Of a stretch of DNA of 64,000 nt, positions 1-64,000 are shown in pieces. The stretch covers positions 281,862-345,861 of the forward strand of contig JAQGBZ010000033.1 of assembly GCA_034687125.1 (NCBI GenBank), in the 5' to 3' direction. The position numbers and the translations under genes were made by a program. Position 1 is the stretch's first letter. Each line of letters starts with the position of its first letter. Source of the stretch: Neelides folsomi (lineage: Eukaryota; Arthropoda; Collembola; Neelipleona; Neelidae). Below the pieces are notes generated by a model. That model was not told the origin of the DNA. It ran no database searches and saw only the letters and a list, made by a program, of their open reading frames with translations.

Positions 1-3000
1 GAAGATGATCATAAAATCATGACTGATATCAAAGACGGAGTGTCCAAATTAAGTCAAATGGTTTGTATAAAACTCGTAGATATTCTTTTACAATATGTAT
101 TAATTCACGTAATGTAAAACACGAATTTGTATTATTTTTTAGATTTGCAAAAAGGCTCCCAAACTGTCAACACGATCATTGAGGAAGCGGAAACTTAAAA
201 AGGCAAAACCCCAAACTTCACAGCTAAATTTAGTCCCCGGTGCTCAAATTGTTGTTGAAACACTTCATACACAGTCTGTCGTTGACGTTGTTTGGCAGGT
301 TTGAAAAATTTTCCAGAAATAAATAATTTAATACAAATCTACCTGTAGTGTAATCAAAGGAATCAAAATACAATTATGCCTGATTTAATTCTTACGTTTA
401 TTTAACTAGGATGGAGTTATCGAAGAAGGAATGCTTAGTGTTGATCTTTACCCGATCCACCATTTGGATGATCATGAATTTTTTCCTGGAGATTTCATTA
501 CTAGAGCCGACTCTACTGATTTTCGAAGATATGGAGTCATTCAGAATATGGATCACAATGGTTAGTTATGCTATTTTTATTACTTTATTATCTATGTTAC
601 TTTTCGATTTCACATCCTTGACTTGACAATTTACGTTCTAATATTTACAGGCCGCGTCGCTTTGGTCAAATGGTTCGAGGCGTATACTTTTGACGGGGAA
701 CAACGACCAAAAGAGTTAGATGTAACTGAGATGTCCGTATATGATATTAAGGATCATCCAGATTTCCGTTTTCGTCCTGGTACTATTGTCATTCGTGTAG
801 CGAACTCTCTTCCTGATCAAGCGGCTGCTGGACAGATCCTTGATAACTATCCCGATGGAATGGTTCGTGTGTTATATTTATATTTCATCATCAAAGAATA
901 AGCACAAGTCGAAGAATTTAACATTAAAATACCTAAATTAATTTTGTAGGTTCGTGTATGGTGGGCGAATGGAGTTATGAATTCGTGCTGGCCACAGGAT
1001 TTGTTCCGCCTTGGAGATTACGATTCGGACGAAGGAGAAATTTGGGACGATGCAGGTCAAGTCTCAGACGGAGAAGATGAAGATGCAAATAGCGACTCTT
1101 CATGGGAAACTGGCAAGTTATCATATTTATGGTTATCGTTAAGTTATCAAGTTTAAGCTAAAAGTTGTGTGATTTTTACTTAATAATTTGATTCTCTTTG
1201 AATTATTAGAAATTGAAGAAGAAGTTCCAGATGCAGACACAAGCAACCAAAGATACGTAAACATTGGAACCCATATTGAGCACATACAGACTTCCCTTGT
1301 TGGAATTCGAGCAATGCTTATTTCCTCAACTCCTGCTGAGCAAACAACGCCGGCTTCACCTCTCAGCTTGAATTCCCCTTCAATTGATAAACGAGTCATT
1401 GTGAAGAAGCTTCTTCAAATATACAAAGACTCTCAGTACCTGGACAAGGTTAAAATTTAACAATAGCAATTATAAGGATATTTAGGCTGAAATGAGTAAT
1501 GTATAAAGATATTTAGATAGTTTATATTCATTTGGACCAATTGTCATCATAATAACTAAATCAACTTATTTAAATTCTCTAGATGATGTCAACGAAGTTC
1601 TTCGATGAAGAATTTTTGAAAGAATGGTTAAAAAAGCTCGAAGGTACATTCAAGTCATCTCGAATCTCCGACCAACTCAAGCGGCTCTTTGAACTTCCAA
1701 CCGAGTTTCCCGACTATAAAAATGGAGAAACTGGGCTCAAAATCCCGTTTCCGGAAGAAAAGCCATCAGAAGTGTTCGATGATGGCTCTCAAGAAATTCA
1801 AATTGAGTTTTTGTCTGAGCTTTGCACTGTCATTCTTAATAAGCTTCTTCTTGCTCATGCTGACTTTGAGAGGCGATTTGGGAGTAAAAAGGCCGATGAT
1901 CTCCCAGACTTAGTCGAAATGAATGAAACCAATTTGGAAAAAGTTGAAGAACCTGGAGAGTCCAATGAACTGAAGGAAGCTGAAGCTTTAAAGGGGAAAC
2001 TTGAAGAAGAGGAACAAGAGAAAAACACAAAGGAAGAAATCCTTAAAGAAATCAAAGTGAAAGGACACAACTTTGCTCTTGTTGACAGCGTTCCTAATAC
2101 TCATCGATTCAGATTGTCCCCTCAACCACAAAATATGAAAGTATTCCTTAAAGGAGTCCAGAAGGAAATTGCACTGCTTCGAGAGTATCTCCCTGATGGG
2201 ATTTTAGTCAAAGGATACGAAGATAGAATGGTAAGCTCTTAATTTAAGAGATTAAAAATACAATAAAATATAAATAAAGATTTTAAATTAAATTAAATTG
2301 CTAACAATAATTATACATTTTTTAGGATTTATTTTCTGTGATGATCTGTGGCCCTGAGAAAACGCCTTACGAGGATGGAATTTTCTTATTTGATATTCAA
2401 CTACCGCCAACTTATCCCTCAGCACCTCCGCTTGTGCATTACGTTTCCTTCTGCCCAGATAGACTTAATCCCAATCTTTACGAATGTGGAAAAGTCTGTG
2501 TCTCCCTTCTTGGAACTTGGACAGGGAAAGGAACGGAGGTTTGGACTAATTCATCATCACTTTTACAAGTTTTGGTGTCCATTCAAGGTAATACCATTTT
2601 TATGTTAACACTTTCTAGTTAAATATAAATATATAAATGAAAATTTATTTAATTGAAAATGCATTTCGTCATGTTTAGGCTTGATTCTTGTCCAAGAGCC
2701 ATATTTCAACGAAGCGGGTTACGAAAGACAGCGAGGAAGTCAACAAGGAGAAGAAAATTCTCGAATGTACAACGAAATGGTTCTTATCAAACTCGTTCAG
2801 TCAATGTCTCGAATGCTCAACAACCTTCATTCTCCTTTTGAAAAAGAAATTGTTTCACATATGCAAGTTCACGGATCTCGGTAAAAGACTTTATTTTTAT
2901 AAGAAAATCGATTTCTCATTGTTTATTTTATTGTTAGTTCAACTTTAGTTTTAATTATGTCATTGTTTGTTTTATTAGCCTTGTAACACGCTGCAATGGT

Positions 3001-3241
3001 TGGCTTGACCTTTCGGAAAAAATGAGTCAATCTGAACAAACCGATCGTAAGTTTCATGGATGATTTCATGATCGTAATTTTAAAGATACTTTTAATTAAT
3101 AAAAATATTCAATTCATAGTTGCCGAAAGCCCAGTATTCTCTCTTTTGCCAGTCTCAAAAGGATTTTCAATTACACTCAAAAGCACTCTTGGAAATTTTT
3201 CGAAATTATGCTCTAGTCAGGCCTTGTCTGATGGTTCATAA
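1..3241 (+). CDS. UBE2O: UBE2O-type E2/E3 hybrid ubiquitin ligase, C-terminal part (5' end outside window)
   Basis: Large hybrid E2/E3 enzyme that loads ubiquitin on its own cysteine and chooses substrates such as orphan ribosomal proteins. Exons read as 1-60, 143-298, 410-560, 651-862, 950-1112, 1210-1448, 1583-2230, 2326-2587, 2679-2880, 2979-3046 and 3120-3241, all in phase. Early exons hold the conserved region before the UBC domain ([27 protein letters not shown]). A Lys/Glu-rich coiled stretch lies around 1900-2060. The UBC fold starts near 2230; its catalytic cysteine is the C of [11 protein letters not shown], followed by GKGTEVWT. The C-terminus (LLPVSKGF) matches the family tail, supporting the stop at 3239-3241. 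The intron after 1112 has a GC donor. The start lies upstream of the window, so the N-terminal regions are not seen. Family assignment is confident. Confidence 0.93.
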
Positions 3242-4688
3242 ATCTAGACGCCAATTTGTTGCTGATCTTCCTCTCGTCGGTCTCGCCCGTTGTCATTACA
3301 GTAGAATTTAAAAGTACCACACACTTACTAAACTATAATAATAATAATTACAAAAAGTCACTTTTACCTTCTTGGCCTATTCAAGACAAAATTTTAGTAG
3401 ATTCCATTCATTAGAATATATAATAATTACACCTATATTTCTACTTTAAATCTCTCTCTCTCTCTTGTTCACTTCATCTTGATGGCATGCCGTTAAATCA
3501 TATCTAAATCAGCTGTGTTAATTGCATACATAACATACCGTATTGATCTTTTTTATTATTATAAATTGTATTCAATAGTTAACCTACATATAATTGTGTA
3601 AATTATAAAATAAATAGTTATACAAATTCCAAGTTTAAGTTTGGCCTTAATAATGAAATCTACTAACCTATGTATGACATATTTATAAAAATGTACCTAA
3701 ATAGTTAAAGACATTTAAGAGTTAATTGAATAGCTTAAGTAATAATTACTTTTTTAAGAAACAATTTAACATACCTTACCTAATATAACATAAATAAGTA
3801 TGTTAAAAATAGTTTTCAAAATAATATACGCCATTAATCGAAGATAAAGTTGATTTGTTTAATTTTTAACTAATTTTCAAAAATAATTAATACGCACGCA
3901 TGTTATTATGTATTAACTTAAAGTCAATTAGATTAAAATATGTTAGTATAAGAGTTGAAGACTGCCTTATTTTAAAAGTACCTTCCTCGATAGACTTCAA
4001 ATAGCGAAGATAGAAAAACTATACATAATTAATTAATTAATTAATTATAGATGTATTTACTTATTATAATGTCAAAATATAGTTAATTGTATTAGTCTGT
4101 AGTGTGTGAAGCTATGTGTCACATTACAGATAATTTATGATTTAACCAATTATTTATATAGAATTTAATGGCTAATAATTTTAATAATCATAGTCTGTGT
4201 GGTATAATTTGAAATCTCATGTACCTTATTTAATATTAATTAACAATAAGTTATATCATCATACATAGTTCATAATTATTGGTATCATTAGTTGAAACGA
4301 AAAGTCTTAAATAAATCTCAATCGATGTCATTTCTAGCTACTAAATAAATAAAACTTTCCCAATAAATGATCCTCTTAATTTCATATAATTTTAATACAT
4401 CATTAACATGTTAATTTTTCTATATTAAATATTCTGGTTTAAACGTTCAATTAGTATTTAAACATTATTGGGAGTAGAAGATCTTGCTTGTAAGTATAAA
4501 AGCAAAGCATGATGATTGTAATTGCAGCTCACATGCTACTAAAGGATGAAGTCCCCTTATGTGAGAAATGTGATTTTGAACCAAGTATTGTTTTCATGTT
4601 CATTCTGAAGCCGAACTGCCGAACTCAATTATTACAAAAGAAATTGTTGGAGTGAAAAGTGATTGTTTAATTTATTAACTTTGTTTTA
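3242..4688. other. Intergenic AT-rich spacer between UBE2O and ASH2L
   Basis: No coding exon recognised. It holds a short TC-dinucleotide run near 3452-3473, an AATAAA at about 3609 that could serve the UBE2O transcript, and a TTAA-type tetranucleotide run near 4028-4048. The last 150 bases probably include the ASH2L promoter and 5' UTR, but no clear core element was identified. Confidence 0.6.
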
Positions 4689-7596
4689 ATGCCATTTGGT
4701 ATCCCAAACTTCGTGTCGAATCTCTTTAACTCTAAAAAAAGCGGGATGGAGTTGGAGTCGAATAACGAAGACAGTATTCAAAGTATAGAGAATAGCGAGG
4801 CATCCACGCTAGATGAATTTCCTGAAGAGTCCCAAGATTCTGTTCAGTTAATTTCCAATGTCGATGACAGCCAGAGTCAGGATACGAATATGGAGTTGGA
4901 CGAAGAGACGGAAGATGAGTTTATCCAAGTTCAAGAGGCTGGAGAAGTCGTCGAAGTGGAAGATTCCACTCATGATCACGATGCTTCTCAGGAGTACAGC
5001 TTTGAAGGCGAGATAGACGGATTCAATGAAGACGGAGACAGCGGAGGAGCAGGGACTGATCAGGAGGACAACGACATTGCAGAAAACGAGCCTGACAATT
5101 TTAAAGAAAACGGAGATCACGACCAGGACAGTGAAGTTCAACATGAAGATGATATTGAAGAAACTTGTTTGGAAATTACGCGGAGGAGACTTTCCCAAGA
5201 CCGAGAAGGAAACTGTTATTGGTAAAATATTCAATATAACGTTTCTGTTGAACATTTATAACTATAATTAATTATAAAATATAATTAAAAATGTCAATAA
5301 TTGAATTTTTTATTTTCTTTAGTGGTAAAGACCGAAATTTGAACATTGCAGAATTATTGTGTGCATCATGCAATCGTTGGTACCATGAGTCTTGCATTGG
5401 ATATCAACTTGGAAAGCTTGTACCCTTCATGACCAACTATATCTTCAGCTGTAAAAATTGTTCGCAAACTGGACTTGAGTCCTTCAAGAGGCAATCAGCT
5501 CGTACGTTGATTCAACTTGAATCTATAACCTCAATCGTTTTTAATTCTTATATACAAATTATTGAACCACATAACTCTCCATTTAACCTTATAATACAAC
5601 CGCTTGTTCGGGCATTATTACCTGAAAATAGCATATATCTAACTAATCAAGTGTAACAATTAAAATAAATATTTTTGACAGAATTTTCTCAAATGTGTAC
5701 AACTGCATTGGCAAATCTCACACAAGCAAGTGTGAAAGAAGGCATTTGTGAAAAATATTTCTCAAAAGAGAGGGACATTGATCCGTTTTTTGATATGCAT
5801 TGGGATGGAATGACGACAAGAAAATTTACGCAGTCGTGCCATACTTCGGTATAACTTTTAACTTTAACGAATATTTTATAACAAAACGAAATAAATTATT
5901 TTTTTGATGTGATATTCTATTTGTAGGTGGCTAAAGCTCTCCATAAAGAAGAGGACTTGTTCATGTGTGAAGAAAGACCCGGAGATCCGGATTCGCCATA
6001 TTTCGCTCTCATTCCCGATTTAACAACAATTCGACCTAATTACGAAGCCATGATAAAAGGAGGTTCTCTCAAAGTTACGGAGTTGAGTCAAGGTTCGTGA
6101 AATAATCTTAAAAATAGTGATAAAAACAATTAAATATTTTAATGAAGAATAAACAAGTTAATTTCAATTGTCTAAAATGCTAGGAGCTACAAATAGCTTG
6201 AGAGGAAGAGGAGCCAAGCGTCGTACTGCACTTGACACCACCGTGACAAGCCAAGCCACTGTGGCAAAGAGATCACGTGGAGATCTCTTTCTTCCCAAGA
6301 TGATTACCGGACATGGATATCCAACTGATCATCCATATAACAAAGACGGATATCGTTACATGCTCGCAGAGCCCGATCCCAATGCACCGTTCAGACAAGA
6401 GTTTGATGAAAGTAGCGATTGTGCTGGCAAGCCGATTCCAGGATTTCTTTACCGTGTTCTCACACCTCCTGTGGTCCTTCTTGCTCTTCACGATCGTGCA
6501 CCTCAAATTAAAGTCTCCGATGATCGATTGACAGCTTTAGGAGAAAAGGGATATTGTATGATCAGAGCTACTCATGGTAACAAATAATTAGTGTTTCTTT
6601 CATATATTGTTTTATAAACATCTAATTTTATAATATTAAGTTCTTATAAATATGATACAATTGTTTAATTTAATACTATGATTATGACATTACTTAAGTA
6701 ATGTTTTATATCTTATAATTTTAATATATTTATAATTTTGTAAATGATTATAGGTGTCTCGAGCGGAGCGTTTTACTTTGAGGCTCAAATTAAAGATCTT
6801 CCTGATGGCGGAGCTATCAGAATTGGATTTTCACGACCAAATGGAAATCTACAGGGCCCTCTGGGCTACGACAAGTATGGATACTCTTGGAGATCAAGAT
6901 TGGGAACAAAGTTTCACGAGGCAAGAGGAAAATCATATTGCAAAGGAGGATATACGAAACTTGACGTTTTGGGATGTCTTATTGTAATGCCTAATAAGAA
7001 TCCCACAGCTCCGCAATCATGCAAAGATAAGGTAAAAGATAATTGTTATTTTGTTTCAAAATTATTAAATAAAGCTTATAATGTTAAATAATTTATGCAA
7101 TAATTAATAATGTTTTAAATTGTTTTTAGCCACTCGTGAGATTCAAGTCCCATTTGTACTATGAAGTAAAAGATCCTGCAAATGAGGAGAAAAAGGATGA
7201 AATGAGAGCTGGATCAAAGATTTACTTTTTTAAGAATGGGATCTGCCAAGGGGAGGCCTTTTCCGACATTTATGACGGAACCTACTTTCCAGCAATTTCC
7301 ATTTATAAAAGTGTGAGAGTCGCAGTAAACTTTGGCCCAAAATTCTCACTCCCTCCTAAAGATGCACCGTGTGAATTTCTTCCGGTAAAATTAGTCAAAT
7401 GGAACGATTTAGAACTAATATTGTTTAAATTTTACATTTAACGATTATAAGCTATATTTAAATTAATGTTGTTAAATTTTAGATGCAGAGTAGAGCTGAA
7501 GAGTTGACGATTGAAGAAACCTTGTCTGATCTCGTATACCTTACTGAAAACGATGGGAAATTGACGTTGGACAAACCAGTAGCGTTGCCTCATTAG
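4689..7596 (+). CDS. ASH2L: ASH2L, core subunit of SET1/MLL H3K4 methyltransferase complexes
   Basis: Nuclear WRAD-module subunit that stimulates histone H3K4 methylation by SET1/MLL enzymes. Exons: 4689-5221, 5323-5501, 5682-5848, 5927-6092, 6184-6576, 6754-7031, 7130-7384, 7483-7596; one frame of 694 aa. Residues 1-175 are very acidic and low in complexity. An atypical PHD finger begins across the first splice (CYCGKDRN, then CASCNRWYHESC and CKNC). A winged-helix region follows (FFDMHWDGMTTRKFTQ). A basic linker with RGRGAKRR leads into the SPRY domain (GVSSGAFYFEAQI, GPLGYDKYGYSWRS, GSKIYFFKNG). The C-terminal helix (EETLSDLVYLTE) corresponds to the DPY30-binding segment of the family. 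Vertebrate ASH2L is about 630 aa; the extra length is the acidic N-terminus. The start is the first ATG of that open frame. Confidence 0.93.
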
Positions 7597-8000
7597 GCAT
7601 CATTTTAAAAACCGTGTATGGTTTATTTTCTCATTAATTTATCAATTAAATGATGTTAATTTTTTAATTTCTTGTATCATTTCAATCTTTCTTGTTTATT
7701 GAATTAAATAAAATAATCAGTGTAAAGGGAGAGTGCATTATGAATTTGAATTTTATTACATTATGAGGTTATGATTAAATAGCTTGTGACTTATGACCCT
7801 TAAGACGCTTCGTTTTCTTAGCCCCTCAAAAAATTGTGGATAGATTAAATTATATGCAATTCCAAAAAGTGAGAGTTGGTACAATTATTACTTAATTCTT
7901 TATTTAAATCGTTCGTCTATGATAAAATATTACTATTATTGACTAATAACTTAAATAAATACAAATTCATTAAATTACCAATAAATATTGACTTGATTCA
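7597..8000. other. Convergent intergenic region, ASH2L and MRPL20 3' ends
   Basis: About 400 bases with no open frame of interest. It contains the AATAAA of ASH2L and, on the other strand, TTTATT at about 7899-7904, which reads as AATAAA for MRPL20 about 100 bases past its stop. Confidence 0.6.
7707..7712 (+). terminator. Polyadenylation signal of ASH2L
   Basis: Canonical AATAAA about 110 bases after the ASH2L stop codon, in AT-rich 3' UTR sequence. Assigned by position only. Confidence 0.55.
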
Positions 8001-8447
8001 TCATAGCATTCCACGAGTAAAAATCCCACTAGGCGCTGGTCCAAGTTTTCCTAATTTCTCTTGGTGGGCTTTTACATAAGCGACTTTGTTGAGTGCCTTA
8101 AAAGATCTTGGTTCCCAAATAGCGAGATTGGAGATGGATTGTCGGTTCAATGCGATGTCGGATCGAGCGAGTGATTCTAGTATCTGGTTTGGCCCTTGAG
8201 GAATATATTCCAGCTCTTCACATCCTGATTCGATTCGTTTCTCCCAGAGCTCTTTGCTCCAAATTTTTTTCAGGATCCGACCTCGAGTGACGTACTGCAA
8301 TGCTTTATTCACTCTCTTTACTGCAATTGTAAAACAATTCCGACCTCGTCCATAGAAGTGAGCGGACATTTTAAGGACTTGCCTTTTCCTCCAGTATTTG
8401 TCATAATAAACTGCCTTTCTCATTACTGCACTCGTCAAATTAACCAT
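8001..8447 (-). CDS. MRPL20: Mitochondrial large ribosomal subunit protein bL20m
   Basis: Component of the mitochondrial 39S subunit needed for early large-subunit assembly, homologous to bacterial L20. A single uninterrupted exon encodes 148 aa, about the same length as human MRPL20 (149 aa). Family signatures: YYDKYWRKRQVLKMSAHFYG (aromatic and basic RNA-binding helix), RILKKIWSKELWEKRI, the L20 core helix SDIALNRQSISNLAIWEPRS, and the ending PSGIFTRGML, like the vertebrate GIFSR tail. The N-terminus MVNLT fits the family start, so the 8447 ATG is kept. The gene is convergent with ASH2L and divergent from the unrecognised gene at 9167, sharing a promoter region of about 720 bases. Confidence 0.92.
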   Translation of the reverse strand: MVNLTSAVMRKAVYYDKYWRKRQVLKMSAHFYGRGRNCFTIAVKRVNKALQYVTRGRILKKIWSKELWEKRIESGCEELEYIPQGPNQILESLARSDIALNRQSISNLAIWEPRSFKALNKVAYVKAHQEKLGKLGPAPSGIFTRGML

Positions 8448-9166
8448 TGTAAATAGAAGTAGTCAATTCTGAAACATTAAGAAAAACAATAATTAAATTT
8501 TATAATCGTGTACTAACATAATGAAAATTATACTAACATGCCTTCATGCCTCTCTATCAAATATGATAACTATGATAAAAGTAAAGTTGTAAAGTATACT
8601 CTACATATTACATAAATATGCATTAGAAAATAATTTAAAGTTAAATTACCCAAACACAACAAAGATAATAATCTAGTAAATACAAGATCGGCGAAACGAA
8701 TCGGACCACCCGGAACAGAGAAGAAAACACCGAGATAACCGAATACCGAATCCTATCCTCTCCACAGTCCAACAGTATAATATTCCCAATTCCGAGATTC
8801 CTAATGTGGTTCTGCTTCTGCACATGCATGTGGATAAAGAAAACTTATATGAGACTAAAGTTTGCTCTAGTTTGAAACCTTGCGAGGTTCTTTGTTCTTT
8901 TGTTTTCATTTCGCTTATTTTCGCTCCTGAATCTTGTCTTTATTTTGGTATATACCGAGTACGTTATACATTATTAATAAGTTCGTCTGTGGATAATTGT
9001 AATTAGGTGAAGGTGTATGGTTGCAAATTGTGAAATTGTGATCGTCCTTTGAGTCTTTACGTAAAGTTTCATTTTGTTTCATTTACATATTCCGTCTACA
9101 ATTTATAAATTATAGGCTCGTTGATTATTTTTCACAATCACGGATTAGTATTTTGTAAATCTTAAA
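8448..9166. other. Divergent promoter region between MRPL20 and the 425-aa gene
   Basis: About 720 bases between two oppositely oriented starts. Short open frames on both strands here lack family signal and splice context. The segment 8690-8830 is less AT-rich than its surroundings and could hold 5' UTR of MRPL20. No firm core promoter motif is claimed. Confidence 0.5.
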
Positions 9167-11592
9167 ATGGTTCAACGGAAAAAAACTCATCTGGAATCAC
9201 ATCCGACAAGCCCCACGATGCTCACGAATGATGGACCACGTCCAACCAGTCCCACGAGTGATGGACAAAGTCCAACCAGCCCCACTCGTCGTGGGACTGG
9301 TTTTAACTTCGAAAAATACTATTTTGAGCAATTAGCCAAGTTTCAAAAGAATAATCGAGTATTGAAAAAAAGAGTAAAATCGATGAAATCTAAAAGTGAG
9401 GATGGATTATCTTAAAGTTATTAAACTGTTACAATTGTATATAATGATTTATGTATGTAATTTCTTATTGTCAATAATTGATGCAAAATGTCATTTTTCT
9501 CTATTTGTAGAAGGAGCCACAAATTCTCCTGAGGTTTTTGCAGCTTTAAAAGGATTTTTCTCAAAGATAAAAACCACTGCAGAAGCTATAAAACTTATTG
9601 TCCCCGAATTTACCGAAGAGGAGATCGAGGAAAAATTCCTTGGACATCGATTTTCTGATAATGTTCAGCAGAAGACCATGAACATTGAAAGGATTCATCG
9701 ATACATCAGTGTATGTACTCAAATACATATAATAATATATATATATAAAAATAATGATGAATTATATATATATAAGAATATATATCATAATTTTACATTG
9801 ACAATTCGTATAGGCATTCATGAAGAATGGAAAACTTATTTTTCCATCTTGTACACATTTTATTACTAATTAAAATTAATACCCCACCTATTAATATTTA
9901 TATTTACATACACAATCAACGCCTTAATTATAATTACATGTTTATATTTGTTTTAGAACACAGAGGCTTTCACAGACCAAGAACGAGCTGAAAGAATTCT
10001 AACTATTCAACTTGAAAGTATCTGTCAATTGTCCTATTCCTATCGTTTAGAATCCATGCATAATTTTTATTTTGATGCTATTTATGAAAATTTGACATAA
10101 TTCATTTAATATCTTTATTTGCTAATTTCAGATTTAAAATCAAAATCTGGAAAGGCAGAGTGGTATACTGCAAAGCTTAAACAGCCAAAACCTGGAAGGT
10201 TTACTGGAACAGAAACGGACAAAAGCCGATTAGAAAAAACGACCAATATTTTAAACTTTCTACTTCGGAAATTGGATACTCCATTTTTTACTATGGTATG
10301 AATTTGATTTCGTTTATTCAGTAAACCCAAGGGCAAAGTTCGTGACATTAGCATCGTTAAAAAACTCCTCATAATTTCCTCAGCATTCCGGTCACACGGC
10401 ATAAACTTAAAGCAGGTCAACCGTCACAATGTTTTAGTTCATTTTTTAAGTTTCTCTCTTCTTGATTTTGAAAAGCACGAAACTAAAACAACTTATGATT
10501 TTGACTTTCATGAACTTGGCCTTTATAATTTTAAATTTCTTATTTTATTGATAAAGTTGTAATATGAATTAATGAATGTTTTTAATGCTTAAAAAGGTTG
10601 GAAAATCAATGGTGATGAGTGATTACGCTGTCATTGGGCTTCACATCTTCCCTCGTCAACGTAAACCCATGAGTTCTTTTACGACGTATTTAGCCTTTAA
10701 ATTGGAAAGACCATTTGTATACTATCACTTTGAACTGAAGCAAAAAAATTCAGAGTTGCTCAAAGCAGTTCTCGATATACTATTTATGGTAAACTTCTTA
10801 AACTTAAACTTTATACTACTTCCAGATTTATTTTATGTATTCGTATTAAATACAGCCTTTTTTAATTTTTATCTGCATACATTAATAATAAATAGCTTTT
10901 ATTGATTTTAGTACGTATGATTAATGTTTAATTTTTATAAATGTAATGATTCGATAACTTTATAATTAATTTTATAGGACTTTGCCGATGCACTTGGATA
11001 TGAGGACTATGAATTAGTTAATTTGAAGGCAACTGGATTAGACTTAGTAGCTGGAACTTCAACAAAAGTGTAAGACCTAATTTATAATTAATTTAATGTA
11101 GCATTTTATATTCAATTTATACAATGTCAAATATACTCTCGGGCTAGATTTAATTTTACTCACTCAGTTTGAGTAAGTTCTAAAACTATTTAAGCTAGCA
11201 TATTAAAAATTCCTTACAATATTTAATGTATTATTATTTATTATCCTACTAGTTCCACTCCCGTGGATCTTGAAAGATTTGAAGAGGATTTTGAGAAAAA
11301 GAAAAAAGATTGTGGTTGGGATCACCTGAGCATGACCCAAATTGAAGATCATAAAACAAAGGAATATATTTCCGAAATGTTCTGCCAAGGAGAAAAGGCT
11401 ACTACTGTGAAATCATTCACCTTCACATCAAAGAATGAAGATGGTAAAGTAATGGCAAAATTTACACTTGTCGGCGATCTACCTTACGATGTCGCCCTCA
11501 AGGATTTATACAAAAATGGATTTATTGGAGATCCTCTTTTCTACATTTCAGCCTGTCGATCCAACGAAAACAATGTGGAAGACCAAATATAA
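9167..11592 (+). CDS. Unrecognised 425-aa protein, seven exons
   Basis: I do not recognise this family. Exons 9167-9395, 9511-9710, 9957-10017, 10132-10295, 10597-10788, 10978-11069 and 11253-11592 splice into one open frame of 425 aa with matching phases, so it is very likely a real gene. Residues 10-45 carry repeated S/T-P-T units (PTSPT three times), possible proline-directed phosphorylation sites. A basic stretch follows (KKRVKSMKSK). The rest looks globular and rich in Lys and Glu: VFAALKGFFSKIKTTAEAI, VIGLHIFPRQRKPMSSF, FVYYHFELKQKN, KSFTFTSKNEDGKVMAKFTL. There is no signal peptide or membrane segment and no cysteine pattern, so it is probably cytosolic or nuclear. It could be a lineage-restricted or fast-evolving protein. 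No function is proposed. Confidence 0.75.
9204..9286 (+). repeat. In-frame TSPT repeat in the 425-aa gene
   Basis: Degenerate direct repeats of about 30-40 bp encode units ending in SPT (TSPT or TSPTSDG) with intervening DGP/DGQ. The units are close enough to suggest recent duplication within exon 1. Confidence 0.7.
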
Positions 11593-12423
11593 GTATAGGT
11601 TTCTGTCAAATGCATCCATACTAAACTTGAAATTACCATAAAAAGGTTTTGTATAATTTCTTAAACTTTTAAACATGGACTATCTGTATTTCAATTCGTA
11701 CTATTTTTCAATATAATTTTAAACGCTAACAGATATAACAGATATAAAAGTCAAATTGGTTAAAGGATTTTATGTATGGTATAAAATCTATAAAAGGTAA
11801 TTTTATTAAAGTAGGTAATGTAAATACTTATAAAATAGTAATTTTAAACGCTTCAGGATTTTCTAATAAATATCAGTATACACACCATGGTCCAGAGTTA
11901 AGTATTTTTTTTAAATCTCTCATAATTCAAAATAGGTACTTAACTTTGTGCATAATAAATTGTGTAAGTTGTCAATTTATATTAGGCAATAGTATATACA
12001 TATTTTGTAACTATTACTAATCGTATAATACTTTGTAACTATTTTTTATTATTCATCAATTATTGTAAAATATTAGGTTAAATATGATTTTGTTTCTAAA
12101 ATAACTTTATTGACACAAATATAGTAAAATAATTATTTTTGATTTCATTTCATCACAAATATAATAAAACACTATATGTATATTTATAATATAATAATGT
12201 TAGTCTTATGATATTTATAATTAGATTTATCTATTAAAAAATGTCTATATTCTAGTATATTTTATCAATTACTGTGTAGTACAATAATTAATGTTATTTC
12301 CATTTTATATTTTATGAATTATATAGTGAACAGATTGGATTTGATAAAGTATTTCGATATATTATACTACTTATATCATGAGATTAAAAATATTCGGTCC
12401 ATATAAAATACCTTGATTTCATA
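11593..12423. other. AT-rich convergent spacer
   Basis: About 830 bases between the convergent 425-aa gene and the Ig/EGF gene. Open frames here are short, AT-driven and show no family resemblance. Nothing else recognised. Confidence 0.6.
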
Positions 12424-14911
12424 TTATTTAACTTGGAGATTATAATTCCTGTTCCAATTCCAAAGTGGATCATTTGTAACACCGATACAAACTCCTCCAA
12501 TGCACTTTTGATTATTTCTACATGGAACCAAGCAGAAATTTCCGCTCTTCGGAGCCGACTCTTCATAATCACTATGAATAAGTTTACATGCTGGGGGTGT
12601 TCCAGTATAACCTGCAATAATCCAAAGCATTTTAATTTATAAATGGTGGCTTATGAGTGTCATTTACCTTCTCTACAATGACAATTGGGATGGCCCAACA
12701 CAATTTTGCAGATTTGAGATTCTGTGTTAACATATTTACTTATTTCATCATTTTGAACATGAGGATGTGTAGGTCTCAAAGAGTGTCTTATTGGTGTTGA
12801 TGGAGAATGGAAAGTAATAGCATAACAGCCTTCGTAAGGATCTCCTCTTGATCCTTCCGGACAAGTGCACCGAACCCCATGAGAGACAAATTGACATTGA
12901 GAACCAACACCACACTTCTTACATGGATCGTAAATTGTCTTATAGCAAGTTCCTCTTCGGCATATTTCATCAAATTCGCAATTTGAACTTTCCGAACATG
13001 ATTTAAGACAATTGGGTGGAGATCCAATAGTGTCGGGTTGACAGGCACAGGAATATCCTCCGTTTTGATCAATATTGCAAATTCCATGTTCCCCACAAGT
13101 TGAACAAACATTTTTCTCATCGATTTTGCTATTACTCGTGACAATACTGCTACTACTGCTAATTACTCGATCATCTTCGATTCTCTTACAATACTCATCT
13201 GGATCCCCAGTGAACCCTTGAGGACATGAACAAACTGGCTTCTGATTTACCAAATTGCACTCGGCCCTCGATCCACAATATCCATCACAAGGATGGACAC
13301 ATTTTGGATAAAGATAATTTTTCTTGTCGCAAATTTTTGGAGCATAACAATCAGCATGAGAATCGCATTGTGCTTTGCAAATTCCATTCCTTTGTAAATA
13401 ACCTCTTCGGCACGTGCAGTTGTGTTCGGTGCCAAAAGCCACGCATTCTCCTCCCGGTCCGCATGGGTTGGGGTCACAGGGATCGGAGTTGTCCAGAACT
13501 CCACCGTCTCCTGTAAATCGCTCCATTAGGAAGTTCACCAAGTAATTACTACTCGTACTCATGGAACCTGGTTTTTGAACTTTTGAACATTGAGGTTCGT
13601 GGTTGAGGACTTTGCACACTTCTCCTGGATCGCAAAACCCGTCGTCAGTGCAGGGATCAAAACATCGTTGTTCCTCCTCTTTGCATTTGAGATCCGAAGG
13701 GCAATTTTCATTTGATCCACAAGAAAGGAAACATTCTTTTAATGGATCTCCTTGATAAGCTCCAATACAACTGCAGCTCTTTCGCTCAGCTCTCAAAATC
13801 AGCTCCACTCTGCACTCGGCGTTTTTCCCGCATTGAGGCATGCAAGTAAAATCTATACATTGACATATTAGTTACGTTTAATACAATTATGAATTTAATA
13901 ATAATATTGTAAAAATGTGCATATTTATAGATTTTGTACTTTCTTTAGGGATCATAATATATTCGACAACTCGGAATATATTATGATGACTCGCGGTGCA
14001 AACGTAGGTTCCTTCGGGATTATCAAACTCTCTTGACAGTTTGAGACGAAATCCAAACTTTGGGTCAAAGTCGTATAGAGAATCATCAATACTCACGAGA
14101 TTTCCCTGTAACAATTTTACTATAATAAAGTTTAATATGAGTGTTGTGTTACATAATTTTAAATGCTAATTGTATTTGAACCATTGAAGATTGGAACATC
14201 ATTGATTATAATATTATGAAAAATCAAGATTTTTTTTTACAAAAATTGATTTCTGAAGTGCAACTCTAATGTTTGGACGTGTAACTGCACATGGGATGAT
14301 AGCTTCCGTCGCTGAAGGATCATACTTTACTTTTCCACCAGTATTTGATGAATAAAGACTTGGACCTAAAATAGCCGCGGTATTTACTCTACATTAAATA
14401 AAAGTATTTACACGATAATTTCATGAATGTTTATGTGTATGATGACCTGGGACGAAAATGTGATGTGAATTCTCCAACTCTTTATTGAAATAGCTTACAC
14501 AGGAATATTTCCCCGTGTATTTCTCTTTGATAGATTTTAGAATGGCCGTCGTCTCGTAAATCCGCTTTCTTCCAATAAAACCTCCCTCGCTCGCGTTCAT
14601 TGAAATATCTGGAGCCTTCAACAGTCATTTTTATGAAAACACTGGCCAAAATGTTTACAAGAAAATCTTACTCCATTTCCAGTATACTGCCAAGCTATTG
14701 GATAATATGCAGAGCAATTAAGAACGAGATCCACTTCATCAGTTTTCCCTTTCCTTTCAACGATGAGAGTTTCGGAGTCTCTCAGAATTTCCCATGCTTC
14801 TGAACCGTTCACATAACTCACTTTGTAAATTTTGGTCACTGGCAGTGGCTGATGAGCATGAAGACAATTAATGAAAATGAAAATGATTAATACTAAAACG
14901 GCCTGCCCCAT
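12424..14911 (-). CDS. Secreted VEGFR/PDGFR-like Ig domains joined to EGF-like repeats
   Basis: Exons on the minus strand: 14911-14672, 14615-14447, 14365-14241, 14105-13940, 13852-12668, 12611-12424, giving 690 aa in one frame. A signal peptide (residues 1 to about 20, core VLVLIIFIFINC) is followed by Ig domain 1 with Cys66, Trp74 and Cys119 (TGKYSC). Ig domain 2 has Cys161 in AIIPCAVTRPNIRVAL, then YDFDPKFGF and Cys214 in EGTYVC. The IPCxVTxPNxxVxL and YDxxxGF pattern is typical of the second Ig domain of VEGF and PDGF receptors. From about 235 to the end come cysteine-rich EGF-like units of the arthropod dumpy type (DPCDPNPCGPGGEC, CSCPQGFTGDP, CTCPEGSRGDP). There is no membrane segment and no kinase. 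I infer a soluble protein that may bind PVF/VEGF-like ligands. The protein fold is clear; the function is inference. Confidence 0.8.
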
Positions 14912-15224
14912 AACTCTGCTTAAACCCTTTAGATTATTTAACTTAAAATAGTTGTAAATGCACCCTCGAGATTGGGAATGTTAGACTGGTGAAGATTCTT
15001 TTAAGAAGAATGAACTCTGAACAATGGAAATGTTTTTTTTACTTTATTTTATTGTGCAGACTCATGATGAAGTCTTGTAAAGAAACACATTTTATTATAT
15101 CAACGTGATTCTCTCAGTGAGAGTCTCAACATACACAAAATACATAGAACTTGATAATGTTGGGTTTATATGCATAGTAAACACGCACTAATAAAACAGG
15201 TTCCATCGTTGAACTTCCTTAAAT
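14912..15224. other. Short spacer between the Ig/EGF gene and DRC1
   Basis: About 310 bases, both neighbours on the minus strand. It should hold the promoter and 5' UTR of the Ig/EGF gene and the 3' UTR of DRC1. TTTATT near 15043 reads as AATAAA on the minus strand. Nothing else seen. Confidence 0.5.
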
Positions 15225-17895
15225 TTACTCATCTACTTGAGGTTGAGCCATTTCATTCATCTGAGCCCTGGACTGAGGCCGACAAACCAAATTAGCTTCA
15301 TTTCCATCATCCACGCCGCAAAAGTTGAGATTCTGAGGATCAAGATTATAGCAGCCTTCGATTGAAAATGGAACTGTACATCCATTATTTCGCAAACATT
15401 GTCTGAGCAAATGGCTCAACTCGTAGTTTTTCCGGAAAAGATTCGTAATCTCTTCAATGCATTCGTTCCTACCTGAAAGATGAATAAAGCAAAGATGTAT
15501 AGAAAAAATGTTTCAAAGTTTAAAAAATCAGAGATAATTTAAATAAATGACTATTTAAAAAGAACACCTTTAAGCATTTTTCCATATTGGTCGAAAACCC
15601 TGAGAGCTTCAATCCAAAATTCCTTGCTTTTTGTTTCTGTGAAACAGTGAAATTGTCTCCAATAAGCCTCAACAGCATTATGACTTGGGAATTGGAACTT
15701 ATTTATCTTGTAGTCAATCACTTCATCTTTAGTTGGAATTCCCTCCCTGTTTAAAAAATCCTTATCTTAAAAAACCTGTGTAGATAAATTAAGAAAGTTT
15801 ATATAATTATATAAGAGATCTTACATTTTTGGATTGGTATTTACAAGACAAAATTGTACTTCTGGGGGACGATCATCTAATGATGACATTTTACTCGGAA
15901 CGTAAGGATGTCCAAGCTGTTTGACAATCACTTTTGATTCGGAGTTTAAAATAAACTCGAGCTTTTTCCTTGCAGCCTCTTCTTTAATTGCCCACAAATC
16001 CATATAATTTCTAAAATTTGTTGCGACACTGTGAAGTGTTTTTTCTCTATCGGAAAGAACGAGTTCTTCCAATCTCTTTGTTTCCCGAATCAAACGCTCC
16101 GTTTCTCTCTTTCCATTTGCAACAGTGTCTCTGAAAATCTTTGCTTTCTCGTGGAAGTTGTCTCTTTTTTTCATCATGAGTCTCTTCATGTTGTTCTTCA
16201 GATCATTGTTTTCGTTCATTCGATGACGAAGGACGTTCAAATTGTAGTCGAGTTTGTCTAAATTTGCTTGACACGCTCCTTTCACTCCTTCCAATTCTTG
16301 GAACAATGTCTATGAAAAATATTCTTAAATAAACCAAACTGTTAATAATGAATCTAAATAATAATTATATAATTATTTTTAATTTTTAACCCTCATGTCC
16401 TCTTCCATCATATTTTTAATTTCTCTTGACTCTTGACTCAACAAGAACTGTATTTGGGTGAGGATATCAAATCGGCCAAGAGAATCTTCTTTTCTTTTAT
16501 TCAAAGAGTCAACCTCCATGCCTTCAAATGTACAAAGAAGGTTCATCCAATCCTTTTGAAACTCCTCTAGCAACTTTTCTCTGTCATCCACTGTATAATT
16601 CTAAAAGTAAGGTTAATAAATGTGAGCATATTGGAGCTACAAGGTATTTGTTTTAAAATGAGTAAGAAAATTCGAATATTAAAATAAGTAATTATTTATT
16701 TATTCGGAGATATACTTACTTCAATGAGTTCAAGCTCCTCCAGAAAGGTTCGTCTCAAATTATCAATTTGGTTATCAATTCTGTCTCCCATGAGCATAAT
16801 GTCCTTCTGATACTTATCCAGATTTGACTCATATTCCATATCATTATCGTCGATTTCCTGTTTCAGTCGCTCGATTGTTTCTTCTTTCTTTTGAAGAAGT
16901 TTATCACACTCTCTTTTTTGCTTATCAATCTTAAAAATTTCATTAATAAAAAAATTGCTCGAAATATCCAAATATTAATTAATTATAAAAAATCTTAAAA
17001 ATTAATAAACCCTACCTGTTCAAAAAGTTCAAGAGGTAAAACTTTTTCAGCATTCAGGAACCATTTTTGACTAATTTCGTCATATAATTTTTGAGCTTCT
17101 TCTGCTTCCTCCTTCAGAGTTTTAAGACGTTCATTTCTATTCGTTTCATCTCGAATTTGCCGAGTTTTTTCTCGATATTCTGCTGCAATTTTTACGTTTG
17201 TAATCTAAAATCCATCCATGTTTATCAAACAAATTTAAATGGATTTAACTCAAGGTTTAACTTACTTTAAACCATTTAAGTTAAAAAAAAAATCTCACAA
17301 GAATTTCTCCATCGTTGAGAATGTCATCAAGCTGCTTTCTACTTTCTTCAATCTGGGCTTCAAGCATTGTGTTTTTAAATGGTTTCCCCTTCTCTTCTCC
17401 TTTGTTCTCTTTCAAATATCCATCGTTTTCTTCGCCCCAACCGTCGTCTTCTTCATCTTTCTCTTCCGCCTCTTGATCTTTGTTTTTCTGGATTATTGCT
17501 TCTGCTCTCTTTCGTCGTCCGTTCTCTTTGTTCTTTGACCTCTCTTTTGCCAACTCCTGGTCAAATAATAATCCAGGGATTCCATCGGAAGCATCCTCCC
17601 GTTTGTCACTTTTTTCTTCTCTTTTAGCTTGTTTTGCTCTAAAGTTTCAATATGCCATTATAGCAAATATTTAAGAAATTTTAATGTTTTTTGCAAAATT
17701 AAATTAGGTACTACTACTATACATATTATATTACAAACATAAACAGCATTTAGTAGAATTTTATTAATGCATTTACTTTTCTTTCTTAATTTTGTCATCA
17801 TCCTCACCGCCAAATTCACTTTCTTCTCCATCTCCTTCTTTCTTCCAATCTTTGCACATTTTAGATTTATAATTTCCCTTTTCTTTTTCAGCCAT
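15225..17895 (-). CDS. DRC1: Dynein regulatory complex subunit 1 (nexin-DRC)
   Basis: Scaffold of the nexin link between axonemal doublets, which regulates dynein in motile cilia and flagella. Exons: 17895-17777, 17638-17299, 17204-17016, 16929-16720, 16600-16391, 16309-15825, 15746-15568, 15472-15225; 659 aa in one frame (human about 740). The Lys/Glu-rich N-terminus carries PGLLFDQELAKER. The conserved N-terminal coiled coil holds KQLDDILNDGEIL then ITNVKIAAEYREKTRQIRDE. Next comes EEAEEAQKLYDEISQKW, then long coiled coils through exon 6. The C-terminal block (VEAYWRQFHCFTETKSKEFW, NYELSHLLRQCL) matches the DRC1 C-terminal domain, where the close relative DRC2 differs. There is no frame break or missing exon. 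The gene is divergent from LRP6 across about 1.9 kb. Confidence 0.88.
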
Positions 17896-19814
17896 TGTGC
17901 AATGTTAAATGTAAAAATTGATCCGTTAACTAATAAATAAATATGTAACGATAAATAATCTAGAAAATCTTCAATTTATAAATTAATTCAATGGAATAGA
18001 TATAATGAAATGACAAATTACACTTATTGAGAAAGTTATTTGTTAGAAGGACTTTGTCTTATATGATCTGAGGAGCGCCATATAAGATAGTTGTTTTTCA
18101 GCATAAATCAATTGAGCGTTGCACGGCTACTCACCTATTCACATTTTGTCTGTGGTATTTATAGCATTTATACCTGTATGTTCATTTATATGACATACAC
18201 GTATATCGTATATGGATATATCCCATTGGCGAAAATATACCAATACATCCTGATTCCTGAATACCTATCAATTGGTAATACATCCATTGTAAGGATAAAA
18301 AATAATTAAATTAATTAACCCAGCGTCAAAAATTCAAGCATGGAAAAAATTATGTGCAGAATGTGAATGCCAATTACGGTACAAATATTTCAATCGCTGC
18401 ACCTCAACGTTAATACTCCCTTGTAAAGCTTACATAGCCAATAATATAATAAAGCTCTATTTAGAATCCTCCCATCAATCCTCGTACTACTTGAACAACA
18501 GATCATTAAAATCTTCCACAAGCAGAGAACTGACTATTCCAAACTTGAAATATGAGATTCAATCAAAGATAGCGACTGCAGTGGAATGAAGCTCGGAAAA
18601 TGATCAAAGGAGACTATTCAAGACCACGTCGTCTTATTTAAGATCAAACACAGCGAAAAATATGAATAATGCGTAGTGGTAAAGAACTTCACAATTGAAT
18701 CTCATTTTGCAATCCAATCTCAAGTCAATAGTAAGCAATTTTATTCTTACTTTCATTACATTCTACTTATACACATACAGGTATTTACATGCAGTATTTG
18801 TATTATGTAGTATAATCATTATACTTATTTATAATCTAGCATCTACATATCAATACGTAATGCGCAATTGGCAATTATGGTAGTGCTTACGAGAAGCTTG
18901 TTCATTGGGAAAATTGATACCATCAGGACTTTCACAAAACGCAAAATTAGAAAGATTAACTCCCAAATTCATTCTTATTATTAACACTGATAATGATTTA
19001 TTTCTGATTTGAGTCATTATCACCAAAATGAATGACCAATCATTTATAAATGCATTTCATATCATAAGCATATTTTCATATCAATTCCCTCCTTCTCATT
19101 TTTAAATAAATTGAAAATGAACACAAATAATCTCTTTCTCACTTGACATATGAATGGCTTGAATTATAGAAGAATTAACTCATTGTCAGACTAATACTCA
19201 CTCACAGATAATACACATAAATCACTTATTAACCGTATTATCCATTTTGACATTCAGTACTTAATTCATTATTACGAATTGATTTTAGAAACTTTTCATT
19301 GTTTGCATTAAATCTGATAAGATTCTTATCACTTTATCATTAATTCTCTCAATTACTTTCCTTATATAAAAAGGTAATTAAGCGTACCGGGTTAGATAGT
19401 TTAGAGAAAGAACCAGGGAACGTTTGGTATTGTTTACACGTAGAGTTCTCCCGAATTTGCCCAATGGTTTTTGTATATCCCAATGAAGGGTTTGGGAGTC
19501 TGTGAAGGAATGTGAAGAGCCGCTCTACACTCTGAGCATTTGATGGCCGAGGGTAAATAGTTCCTTCCGAGGTTCACCCATTGAGAGATAAACTCCACCC
19601 TTTGGAGTCACCCTCTGCACCTGGGAGTGTAGAGAGCGGAGTGATACCAAGAGCGGCTTTTATTTGATTCTAGTACCTCAGCGCATTGCCTCGCTCCTCT
19701 CTTCATCTTCCCTATATGATCTTCCTCCGAACAATCAGTCTCTTCCCTTTAAATACCATTTATTTAAATATGTGACAATGATCATCATCATGAGTTGACG
19801 AGTTGAGGGTGACT
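17896..19814. other. Divergent intergenic region, DRC1 and LRP6
   Basis: About 1.9 kb with no convincing exon. The 420 bases before the LRP6 start are less AT-rich and hold short inverted repeats (19520-19532 with 19625-19639). These may be the promoter and 5' UTR of LRP6. Confidence 0.5.
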
Positions 19815-22800
19815 ATGCGGGTCCTCCTCCTCCTTCTCCTCATTTTCGTCCACGGTTCTGAAGGTGAGTTCCGTTTAATCATTGCACCATTTTGACCACT
19901 TCAAAACCGCACACTTTTTTTGTTTACATTATTTATTAGCCTCTTTACATTTGTAAGGATTTTCCATTTATATGTCGGAAATTCAGGATTGTGTTTAAAT
20001 AAGTTTAAATAAAATTATATAGTGGATATTTTATATTGGTGACTTTATTGAGTTGAAGTTGTATAATAGAGAGCACTAGCTTGGAAATGTTGTAAATGAA
20101 CTTGTTAATGAAGGATAAACATAGACACTAAATGATGATCCGGCAATTTGTTAAATATTTAACTTATTGAACGTTATTAGACGGCTTCCTTAAGTTTAAT
20201 TATTTAATAAATAATATCATTGGTTAATATGTTATATGACTTTTTAGAACTAAATACTCGAATCTTTGGTGGATATTTTAGCTATCATGTGCATGTGTAT
20301 ATCAAGTCAAGTATCAACAAGTTAAAATTCTTATTGTATCAGTCTTCTTGTTAGACATTTTTTGAATTTTTTATCGTAAGATTTAATGTAACGATTGAAT
20401 TCTTATAGAAAAACCGCGGATAATCTTTGCAAATCGTCGAGATATAAGAATACTCGATGTTGTTGGGAGCGGCAAGAGGAGCAATACATCAATTGTTGTC
20501 AAAGACTTGAACGAAGCAACAGCTCTCGATATCAATTATGAACGCGACTACGTGTGCTGGTCGGACATTGAAGCTGAAAAAATTCAATGTCAACACAATA
20601 ATAAAAAGGTACTTTCATTACAAATTAAACTTCTTCACAATGCTTTATAAATGGATTACTCATTAACTTATTATGCATAGCTATAAGCTTTTTCTCCCTA
20701 TGATTTCCCAATAATAAAAATGATTGATTTTAACTTTATAGACAACATTGGTGTCGACGGCTCTTCCTGCTCCAGAGGATCTTGTCTGTGATTGGCTCAC
20801 CAACAAACTTTATTGGTCTGACTCAGAAACAAATAGGATCGAAGTCGTGTCAATGGACCCTCCATATCATAGAAAAGTTTTAATTTGGGAAGAAATTGAT
20901 CAGCCAAGAGCTCTTGCTTTGGCTCCTCATCTTGGGTAAAAGATTAGATAATGTTTTTAAATCAATATGCCAAATGATACAATATGATTACTCATGCTAT
21001 TTTGCTGATTCAGATTAATGTTCTGGACTGATTGGGGAGAATGGCCAAAAATCGAAAGAGCAGGAATGAATGGAGAAGACAGAAAGGTCAATTGGATATT
21101 TTTTCTGTACTTCGATCATAATAATTTTTATATTAGACATACTAGTCTAATAATTTTTAATATTTTTGCTAAACTGTTCAAAACTGTCTTTAAAATAACA
21201 ATGTTAAATGCAATCAATAGGTGATAGTAGAAAAGGAGATATTTTGGCCAAACGGTATAGCTCTTGATTTAAACGAAGAAGAGATATACTGGGTCGACGC
21301 CAAACTTCTCTACATTGCAAAAGTAGACTTTCAAGGGAACAATCGCAAGGAAATCAATCGGGGTGACCCTAAGCATCCTTTCGCATTAGCTTTTTACGAG
21401 AGACATCTCTATTGGAGCGATTGGAAGACCAAGTAATTATAATTATCCATTAATCTAATTTTTCAAAGGTTAGTTAATTGCTCTTAAATAACACATTTTT
21501 ATTTTAACAGTTTCTTACATACAATCAAGATAGATGGAACAGGTTTAAGTACACTCTCAACGAAACAGAGCTTAACTCCGATGGATATCGTGATTTTCGA
21601 AGAGCAAGCCCTTCCAAGGCCCATTTGGGGAGATGCTCGAACCAACCCATGCCAAAAATCCCAATGTTCTCATCTTTGTCTTCTGGCCCCTAAAGAACCT
21701 TATTTTAATTGTGCATGCCCTATCGGAATTCGTTTGACCGATGAAAAGACCTGCGACTCTCAAATGAATTCATTTCTCCTTGTGGCAAAGGGGACGGACA
21801 TTCGAAGGATATCTTTAGATACGGCTGATTTCACAGACGTCATTCTTCCCTTCACTGGAATCAAACACATTCTCGCGGTTGACTATCATATCAAATCAGG
21901 CTATGTTTTTTGGACTGATGATGAAGCAAGGAGAATCAGAAGAGGTAAAAATTACAATTAATTTTGCTACTAAAAGAAAAACAATAAGGGAGAGAATCTA
22001 ATGTATTTTGTATAATTTGTTATTTTCAGCTCAATTGGATGGAAGTCAACAGATGGATGTGATCAAAGAAGAAATTGTTCATCCTGATGGTTTGGCTATT
22101 GACTGGGTGGCGGATAACATTTATTGGACTGATGCTGGAACTGATCGAATTGAAGTTGCGCGACTAAATGGAGGACATAGAAAGGTTCATATTAGGCATT
22201 TTATCATAGTGTGAAGAAAATGACATTTTTTGAATACACTTACTAATATTGAAACATTTTTCATAGATTTTGATAAGTCGAGGGCTCCAAGAACCAAGAG
22301 CAATCAGCGTAGATCCAAATAAAGGATTGTTATTCTGGTCTGATTGGGGAAAAAGAGCTAAAATTGAGAAGTGAGTATTTGCCTTAATTAGAAATAATTC
22401 GAATCTATACAAGCTGACTGACAATGAGCGAATTTCTAATACACTTACTAAGTCTAATATGGTATTAATTTTTAACAGATCTGCACTTGATGGAACATCC
22501 CGGGTTGTTGTTATTGCTAATGACATATTTTGGCCAAATGGCATTGCCCTTGATTTGCACTCCGAGAAAATATATTGGTGTGATGCTAAAACAGACAAAA
22601 TTGAGGTATGAATACTAAATATGTTATTTCTCTTATTTATCTAAAAGCAAAATTCCATGAAATTGTAACTGTATATTGAATGTACTAATGAGTGGAATAA
22701 TAAGTCTTTGATTTAATATTTTAGATGGCCAATTATGATGGAACTACTCGTCGAGAAATCTTGAGCGAAGCTCTTCCTCATACATTTGGTTTCTCTCTTC

Positions 22801-25800
22801 TTGGAGAATACATTTACTGGACAGACTGGCAAAAGAGGAGTATAGAAAGAGCCAACAAACTCACTGGGGGTGATCGGTCCACAATTAAAGATCCCTTCAG
22901 TGACCCAATGGGGCTTAAAGGAGTTTCAATGGCGGATTTCAACTTTACCAATCCTTGTGGGACAAATAACGGCGGATGTGCTCATTTATGTTTGTACAAA
23001 CCACCGATGCCTGTCTGTGCTTGTGCTAGCGGTGAGTTTCATCTTCAAACAAGTCTATACATTCTAATTTGTAAAATGTAAATAAACAAATGGACTTTTT
23101 TTCCCATCAGGCTATGAACTTGAGCAAGACAATAAATCTTGTACAATACCAGAAGCCTTCCTCGTCTTTTCTCGTGACGGAGATCTTCATAGGATTTCTC
23201 TCAACCGGTCAAACCACGACGATGTTATTCCTGTGTCAAAAGTGAAAGCGGCAATGGCTCTTGATTTCGACACCATTGAGAATAGGATTTACTGGAGTGA
23301 CATGAAAGTTAAAGCAATATCCAGAGCTTACATGAACGGATCAGAAACTGAAAGAGTGAGAATTAATCACTATTAATGTTTAACTAATTATAATTTAGGA
23401 ACAAGGCTTTTTCATTAATTGGATGAATTGTAGGTGATTGAATGGGGTCTTCAGCATCCAGAGGGAATAGCTGTTGATTGGCTCTCAAGAAATATCTATT
23501 GGACGGATTTTGGAAGGCATAGAATTGAAGTTGCAAAATTGAACGGAGACCATAGGCGAACAATTCATTGGATTGATATAGAAAATCCAAAAGTTATAAC
23601 TCTCCATCCAGCTAAGGTAAACAATTTTTTTAATTGAATTTGATACCACATCTATTAAATATTTTTTTCATTTTATACATTTTATCTTCACTTATTTGAA
23701 TAGTAAGCGAATCCATAATATATATTTAGCACAAATAATAGTAGTTTTGTACGTAGTTTAGTGTTAATTATTTTTTATTTAATGTGGGGTTTTTATATCA
23801 TGTTTTATATCATTAATTAAATATTCAATATTGAATTCTGTAGGGTTGGCTCTATTGGTCAATGTGGCGTTCACCAAATCCTACAATTGAGAGATCCGCT
23901 CTTGATGGATCTCGACGAACGACATTTGTAGGGAAAGTTGGAAGGGCAAACGGTCTGACAATCGATTTAGAAGACAATTATCTCTATTGGACCGACATTG
24001 ATTCCATGTCGATCGAAAGAGTAAGTTTGAATGGAGATAAGCGAGAAGTCATCGTGCCAACCGGAATCTACAGACCTTCAACCATTGCTCAATATCAGGT
24101 TTGAATTTTAAACAAAACTCATAATTTACTGATTCATTGTTGATAATTTAATACCGTTATTGTTCGAATAAGAGCCTCTGCTCGAATAAGAGCCCCCCCC
24201 ATGAAACCTAGTTTTTTAATAAGAGCCCAGGCTCTTAATCGAACAATAACGGTAAGCACTTTTTATAATTAATTGTGTTTATTAAGGATTATATTTACTG
24301 GTCCGATATGGCAAGTCAGACAATCCAGCGAGCAAACAAATCATTTACTTCTGAATCATTGAAGTTGGCGACAGCCAGGGATATATACGACATGGCCATT
24401 TATCACAAGTTAAAACAACCCGGGTGGAATCCATGCTCTCAAGCCAATTGCTCTCATCTTTGTTTTCCTAAACCTGGAAGCAAGGGGCAGCCGTCTCACC
24501 CACAATGCGGCTGCCCCACACATCATACACTTTCTCAGGATGGATCCATGTGTGTGTTCCCGACAGAATTCCTCCTTCTATCTGGAGGAAGTTCAATCAG
24601 TCGGCTGATGATGGACTCAAATGAATGTCCTGATGCTGTCGTGATTGGAGGTCAAAAGCGAGTCGGAGGAGTCACATGGGACGGACGAGACAAAGTGATT
24701 TATTGGGCTGATCTCAAGTTAGGAAATATTAAGAGGGGATATGAAAATGCAACGTTTGGAAACTTATTTGGAAATGACGAAATCCTCAAACCCTTTGATC
24801 TCGCATTTGATCCTTTGAGGAGAATTATTTTCTGGACATGCGAGAGTTTCAATTCAATTAACATTACTGACGATAATGGGCGGCAGCTTGGAACAATCTT
24901 AAACGGGGTATTTAACGTTCAGTGTTAACAATCAAGAACACAAATAGGGTTTTTACTAAATGTTTAATTTTTGGTTTAACAGAAAGATGATCGACCCAGG
25001 CATTTAGCACTCAATTCTCTCAAGTCACACCTTTACTTTTCGAATGAAGGGAATATCGAAAGAATTCGATTGGATGGAATGGAACGAAAGGTCATTGCGA
25101 AAGGCACTGGGAGTGTCAATGGCCTAACTATTGATATTAAGGAAGAACAACTTTACTGGACAGACGGAGTTTCAAAAAGAATTGAAACTTCTGATCTAGA
25201 AGGAGGGAATAGAAAGATCCTTATGAAAAATTTGGATTCTCCTGCTACGATTGCTGTGCATGGGAGGTATATTCGTTTTTACATTAGTTGATTTTTAAAG
25301 TTCAATTTTAACCAGTCACATTAACACAATTAAATTTTTCTAATTCAGGTTTGTCTATTGGGCCGAAGAGAAGGGTGGAGTTGAAAGAGTAGAAAAATGG
25401 ACTGGTGAAGAAAGATTCGAAGCCTTGTCCAGGAGAGAACTCGTCAGTTTCATTATTTCAGTTAATGATACATCACAGGTACAACATAATTAACGTTTTG
25501 TGATATAATATAATGTAATATAATATTTTTATATTACATCCTCCAAAAAGCTAATATTTTCATCATTTAAAGTATTAATATAATAAATAATTAATAATTT
25601 AAATAGGATCATAAGGGTCATAGGTGCAATCGTCCTGAATGTTCGCACATTTGCCTTGATGATGGTTGTGCTTGCCCTGAAGGTCTCATGCTTGCCGACG
25701 ACCGTCGAACATGTGTGTTCAGAATGCCATGTGGAGCACATGAGTTTGCTTGCACCCGTGGTTCAATCGGATGCATTTCCCTTTTGCTCAAATGCAATGA

Positions 25801-26621
25801 CGTCCGTGACTGCTTTGATGGCAGTGATGAAGTTGGGTGCGAGTGTGAATTTGCATGTCCTTGTGAAGGTGAGATTTTACTCTTTGGAATATGTAACAAT
25901 AAAAATTGATGAATTACCATTTATCATGGAAGAATAATGTAAACATTTTTTAAAAAAACAGGAGGCGAATGTCGACAAAGATGCTTAAGCAAAGAAGCTC
26001 TTTGCGATGGAATTGAAGATTGCCCATCAGGTTGGGATGAACTTTCATGCGAACTTCCAATTCCTATTGATTCATCGACGTCAACGCTTACCACCATCAT
26101 TACACCGCTACTTATTGTGTTCGCGGCCCTGATCGGAGTCGCCATTTGGTATTGTTTAAGAACTAAGTCGGTGGGATCCATAGAAGATTCCTCTGATCCG
26201 CTCAATCCTCCAACTACAAATATGACGACAGTTAATACTTCAGGTAAGAACTATTATTTCAATCAATCAAATACTTGATTTACTTTCAATATATTAAAAT
26301 GAAGTTTTTTTCAATAAATTATTAAATTTTTATTATTTTATAGAAACGCTTTTCCATCCACCATCATCATCGATTGGTTCATCCCCATATTGTGAGCTTC
26401 TCGTCCCTCACCCGTCACCGGCCACGGAAGTGAGATCCTATTGCTGCCACGGGAATTACGCTATGTCGTACTACAAAGGAGCACCGCCTCCCACGCCTTG
26501 CTCTACTGATGTCTGTGATAACTCCGACATTTACACCTTCGCCCCTCCCCCGTCCCCCCACACGTCGTCTCCAAACTCGACGATCCGATCTCCACATCCT
26601 CCACCCCCATCCCCCACTTGA
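19815..26621 (+). CDS. LRP6: Arrow/LRP5/6-type Wnt co-receptor
   Basis: Single-pass Wnt co-receptor that pairs with Frizzled and, once phosphorylated, recruits Axin. Nineteen exons: 19815-19863, 20409-20608, 20742-20935, 21014-21086, 21221-21432, 21511-21944, 22030-22184, 22267-22370, 22479-22605, 22725-23031, 23111-23355, 23434-23616, 23844-24098, 24287-24907, 24983-25266, 25349-25478, 25607-25868, 25962-26243, 26344-26621; 1464 aa (human 1613). Signal peptide [17 protein letters not shown]. Four YWTD propellers, each followed by an EGF-like module (for example [14 protein letters not shown]). Two LDLa modules at about 1232-1308 (CFDGSDE, CPSGWDE). Membrane helix at about 1322-1344. The tail has four PPPSP-like motifs: [29 protein letters not shown] and a terminal PPPPSPT. 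Insects have one such gene (arrow), so LRP5 and LRP6 cannot be told apart here. Confidence 0.95.
24152..24254. mobile_element. Palindromic MITE-like element in an LRP6 intron
   Basis: Terminal inverted repeats of about 26 bp begin TACCGTTATTGTTCGA and end with the complement; the arms differ at one base. The centre has repeated AATAAGAGCC units and a run of C. Length is about 103 bp with TA at both ends, consistent with a TA-target non-autonomous element. It lies in the 24099-24286 intron, in no coding exon. Confidence 0.7.
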
Positions 26622-27233
26622 CCTTTTGATCTTCTCGACTCTTTTCATTGTTGTATTTTACAAATAAATATTTTACTCATTCAACTTTTAAACCATTTGA
26701 TATATCTCATATACCAGCATAATCTACATAAAAAAGCAATAAGTATTGAAATAATTAAACATTAATACTATACAATGCATTTTGAAAGACAAAGAGAGAA
26801 AATACAAAGTATAGGCATTTAACGTGTAGACGTTCATTGCATTGCACACACGTTCCTTTGATGCATTTTTTACTGTTTACATTTAACATGAGTTTAAATT
26901 TGGCGCACTTGACTCCGCGAAAAGTAAATCCAGCCACGTCGGCAGCTGACGTGAATTTCCTATTCCTTATCAATCCGTCAAAAAATTGTTAAATATTTCC
27001 AATTAAATACCTTATATTTAACTTCAATTAGGAGTTTTTATAATATTTAATTGAAATATTGAATGCAGAGGATTTATTAGTAAAAGTTCCAAAGACCCAA
27101 TTTAAGATTTCACAAACTTTCCGATTTTCTAAAATTGTTACATCAATACATTCGGATTTGCACCTTATTTCGTCGAAAAAAATGAGAAAGTAAATTCATT
27201 CCTAATTAATCCGAATTAAGACAATTTAGAACA
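26622..27233. other. Spacer between LRP6 and SEC31
   Basis: About 610 bases between two plus-strand genes. Contains the LRP6 poly(A) signal and presumably the SEC31 promoter. A minus-strand open frame at 26755-26973 shows no family signal and is not annotated. Confidence 0.5.
26664..26669 (+). terminator. Polyadenylation signal of LRP6
   Basis: AATAAA 43 bases after the LRP6 stop codon, the expected place for a short 3' UTR. Confidence 0.6.
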
Positions 27234-30200
27234 ATGAAGTTAAAAGAAGTTGATCGTACGGCAAACATTGCCTGGTCCCCAAACGATGTCTACCCGATTT
27301 ATCTGGCAACCGGAACTGCTGCTCAGCAGTTGGACAGTTCCTTCAGCACGTCAGCGACCCTTGAACTCTACGAATTCGATGTCAATACTCAGGGTCTTGA
27401 CATGCCAATTAAAGCATCAGTTTCTTGCGAAAGCAGGTATGAACATTATAGTTTTCTAATATGCTATTTTTTTCTATTCTATTTAATTATTATTTTATTT
27501 TTACTATTATTTATGTTAGAATAATTAACTTAAATGACGTTTTGTAATAGGTTCTTTAAATTGGTTTGGGGCTCTCATGACATTGGATCGGAAAAGGACG
27601 TCAATTATCCCTCAGGAGTAATCGTTAGCGGATGTGAAGGTGGTCTTATGCAAGTGTTTGATGCTGCCAAAATATTCACACAACCTGACGATGCAATCAT
27701 TTTAACGAAAACGAAACATACTGGAGCAGTCAGATCTTTAGATTTCAACCCATTTAGAGTAAACATTGGAGCATAAAATTTTGAATTTGATAAAGTCATT
27801 ACATAATATAATATTTTATCTTTATCATTAAATAAATATATTCTTTTAGTCTTATTTGGTGGCTTCCGGAGCATCAGACTCTGAAATATTTATTTGGGAT
27901 CTTAACAATCCCAAAACTCCAATGTCTCCCGGAAATCGAGCTCAACCTCCTGACGATGTCACTCATTTAGCTTGGAATAAGCAAGGTGATTACTTTTGTC
28001 GACTTTTATAATAATATTGATTTGTCCTCTTACAAAGTATTGCAGTATGCAACCAATCGATTACGTACAATTAAGAGAACAATTAAATTGATTATTTTAT
28101 TTATTTATTCATAGTTGAACACATTTTGGCATCAACATTCTCATCTCGCTGTGTAGTTTGGGACTTGAGGAAAAATGAACCGATTATTAAATTATCTGAC
28201 AATTCAAAGGTGAGAATGGAGAAATAATAATAATAACTCAATACTCTAATATGTATAGCATGCCTAAATGCCTATACATAATTCACACTTTTCACTTCAT
28301 AATTAATTTAACTATCTCAACAATAAAAATTTATCTGATTAGATTCAATATAAAGTTGTTGAATGGCATCCATCCGTTGCAACCCAAATGTGCCTTGCTT
28401 CTGAAAGCGATTCAAATCCTGTGATTCAGTTATGGGATCTTCGGTATGCAACAGCTCCGTTGAAGGTATTATCTGGTCACGAGAGAGGAGTTCTTGGACT
28501 CTCGTGGTGTACTCGAGACCCAGAGATTCTCATCTCTTGTGGAAGGGACAGTCGACTCCTCTGTTGGAATCCAAACTATCAACATCCAGGCTATGAACTT
28601 CTGGCTGAAATTCCAACAACTACCAATTGGACCTTTGATGTTTCTATTTGTCCAAGAAATCCATTAGCTGTGGCTTCTGCAAGTTTTGATGGCAGAGTCA
28701 GCGTTTTCGGACTTGGTGGAGGAGTCCAAACTGAACCAGTTTCAAGCTCTAAGCTGGCTGATAGTTTCCCTGGTATGGACATGAGTATGGGACAGACTCC
28801 TGTGCCAACTCAAAAACCTGCTGTTGTTCAATTGAGAGACGCACCAAAATGGCTTAAAAGACCTTTCGGAGCTTCATTTGTTGTAAGTTTAAATTGGAAT
28901 AAATTAAATTACAAATAATACGATTGTTAAATAATGTTTTGTGAGCATTTTTCTATTAAAAATATTTATTTTTGATTAGTTTGGAGGAAAGCTCGTGAAG
29001 TTTGAAAATAGTAAATTGCAGGCTCAAACCCAACAAGGAGATCAAACAATCGAAAAACGGCTCGTCACAATTTCACAAGTAGTTACTGAACCAAAGTTTT
29101 TGGAAAGTTCAAAGAAACTTGAAACTGCTCTTGAATCTGGAGATTTGTGCAATTATTGCGAAGAGAAAGTGAGTTGAAGTTACTTATGCAGAATCAAATA
29201 ATTAAGTGTGTCGTTCAATTTTAATTGAATTTAATGCTTATTTTGCTTTTAAGGCTGCGGAAACGAGTGATCCTAGTGAAATGGAAATATGGAAATTTCT
29301 CCAAGCGAGTTTCTCCGAAGAACCCAGAAAGAATTTTGTTTCTCTTCTTGGATTTGACAATGAAGAAATTCAAAATAAGGTATGTGTTTTGAAGACATTC
29401 CCTTTTATTTACTTTTCAATTATCTATTTGATTGAAATTGAATGAATGCATGTAGCTATTAATTTAGAAATTCTTAATACTTTTAAATAAATATTTCATA
29501 TAAAGATTGGCGCTAAAGTTGGACAATCAGACGAGACGATCGAAACCAATAGTCTTGCGGATAGTTTTAGTAATCTTGGAAAAGAGGTATTTCAAATCAT
29601 CAATTTATGATCAATTATTTCTATTTGTCAACATTTTAAAACATTCTTTGATTCATAGGGACACGATGGCACTGGTGGAATTTCGTTTGATTTTCTAAGT
29701 CCAGATAAGAAAACTCCTTCTGGTTTGATAACCCCTGATCCTGACCGTCTTTTCCATATTCCAACTGATGAATGTAAGCTCTTCTAAATGTCAAAATGGT
29801 TTAACTTACTAATAGCTTCTGTATTAATTTCAGCAACTGAAGGGCTGTTGAATCAAGCTCTTTTGTCTGGGAACATTGACCAAGCCGTTGAATTGTGCCT
29901 TGAAGATAGTCGATGGGCAGATGCTTTACTTTTGGCTTCTATCGGAAGTCCAGAATTAATGCGAAAAGCTCAAATTAAGTATTTTCAGGTAATTCTACGT
30001 CAAGAACAAATACCATACCATAAATAATTTTATCTTAAAATAAGATTTCATTGTTTGATTAGAGAATAATTTTGTGATATTTTTTAAAGAGGTGTGAAAA
30101 CGAAGCTTCGAATATGATTCGTGCTGTTGTAACAAGAGACCTTCAGAGATTAGTTGAACGGTGTGAGTTATCGTGTTGGAAAGAAGCTTTAGCAACTTTA

Positions 30201-33008
30201 TTGACATATGCCGAGGAACCCGAATTTCTTTATCTTGCTGGTAAATTCTTGAATTTGATTTAAGTTTTACTTTTTAAAATTAATTTTTATATCAAGAATG
30301 AAATCTAATTTTTATTATCTTTGCTAATGACAGAAGTTCTTGGGAAACGACTTGAAGCGAGTAGAAAGGAGGATTTGAAGCAAAGTGCTCTGCTTGTTTA
30401 TGTCACCTCTGGAAATCTCAATCGTCTAGTCGAATCCTGGGCAGATGAGAAGAACGAAAATATGGAGACGCCTGCTGGGCTTCAGGTTATTTAACTTTTA
30501 ATTAATCGTTATTATTCGAATAAATTATAATTCATTAATTAATAAAATTAACGTCCATATTCAAAGATGATTAAAATGCTTAATTTTTATTTATTTTTAG
30601 GAGGTAGTTGAAAAAGTGATGGTACTAAAGAAAGCTGCTGAAGTGAGAGGAGGAAAAGCTTCTGGGATTTCATCTGGTCCACTAGCCACGAAACTTGTTG
30701 AATACTCGAGCCTACTGGCATCACAAGGATACTTGCAACCGGCCCTCAATTATCTTGGAGAAGGAAATGACCCTTCAATGAATTACTTGAGGGAGCGACT
30801 TCAGTACGCTTTGGGATATGCTAAACCAGGAAGAGCTCCAAGAAGCCGAGACGTTTCAATCAATGAGCCAATGGGTCAAATGAAGCGTCCTTCCTATCCA
30901 TCAGCAGGATCTGTAAATAACAGCGCAATTCCATTTAGGAGATATTCTGGGAATGAACCTCAACAGAGCCAATTCCCATTACAATCCCAACAGCCATCAA
31001 TGTACAATCCTCCAGTTGCACCTCCACCTGCAGCTCAAGGTCCTCCTCATCAAGCACAGGTTGGATTTCCGACAAGAACGCCTTCAGTTCCGTCGGTGCC
31101 ATCGTTTGTACCTTCTGCTCCACCACAAACAACAGTTGCTCCACAGCAGATGCAATTCCCAGGACACACCCATGGATGGAATGATCCTCCATTGTTGAGC
31201 AAAGCCAAGCCAAAGGCTGCTGTAAATCCATCCTCTGCATTGGATCCAATAACGCATCCTATTTTTGGAGCAGCTCCTCCACCAGAACAACCTGCGCCAC
31301 CACTTCAATCTGGAATGGGTTATGGTCATGGGGTAAGAATTTAAATTATTAAAATTGTTGTGTTAAAATCAGAATAAGATTCAATAATTTGATTTTAATA
31401 ATTTTTTCAATTTAGGATCCTTATCCACGACAAACGACAGCTGCTCCTCCACCAGCTTTGTATCCAACTCTTCCACAACCTTATGGACAACAGCAAGGAC
31501 AAGGACAATTTGGCCAGTCTGGTCAATTCCAAATGGGAGGACAACAAAGTTCATTTGGACAGAATTCAGCTTACAATCCACAATCTGGAATGCATCAAGG
31601 ACCACCCGGACCACCACCACAAACTTCTCCCTATAATCATTCATCCGGGATGCATCAAGGACCACCTGGACCACCACCAGTTGGTCCACCACCAACTGGA
31701 CCGCCGCCTTCCACTCCTTATACATTTGGTGGACAGCAGAAATCAGGAGGAATGGGAAGTCAGGCTCCAATGACATTTAATCAAAATCCCATTTCGCATG
31801 TAACTCCACTTGATTCGTTTTCTGCATTTAATCCTGCGCCAATGGGACAGCCGACGACTTGTCCATTTCCCCCACCACCAAGTTCAGCTGTTGGTCCACC
31901 ACCTCAAAAGACATCTGTTCCTCCTTCATTTTCCTCCCAGCCTGGAAATACGTTGCCACCAAGGAAAATTTCGCCTCCTTCGATGGGTCCAAGTGGAATT
32001 CCACCTCCAATGGCTAGCGGTCCTCCGCCTGTTCAAGGATTTCCCCCTTCACAAGGAATAAATCCAGTTTCAGGACAAATTCGCCCTTCACCAACAGGGA
32101 CACCAAATCAACCTTTCGGCATGGCACCACCACCCATGGATGGACATTCACCACTTCCACCACCAATGGTCGTCACTCCTCTTCCTCAAAGTCCACCTAG
32201 TGCAGGGCCTCCTTTAGCTTCATCTGGAAATATTCCATCTTCACAGGGTCATTCGCAGCAGCAAACATCGCAAAATCAATATTTGCCAATGGGAGGTCCA
32301 ACAATGGCTCAACCTCCATCTTTCCCCCCATCTGGTCATGCCATGGCTCCTCCGATGTTTTCACCATCCGCTGTTCCTGTTTCAATGATGAACAACCCGA
32401 CCTTCCCACCTCCTAATGTATCAGGAAGTGGAATCCAGACAATGAGCGGTGGAGGAAATCATTCAGTTTCATCAGGGATGAGTTCTCATGGACCACCAGG
32501 AGGACCTCCGATGAATTCATATGTGCCGAATTTGCAAAATGATTTATATGCTGGAGGTCTTCCTTCAATGGGAATTTCGAATGGGGTTCCATCGGGAGGA
32601 ACTTCCATTTCAGAAAGAGCTAATTTGATCAGACAAGCTAAGGAGGTAGCTCCGCCGAAACATAAAGGTCCTATTCCTGAAGAGCACAAGGAACTTGTGG
32701 AGGTTCTCGAAAGACTTCGAAGTGAATGTTGCTCTTTTGCGTCTCTCCCTCAAATGAAGAGGAAATTGGAGGATGTGGCGAGGAAGATTGAAGTGTTTGA
32801 AGACAAGTTGAGGGAAGGAAGTCTCTCGACAAATACGATCAACGGTCTCCACTCGATGGTGGACGCATTAAAGAGGAAAGACTACCCGGGAGCTCTTGCT
32901 GTTCATACACAACTGGTGACGGCGGGGAATTTCTCTGAAATTTCCAGTTTCCTTCCAGCAATTAAAGTCCTTGTGCAAAGTGCCACTCAATTGGGAGTTT
33001 ACCTTTAA
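27234..33008 (+). CDS. SEC31: SEC31, COPII outer-coat subunit
   Basis: Forms, with SEC13, the outer cage of COPII vesicles leaving ER exit sites. Fourteen exons: 27234-27436, 27551-27758, 27850-27985, 28115-28209, 28343-28882, 28980-29168, 29254-29379, 29506-29586, 29659-29773, 29834-29988, 30090-30240, 30334-30485, 30601-31332, 31416-33008; 1491 aa in one frame (human SEC31A about 1220). The N-terminal WD40 propeller (about 1-340) starts MKLKEVDRTANIAWSP and includes VIQLWDLRYATAPLKVLSGH and ILISCGRDSRLLCWNP. An alpha-solenoid (ACE1) follows, with ALLSGNIDQAVELCLEDSRW and ADALLLASIGSPEL. About 550 residues of Pro/Gln/Gly-rich low-complexity sequence follow, the region that binds SEC23-SAR1 in the family. 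The C-terminal helical domain (HKGPIPEEHKELVEVLERL) closes it. The extra length sits in the Pro-rich part. Confidence 0.94.
31584..31682 (+). repeat. Duplicated Pro-rich unit in SEC31
   Basis: Two copies about 60 bp apart encode SGMHQGPPGPPP, a local duplication within the last exon, followed by further PPPTGPP-type runs. Confidence 0.75.
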
Positions 33009-34104
33009 ATTACATGCATGTTGGTGTAGATGAATTGGATGATGATTTATTATTATATATTTATTTCTTTCAAAGATAGAGTCACTCTTATCTTTTGCAA
33101 ATTATGAATTTACAATGAAATAATATAATTATGTGTAATTAATCAATTATTTAATATAATAAGCATTGTATGTTACAGATATAACTTATAATGCTTAGGT
33201 ATACAAGTAAATATGAGTAAATCACTAAAAATCAAGTTGGGATTATGATATGAAAGAATTTAGATAATATCTAAATATCTTTAAATAAATTGTTAATTTT
33301 ATTTAAACTAAATAGCTGAATAAAATATGTAGTTTACACAAAATATTTACCACTCAATTTATTTCTGAGAATATCAGATGTAAAGCTTGGCAAAGTTGAA
33401 GTTTTGCAAAGAATTGTTCATTCATGGAGAAAAGGGATATACTCTACAAGATATGTTTTCGGATATTGTAATTTTCATCATAAACCTCTTATTATGTCAT
33501 GAATTCTGAGATTCGAGATTTAATAGGAGTGAACACACTTAAAGTTAGCTAAATAATTCAATAATTGTAAATTGGGGAAATGCATTTTGAGAAGTTTTTG
33601 GCTCAGGGCAGGGGTTGAATGATATATGAAAGAGAACCGTATCTCATCTCTGCCGAGTTCTCTCACACATCATTTGTTTTGGTAGGCGGAAAACCTTGGG
33701 CTATTCAGAGATCTGACGTCTGACGTGGAGAAGTGCAGATGCACGTCGGCTAATTATTAGCTGAAATGAGAGATTTAAAAGGAAAAATGAAAAATTGCCA
33801 TCTGCCTAATCCCACTTCCAATTTAACTTATTTGTGTTCTCTATCATGAGAGTGTCTCTCACTCCGAAATCAGTTGTTATATTTTATTTGAAATAGAATG
33901 GTAAGTCGTTGTTAAAAAGTTTTATTTTACATTTTATGTTCAATTTCAATTATATATTTAAAATTGTCTAAAAAACGTCTCATTGAAATTTTCAGATTTA
34001 TCCTCACAAGATGATTTTGTGAAAATATCTTTTGTCCACATTTTTCAACTTTAATTTAATTTAGTTGTGATTATTTTCCGAGTCGAAATATTGAGTTTTT
34101 ATAA
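33009..34104. other. Spacer and probable promoter/5' UTR of the MFSD9-like gene
   Basis: Mostly AT-rich. The 33600-33900 part is less AT-rich and holds two tandem TGACGT units. An AATG followed by GTAAGTC near 33897-33907 looks like the donor of a non-coding first exon. No coding exon recognised. Confidence 0.5.
33714..33728. promoter_or_regulatory. Tandem ATF/CREB-type half-sites
   Basis: Two TGACGT units eight bases apart (TGACGTCTGACGTGG) about 380 bases upstream of the MFSD9-like start. The first TGACGTC is close to the palindromic CRE. Functional use is inferred from the motif alone. Confidence 0.4.
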
Positions 34105-35939
34105 ATGAATTTTTTTGGGAGTACTGCCTCAAAGAGGGGGATTTATTCTATCTATCTCGTTGCATTCATTGTAAGTTGATTTATTCATTATTAAAATATT
34201 TTACTTTTTAAAGATTGCCAATTTAATATCTATTTTGCATTGATTTTGATTTGAATAGGATTTATTCGGTGTCAGTCTATTTTTACCTTTAATATCAAGA
34301 GAAATCAGAGATTTGGGTGCTTCGCCGTTATTGATTGGAATTGTCAGTTCAGTTTATGGAGCAATTCAATTGTTCTCGAGTCCTATTATTGTACGTAATT
34401 ATATTTTGATATAAAAATATTATTTTGTATTATTATTACGATTGTACAATGTACTGATATTTGGATATTTAGGGAGGCATAAGTGACCGATATGGACGAA
34501 GAATAGTACTAATGGTCACGATACTGTCCACTTCCGCTGCTTATGTTTTACAAGGATCTGCTACAAATCTTATAATTCTCCTTATAGCAAGAAGTATAGC
34601 AGGTTCGGATTTTTGCCTATACAATTTTTAACCTTGTTTTTTAATGATAAAACTGATTAAATATTAAACAATTGTTGAGTTTTATTTCTCATTGTAATTT
34701 TAGGAGTGTTCAAGCATACTCAAACTCTTGCCAAAGCCTGCCTTGCCGAAATTTCTCCAAATGAAAAATCATATACGATTGGAAATTTTAATGCATTTGG
34801 CAGCATGGGATTCATTGTTGGTCCAGCAATCGGTGGACATCTTATGTCATATGAAGGGGGCTTTCGAAATACATGTTTTCTTTCAGCCTTAGCTTTCCTT
34901 GTAAATTCTGGTAATTAAAGCCTTTACGATATATTTATCTGTAAGTATTAATTTACCATTAATTTTATTTTAAAGTGACTTTAATTTATTTGATTTTGAT
35001 CCAGTTATCATCATAATGTTTGTTCCTGAAACTGTTTCAAGGGATTCTAAGTCGAATGGAGATTATAAGAGGCTAGGTCAAGGAAAACAAAGAGAAGAAG
35101 ACTGTTGTAATTCATTTCGAAAATTGGGAGGAATGTCCACTAGGACACTTATTTCCATTCTCCTTCTACGATTCGTCTTTTCATTTGCAACTCTCGTGAG
35201 CAGAGCAAACTTACCGTTGATTTTAGAAGCAAAATATTCAGCTTCTCTTATCTCACAAGGATATTTAAGCTCGCTTCAAGGTTTACACATTTTAAATGGA
35301 TTATTTTAAATAAATATATAACAAAATGAGGTTTACTTATAAAAAGAAAATTAAATATTTAATTTAGCTTTAATAAGCACAATTGCCGGCTTTGCACTTG
35401 GACCATTAGTTGCAAAAATTTACAAGGAAAAGAGTAGAAAAATTGTTTTGCATGGAGCAACTATCCAAATGGTATAAAATCTGGATCCATTATATGAAAT
35501 GTACCATATACTTAGTATTACAATATACTATATTTAATCAAATCTGTATTTAGAAATTTTATGATTTTGTTTTATCTATTTTTGTCAGATATCTCTTATG
35601 TGCCTTTACGTCTCTCCTTCCTACGAACTTGCAGGGTTGTCATTGCTCATTCTCAGTGCTTCAAATCCGTTTCTTCGTCTCGGGATCACGACGCTTTCAC
35701 TTGACGTCGGAGACTCAAATGATCCAGGTGCAATTTTAGGATTAGGACAAACTTCTTCGTCTTCCAGTCGGATGATCGCTCCAATGGCAGCAGGATTTGC
35801 CTTTACTTTCTCAAACGATGGGCCAGTGGCATTAGGAGCAATCGCTGCCTCCGTTGGTTTCATCACTACGTTAACTTATGTACGCGAACATGTGAAGCTG
35901 ATTGGATCTCCGTATGTGCTCAAAAATAAAATAAAATAA
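34105..35939 (+). CDS. MFSD9: Major facilitator superfamily transporter, MFSD9-like
   Basis: Twelve-helix-type MFS membrane transporter; substrate unknown. Exons 34105-34170, 34259-34390, 34473-34602, 34704-34910, 35005-35280, 35368-35471 and 35589-35939 give 421 aa in one frame. The first helix reads [20 protein letters not shown], close to the MFSD9 first helix (AFLDLFGVS). Motif A between helices 2 and 3 is intact ([10 protein letters not shown]). The block [20 protein letters not shown] matches the MFSD9 family block with its FKHT signature. [12 protein letters not shown] is the motif C-like glycine-rich helix 5. A charged loop ([18 protein letters not shown]) separates the halves. A weaker alternative is MFSD10/TETRAN-type; FKHT and the first helix favour MFSD9. 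Confidence 0.85.
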
Positions 35940-36482
35940 TGCTTTATTTAAAGGTTCTTATTTACTTATATGAATAGATGAAATGTGTGACGCTATTGAT
36001 AACCTTTACATATTGTTATAGATTGTACTACAGTTAGTTGCGTCCTAGCTCCTAAAAGTAACATGCATGTACCTGCCAGAAAAGTTGAATGTTTTTAAAG
36101 CTTTAAAAAGTTTATTGTTCTAAAATATTTAATAAAATTAGCGACTTAATGTGATTAAAATAACAATAAGTATATGAAAGACAACAAAGAATACATTTTT
36201 ACAAAAATAAATAAAACTTTTAAACAAAAATATACAAAAGTTATGGTTGGGATATTTTTAACAGAGTAATCATATGTACAGCCCGTTTACTTTGTAGTGT
36301 TCCTTTTTAAATTCCTAGTAATACCACTATAATACTACTTCCTTAGTTATTAGAAATTCAAAAAAGAACACTACAAAGTAAATGGGCTGTACCTATATCA
36401 TATTACATATTGAAAAATTATTATTTAAGGACTGCCAATAAACCAAAGTGCTCCATTCCATGACCTTCATGTGAGCTGCATT
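35940..36482. other. Convergent spacer with a MITE
   Basis: AT-rich region between the convergent MFSD9-like and gustatory receptor genes. Apart from the palindromic element at 36277-36391, nothing was recognised. Confidence 0.55.
36277..36391. mobile_element. Palindromic MITE-like element, about 115 bp
   Basis: Near-perfect inverted repeat of about 38 bp arms beginning TACAGCCCGTTTACTTTGTA and ending TACAAAGTAAATGGGCTGTA. The short unique centre is about 35 bp. Flanking TA fits a TA target site. No coding capacity. Confidence 0.75.
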
Positions 36483-39400
36483 TTAATAGATTATATCCAA
36501 AATATCTGACAATGAAATATTGGAGCAATCTTTTCTTTTATCCATATTTTTGCTATCAGTCAATTTAAATTGCATTAAAATGACAAGGTATGTTGTGATC
36601 GCCCCAAGAATCTGGAAAGCAAAAATGAGATTAAAGAGAAAGGAAACCTTGTTTTGTTATTATATAAAAGAGAATGAAAAGAGAAATGGGAAGCCAACCG
36701 CTGTTATAAGACTTCTGTTGATGGTGAAATACCCAGAGGCACTTAGTTCAACCGGCTTATCCAGCTTTTTGATAAAGAGTTGAATCTAATAAAGGGACAA
36801 GTGTAATATCAGTAATATGACAATAGGGTGCTAATTGTAAGCATAATATAATTCCATTATGTAAATATCCAAAAGTTCAAAAGTATGAATGTAAAAGTAT
36901 GTTCAAAGTATGAATGTAATAGTTGCACTATTCATGACAAATATTTAAAGGAAAAATGCTTTAGTATAACTACGAATAGTTTAAACAAAATTAATAAATA
37001 ATTTCCCTACAAATAAGTAATGAACCGAATACTTGTTTTATCTTATATTTATGAGAGAAATAACATATTTACCATATGGTAAATATGTTATTAAATGTTA
37101 TCTATATGTGTATGTATATATTCATAATAAAGAATAGAGAATACATTACATATCTTATTTTATAATGGGAAAGAATGAAAGTATTCAACCTGAAGTTTGC
37201 AGTCTTGTGAAAGACGATTCACTCCGGTTTTGTGTAAAATTTTCAAAGGATACGCCGCCTAATTCAGACAAAGAACTCAATAAAAACAAATTCTCATTCA
37301 AACTTTATTTAAACTTTAACCCAAAAATTTATTGTTTAATGAAAAAATACGGGTTATTTGTACAGATATAATAAACTCATAAAAAAGTTACCTGATCGCA
37401 CAAATAATGCCCATAGGAAGAAATCCCAATGAATTTCAAACAGACAAAGAGGATGAATCCAGGATAAATGATCCAAAATATATATGGGTTGATGGTATCA
37501 TATTCTCTTATGTAAATCACCGTGTAAGAGTGAAGGATTAGGGAAATGATGCTAAAGAAAAAATCTCTCAACAAATGTGTTCCGAACACTTCACTCGTTT
37601 CTCTAACTGTAAAAACAAAAAATATTTGTTTGGTATACAAAATAAACATTTGATTCTTTTATCCGATATCACAAAAAAGTACAAATAAAAGTACATGATG
37701 CATTGTTATTGGAATAAATGTTTATTATAGGATTTTATATCAAAGAAAACTTCAATCTTAGACCATTATACGAATACTACTACCATTCTAGGTAATATGG
37801 TATAAGAAGTATAAGTATAGTATCAGTATTATGTATGTGTATTTAATACAGAATAGACAATGATACCAAGTGAAACGATTTCTTCGTGCAGGATCCGCAT
37901 CTTTTCTAAATCGATTGCGAAAACTTCATAGTCATCATCAATAGCTTTCTTGTTCGATATAAGTTCCCTTCCATAGTCCGAGAAGCAATGACAAGAGAAG
38001 CATGAAGGAAGAAATGGGAGGATCATTTTTTCAAGTTTTTTGTTAAACTGGCAGAGGCGAATCCGAATAGCATTCATGAAGAATATTAATATTGCTGTCG
38101 GAATAACCTTCAATGGATAACAAAATTGTGAATATCATTAATTCATCAATCTCCCTTTCACCAAACTTCCAGAATACACATTGAAAAATTGCAAACTTTC
38201 CCCCTTGAACTCTCAAACTTCAACTCTCCTGATGAATTCAATCTCAATAAGCCTCAATAAGTTTGGAAAGACAGTCGCATTTGGAGAGCTCCAGGAGCTT
38301 GAACCAAAAGATTCCATTTTTAATAATGTTCAACTTCAAGTGGTATTCTACATACTATAAATATATACCGTAGGTACTACGCTGGAGAACGAGCTTTCAG
38401 TGAAATTGAATGAAAAGGAAAAAACCCTTGAGTCTTTTTTTATTTATGAGATTTGAAAGTAGGACAAAGAGAGATTTTGTGGATATTACGTTCAAGACCA
38501 TTTTAGCACAAAGAGATTCAAAATTATTGGAGATTTGAAATCTAAAAGTTGCAATTATTCTAGAAGTATCAGAATAACTCTTGAAAAATATATATCATTG
38601 CTCGTGGGTTCTGACCTGGGTTAATGCCGCCATTGATTCAATTGGTATCATTAGGAAGTCTGTGTAGCACCGGCCTGTAAACGTTAAATCATCCAAGAAG
38701 AAAAACCCAAAATTTATTATGCTAATGATGAGGAAAAGAGAAAGACTCCAAACGATTTTCTTCCCAAAGCGAATTTCTTCCTTTTTGGCCGATTCCGGGA
38801 ATTGAAGAAGTTTGTCCACGCTTTTAAAATGTTCAATATATTGGAGAATTTGACACCAAGACCTAAGAAAAGATCACAAGAATAATTTTAAGGTCCAATG
38901 ACTGTAAAAACGTTTGGTCAAGTACAGATGTAATTACCATACATATTGAACCCAAGTGAGCGAAAGGCCATACATAATATACGGGAATGTATGAGAAAGT
39001 AAGAGAAAAGTATAGGAGTGTTTTTCTCTACCTTGGGAAAATGAAAAGACTCAAGATGCCCATTATAAGAGTAGTGTAGAATGTGGACATCACAACGTAC
39101 AAATCCACCCGACCCGCTGCTGCTTCTTTCATTTTGGAAATGATCGAAGGTCGCCCTATAATGCAGAGGATCGACCCAACGAGCATAGCCAAGCAAATGA
39201 ATCCTATATGAGAGGTTTAATAGTTAATCCTTTTTAGGAATCATTTGGGAGTCATAATGGATCTCACCTGTGTATCCGTAGTCGACCAGATGCATAAATT
39301 TAATTTTCTTCTCGCAGGTATCTGGATTGAAGGAGAAGTCGTAGCATGGAAAAAGGCCAAAGCATTTGGCAAAAAACCCAATGGGCTTAAAAGACCTTTG

Positions 39401-39565
39401 AACCGAGTCAGTAGCAAATGGGATTTTTTCCTCAGCTTCTTCTTTATCTTTCAATCCGCCTTTAGAGAGTTGAGAGAATTTCTCGAACGTAAAACTTTCT
39501 CCGTTTTCTTTTATTACGAATTCCTTCATTTTACTTCCTATTTTAATCCCTTTTTCTCTATTCAA
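36483..39565 (-). CDS. Gr-family gustatory receptor (7TM_7 chemoreceptor)
   Basis: Putative ligand-gated chemosensory channel of the arthropod gustatory receptor family. Exons: 39565-39268, 39203-39032, 38862-38616, 38107-37867, 37606-37392, 37258-37190, 36785-36699, 36611-36483; 485 aa in one frame. Residues 1-75 are hydrophilic and cytoplasmic, then FFAKCFGLFPCYDF, like the start of Gr proteins. Seven hydrophobic segments follow, including DLYVVMSTFYTTLIMGILSL, IVWSLSLFLIISIINFGFFF and IFWIIYPGFILFVCLKFIG. The last exons carry the diagnostic C-terminus: ELSASGYFTINRSLITA, then TYLVILMQF at 450-458, matching the Gr signature TYhhhhhQF. The last three introns (before exons 6, 7 and 8) are phase 0, as is common in this family. 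I cannot assign a subfamily or ligand. Exons were found by eye across introns of up to about 400 bases. Confidence 0.85.
37061..37090. repeat. 30-bp perfect palindrome
   Basis: TAACATATTTACCAT followed directly by its reverse complement. It lies in an intron of the gustatory receptor gene, between exons 7 and 6 (36786-37189). Confidence 0.9.
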
Positions 39566-40297
39566 TATTACTCACATTCAGAGAGGAATAAAAAGGATGT
39601 TCGTCATTAATCGTCTTGCTATTGAAGAGTGCAATTAATCATGGGGAAAACATGAAGGAGAGTCAGATGGTTCGGCTATCTCGGATTTTAATGCTAAAAC
39701 CAATTATCTCCCATTGTAGCTCTTTTTCCTTCCTTTTCTTATCCATTTACAAGGAATTAGAGTGAAATTCAATGTTGGACTAATCGAATTTTCAATGCCA
39801 ACTTCTGGAGACATTCCAGATGGTTTCCATTTAATTTATTTTCATTGACTAATATTACTAAAACCATCTTATTATACCTAATAAAGTGCTAAAATCAATA
39901 AGCAAGCACCAACTTGTAAGCTCATAGTTCATTACTAACGTTTTATTGCCTTTTTATTGCGAAAGTTTGATTTATTTTAATTACAAATATAATATCAAGC
40001 TTATGTAATTAACCCAAGCATATCAATAGATTAACACAGATTGAGTGAAATTATTAAAAAAGATCAACCATTTGGACCACCAATGAATCTATGCTGAAGT
40101 TAAGTTAATGGAATGGGAAATATCATATATCATAGTCATGATAACATTCTTAAATATTCTTCCTGAAGAAAAATGATATGATTGGGAATAAATTTGAATC
40201 CCTTTGCAACTTTGCAATTACCCTTTGTTTCAGCGAAGGTTCTTTTTTAAAAGAAAAAAGGGTGCGCATAATAAACACGTAAAATCTATTGAAGGAA
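39566..40297. other. Divergent spacer between the gustatory receptor and UBAC1
   Basis: About 730 bases, AT-rich, between oppositely oriented starts. No exon or repeat recognised; should hold both promoters. Confidence 0.5.
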
Positions 40298-42055
40298 ATG
40301 AGGTTAATAGTTATAAGCCAAGAAGGATCTGTTTGGGCTTCCGACGTGAACGTGAAGGGGAAAGTGGAGAGTTTAAAAGCCCAAGCCGTTCAATTCTTCT
40401 ACCCTGAGAAAGGGCTCACTGTGGAGCAATTTAAAGGTTCAGAATCACGAGAACAACTTTACTACTTCCTCGTTTTAAACCCAATTACCCTACATTTGAA
40501 GTTTCTATCAAATTGACCAAATTTCTCTTCTATTTATCCAGTGATATGTCCTGGAGAAGCTCGGAGTTTGGACGACGGGAACGAGATCGAGAAGGAGAAG
40601 TTGAGTCCGAATGCCATCCTGATGCTCACCATGGAGAGCCCCTCGACAACTCCCTTTGAACTCTCCTTGACTGAACCGGCGGCTCCTACAAAGGCCGAAA
40701 TGTACAACCTCGACACAAAATAATTAAATAAACCTTCAACTCAATGTCGTTCTTTTATAAGCATTGCAGCTACTGGAGGAATCGTGTCTACGGAGCCTGA
40801 GGCCCCTCAGAAGACCGACAAAAAAGAAAAGAGCTCAGTTTCTGCTTTCTCGACAAAGTCAAACGATTCAAACCACTCGGGTCTCCTTATTCATCCTTCT
40901 ATTGATTTTGGGGACGAAGATTCAGAGACTATTGAAGTTAGTTTTTTTAAAATTCTAAAATTCGGTTAAATATATAATATTTTAAAATGTTTCAGGGAAT
41001 TGTTAATTTTGAAGGTAGCTAGCTTTTATATCTAATTAATTCGTAAATTAGACTTAAAATGTAAGACTGTGGAAGAGTTAATGCTATTAAACCCAAAATA
41101 GTGAAACGAAATTATGAATGAATCATTTTATGCTAAATTATATTTAATTAAAAATCCATACAGTGTTCAAAACCCTTTATGTAACTCTATAATCTAGTTA
41201 CATTAGACTACTTACACAAGCTTGTATTCACGGTTCGAATCCTTTCTTTACATTAATTTGAACAGCTCAAGCTGCGGAAGACAGTCATTTCTCTTATTGG
41301 CTTCATGGAGACGTTTCTAGCCGGGAACGATGATTTGATTTATATCCTCTCCCATGTACTCCAAGAGTAACGAATAATGATCAAATGTCACAAGAAATGA
41401 ATTGTTGACTCGGAAAGGCTCTTTGTATTAAAATGGGATATTTCTAAATATGCAGATGTATGCGAGAGTGAAGCATCGGTTGGATGAAGCGAAGGGGAGG
41501 ACAAGGGTTGAAGGAATTTCATTTCGGTATCCTCCTCCTGAGGAATTTGATGGAACCACTGCTGGGATAATTCGCGGAATTACAGCGGCTAAAAAATTAG
41601 GTTAGGAAATTCTTTTCCAGTTAATTAATCATTACATCATGTACAAAGAAAAACATCTTTAATTAAAAACAATATTTGCAGAGTTTATCCCAACACTTGA
41701 TGTATATACAAGGATTAAAAAGAAAAATGGAGAATGGAGTGACAAAGAGATCGTCGACGCTTTGAGAAATGCAAGCAATCAAGAGGAAGAGGCCATCAAA
41801 TGGCTAAGACAAGACAAACGAGTCATTGTCGACGACGTGATGACAGGGCTCGAGTCCAACGACATTGTGAACGCCATCACACAAAATCCATCCGTTCGGA
41901 TCGGACTCACGAACCCACATTCGATCATTCCGCTCTTCAGAATCGTCGAGAACGTGGCGACCATATATTATTGGATAACCGATAAAGACTTTTCTCCCTT
42001 CATCATCTCCGTGTTTGAAGCTTTAAATAATGAAATGAATATTATGGCTCGCTAA
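40298..42055 (+). CDS. UBAC1: UBAC1-like (KPC2-type) ubiquitin-associated protein
   Basis: UBAC1 is the non-catalytic partner of an E3 (KPC) that delivers ubiquitylated proteins to the proteasome. Exons read as 40298-40436, 40542-40701, 40762-40936, 41266-41355, 41456-41600 and 41682-42055; 360 aa (human 405). The 40701 and 41355 donors are the least certain. The N-terminal ubiquitin-like domain begins MRLIVISQEGSVWASDV and ends SPNAILMLTMESP. The helix LRKTVISLIGFMETFLAG matches the human central helix. One UBA-like domain remains (KEIVDALRNASNQEEEAIKW). The STI1-like tail reads NDIVNAITQNPSVRIGLTNP, closely matching the family pattern of NPxVxLGLTNP. The first UBA of vertebrate UBAC1 is not found, and the MGF loop of the second is replaced by NGEWSD. 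Confidence 0.8.
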
Positions 42056-45000
42056 TACAAGTCCTATTTTCTCTGATTAATAAAAGTGTAATTTGAATTC
42101 TTTTCTACTTCATTTTCACTCAAAGAATTCTGCTACTGTTCATTTACTAGTAATTTATCTAATTATAAATAAGTGTCTTCGACTTCAAACACTTGAAAGC
42201 ATTTGATGTTTTAAACAATAAAGCATGTTGTAAGTAATACTGTGCTTCTAAAGAGTTTGTGTATTGACATCCTAAATATACATAATTTAAAAGGGGTTAG
42301 GTGGAAATTTCGGTTGCACGATGGGGGTTTGTGGATGTTTAGACCGAAACCATATACCTACTGACTTCATGTTCTATTTCTGACTCTCTTTTTGCATTGA
42401 AGTGTGAGTGAGTGACTACGCACACACGAAGGCTCCCACAGTGCAGAGAATTGGCAGGATGAGAACACGAGACATTTTTACTACCTGGAGGATCCTCCTC
42501 TCCTTTACTCCTCTTTTCAATGATTTATGAAAGGTCTTCGTGCTTTTCTAAATTAAGAACCACAAAATCCAGGATTAGATTCGAGAATGAAAGGAAAAAT
42601 AACACTAAATGCATTATAGCATCACACAGCATCACACAAAGATCACAATATCATGCTACACATGACAGTTTTTACAAATAGAAAGAGCTTCCTACTCGAT
42701 CTCTACTTCAATGTACAAATTGAAAAAGGAAAATTCCGATGCACGTTGCATGTTTTTAGATATTCAAAAGATTATGTTTTTTAAATTCGTTGAGAAATAA
42801 GGTTCAAGATTTTTGCATGCCTTAATGATGAATTCAACCAATCTTTTTAGAATCAACATTACACATATTTTTTGATTTTACGAAGAAAATAACCTTGTTT
42901 GTGTTCCACGAGTTTTTCGCAGAAACATACATTAAATACCTTTTCAATATTTTAATGTAAATATTCTTCGAATTGGAACACTCCGAAGAGGACGTGACGA
43001 AATGAACGGCTGCATGGTCTTATGATCTAAAGTCACATGGGTTCTCCTAAACATCCATTCATCAAGTTCAATTTAAATTAGCAAACTCAAGTTGGTCCAT
43101 GAATAGTAATGTCAGTCCTAGAGTATAACATGATACACGTTACACTCATATGTTATGTTGTTTGAAGAAGATTTAAAAGCAACTATGTTTTTTATTACTG
43201 CACTTGACTTAATGTGCGAGAATCAGTAACAAATTGTTAATGTTGCTGGTCAATTGACTTGGACCAAATAAATTATTCATTCTGTTTAATGTACTTTTTA
43301 TCAAGGCGCATTCAATTTATCGAAAGAATGTATGAAATACATTTGACCACTTGTGGTTTCCTTTGTATTATAAAAAGAGAACTGATGGAGAGGGCGAGAG
43401 GAAAAGTGTAGAGGAATAGTTGACATGTTCGAATTGGACGAATTGTTTTCTAAAGCTTTTTCCTCCCTTTCTATTCATATGCCAAAGGATGCGTAAACTT
43501 CATTTCCCGCATTCCGCTTTCTCGGAAACATCCTTGAAAGAATACAATGGAGCTTTGGGCTTTGGACCATTGGACTTTTATTTTTTATAAGCAGAATGCC
43601 CTCAGCTTGGATGTCGATAAAAGAGTAATATTCTTATTTACTTCATCGATTCCACTTCCCGACAATGGAACTCTTCATCAATCACTTTCCGCTCTTAAAG
43701 TTCCATTAATGATTTCCCACAATATTATATGGTACATCCCACACTTATGTAAATAAATCCTTTTATTCGAACTTGCAGGTATCGATCCTTCATTCAATAT
43801 AAATTATAACATAGGTTCCATTATATAACTCCCACACAAACTCAGCTCAATAGAGCCAATGTATTATAATATTTAAGAAGGCCACGTGGGGCTGTATTGC
43901 ATAAATATTGAAAATCCTTATTAACCAGGATTCATTGCTCCATTAATCTAGGTCTCGAGAGAATTGTTGACAAATGTTTATCTATATTCATCCACCCTTC
44001 ACATCTTGAGTAAATACATAATATATTTCCTTCATTAATACATTATATAAAATGAAACTCATTTCATATCTTACAATGAAATACATTTTCATTCATCCGA
44101 TTAAGTTTGTTTTATAAAAAGTGTTAAAGTATGTAATCTAACATGATATATTTAATATCTTGTATGGTTGTATGTAGTAGGTATGTGTAAAAAGTTAATA
44201 ATAAAATGTAGACGTGAGGATAAATTAACTGACCTACTAAAATAATTAGATTATGAATGGAAAAGTTTTGTAAATGTAACTGAATAAATGTACAAGATAT
44301 TCAGTTGAAAAAATAAACCATATTACTCGTTTGTGCTATAAAACGGTGTGTGTTGTTGGAAAGAGATTGTGTAACACTATAAGAATATTTTCACTATATA
44401 ATACATGATATACATTTACTACATACCTTATACAAACAGCCTACATTGTGTAAATGTGTACAAAAAAAGTGAAACTTTGGAACAAACTTTACATTTAAGC
44501 CTTGTCTATTTAAGGTGAAGGAAAAAGCATTTTAAAGCATAGAGGAATTCGCATTGTGGTAAACATATTGTACAGGCGACTGAAAGTCAGATAAGATACA
44601 CAAAGTTCGTATGCTTCCAGATATGCACCTTTGTAGTTCATAAATTGATTTTTGCCTAGTCAAGAAAAGAAGTAAAATAAGAATTTTTTTATCATCTTGA
44701 GTGGAAGGGATTGAGGAGATTGGAGGATGAAAGGATGAGCGATTAAGATGTCCACATGACATTCACCCTCATTGCCTCTGGAGATAAAAAGAAAAACTAA
44801 TATTGTTGGGGCCAACATGTGAGAACATTCCTTGTCTTTTTCCCTTGAATGGAGGTGGAGATGATTAGGTCGGTAGTTAGCTCATACCGACCATGCTGCT
44901 TCCCGCACAGTTGGGTTAGGACGGAGGAGAGAACCGAAGGCCTTTTCCTTGAGACACGCGTGGAACGGGGTTATTGATTACGGAATCTCCGTCTGAAGAG

Positions 45001-45118
45001 GAGTCTCGTCTCACCACTCGGACCGAGCTGAGGGGCAACCTCCGTCCAAATCTCAACTGGTGCAGTGAGATCCTTGTCCCACTGCATACCCGGCGATGAC
45101 CCATTAGACACCTCAACA
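42056..45118. other. Intergenic region, about 3 kb, no gene recognised
   Basis: Many short open frames, none with family signal, splice support or length beyond chance. Less AT-rich stretches occur near 42330-42540 and 44870-45118; the latter is probably promoter and 5' UTR of PAQR4. No repeat of note. Confidence 0.5.
42079..42084 (+). terminator. Polyadenylation signal of UBAC1
   Basis: AATAAA 23 bases after the UBAC1-like stop codon. Confidence 0.55.
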
Positions 45119-48100
45119 ATGGACAGACTCGGCGGTGGGAGCAATGGGAACGGGCCTTTGAATCGCAGAGGACTCAAGGCTCATCGGAGGGATATCAATG
45201 GAACCAAAAGCTCTATTTTGAGAAATGAGGAGGAAGACGAGACATTACAGAAGATGGATTTCACCGGCTGCTGCACCTCAAGATCTCTTTGCCAGCTGGA
45301 GGAAATGCCACCTTACCTTCAGGTTAAACACTTTGCAAAATCTTAATTTAATTTTCCCATTTTTCAATTTTGGAAAGAACTTAACTAGGTTTAAATGTTT
45401 ATGGAAAGAGAGATTGGTTTTGACAAAGATCAAACGTCTTATCTCTGTATACACATTCGCATATACGAGTAACGTAACAAAAGCTGGTTGAAGTGAAAAG
45501 TTAACTGAAATAATATTTGACTTAAATATAATTCCTCTTGTGTTTGGGAGAGATGAAAATAAATATTTACCGTTACATTATTTCCCTCACTGGAATGTGT
45601 TTTTTTAGTAATTTGAACCGTGTAAGTATAGAAAATAGAATTTGCACGTGGAGGGTTCTTTTCTATTAACACTGATGTCGTAAAATAAAGTTAAATATAG
45701 TAGACTACTCAAAGGATGTTTTATAGGGTTCATCCCATCGATTTTCATACATGGTTAAATTTTAACGATTATTTTCTTAATTGGAATTTCAGTTCAACAG
45801 CCATGTTCATTCCGGGTACAGAGACCTCATGTCAGCCTCCGACTGTTTCAAAAGTCTATTCTACTTGCACAACGAGAGTGTGAACGTGTTCACTCATGGT
45901 ATGATAACCCAATTTGCGGAATCTGGACTTATTTGTATTAAAATTCCAGTTGCTCCTATTGTCTACGTCTGTCTCTTTTGGCGGAGCATGTTTCCCTGGG
46001 AGGACGTCGAATCAAATGTATTCCTCCGGATGCTTGGCTGGTCCCACATCGGTGCATCTGTGTCCCCTTGGGTTGGCTCTGTTATTTACCACCTGGTAAA
46101 GACTCTCACAAAGTTGAAAATCGCTCTCTATGACCAATTTCTTCTTTTACACATTTAACTTTTAATGCTTTTCCAGTTCATGAATCACAAGAAAGGAGCG
46201 AGAGTTTACCATATTCTACTCCAGCTAGACATGTTCGGCATTTGGTTTACGGAGTGCTTTGGTAAGAACTTTTCCCAAGATTCAATTTTTACATCTTGTT
46301 ATTCCATCTCAATGCTCTTTCCTTTTTGATACACTCAAACTTGTAGAGAGAGATTTAGGGGAGAAAGCATGTTGGAACTTTCAACGTTACTTCCCACAAA
46401 ATTATAAAATGAATGAGAGTAACATTATACGAGTGAAGGGATAAAGGGATAATGGTTTCAAGTGATCTGAGAACACTAGGGAGCTTAAGGGGGCATATAA
46501 TGGCCATTAACTCATTAGTGTCATTAGTCATTAAATCACTATGAGTGTTCATTTCATAGCTTTTTAATTCCTATAACCCAACCTCCACTTACTTATTACT
46601 TACATAATACATTATGTATCATATCTCTACTTTCTCTACTCGAATTAATATTATCAGTAGATGGTTTACATTTTAATTAGCAACGATAAAGCAATAAGCT
46701 TATTTGGTATAATCATTCATTGCAATTATTGTAAGCTATTGAATTTTTATTAGTATGTCAAGTCAGAAGGTACTTTAGTATAACAAATATAGATATTAAA
46801 TATGTAGTAATTACCTATATACAAAATTGCATTATTTGCATGTTCAAAAACAGTTATCTAACATCGTTCTATGTATTTGCATACAGGATTCTTAAATACA
46901 GATAATTCATAATATAATAAGCTTAACCAGTATTTAACTTAATGACTCAAATTATTCCTAATTATTTTTAGTTAAGCCCTTTTCATGTAGTATGCAAAAA
47001 GTAAAGATGCATTTATTCAAATTAACCATTTTGTTCAAACTAAAAAAGAGCAATGTGAATATTGACCAAATGTTAAAGCAGCTATTTCCTCCTTGGGAAT
47101 ATTCAAGCACAACAATTTGTGTTTCAGGAGCTCTAACGATGCTCTCAGCTTCAACGTGGTGTCTCCCACGAGACCTTCAAATTGGCATGATGTCGTTGTA
47201 TGCACTGGCTTCGGCATGGGGCCTTCATAAGGCTCTCACTGCCTGGTCACCAATTGGCAGAAGAATGTGTTTCGCTCCCGTTTTCATCTCCCGCATCATC
47301 GCATTCATCCTGAGGATTTCCAGCTACGGCGGTGGAGAGCCAAATGTCCTCATCCATGTCATTTTACAGGTACGGTCTATGTTCAATTTGCTGACTATTG
47401 GCTTGTAAAAAAACTATCCTTACATGTGTACCTGATAGCCTCTTTATAAGAAACATTAAGTATATACCTTCAATTACTTTCGAGTTCCAAAAGTAGGAAA
47501 AACTCCTCCTCTTGAAATTAAAGGTACATAGTTAAAGAATGGGAGACTTTTTTGGCGTGGAGAGGTTTTCCAATCCATTGCCCATTCTTTCATTGGCCTT
47601 TCACCTTCCTCTTTTCTCCTTATCGAATTCTCGTCGGCCACTCGCTCACCTTAAGACGTTCACAAATAAATTCCTGCCAGTTTCACCATTGAGCATTTGA
47701 ACTAACAAGTTCCCAAATTGATTTCCTGAGTTTTCCTTTCTAAATTATTTCTTATCAAATATTTAAAGTCTTCTGAGAATTCATTTCTCCTTACCAAATT
47801 GCTCATAAGATATTCAAAGCCTAAACTCGATACAAATATTCATTAATCGTGCACAGGTTCACATAAATACAATATTTCAGGTCTAATTATAATAACCTAC
47901 CTTCACAATGAACTCCTTTGAACAATTCAAGTTATTCAAGATGATAAATATCAATATACGCCGGAAAAGGGGAAAGCCTCACCTGCGTGCAGATATATTT
48001 ATTTCCCTTTGATATCACATCTTGAGCACATTCATCCATCAACTTCCCTTTTATGTTCCACATTACGAGGAGATTGAATATAAAACCCAAGTTTGATGTC

Positions 48101-49124
48101 TCAAACTGTATTAGAACGACCCTTTTTCTTCCCATAAACTCATAACACCAACTATTGTTTGAAGATGAGAACCTATAAAATTAGACATGAACAATAAAAG
48201 ATTTACATCCTTCAGATATTTCACTTTGATATAAGGGGAACAAAATTGATGTTCCTTTATTATTACATTCCTCAAGAATCTTGTGCAATACTTCCATAAG
48301 GACCTCTATACTTCTAATCAGAATTCTAAGTATTAAAAGTATGCAGTGTATGCATAGCTTCTAATTCAACCAATAGGGAAAATAAAAGCGAAGGCGTAGT
48401 TCCATAGGAGGAAATAAATTTACCAACTCGACCAAACTTCATAGGACGATAAACTTCAGAGATATGCGAATAATATTGTCGAGATTGTTTAACTTGTTCA
48501 AATGTTGGACCTGTTAGCCCAAGCACGATGAAATACTTAAACCTAACATACAAATACAAACATGCTAGTGAATAAAAAGGAAAACTTTGAATATTCCTAC
48601 CATTTTAATAAACTTTATTTTACGACCAAAGGTTATATAATATGTTAAATGTTGTGTATGTAAAATCAGCCCGAGTTTAACGCCAAGTTGATTCTATTCA
48701 GGATTTAATCTCAATTGCTGGAGGGATGATCGGCGTCATAAGAATTCCAGAGAAATGGTTTCCGGGAAAGTTGGATCTCTTCTTCAATTCTCATCACATT
48801 ATGCATGTGATGGTCGTCATTGCCGTCTATCACATGAATGCTGCCACAAATGGCGACATAAGGTACACAATGCAATTTTACAATTCACCATTTGAACCTT
48901 AAGTATCTACCAAAGTGGTCATGTTGGGAAAGAAAAGTAGCGATAAGAAGGAAATTTCCTTACTTAAAACACCCTTTGAATTCTTTTCTATCGTGCTTGG
49001 CCCCATTCGGGCCTGTCGTCATTATTTATGTAAATGAAACTGGACACTAACGACAAAACTTTTTTTAATATTTTACAGATGGATTATCAAAAATTACGAT
49101 TCACCTCAGTGCATTGTTCCATAG
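45119..49124 (+). CDS. PAQR4: Progestin and adipoQ receptor family member 4
   Basis: Seven-helix membrane protein of the PAQR/hydrolase-like superfamily, linked to ceramide metabolism and CDK4 stability in vertebrates. Exons 45119-45322, 45793-45898, 45950-46095, 46177-46261, 47128-47369, 48702-48862 and 49079-49124 give 329 aa (human PAQR4 273). The extra length is a hydrophilic N-terminus of about 60 aa. PAQR4 hallmarks: FYLHNESVNVFTHG, GSVIYHLFMNHKKG (S-x3-H metal motif), LQLDMFGIWF and NSHHIMHVMVV (H-x3-H). The zinc ligands known from AdipoR structures, one His after helix 2 and two near helix 7, have equivalents here. The second exon-exon junction uses a 51-base intron; by contrast the 47370-48701 intron is 1.3 kb. 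Confidence 0.9.
46262..47127 (+). other. PAQR4 intron, 866 bp
   Basis: AT-rich intron with good GTAAGA donor and TTTCAG acceptor. No repeat or nested exon recognised. Confidence 0.5.
47370..48701 (+). other. Long PAQR4 intron
   Basis: 1.3 kb intron, large for this window. On the minus strand two open stretches (about 48426-48544 and 47990-48172) are flanked by plausible AG and GT sites, but their phases do not join and no family was recognised. They are not called as a nested gene. Confidence 0.4.
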
Positions 49125-50802
49125 CGTGTATTCTTGACATGAATTGAGAGAACCCTGGCTTTAAAAGACTAGACGACTCACATGATTTTCTCTTCTACGA
49201 TCTTCCTCTTCCTCAAATAGACAACTCGTATAAAATACAAATAATTATTCTAATCATGATAAATACCATTGTTGTATTTAGGGATATTAAGAGTATATAA
49301 TACTTATTATGTATTATTATATCGATATACGGCAATATATTCCGTAGAAGATTTTCTCTTACTTCACGGTGCGTAAGGTTTAACTTGTGATTGAGATCCG
49401 CCTGCAGTGCAGTGGAGGACTCAAAAATAATAAAATAAATTTCGGGCTCTCCAACTCAAATCCTCTCTGGAGATCTCTTACTTTTAAAGAAGACTGTGAT
49501 AAGTAAAGTGGATGAGAGTCGAGGGCGAGAATGGCGAGATGTGGTTCGAGCCGGCTAAAGCTCTAATTAGATGGAATTCTTTCACAAACTTTTAATTTAA
49601 TTTTTATGCTTCTTTAATAGGCAAAGTTCCACAGATTCTCCCAAAGCTTTCTCTCTTTTATTTTTCTACCAATTATTTTCAATTCAAAACACTTATTTCC
49701 AGATGACTATTTGCCTATCTAGTTTGTCCAACTTCGTTCTAGTCCTCGTTACTAGTCCTAAAATAAAGGACAATTAAAGTGAAAGCAATTATCTCTAGTT
49801 TTTGGCACACTAAATGGAAGATGTGTCTATAAAATTTAAATGAGATTAATGACATTGCCCAATACAATTCTAATCAATTGTCAATTATCCTCATTTATTG
49901 AAAATCTAGTCATTGAAGTATTGATTAATTTAATAGAGGTAAGAAATTATAACTTCACTCACCATCAAATTCTCCCAAAACCCAAATGGCACAACAAATA
50001 AATTTAGATGCTTCACAAACATATCCTTTACTAATTCACATTAGTGGGCTATTAGTCTTAATTTCCTCATCAATAATTATATTTAATTTCTTCAATTATA
50101 ATTTTCCCATTAGACTTCCAAAAAATTACTCATAGCTTGAAGAAATTAAAGAATTGATCCAAACGCTTAAAATGTGAATCGAAGGAAAGAGAAAGTTGTG
50201 TACACACTTAACTAAATAAAATAATATTTATAGACTTCTAGAGGGACCGGCCTCCTACAACAAATAAACCTACCTTTACCCTTTTAATCCTACTAAATAA
50301 TAAAATGTAAATGACAGTTGATAGATATATCATGAAATGACTCAACCTTATAATACCTAAAGTAATCTTGTTTTCTACTTCTATGTAGCATGTCCAAAAT
50401 AAGTTTAATGAAACACTAACTATTTAAATATATCCACACAAGAATAGTGTTTTATGACCAAAGACCTATTACCTTATATAAAATACAACATGTGTATGTC
50501 AACTTACTCAAAACTGTTATTCAATAAAAGACTTGATAGTTTATTCTGCATTCAATTTTATTTCTACCGATGAACGAAGTCATAAGCATAGTCCACAGAA
50601 TAAATATTTAATCTAGTTAGTATATTTTATTCTATTACCTATTTTTAATAAATTAATTAACTTTTTCAACATCGTTAAAAACATCGCATTTTCAGGTATA
50701 GAAATATTTGGTGAAAGGTAAAAGTTAAAAAATTAATTTAATCAATACTAAATATTGTATAAGTGAAACAACGGAAATCGACACGGGGTAATGTTCTTAG
50801 AT
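49125..50802. other. Convergent intergenic region
   Basis: About 1.7 kb of AT-rich sequence between the convergent PAQR4 and FBXO42-like genes. An AATAAA-rich stretch near 49428-49440 could end the PAQR4 transcript. Nothing else recognised. Confidence 0.5.
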
Positions 50803-51751
50803 TCAATAGCTCTTATGAATGGTTTTGAGAATGAAGACATTGTTGGAAACACGACACCGAACTCCATTCGGTTCCTTGTAAAACCCCCCAAAGAGAATCA
50901 TTTCCGATCGGCCCGAAACCATCGAATAAAGAAGTCGTTCACATGGCCGTCGAAATTTCAAAGGAATTGGTTCCTTACTCCAATCGGCAGTGTAATCAAT
51001 TAAAACCTTCAATTGAAAAGGGTAAAGTTTAATTTTCAACATATACATTGAATTCATATAATCATAGCGCAACTACTGGTTGTGACTTGTGAGTCACTGT
51101 GTCTCACCAGCCATAAAAACGAAATGGAATTCCAATACCTTAGAAATGTCAAGAGAGTATATTGGCATTGTTCTCGTTGCTTGCTGCCTAAGACCAGAGC
51201 ATCTTGAATGAAATAGAGTTGGCTGTGAAGATTCGAAAACAAGGCTGTTCAGCTCTGATGAAACCGAGGTCTGAGAATCAAAGTGAAGGAACGCAAAAAA
51301 TGGAGAAACGGGAGAAGATCGCTCGCAAAACACAATGCTCGAACCGATCTAAATGTTAAAGTTAACATTGATTTATTTTTGTATCGCATGAAAAAAATGA
51401 AATCCATTATTGTAATTAAAATATTAATTATAATTAAAGTAATAAACAGATATTTGTACTTTGCATCCAGAGTAGTGGAAATCATTCGGAACAGTGTTGT
51501 GAATATCGAAGACTGAAATAGAAGTCCAAATGCCTTTGTAACTTCCTTTCCGTCCTTCGCTATTTCCAGAAAATGAGAGGAGCCAGACATCGGAAAATAT
51601 CCTATTTGGTCCTCCGCATCCACCAACAACTAAAGCATTGGTTTCATCCAGAGAAACTTGGGTTTGTCCGTAGCGACTCTCTGGCCCATTATTCGTCTCC
51701 ATATAGAACCATTCTTTAATAATGAAGTCAAAGACCCAAACATTTTTTGAT
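50803..51751 (-). CDS. FBXO42: FBXO42-like F-box/Kelch protein, last three exons only
   Basis: FBXO42 is the Kelch-repeat substrate receptor of an SCF ubiquitin ligase. Exons 51751-51460, 51348-51139 and 51006-50803 are in phase. The first has SKNVWVFDF, then GGCGGPNRIFSDVWLLSFSG, a Kelch blade closely matching vertebrate FBXO42. It continues with WTSISVFDIHN and GCK, joining IGSSIVFCERSSPVSP (family: GQCVVVFSQAP). The last exon returns to a Kelch-like blade (SEMILFGGFYKEPN) and stops, like the family C-terminus. The long Ser/Pro-rich linker of vertebrates is reduced to about 60 aa. The F-box and the first Kelch blades were not found upstream to 57.9 kb, so the gene is either split by a long intron, truncated, or a remnant. 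A foldback element lies directly upstream. Confidence 0.75.
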
Positions 51752-51788
51752 CTAAAATATTGAAAACGTCACACTTGTTAAATATACT

Positions 51789-52341
51789 AGGGGAGGCTAT
51801 AAAGTATCCGACTTTAAATTTCGATTTTTAAAAAAACTAAAAACTTTTATTCAAAGAGTAATATATCAAAATGAACAATAATATGTAGCAATTAAAATAT
51901 AATATCACTTATTAGAAAATTCATCCCTTGTTCTTGACACGGAGCCTATGTATCATGATGGCTTTGTCTATACTTGAACGAATTCTTTCAATGGTATGCT
52001 TTTACTACCATTTGGTTAAATATTATTTGAATCTTTCAATATTTGAACGACATAAGGGTTATTCTTATGCGGAAGTATGATATCTCTGCTCAAATAAAGA
52101 TGCTTAAATAGCCAAATGGTAGTAAAAGCATACCATTGAAAGAATTCGTTCAAGTATAGACAAAGTCATCATGATACATAGGCTCTGTGTCAAGAACAAG
52201 GGATGAATTTTCTAATAAGTGATATTATATTTTAATTGCTAGATATTATTGTTCATTTTGATATATTACTCTTTGAATAAAAGTTTTTAGTTTTTTTAAA
52301 AATCGAAATTTAAAGTCAGACACTTTATAGACCCCCCCCTA
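51789..52341. mobile_element. Foldback transposable element, 553 bp, arms about 230 bp
   Basis: Left arm 51789-52015 and right arm 52112-52341 are nearly perfect reverse complements, differing by a few substitutions and a run of C. They flank a 96-bp unique centre. The outer ends read TAGGGGAGGCTATAAAGT and the complement, flanked by TATAC and GTATA, compatible with a TA target. No transposase frame is present. I infer a non-autonomous Tc1/mariner-type or foldback element. Confidence 0.85.
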
Positions 52342-53937
52342 GTATATGAAAAATTCGCCCAATCTTTTCAAATCCGTAAAGGAAATTTTTTTTCATTCTC
52401 ACAGGTCGTAACAATGTGCTAACTTGTTTACATTATCCATCTCAAAATATTTCAAGGGATTATCACTCAAAAAAACTCCCAGAATTTGAAGTTTTCTTTC
52501 ATCCCAAATCCTCCCAATTACATTATTATTCTGTAGCTATGTTACTTAACTAGTTAACTAATAGTATATTACTAACTTAACTAATGACATGGTATTTAGT
52601 AAAAAGGTGTGAAAAAGAAGGGCCAACATTGAAGGAAAGGTGTGAGGAAGGAGAAAGGGTTGAGGAATGGTTCCCTGCATATTAATTGGATTCTCATCAA
52701 ACTTTTTCCTAACATCAGGTACTTTGAATTCATACGATGTCAGCAAGTTTCAAAACTTTGGTCTCAAGTATTAAATTGGAGGATCCCATGAAATGAGAAC
52801 CGGGCTGCATCTGAGAAATGCAACCGTCTCTGCCCTTCTCATCATCACAAACACACTTAACACTTACACACACTCACACACACATCAAACGTCCCAACGA
52901 TCTCTCATCCTTATCACGTTATCCTTCGGTGTTGGAGTGAGCACGCAGCGGCGGCCTGGCGGCTCACCTCATCCTACTTGCGATTAATGAGAGCAAATAA
53001 GAGCTCAAACCTCTTCAAACTTCCTCAATCATCACCTTCCTCAAACTTCCAGACGTGCCTTTCAAAACTTTCTCAGACCCGCAATTTCTTAACAATTTCC
53101 TTCAAACCTTCTCAATGCTCCGATAATAAAAGAATTAAATTCGCATTTTAAGGGTTCTCAACAAAGCTAAAGAACCCAAAAGACCTTCCTTAAAAAATAA
53201 CTGATCAGCCAATTTATTCAATCTCCGACTCATAATTCCCAGTATGATTGAAATACCACAAATATTTTATTGAATTGATTAAACTAATAAGATCAATGGC
53301 ACCTGGAAATTAAACCAATTTGGTCAATTAATTAGAACTGATTGGAAACAAGAGTTTTGAGATGCGGTGTTTAGGGAAGAGTTCCGCAGAAGATTTAAAA
53401 GTGTTTGTTCACTCCGAGTCTGTGGTGATGAGAAAGGAATTAAAAAGAGGGATTAGAACCAAGGGAGTGGAAGTGTTTGAGTGGGTGAATAAAATGGCTA
53501 TTGATGGTGAGTTTTATTTGCGAGCGGTCGTTGGATCCCCTTACCTTCGTCCCAGATACACATAACTCATCTCATTGAGTGGATCGGGGAGGTGGATTAT
53601 GGATATGGGAGGAAATAAAGGGCTCTCTATTTGCACTTAGCTCTCCGAAAGTCTCTTGGATAAAGGGCAAGGTTCGTGAAGAGTATTCAGCTGAGCATGA
53701 GGAGAGTTATCAACCGTCGGGTCTTGTTAAACTTCCAACCTTCCACATTCCCCATAAGTGGCCCGAGTAAATACGTCCATCCATTAGCAGAGGGAGAACA
53801 ATACTTTAAATTTTGTCACTTCTCAGCCTCTCGCCGGATTACCTCTCCGGGTAATGATTGGAAGTGAATGGGAGAGTATTGACTCACCCCACGAACCTCC
53901 AAATGAACAACACACAGACAGATTCATATATTTATAT

Positions 53938-54030
53938 AAAACTCTGTTAGTAAAAAACTCTATTGGTATAAACTCTATAAGCATAAAACTCTATTAGTAT
54001 ACAACTCTATTAGTAAAAAACTCTGTTAGT
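53938..54030. repeat. Short tandem array of an ACTCTATTAGTA unit
   Basis: Six degenerate copies of AAAACTCTATTAGTAT-like units, 16-19 bp each, occur head to tail. Confidence 0.8.
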
Positions 54031-56322
54031 TTTGCGGAAAAGTAAACAAGGGAATTTTTGCGTGGTGGTGATGGGACGTTTTTTTTGCACTAACTCCAAC
54101 TCTCATGCAAGGGGTTTAAACTTAAGTACATGTTTTCCACTTAACATTACAAACTCCAAAGCTTACGTCAATATCCATCTAACGTGTCCATTATCTTAAT
54201 GGCTCTCCCACTTATAAGACCCAACAATCTCAAGTGGCAGGAATAAGATGTAAGTACATGTCCGAGTCCCACTCGATTACTATTCAATTAATAAATGTCA
54301 ATGGATTGACGCGGATCAGAAAACGAATCCTTTCCTCTTTCAATAATCCTTCAATGGTCGAATTACGTTGTTTTTCAACGCTATTTTATGACTAATTATT
54401 ACTAATGTAGGTAATCTATATTTTGACTAAAAATGGCAATGTTGCAAAAAATTATTTCAAGAATTATTTTCTGTTTTTATTGTTGGATAAAAATAAACTT
54501 TCCATGCGTCATATTTGCAAATAAAATTGACGTTAAATTTTATCTCAAGTAAAATAATAATTTAATCATTTACAACTTGAGTTACATAAAACAATAATTA
54601 CTATTTTACTATGCGTAGAGTGATGACTGATAAGAATAATGATATGAAGAATATGAGCGATATTGTCAGGCGACGAGAGGTTCGATGAGATCGCAATGCT
54701 AACAGTTTATTGACTTTTATAGTGGTATTTGTTAGGAATATCTACCAATGGTATGCTAAAAGTAAATTGTAAGTCTTAGCAGTTTTAAACCCCTGGCAGC
54801 ATCTTTCAATTTGAAGAACGTTAATTGTGAAATATTTTTATGTTGGGTTTAAATGGTTTTTTAATCTATTTATATTTATTGTCACATTGTCAGCAATAAT
54901 ATAATCTACACATATGTATGTTATCAAATAGGATAAATATGCTTAGGTTTTTGTTCCACGATTCTGTAATATTTTATGACTACTTTAACTACACGTAAAA
55001 AGAAAGTCAATAAACTTGATAAAATTTAAAATGAAATTTATGACAACGCAAAATTAAAAAAAAGAACATAAATCTAATGGGAAGAGATTAGGAATGAAGA
55101 ATTGAATTGAAGTTTGTGGATCGAAGTGAGACATTTATTTGTTTGGATTTGATGTAATTGTGCTGGGTCTTGAATTAAGAGCTCATCTTGCAAGGGTCTG
55201 AAAGTGTAGCCGACACCTCAAAGAGATCCTCTAATTGACACTCGAGAGCCTCAATGGTCACTAATGGGGGGACGTGGAGGGGTTCAAGACGTGAAGTTGT
55301 GAATGATAACAGACGTGTCAATTGATGATGTTTTAAGGGGAGATTCATCTCCATGCAGATTCTTGGGGCTGAGGACGGGAGCACTTTACGGTCCCTGAGT
55401 GGATCGACTCATTTCCTCCTCTGTTTGTTTCCTCAATTGGGGGGAGTTGGGAGATGGGGTTTTCTCCCACGAGAGTCAATTAGTGTTTCTCTCCCATTCA
55501 ACAACTTTTCACTTCGGGCCGGACGGTAATATAGTGGTGGAGTGGAGGGGCTTGCAATGTGAAAAGAATAATGCTCTCACATCTTTTAATGCATATAAGG
55601 GGGCCCTTTTATAGGTCTAGGGAACATATCTGGAATCAATAGTAAACAGGATTCCTAATGGAACACTCCTGTTTTTAGAAAAGAGCTTGTCACAGACAAA
55701 ATGGATATTGCTCTTCCTCGACTCTCGGAGAAAGAATAATAATAAGGCGAGTGATGGCAATATCAAACGGAACATTTCATTAATGATTCACTCTCAACCA
55801 CAACTTACTTTAATACACGAGGACTTTAAATTCAAACCTTTGGCAATTTGGGTTCATCTCGAGAATTATGAAGAAAAAGATACAACTCGTCCATTTACAC
55901 TTTCAAGTCCTTTCTATTATGTTCTGTTCCTTCTTTTCTCCCTGAGTTAAGTGTTTTCTATTCATGTACAATACACAATGCACACGGAGCTCTATATGTG
56001 TATTCATACAATGTGTACTATAATTCACACATCATATATGTTATCTCGTCCATTTTTCAAGATTCAACATTCTTGTGGATGGTAAACCTCTATTTGGATT
56101 GACCCCGAAAATCCAAAAATGGATTCTCATCCTATTTAATTCTCACTCCAATGTTTATAAAAATTGAAGGTAAAACATTATAAAAGCAAATTGTATCAAC
56201 ATTAACAAACTTTGATTTACACCAGTAGTGATAAAATTGGAATGGAATAAAAAAACGGATAAAAACGTGGGTTGTGTTTTCTCTATGAATATGTGTATCT
56301 CTGTATATTTACAGTATATAAT

Positions 56323-56351
56323 AGTACAGTATACTATAAGTATACTGTACT
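56323..56351. repeat. Perfect hairpin palindrome, 13-bp arms
   Basis: AGTACAGTATACT, a three-base loop ATA, then the exact reverse complement. Lies in the gene-poor stretch upstream of XPC. Confidence 0.9.
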
Positions 56352-57951
56352 CGGATTGAGAAGTAAGTATACTACGAGAAAGTATAGTAGGATATATTAT
56401 ATATAAGAATATATTGTAAAGTGTCGAGTAAAAAGATTTTTCGATATTTTGTCACCAACGATGAATGAGGAATGAGAGTAGTGGATCTTGACAGAGCTCT
56501 ACATTTACTTGAAATGTAAAGTGGTGAGGATTTTTGGGAAGTTGGGCGGAATAGGAAAGCCGGGCCGAGTGGGTCCTGAGGTTTTTGCTCAAAATGGAAA
56601 GTTGAAGTCGAAATTGAATTGAACGGAATGCGGAGTGGTATACGTGTGAAGAGACATGACTCTTCTCAAGGAAATTGATTGAGAGGGCTTAAATAATGGA
56701 AGGTCGGGAAATAGGAGTCACCCTGCACATTATTTTACATTCGGACGGAGGTAAAAGCCGGCAGAATTTATTCGAGGAACCCATTAGACGAAGAGAGTGA
56801 AATGATATGGAGGAGGGACTCCATTAGCTCCTCCGATGATCCATCACGGAGGAAGAGGGCCGTGAGCTACCATGCCTCATCTCTATTAAGATTTCATTCA
56901 GACCCTTTTAAAAACCCTCATGATCTTTATCTCATCCAGAGACCGAACCCATAAAGGAACTGTTAAGGATGTCGAACGCTCTTTGACAGCTGTCCGACAA
57001 TCCGACCGGCTCAAATGACCTTCTTCTTATTAATTGCTTTCCATTTATGCAACAGTTGCTCGATCACTTTTTTATTTCGATCCAATAAAAAGGATTTAAA
57101 TTAGCAATTAAAAATCATCAAAATTATCAAAATCTCAACGCCTTCCTTTTAAAACATATCTTTCTTCTGTGAAAAAAAGACTTTTTTAAAGAATACATAT
57201 GAATTATGTACTTTAAAATAATAATTTAAAGTTAGATGAAAGTGAAGATATGGATACAAAAATAAAAAATAATTAATTTGGTAAATAAAAATGTGATCTA
57301 ATAGGTTAATAAAGCGAAAAGCCGATAAAGGAGGAATTAGGTAAATGATTATGGTTTTTCATATATATGGTATGTAATTGTAAGTATACTTTGAGTATAT
57401 TTGGGGAATATTGAGAATTGATGCAACTGTAAGCTATAATCAGTCCAGACGCTGTAATTTTACCGCCTTGCAAAATACAATAGAGGAAAAGAGCGAGGCT
57501 TTTTCTGTGCGAAATCCTGGCGCCGCCGATCTCACCACGTTACTTTGGGCTCCTCGTCGTCCTCACCCAAGAGGTAAATCATCAGAGTGACAACTCTATT
57601 AATCAAATTTAGTCAAATTGTAAATATCAAATAATTAAATGTTGACATATAATTATAAGGATAAAAATCTCAATCTGAAATTATTTCTAAGCCCAATAAC
57701 CCGGCAATTGTTTTAATGATATAAAATTGAAGCGAGAGATGTGGTTTATATTGAATTATTTTAATTTCAGGTTCTACAGATATTATTAAAGACTGACGCG
57801 TTGGAATGATATAGGATTGGCAATTGAAGTGATCTCACGAAAACCTAGTCATTTGTTACACTGCGGTAAAACATTATTACATATATATATATAGTAAATA
57901 TTAAATAAGACGATGCAACGTAATTTTGTTTAAAAATGGCATTTGTTTTTA

Positions 57952-60686
57952 ATGGGATTTAGATTCGCATCGCCTAAGACAACTATGGACGGTTCTTCGC
58001 CGCATAAAGTTACCGACGAGTCATCAAGTGAGAATGACTGGGAAGAAGTTATTGAAGGAACCGAGCAATCAACGGAGACTTATACCACTCCTAAAGAAGG
58101 CGTAATAATCACAATCCCTGACCCGAACGGTAATTTAAAATATTAAATAAAAATTTACAATTTGTCAAATCAAAGTAGTTAAATGAAAACAATTAAAACA
58201 ATTTTTTATATTCTTTTATATTCTTTTTTGAATAGCTCGAAAGGTCCAAAAACATCATGACGACTACTTTACGAGACTGGCCAACATCGAGCTAAGGCAA
58301 AGGCAAATTGACCTTCATAAGGCCAGTCTTCTTTGTCTGCTGGCAAGAGGGTTACAGATGAACAACGTTTTGAGATCCGAGTCTTTGTACGCCCTTGCCA
58401 TCTCGGTACTCGAAAAAAGACAAACAATTCCCCCCAAAAATTATGACATTAGCTACTTGACTTCTTTCATCAATTGGTTTGTCAAAGTCTTTACCGTGGA
58501 TGAATCCAAGTTTAATGGCTTCAATCCGAGCGATAATATATCAATATTGGAGGACTATCTCACCGAAGAAATTGAGTCAAAACGAACTTGCAATGCTGAC
58601 CATCTCTATTTCATTTTCATTTTGCTTCTTCGTGGATTGGGAATTGAGGCCCGGTTGATAATTTCTCTTCAACCCATCCCGAAGAAGGTCAAGGCTCAAG
58701 ACTTGGTGAAGAGACCAAAAGAAGAAGATGATGAAGACTTGCCAATTTTCATCAATGGCAAGCTTAAATCAGGATCATTCTTTTACAACTCCGATAGCTC
58801 GGTTGGCTCAGATGACTCTGACAATGAGCCAATTCCTTCAACTAGCAAGGAGATGACCATTCCCAAGAAAAAGAACCAAAAGGGAAAAGTGACCAAGACG
58901 ACCAAGAAAAATTCTCCTACAAAGAGTTCTCCTACAAAGAGCTCTCCTACAAAGAGGAAGACAGGAGAGAAGAAAAAACTCACAAGCGATGAACAAGATA
59001 ACAAAGATGCAATTGAAAAGACAGAGAGTAAAATAAAAGTGAAAAAGCTTCAAGACATCTGGGCAGAGATCTACATGGAAGCGGAAGAGATGTGGATGTC
59101 TGTCAAACTCGACGAAGGGAAAATAATGGTGGACAATATTATGGAGGTTGGTATATTAAATATATTTTCTTTTAAACTTTCCAAAATTACAACTTTTAAG
59201 TGGCCGATTTTATCATTACTATTTGATGTATAAATTTATAATTTTATTTTAATGTTTTAGGCCAAATCCACACAGCCTATGACCTACGTAATAGCTTTTG
59301 ACAATTTTGGAGAGGTTAAGGACGTGACTAGGCGATACGCAAGGGACTGGCTAACTCATACCCATCGCTTAAGAGCCGATCCTTCATGGTGGGATAGAAG
59401 TCTCCGTCCTTACAAACGCTTCTGTGGGTGGAAGGCGAAACGGGAGGATGAACTATTGGATGACACTGTGTTGAACGCATCATTCCCGACTTCTATTTCG
59501 GCGTGAGTTTAAACAACAATTTAAATTAAATTATTTAAATATAATCAGATTTCAAAAATATTTTATTTTAGATTCAAGATTCATCCGTTCTATGTACTTC
59601 CTCGCCACTTGCTTAAATTTGAAGCTATTTACCCGCCAGGAGTCAACCACGTTGGACATTTCAAGGGTGAAAGAATTTACTTGAGAGATGATGTCAAAGA
59701 GCTCAGGGCTAGGAAAACATGGTACAACCTGGCAAAGGTGGTCATAAAGGGTGAAAAGCCATATAAGACCATTCGAGCTCATCCTAAAGCAACTCAAGTA
59801 AGAAAAATATTTGCAAATTACTTTTTGCGATAATAATTTTTTATTTTATTTTTATTTTATTTATTTTAGGCGATTCGCCATCCTGACTATGGAGTCGAAA
59901 CAATTGAGTTGTTCGGGGAATGGCAGGTTGAGGACTTCCAACCACCGATTGCATTTGAGGGAAAAGTACCGCGAAATGAGTATGGGAACGTTGAGCTTTT
60001 TCAACCCCAAATGCTTCCAATCGGGACGACCCATCTGACTCGTAATCACTTACAAAATTAATCAATAATATTGGAAATGAGATTCAATATTGTAAACTGA
60101 ATTAATGATAGATTACATAATTACTTTATATATCTTTAAAAAATAACACTATAATAATTATGGGCATATTCTATTGATTTTAAAATTAAAGATCCTGGAA
60201 TCAACGGGATTGCGAAAAAACTGGGAATAGATTGCGCTTCAGCTATCAGTGGCTTTGAGTACGCATATGGCAAGTGTAGGCCAATCCAGAATGGTCATGT
60301 TGTCTGTGAAGAGTTTGGTGAACTTCTCATTGATGCATGGCGAGAGGTAAATGTTAATTATCAAAATAGGAATTTCAAATACTAATTATAATACAAACGA
60401 AAAAAAAATTATAAGCATAACAATTTAACAGAAACTTTTTATTCTTAAGGAGTCACAAAACGCTCATAAGAAGTTGGATGAAAAGAAGAGCAAAAGGGCT
60501 CGAGCCAATTGGAAAAGATTAATTCGAAGTATTTTTATTCGAAAACGGCTCGAAGCTCGATGCGGATATAATTTAGGGAAAAGGGCTCTTTCCTCTTCTG
60601 GCTCTTCAAATGAGGACTCGCTGGCATATGCCTTTCAATCTCCAGGGAAAAAATCGAAGCGGCCTTTGAGGAAGAAAAAGAGATAA
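57952..60686 (+). CDS. XPC: XPC, DNA damage recognition factor of nucleotide excision repair
   Basis: Nuclear protein that detects helix distortions and starts global-genome nucleotide excision repair, homologous to yeast Rad4. Exons 57952-58129, 58236-59146, 59261-59502, 59572-59797, 59870-60041, 60192-60346 and 60450-60686 give 706 aa (human 940). Transglutaminase-like fold: HKASLLCLLARGLQMNN, NADHLYFIFILLLRGLGIEA, then WAEIYMEAEEMWMSV and MTYVIAFDNFGEVKDVTRRY. A low-complexity basic insert (KKKNQKGKVTKTTKKN) splits it. Beta-hairpin domains: HPFYVLPRHLLKFEAIYPPG, EWQVEDFQPPIAFEGKVPRN and GHVVCEEFGELLIDAW. The C-terminus is basic. Start: first ATG in frame is used; the ATG at 57985 is an alternative, and an upstream acceptor-like TTTAG at 57958-57962 is possible. 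Confidence 0.92.
58912..58959 (+). repeat. Three tandem SPTK codon repeats in XPC
   Basis: Three near-identical 15-bp units encode SPTKS, SPTKS, SPTKR in the basic insert; a probable slippage product in a disordered loop with proline-directed phosphorylation sites. Confidence 0.85.
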
Positions 60687-63087
<2,401 letters not shown>

Positions 63088-63747
63088 GCTATTTCGGGTC
63101 CGGGGGTCTTCGGGGACTTTGGGGGAGAGAGGAGGAGAGCCATGGGAGAATCTTCCGCCGCCGAGTGGAATTCCGCTGGGCGGCCGCCCTTCCGGTCCGC
63201 CTCCTTCTCTCAGGTGAGCCCTTGGCCTCAGGACCTTCCTCACGAGGACGAACAGGTCGACGTGACGGCGGATGGGAAATACGTCATGAGTCCCCATTGG
63301 GAAGCTGAAGACTCGCTCAGACTACCTGCTGTCCCCGAAAAACCCCGGATACCTCAACCGCCTGGTAATTAAAAAAGGACCAGTCTTTCCACTAATTACT
63401 GTTTAATTGACTAAAAGTATTAATGAACCGTTTACCAAACCACCTCCGTTTTGTCCGTTTGTAAATAACAAAAGGAGAATAAACTAGATGCGAACTAATC
63501 ATTGACCAATTCATTAACATCGGTGCATAATAATCACTTCATTACATAATTACCCTCCACATTGGAAAATCGAAATGCATGGAGTTACATATCTAACGTG
63601 GGCGATGTGTTTGGAGGCGATTGGTGCGGGGACGAGGTCGAGGAATCCCGCGTCGAGGCTTCACACGTTCCTTCCAGAGACACCACTTCCCCGCCAAGGC
63701 GATTCAACAAAAAACCGCTCAGGGGCCCTTATGGACAAATGCTCGAG
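63088..63747 (+). CDS. Coding-looking GC-rich continuation, partial, product unrecognised
   Basis: The frame used by the NT-C2 gene continues past its TGA for 92 codons to a GTAATT donor at 63365. It includes an ATG at 63142 (MGESSAAEWNSAG) and a Pro/Glu-rich stretch (PAVPEKPRIPQPPG). A further exon in compatible phase can be read at 63617-63747: acidic WCGDEVEESRVEASHV, then basic RRFNKKPLRGPYGQMLE, ending at a GTTTTT donor. Base composition is much more GC-rich than the rest of the window. Either a separate gene begins 54 bases after the NT-C2 stop, or the NT-C2 protein continues by splicing out 63076-63213 (a 138-base in-frame segment with GT and AG ends) or by readthrough. Boundaries are uncertain and the 3' end is outside the window. 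Confidence 0.4.
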
Positions 63748-63814
63748 GTTTTTTTTAAAAAAATCATTGTTTTAATTTATTTTTAAAATTTTAAAATTTA
63801 TTTTTTAAATCTTT

Positions 63815-64000
63815 TAAATTATCCTTTCAATCTATTAATTTATTCTTTCAATCTTTTAAATTATTCTTTCAATCTATTAAATTATTCTTTCAATCTTTTA
63901 AATTATTCTTTCAATCTATTAATTTATTCTTTCAATCTTTTAAATTATTCTTTCAATCTATTAATTTATTCTTTCAATCTTTTAAATTATTCTTTCAATC
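63815..64000. repeat. 21-bp tandem array with 42-bp higher-order period, cut by window end
   Basis: About nine head-to-tail copies of a unit like TATTCTTTCAATCTTTTAAAT. Two variants (TTTTAAAT and TATTAATT ends) largely alternate, giving a 42-bp super-unit. The array continues beyond the window. Confidence 0.9.

What the first reader, a model, noticed from the sequence alone, without database searches (positions are those of the whole stretch)
12424..14911. Secreted VEGFR/PDGFR-like two-Ig module fused to EGF repeats, without membrane segment or kinase
Seen: signal peptide, two Ig domains, then EGF-like units, ending in a soluble tail. The second Ig domain carries IPCAVTRPNIRVAL and YDFDPKFGF, the pattern of domain 2 in VEGF and PDGF receptors, the ligand-binding domain of VEGFR1. 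Known receptors of this class continue with more Ig domains, a membrane helix and a kinase, not with dumpy-type EGF repeats. I know of no described protein with this order. Inference: a soluble trap or carrier for PVF/VEGF-like growth factors, possibly gene-encoded rather than made by splicing. If the species is a blood-feeding parasite, an effect on host growth factors is also conceivable.
Basis: partly seen in the sequence, partly recalled or inferred. Interest (0 to 1): 0.8.

Follow-up and report, generated by a model that had tools for sequence, protein, structure and literature searches.

The report
Secreted VEGF-receptor-like Ig-EGF protein gene
A compact animal gene, probably from an arthropod, appears to make a secreted protein whose head resembles the first two domains of VEGF and PDGF receptors but whose body is an EGF-repeat stalk with no membrane anchor or kinase, so it may catch growth factors rather than signal.

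Summary
A six-exon minus-strand gene (12424-14911), all five introns GT-AG and in phase, encodes 690 residues: signal peptide, Ig D1, Ig D2, then five full EGF patterns interleaved with four-cysteine DPY-like units. No second hydrophobic segment and no room for a kinase were found. The receptor assignment holds at modest strength. Pfam's best hit for D2 is VEGFR-1-like_Ig-like (E=1.4e-4, below its curated cut-off). The 9 PDB sequences matched by D1-D2 at E<=1 all belong to three proteins, PDGFR-beta, CSF1R and VEGFR1. That is about as close as VEGFR1 is to CSF1R, but far less close than VEGFR1 is to PDGFR. D1 alone matches nothing useful.

The claim that no described protein has this order is too strong: Tie receptors also begin Ig-Ig-EGF (PMC5578174, passage), though no Tie chain was matched here.

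Best reading: a gene-encoded, secreted Pvr-type head on a Dumpy-like matrix stalk that sequesters or localises PVF/VEGF-type dimers. Architecture is well supported; ligand binding is inferred (about 0.4). A host-directed role is unsupported. No transcripts, relatives or own genome could be examined. New variant of a known kind.

The parts
14855..14911 (-). Signal peptide, residues 1-19 (cleavage site after residue 19 is my estimate)
   Evidence: Hydropathy maximum 2.15 at residue 1; gene model
14447..14839 (-). Ig domain 1 (about residues 25-136), exons 1-2, split by a phase-0 intron 14616-14671
   Evidence: Cys66/Cys119; Pfam Ig_3 E=0.0022 below cut-off, in the D1-D2 query; no useful PDB match on its own
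13940..14365 (-). Ig domain 2, VEGFR/PDGFR D2 type (residues 137-233), exons 3-4, split by a phase-0 intron 14106-14240
   Evidence: Pfam PF21339 E=1.4e-4, 22.0 bits against cut-off 27; PDB matches to CSF1R and VEGFR1 and PDGFR-beta
13853..13939 (-). 87-nt GT-AG phase-1 intron joining the Ig exons to the EGF exons; the junction that decides one gene or two
12668..13852 (-). Exon 5, symmetrical 1-1, 395 codons: EGF/DPY-like stalk. EGF patterns at residues 237-274, 359-392, 422-455, 483-515, 544-576; four-Cys C-x5-C-x5-C units at 278-297, 301-322, 396-418, 519-536
   Evidence: Cysteine spacing; Pfam EGF_3 E=0.0014 and cEGF E=0.011, both below cut-off; no PDB match at E<=0.01
12424..12611 (-). 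Exon 6: end of a partial EGF-like unit, a last group of four cysteines, soluble tail and stop

Best explanation
One gene encodes a secreted protein in which the D1-D2 head of a PDGF/VEGF-receptor-type (Pvr-type) ectodomain sits on a stalk of EGF and Dumpy-like DPY modules. Without membrane anchor or kinase it cannot signal by itself. It most likely binds cystine-knot PVF/VEGF-type dimers through D2 and holds them in haemolymph or extracellular matrix, lowering or localising the ligand available to the kinase receptor. Shown: open gene structure, secretion signal, no membrane helix by hydropathy, receptor-type sequence of D2, EGF and four-Cys repeats. Inferred: splicing as modelled, ligand binding, matrix retention, antagonism. 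The confidence given is for the whole mechanism; for the architecture alone I would say about 0.85.
For: Gene model: 5 of 5 introns GT-AG, in phase, no internal stop. No membrane helix. D2: top Pfam hit PF21339. PDB: 9 of 9 distinct sequences at E<=1 for D1-D2 are PDGFR-beta, CSF1R or VEGFR1; 8 of 9 at E<=10 for D2 alone. Yardstick: VEGFR1 finds CSF1R at 4.4e-4 and KIT at 0.03, against 4.2e-4 (PDGFR-beta), 8e-4 (CSF1R) and 1.1e-3 (VEGFR1) for the window protein. VEGFR1 D2 alone has been crystallised with VEGF-A, PlGF and VEGF-B (PMC7765180, table). Shrimp Pvf2 binds the extracellular part of Pvr3 (PMC13185635, passages). Precedents for secreted control: sFlt1 (PMC7765180, passage), SDR and ImpL2 (PMC9067537, passages), Argos (PMC6982143, passages).
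Against: No binding, expression or conservation data. Every Pfam score is below its curated cut-off. The 9 PDB sequences are only three proteins, six of the sequences being VEGFR1. A CSF1R fragment matches the unrelated Ig protein OPCML at 4.3e-4, so E-values of this size can cross Ig families. VEGFR1 matches PDGFR at 1e-8 to 1e-9, far better than the window protein matches anything. D1 alone gives no support. There is no D3, which with D2 is critical for VEGF-A recognition (PMC7765180, passage). The structure attempt failed.
Confidence: 0.42

Rival explanations
1. A structural or adhesive matrix protein: the Ig pair was captured from a receptor gene by exon shuffling and now serves adhesion or assembly with no growth-factor binding; the EGF/DPY stalk does the main work in apical matrix or cuticle, as in Dumpy.
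For: Most of the protein (about 457 of 690 residues) is EGF/DPY-like. Dumpy, built of EGF-DPY units, is a matrix protein (PMC2930355, passages). No D3 is present.
Against: D2 keeps recognisable receptor-type sequence, which suggests, but does not show, a kept function.
Confidence: 0.3
2. The gene model joins two transcription units: an Ig protein and a separate EGF protein.
For: No RNA evidence is available; intron retention after exon 4 would give a short two-Ig product ending within a few codons.
Against: The exon 4/5 intron is GT-AG, 87 nt and in phase. Exon 5's frame has only six codons upstream of the acceptor and no Met there; its first Met, residue 238, has no signal peptide behind it.
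Confidence: 0.1
3. A relative of the Tie receptors (Ig-Ig-EGF) that lost membrane and kinase parts.
For: Same N-terminal order as Tie-1/Tie-2 (PMC5578174, passage).
Against: No Tie chain among the PDB matches of D1-D2, D2, D1 or the EGF exon; that Tie2 structures are in the PDB is recalled, not checked. The EGF part looks Dumpy-like.
Confidence: 0.08
4. A secreted factor of a blood-feeding parasite that binds host VEGF/PDGF.
For: It is secreted by prediction. Cross-phylum recognition is possible in principle: C. elegans PVF-1 can activate human VEGFR-1 and -2 (PMC10328876, passage).
Against: Species and life style are not established. Three papers on crustacean blood-feeder glands or secretions contain neither VEGF nor EGF (one of them discusses activation of host growth factors by a protease). 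A matrix-type stalk is odd for such a factor (inference).
Confidence: 0.04

Closest known systems
Pvr / VEGFR / PDGFR / CSF1R (class III and V receptor tyrosine kinases)
   Same: Signal peptide and D1-D2 of matching type; D2 lacks the usual Trp shortly after its first cysteine, as in the segments printed
   Different: No further Ig domains, membrane helix or kinase; EGF/DPY stalk instead
sFlt1 and other soluble VEGF receptors
   Same: Soluble VEGFR-type ligand-binding head; sFlt1 is a decoy (PMC7765180, passage)
   Different: sFlt1 is a splice form of a receptor gene; here the gene itself has no membrane or kinase part, and an EGF stalk is added
Tie-1 / Tie-2
   Same: N-terminal order Ig-Ig-EGF (PMC5578174, passage)
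   Different: No sequence match found; Tie continues with Ig, FNIII, membrane and kinase
Dumpy (Drosophila)
   Same: EGF modules interleaved with short four-Cys DPY-like modules (PMC2930355, passages; DPY cysteine pattern recalled)
   Different: Dumpy is far larger, with a ZP domain and membrane segment and no receptor-type Ig head in the architecture described there
SDR, ImpL2 and Argos
   Same: Secreted arthropod proteins that bind growth factors and keep them from the receptor; SDR resembles the InR ectodomain (PMC9067537; PMC6982143)
   Different: Other pathways (insulin, EGF) and other folds
PDGFRL (human)
   Same: Secreted, receptor-like Ig protein without kinase (recalled; the listing gave no structural paper)
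   Different: No EGF stalk (recalled)

Membership tests
PDGF/VEGF receptor (Pvr) family, as a receptor | D2 of VEGFR/PDGFR type | tested here: met
   PF21339 top for D2 at 1.4e-4, below cut-off; class-specific PDB matches. Met at modest strength
PDGF/VEGF receptor (Pvr) family, as a receptor | D1 of the same class | tested here: inconclusive
   D1 aligns in register with PDGFR-beta within the D1-D2 match but has no useful match alone
PDGF/VEGF receptor (Pvr) family, as a receptor | Membrane helix and tyrosine kinase | tested here: not met
   Hydropathy maximum 0.78 after residue 25; no kinase in Pfam scan; no room downstream
PDGF/VEGF receptor (Pvr) family, as a receptor | Binding of PVF/VEGF/PDGF dimers | not testable with these tools
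   Needs a binding assay
Soluble VEGF-receptor decoys | Soluble receptor-type head | tested here: met
Soluble VEGF-receptor decoys | Ligand sequestration | not testable with these tools
   Needs an assay
Dumpy-like EGF/DPY matrix proteins | EGF modules alternating with DPY modules of about 21 residues | tested here: inconclusive
   Five EGF patterns and four C-x5-C-x5-C units of 18-23 residues; no DPY profile was available and the DPY cysteine pattern is recalled
Dumpy-like EGF/DPY matrix proteins | ZP domain and membrane segment of Dumpy itself | tested here: not met
   No ZP among Pfam hits; no membrane segment
Tie receptors | Tie-type sequence, third Ig, FNIII repeats, kinase | tested here: not met
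   No Tie among PDB matches; no FNIII or kinase in Pfam hits

The most novel reading that the evidence does not exclude
A dedicated, gene-encoded extracellular trap or carrier of PVF/VEGF-type growth factors, made by joining a Pvr-type D1-D2 head to a Dumpy-like EGF/DPY matrix stalk. It would give the PVF pathway the kind of secreted control that Argos and SDR give the EGF and insulin pathways, and would place it in the matrix.
Probability: 0.35. Interest if true: 0.75.

Novelty: new variant of a known kind. Interest (0 to 1): 0.5.

Why it matters
Soluble VEGF receptors are important decoys in vertebrates; sFlt1 is a splice form. For the arthropod PVF/Pvr pathway my searches (listings, with passages of some papers) showed no dedicated secreted binding protein; they cover only an open-licence library and the words used. 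If this protein binds PVF, it would be a receptor-derived trap built into a matrix protein, testable with one binding assay, and would change how the range and timing of PVF signals are thought to be set.

Tried and rejected
The window's own genome is not held, so a separate Pvr gene, PVF genes and paralogues could not be sought. Homologue scans: viral contigs gave no pattern match; genome contigs gave 14 pattern matches, none confirmed by tblastn. Neither collection is made for animals. D1 alone against PDB gave four eL13 sequences at E about 2. The EGF exon against PDB gave nothing at E<=0.01 and DLK1 and NELL1 at E about 3. Structure: D2 is interrupted by an intron, so only a read-through with 45 intron residues was folded; mean pLDDT was 41.6 and no fold search was run. 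The second structure job was not used. The PDGFRL search listed no structural paper (listing). A listing for Lepeophtheirus salmonis and VEGF (22 papers, 20 shown) showed no title on a louse VEGF receptor. Word searches for decoy or soluble Pvr forms found none in PMC11808122 and no decoy in PMC13252836. PMC12425304, on zebrafish Pdgfra and a decoy, was seen as a listing only.

Full report
What is there. On the minus strand, 14911 to 12424, six exons join into one frame of 690 residues with no internal stop. All five introns are GT-AG, 56-135 nt long, and poorer in G+C (0.18-0.30) than the exons (0.38-0.42). Phases after exons 1-5 are 0, 1, 0, 1, 1. The D1/D2 and Ig/EGF boundaries both carry phase-1 introns, each Ig domain is split by a phase-0 intron, and exon 5 is a symmetrical 1-1 exon of 395 codons. 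That arrangement suits exon shuffling (inference).

One gene or two. I asked whether the EGF exons could stand alone. The stop-to-stop frame of exon 5 opens six codons upstream of the acceptor and contains no Met there. The first Met inside is residue 238, and no hydrophobic stretch of signal-peptide strength follows. In the other direction, the space between the stop at 12424 and the open frame of the next plus-strand gene candidate, which ends near 11592, has no minus-strand open stretch longer than 33 codons, so no kinase exon of usual size is hidden there. On the 5' side another minus-strand run of frames, with coiled-coil-like sequence by eye, ends near 15225. The single secreted product is the best model, but there is no RNA evidence in these tools.

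What the protein is. The best 19-residue hydropathy mean is 2.15 at residue 1; for stretches starting after residue 25 the maximum is 0.78, so no membrane helix or hydrophobic C-terminal tail is indicated. D1 has cysteines 66 and 119 and a tryptophan eight residues after the first. D2 has cysteines 162 and 214 and lacks the usual tryptophan shortly after the first cysteine, as do the D2 segments of PDGFR-beta, CSF1R and VEGFR1 printed. After residue 233 there are 54 cysteines. A pattern scan finds five full EGF patterns, and the spacing string contains C-x5-C-x5-C four times, in units of 18-23 residues (the script's own looser DPY pattern flagged 3 overlapping or separate stretches, so the count of four is my reading of the spacings). 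This resembles the EGF-DPY alternation of Dumpy, whose DPY module is 21 residues (PMC2930355, passages); the DPY cysteine consensus itself is recalled.

Receptor assignment. Pfam gives PF21339 (VEGFR-1-like_Ig-like) at E=1.4e-4 for D2 alone, 3.9e-4 for D1-D2 and 0.003 for the whole protein. It is the top hit for the first two and second to EGF_3 (0.0014) for the third, always below the curated cut-off of 27 bits. With D1-D2 as phmmer query, 9 of 9 distinct PDB sequences at E<=1 are PDGFR-beta (one, 4.2e-4), CSF1R (two, about 8e-4) and VEGFR1 (six, best 1.1e-3, the five D2-only constructs about 0.025). These are three proteins, not nine independent ones. With D2 alone, 8 of 9 at E<=10 are CSF1R or VEGFR1 (0.0057 to 0.038) and the ninth is SPO11 at 1.1. 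D1 alone gives only eL13 at E about 2.

Yardsticks, for and against. A 108-residue VEGFR1 D1-D2 fragment finds CSF1R at 4.4e-4 and KIT at 0.03, but PDGFR-alpha and -beta at 5e-9 and 7.5e-8; 26 of its 28 matches at E<=10 are class III/V receptors. The matching CSF1R fragment finds VEGFR1 at 4e-4, but also the unrelated Ig proteins OPCML (4.3e-4) and contactin-3 (0.0038) among 34 matches. So the window protein is about as close to the class as VEGFR1 is to CSF1R, much less close than VEGFR1 is to PDGFR, and E-values near 4e-4 can cross Ig families. What favours the assignment is that no other Ig family appears among its matches, that the alignment runs through D1 into D2 in register, and that Pfam agrees independently. 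The queries differ in length (214 and 108 residues), so exclusiveness is only loosely comparable.

How it may work. [quoted passage not shown] Shrimp Pvf2 binds the extracellular part of shrimp Pvr3 (PMC13185635, passages), so PVF-Pvr recognition operates in crustaceans. A secreted D1-D2 head on an EGF/DPY stalk could capture PVF dimers, perhaps at lower affinity without D3, and keep them in haemolymph or matrix. Whether that antagonises or concentrates the ligand cannot be decided. Precedents for secreted control are sFlt1 (PMC7765180), SDR and ImpL2 (PMC9067537, passages) and Argos (PMC6982143, passages). The chief rival is a matrix protein whose Ig head no longer binds a growth factor.

Comparison with known proteins. 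No Tie chain appeared among the PDB matches; that Tie2 is in the PDB is recalled. Drosophila Pvr has seven Ig repeats and a kinase (PMC6982143, passage). Crustacean PVRs show two to five Ig-like domains and a kinase by conserved-domain search, and six copepod PVR sequences from eight species were tallied (PMC11024359, passages). My searches for a secreted PVF binder listed none in arthropods; this covers only the open-licence library and those words. A four-term search for copepod, VEGF receptor, immunoglobulin and EGF returned no paper.

Limits. No own genome, no animal genome collection and no transcripts were available. The single structure prediction was of an intron read-through of D2 and failed (mean pLDDT 41.6). 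The species is not identified. I file the protein as a new variant of a known kind: a receptor-type ligand-binding head in a secreted, matrix-type architecture. It is not a member of the receptor family in the full sense, because the membrane helix and kinase were tested and not found; that does not lower the claim that it works like a soluble receptor.

Noticed in passing
window 14106-14240 (-): Intron 3 is 135 nt, a multiple of three, between two phase-0 exon ends; retention would keep the frame but for three in-frame stops, one each of TAA, TGA and TAG.
   Followed up: partly
window 15225-17904 (-): A multi-exon minus-strand gene candidate with long coiled-coil-like frames lies just upstream; one segment gave only a weak TBCA_PH match at 0.0045, below cut-off. 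It reminded me of axonemal dynein-regulatory proteins (recalled, untested).
   Followed up: partly
window 9168-11592 (+): A plus-strand gene candidate that reminded me of HORMA-domain meiotic proteins (recalled); the one segment tested, 10576-10902, had no Pfam match at 0.01.
   Followed up: partly
window 566-2619 (+): Ubiquitin-conjugating enzyme domain at 2326-2619 (PF00179, 7.8e-20); the rest looks UBE2O-like (recalled).
   Followed up: partly
window 5285-7438 (+): ASH2-type PHD finger (1.8e-19) and SPRY domain (2.6e-7): an ASH2-like gene.
   Followed up: partly
window 8004-8462 (-): Ribosomal protein L20 (6.5e-25), presumably mitochondrial.
   Followed up: partly
window 21488-26275 (+): LDL-receptor-related gene candidate: the segment 24269-24925 matches EGF_LRP2, FXa_inhibition and Ldl_recept_b, all below cut-off; LRP5/6-like by recall.
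   Followed up: partly
window 27210-33005 (+): WD40 protein with a long proline-rich part; WD40 match at 28343-28915 (1.4e-7); Sec31-like by recall.
   Followed up: partly
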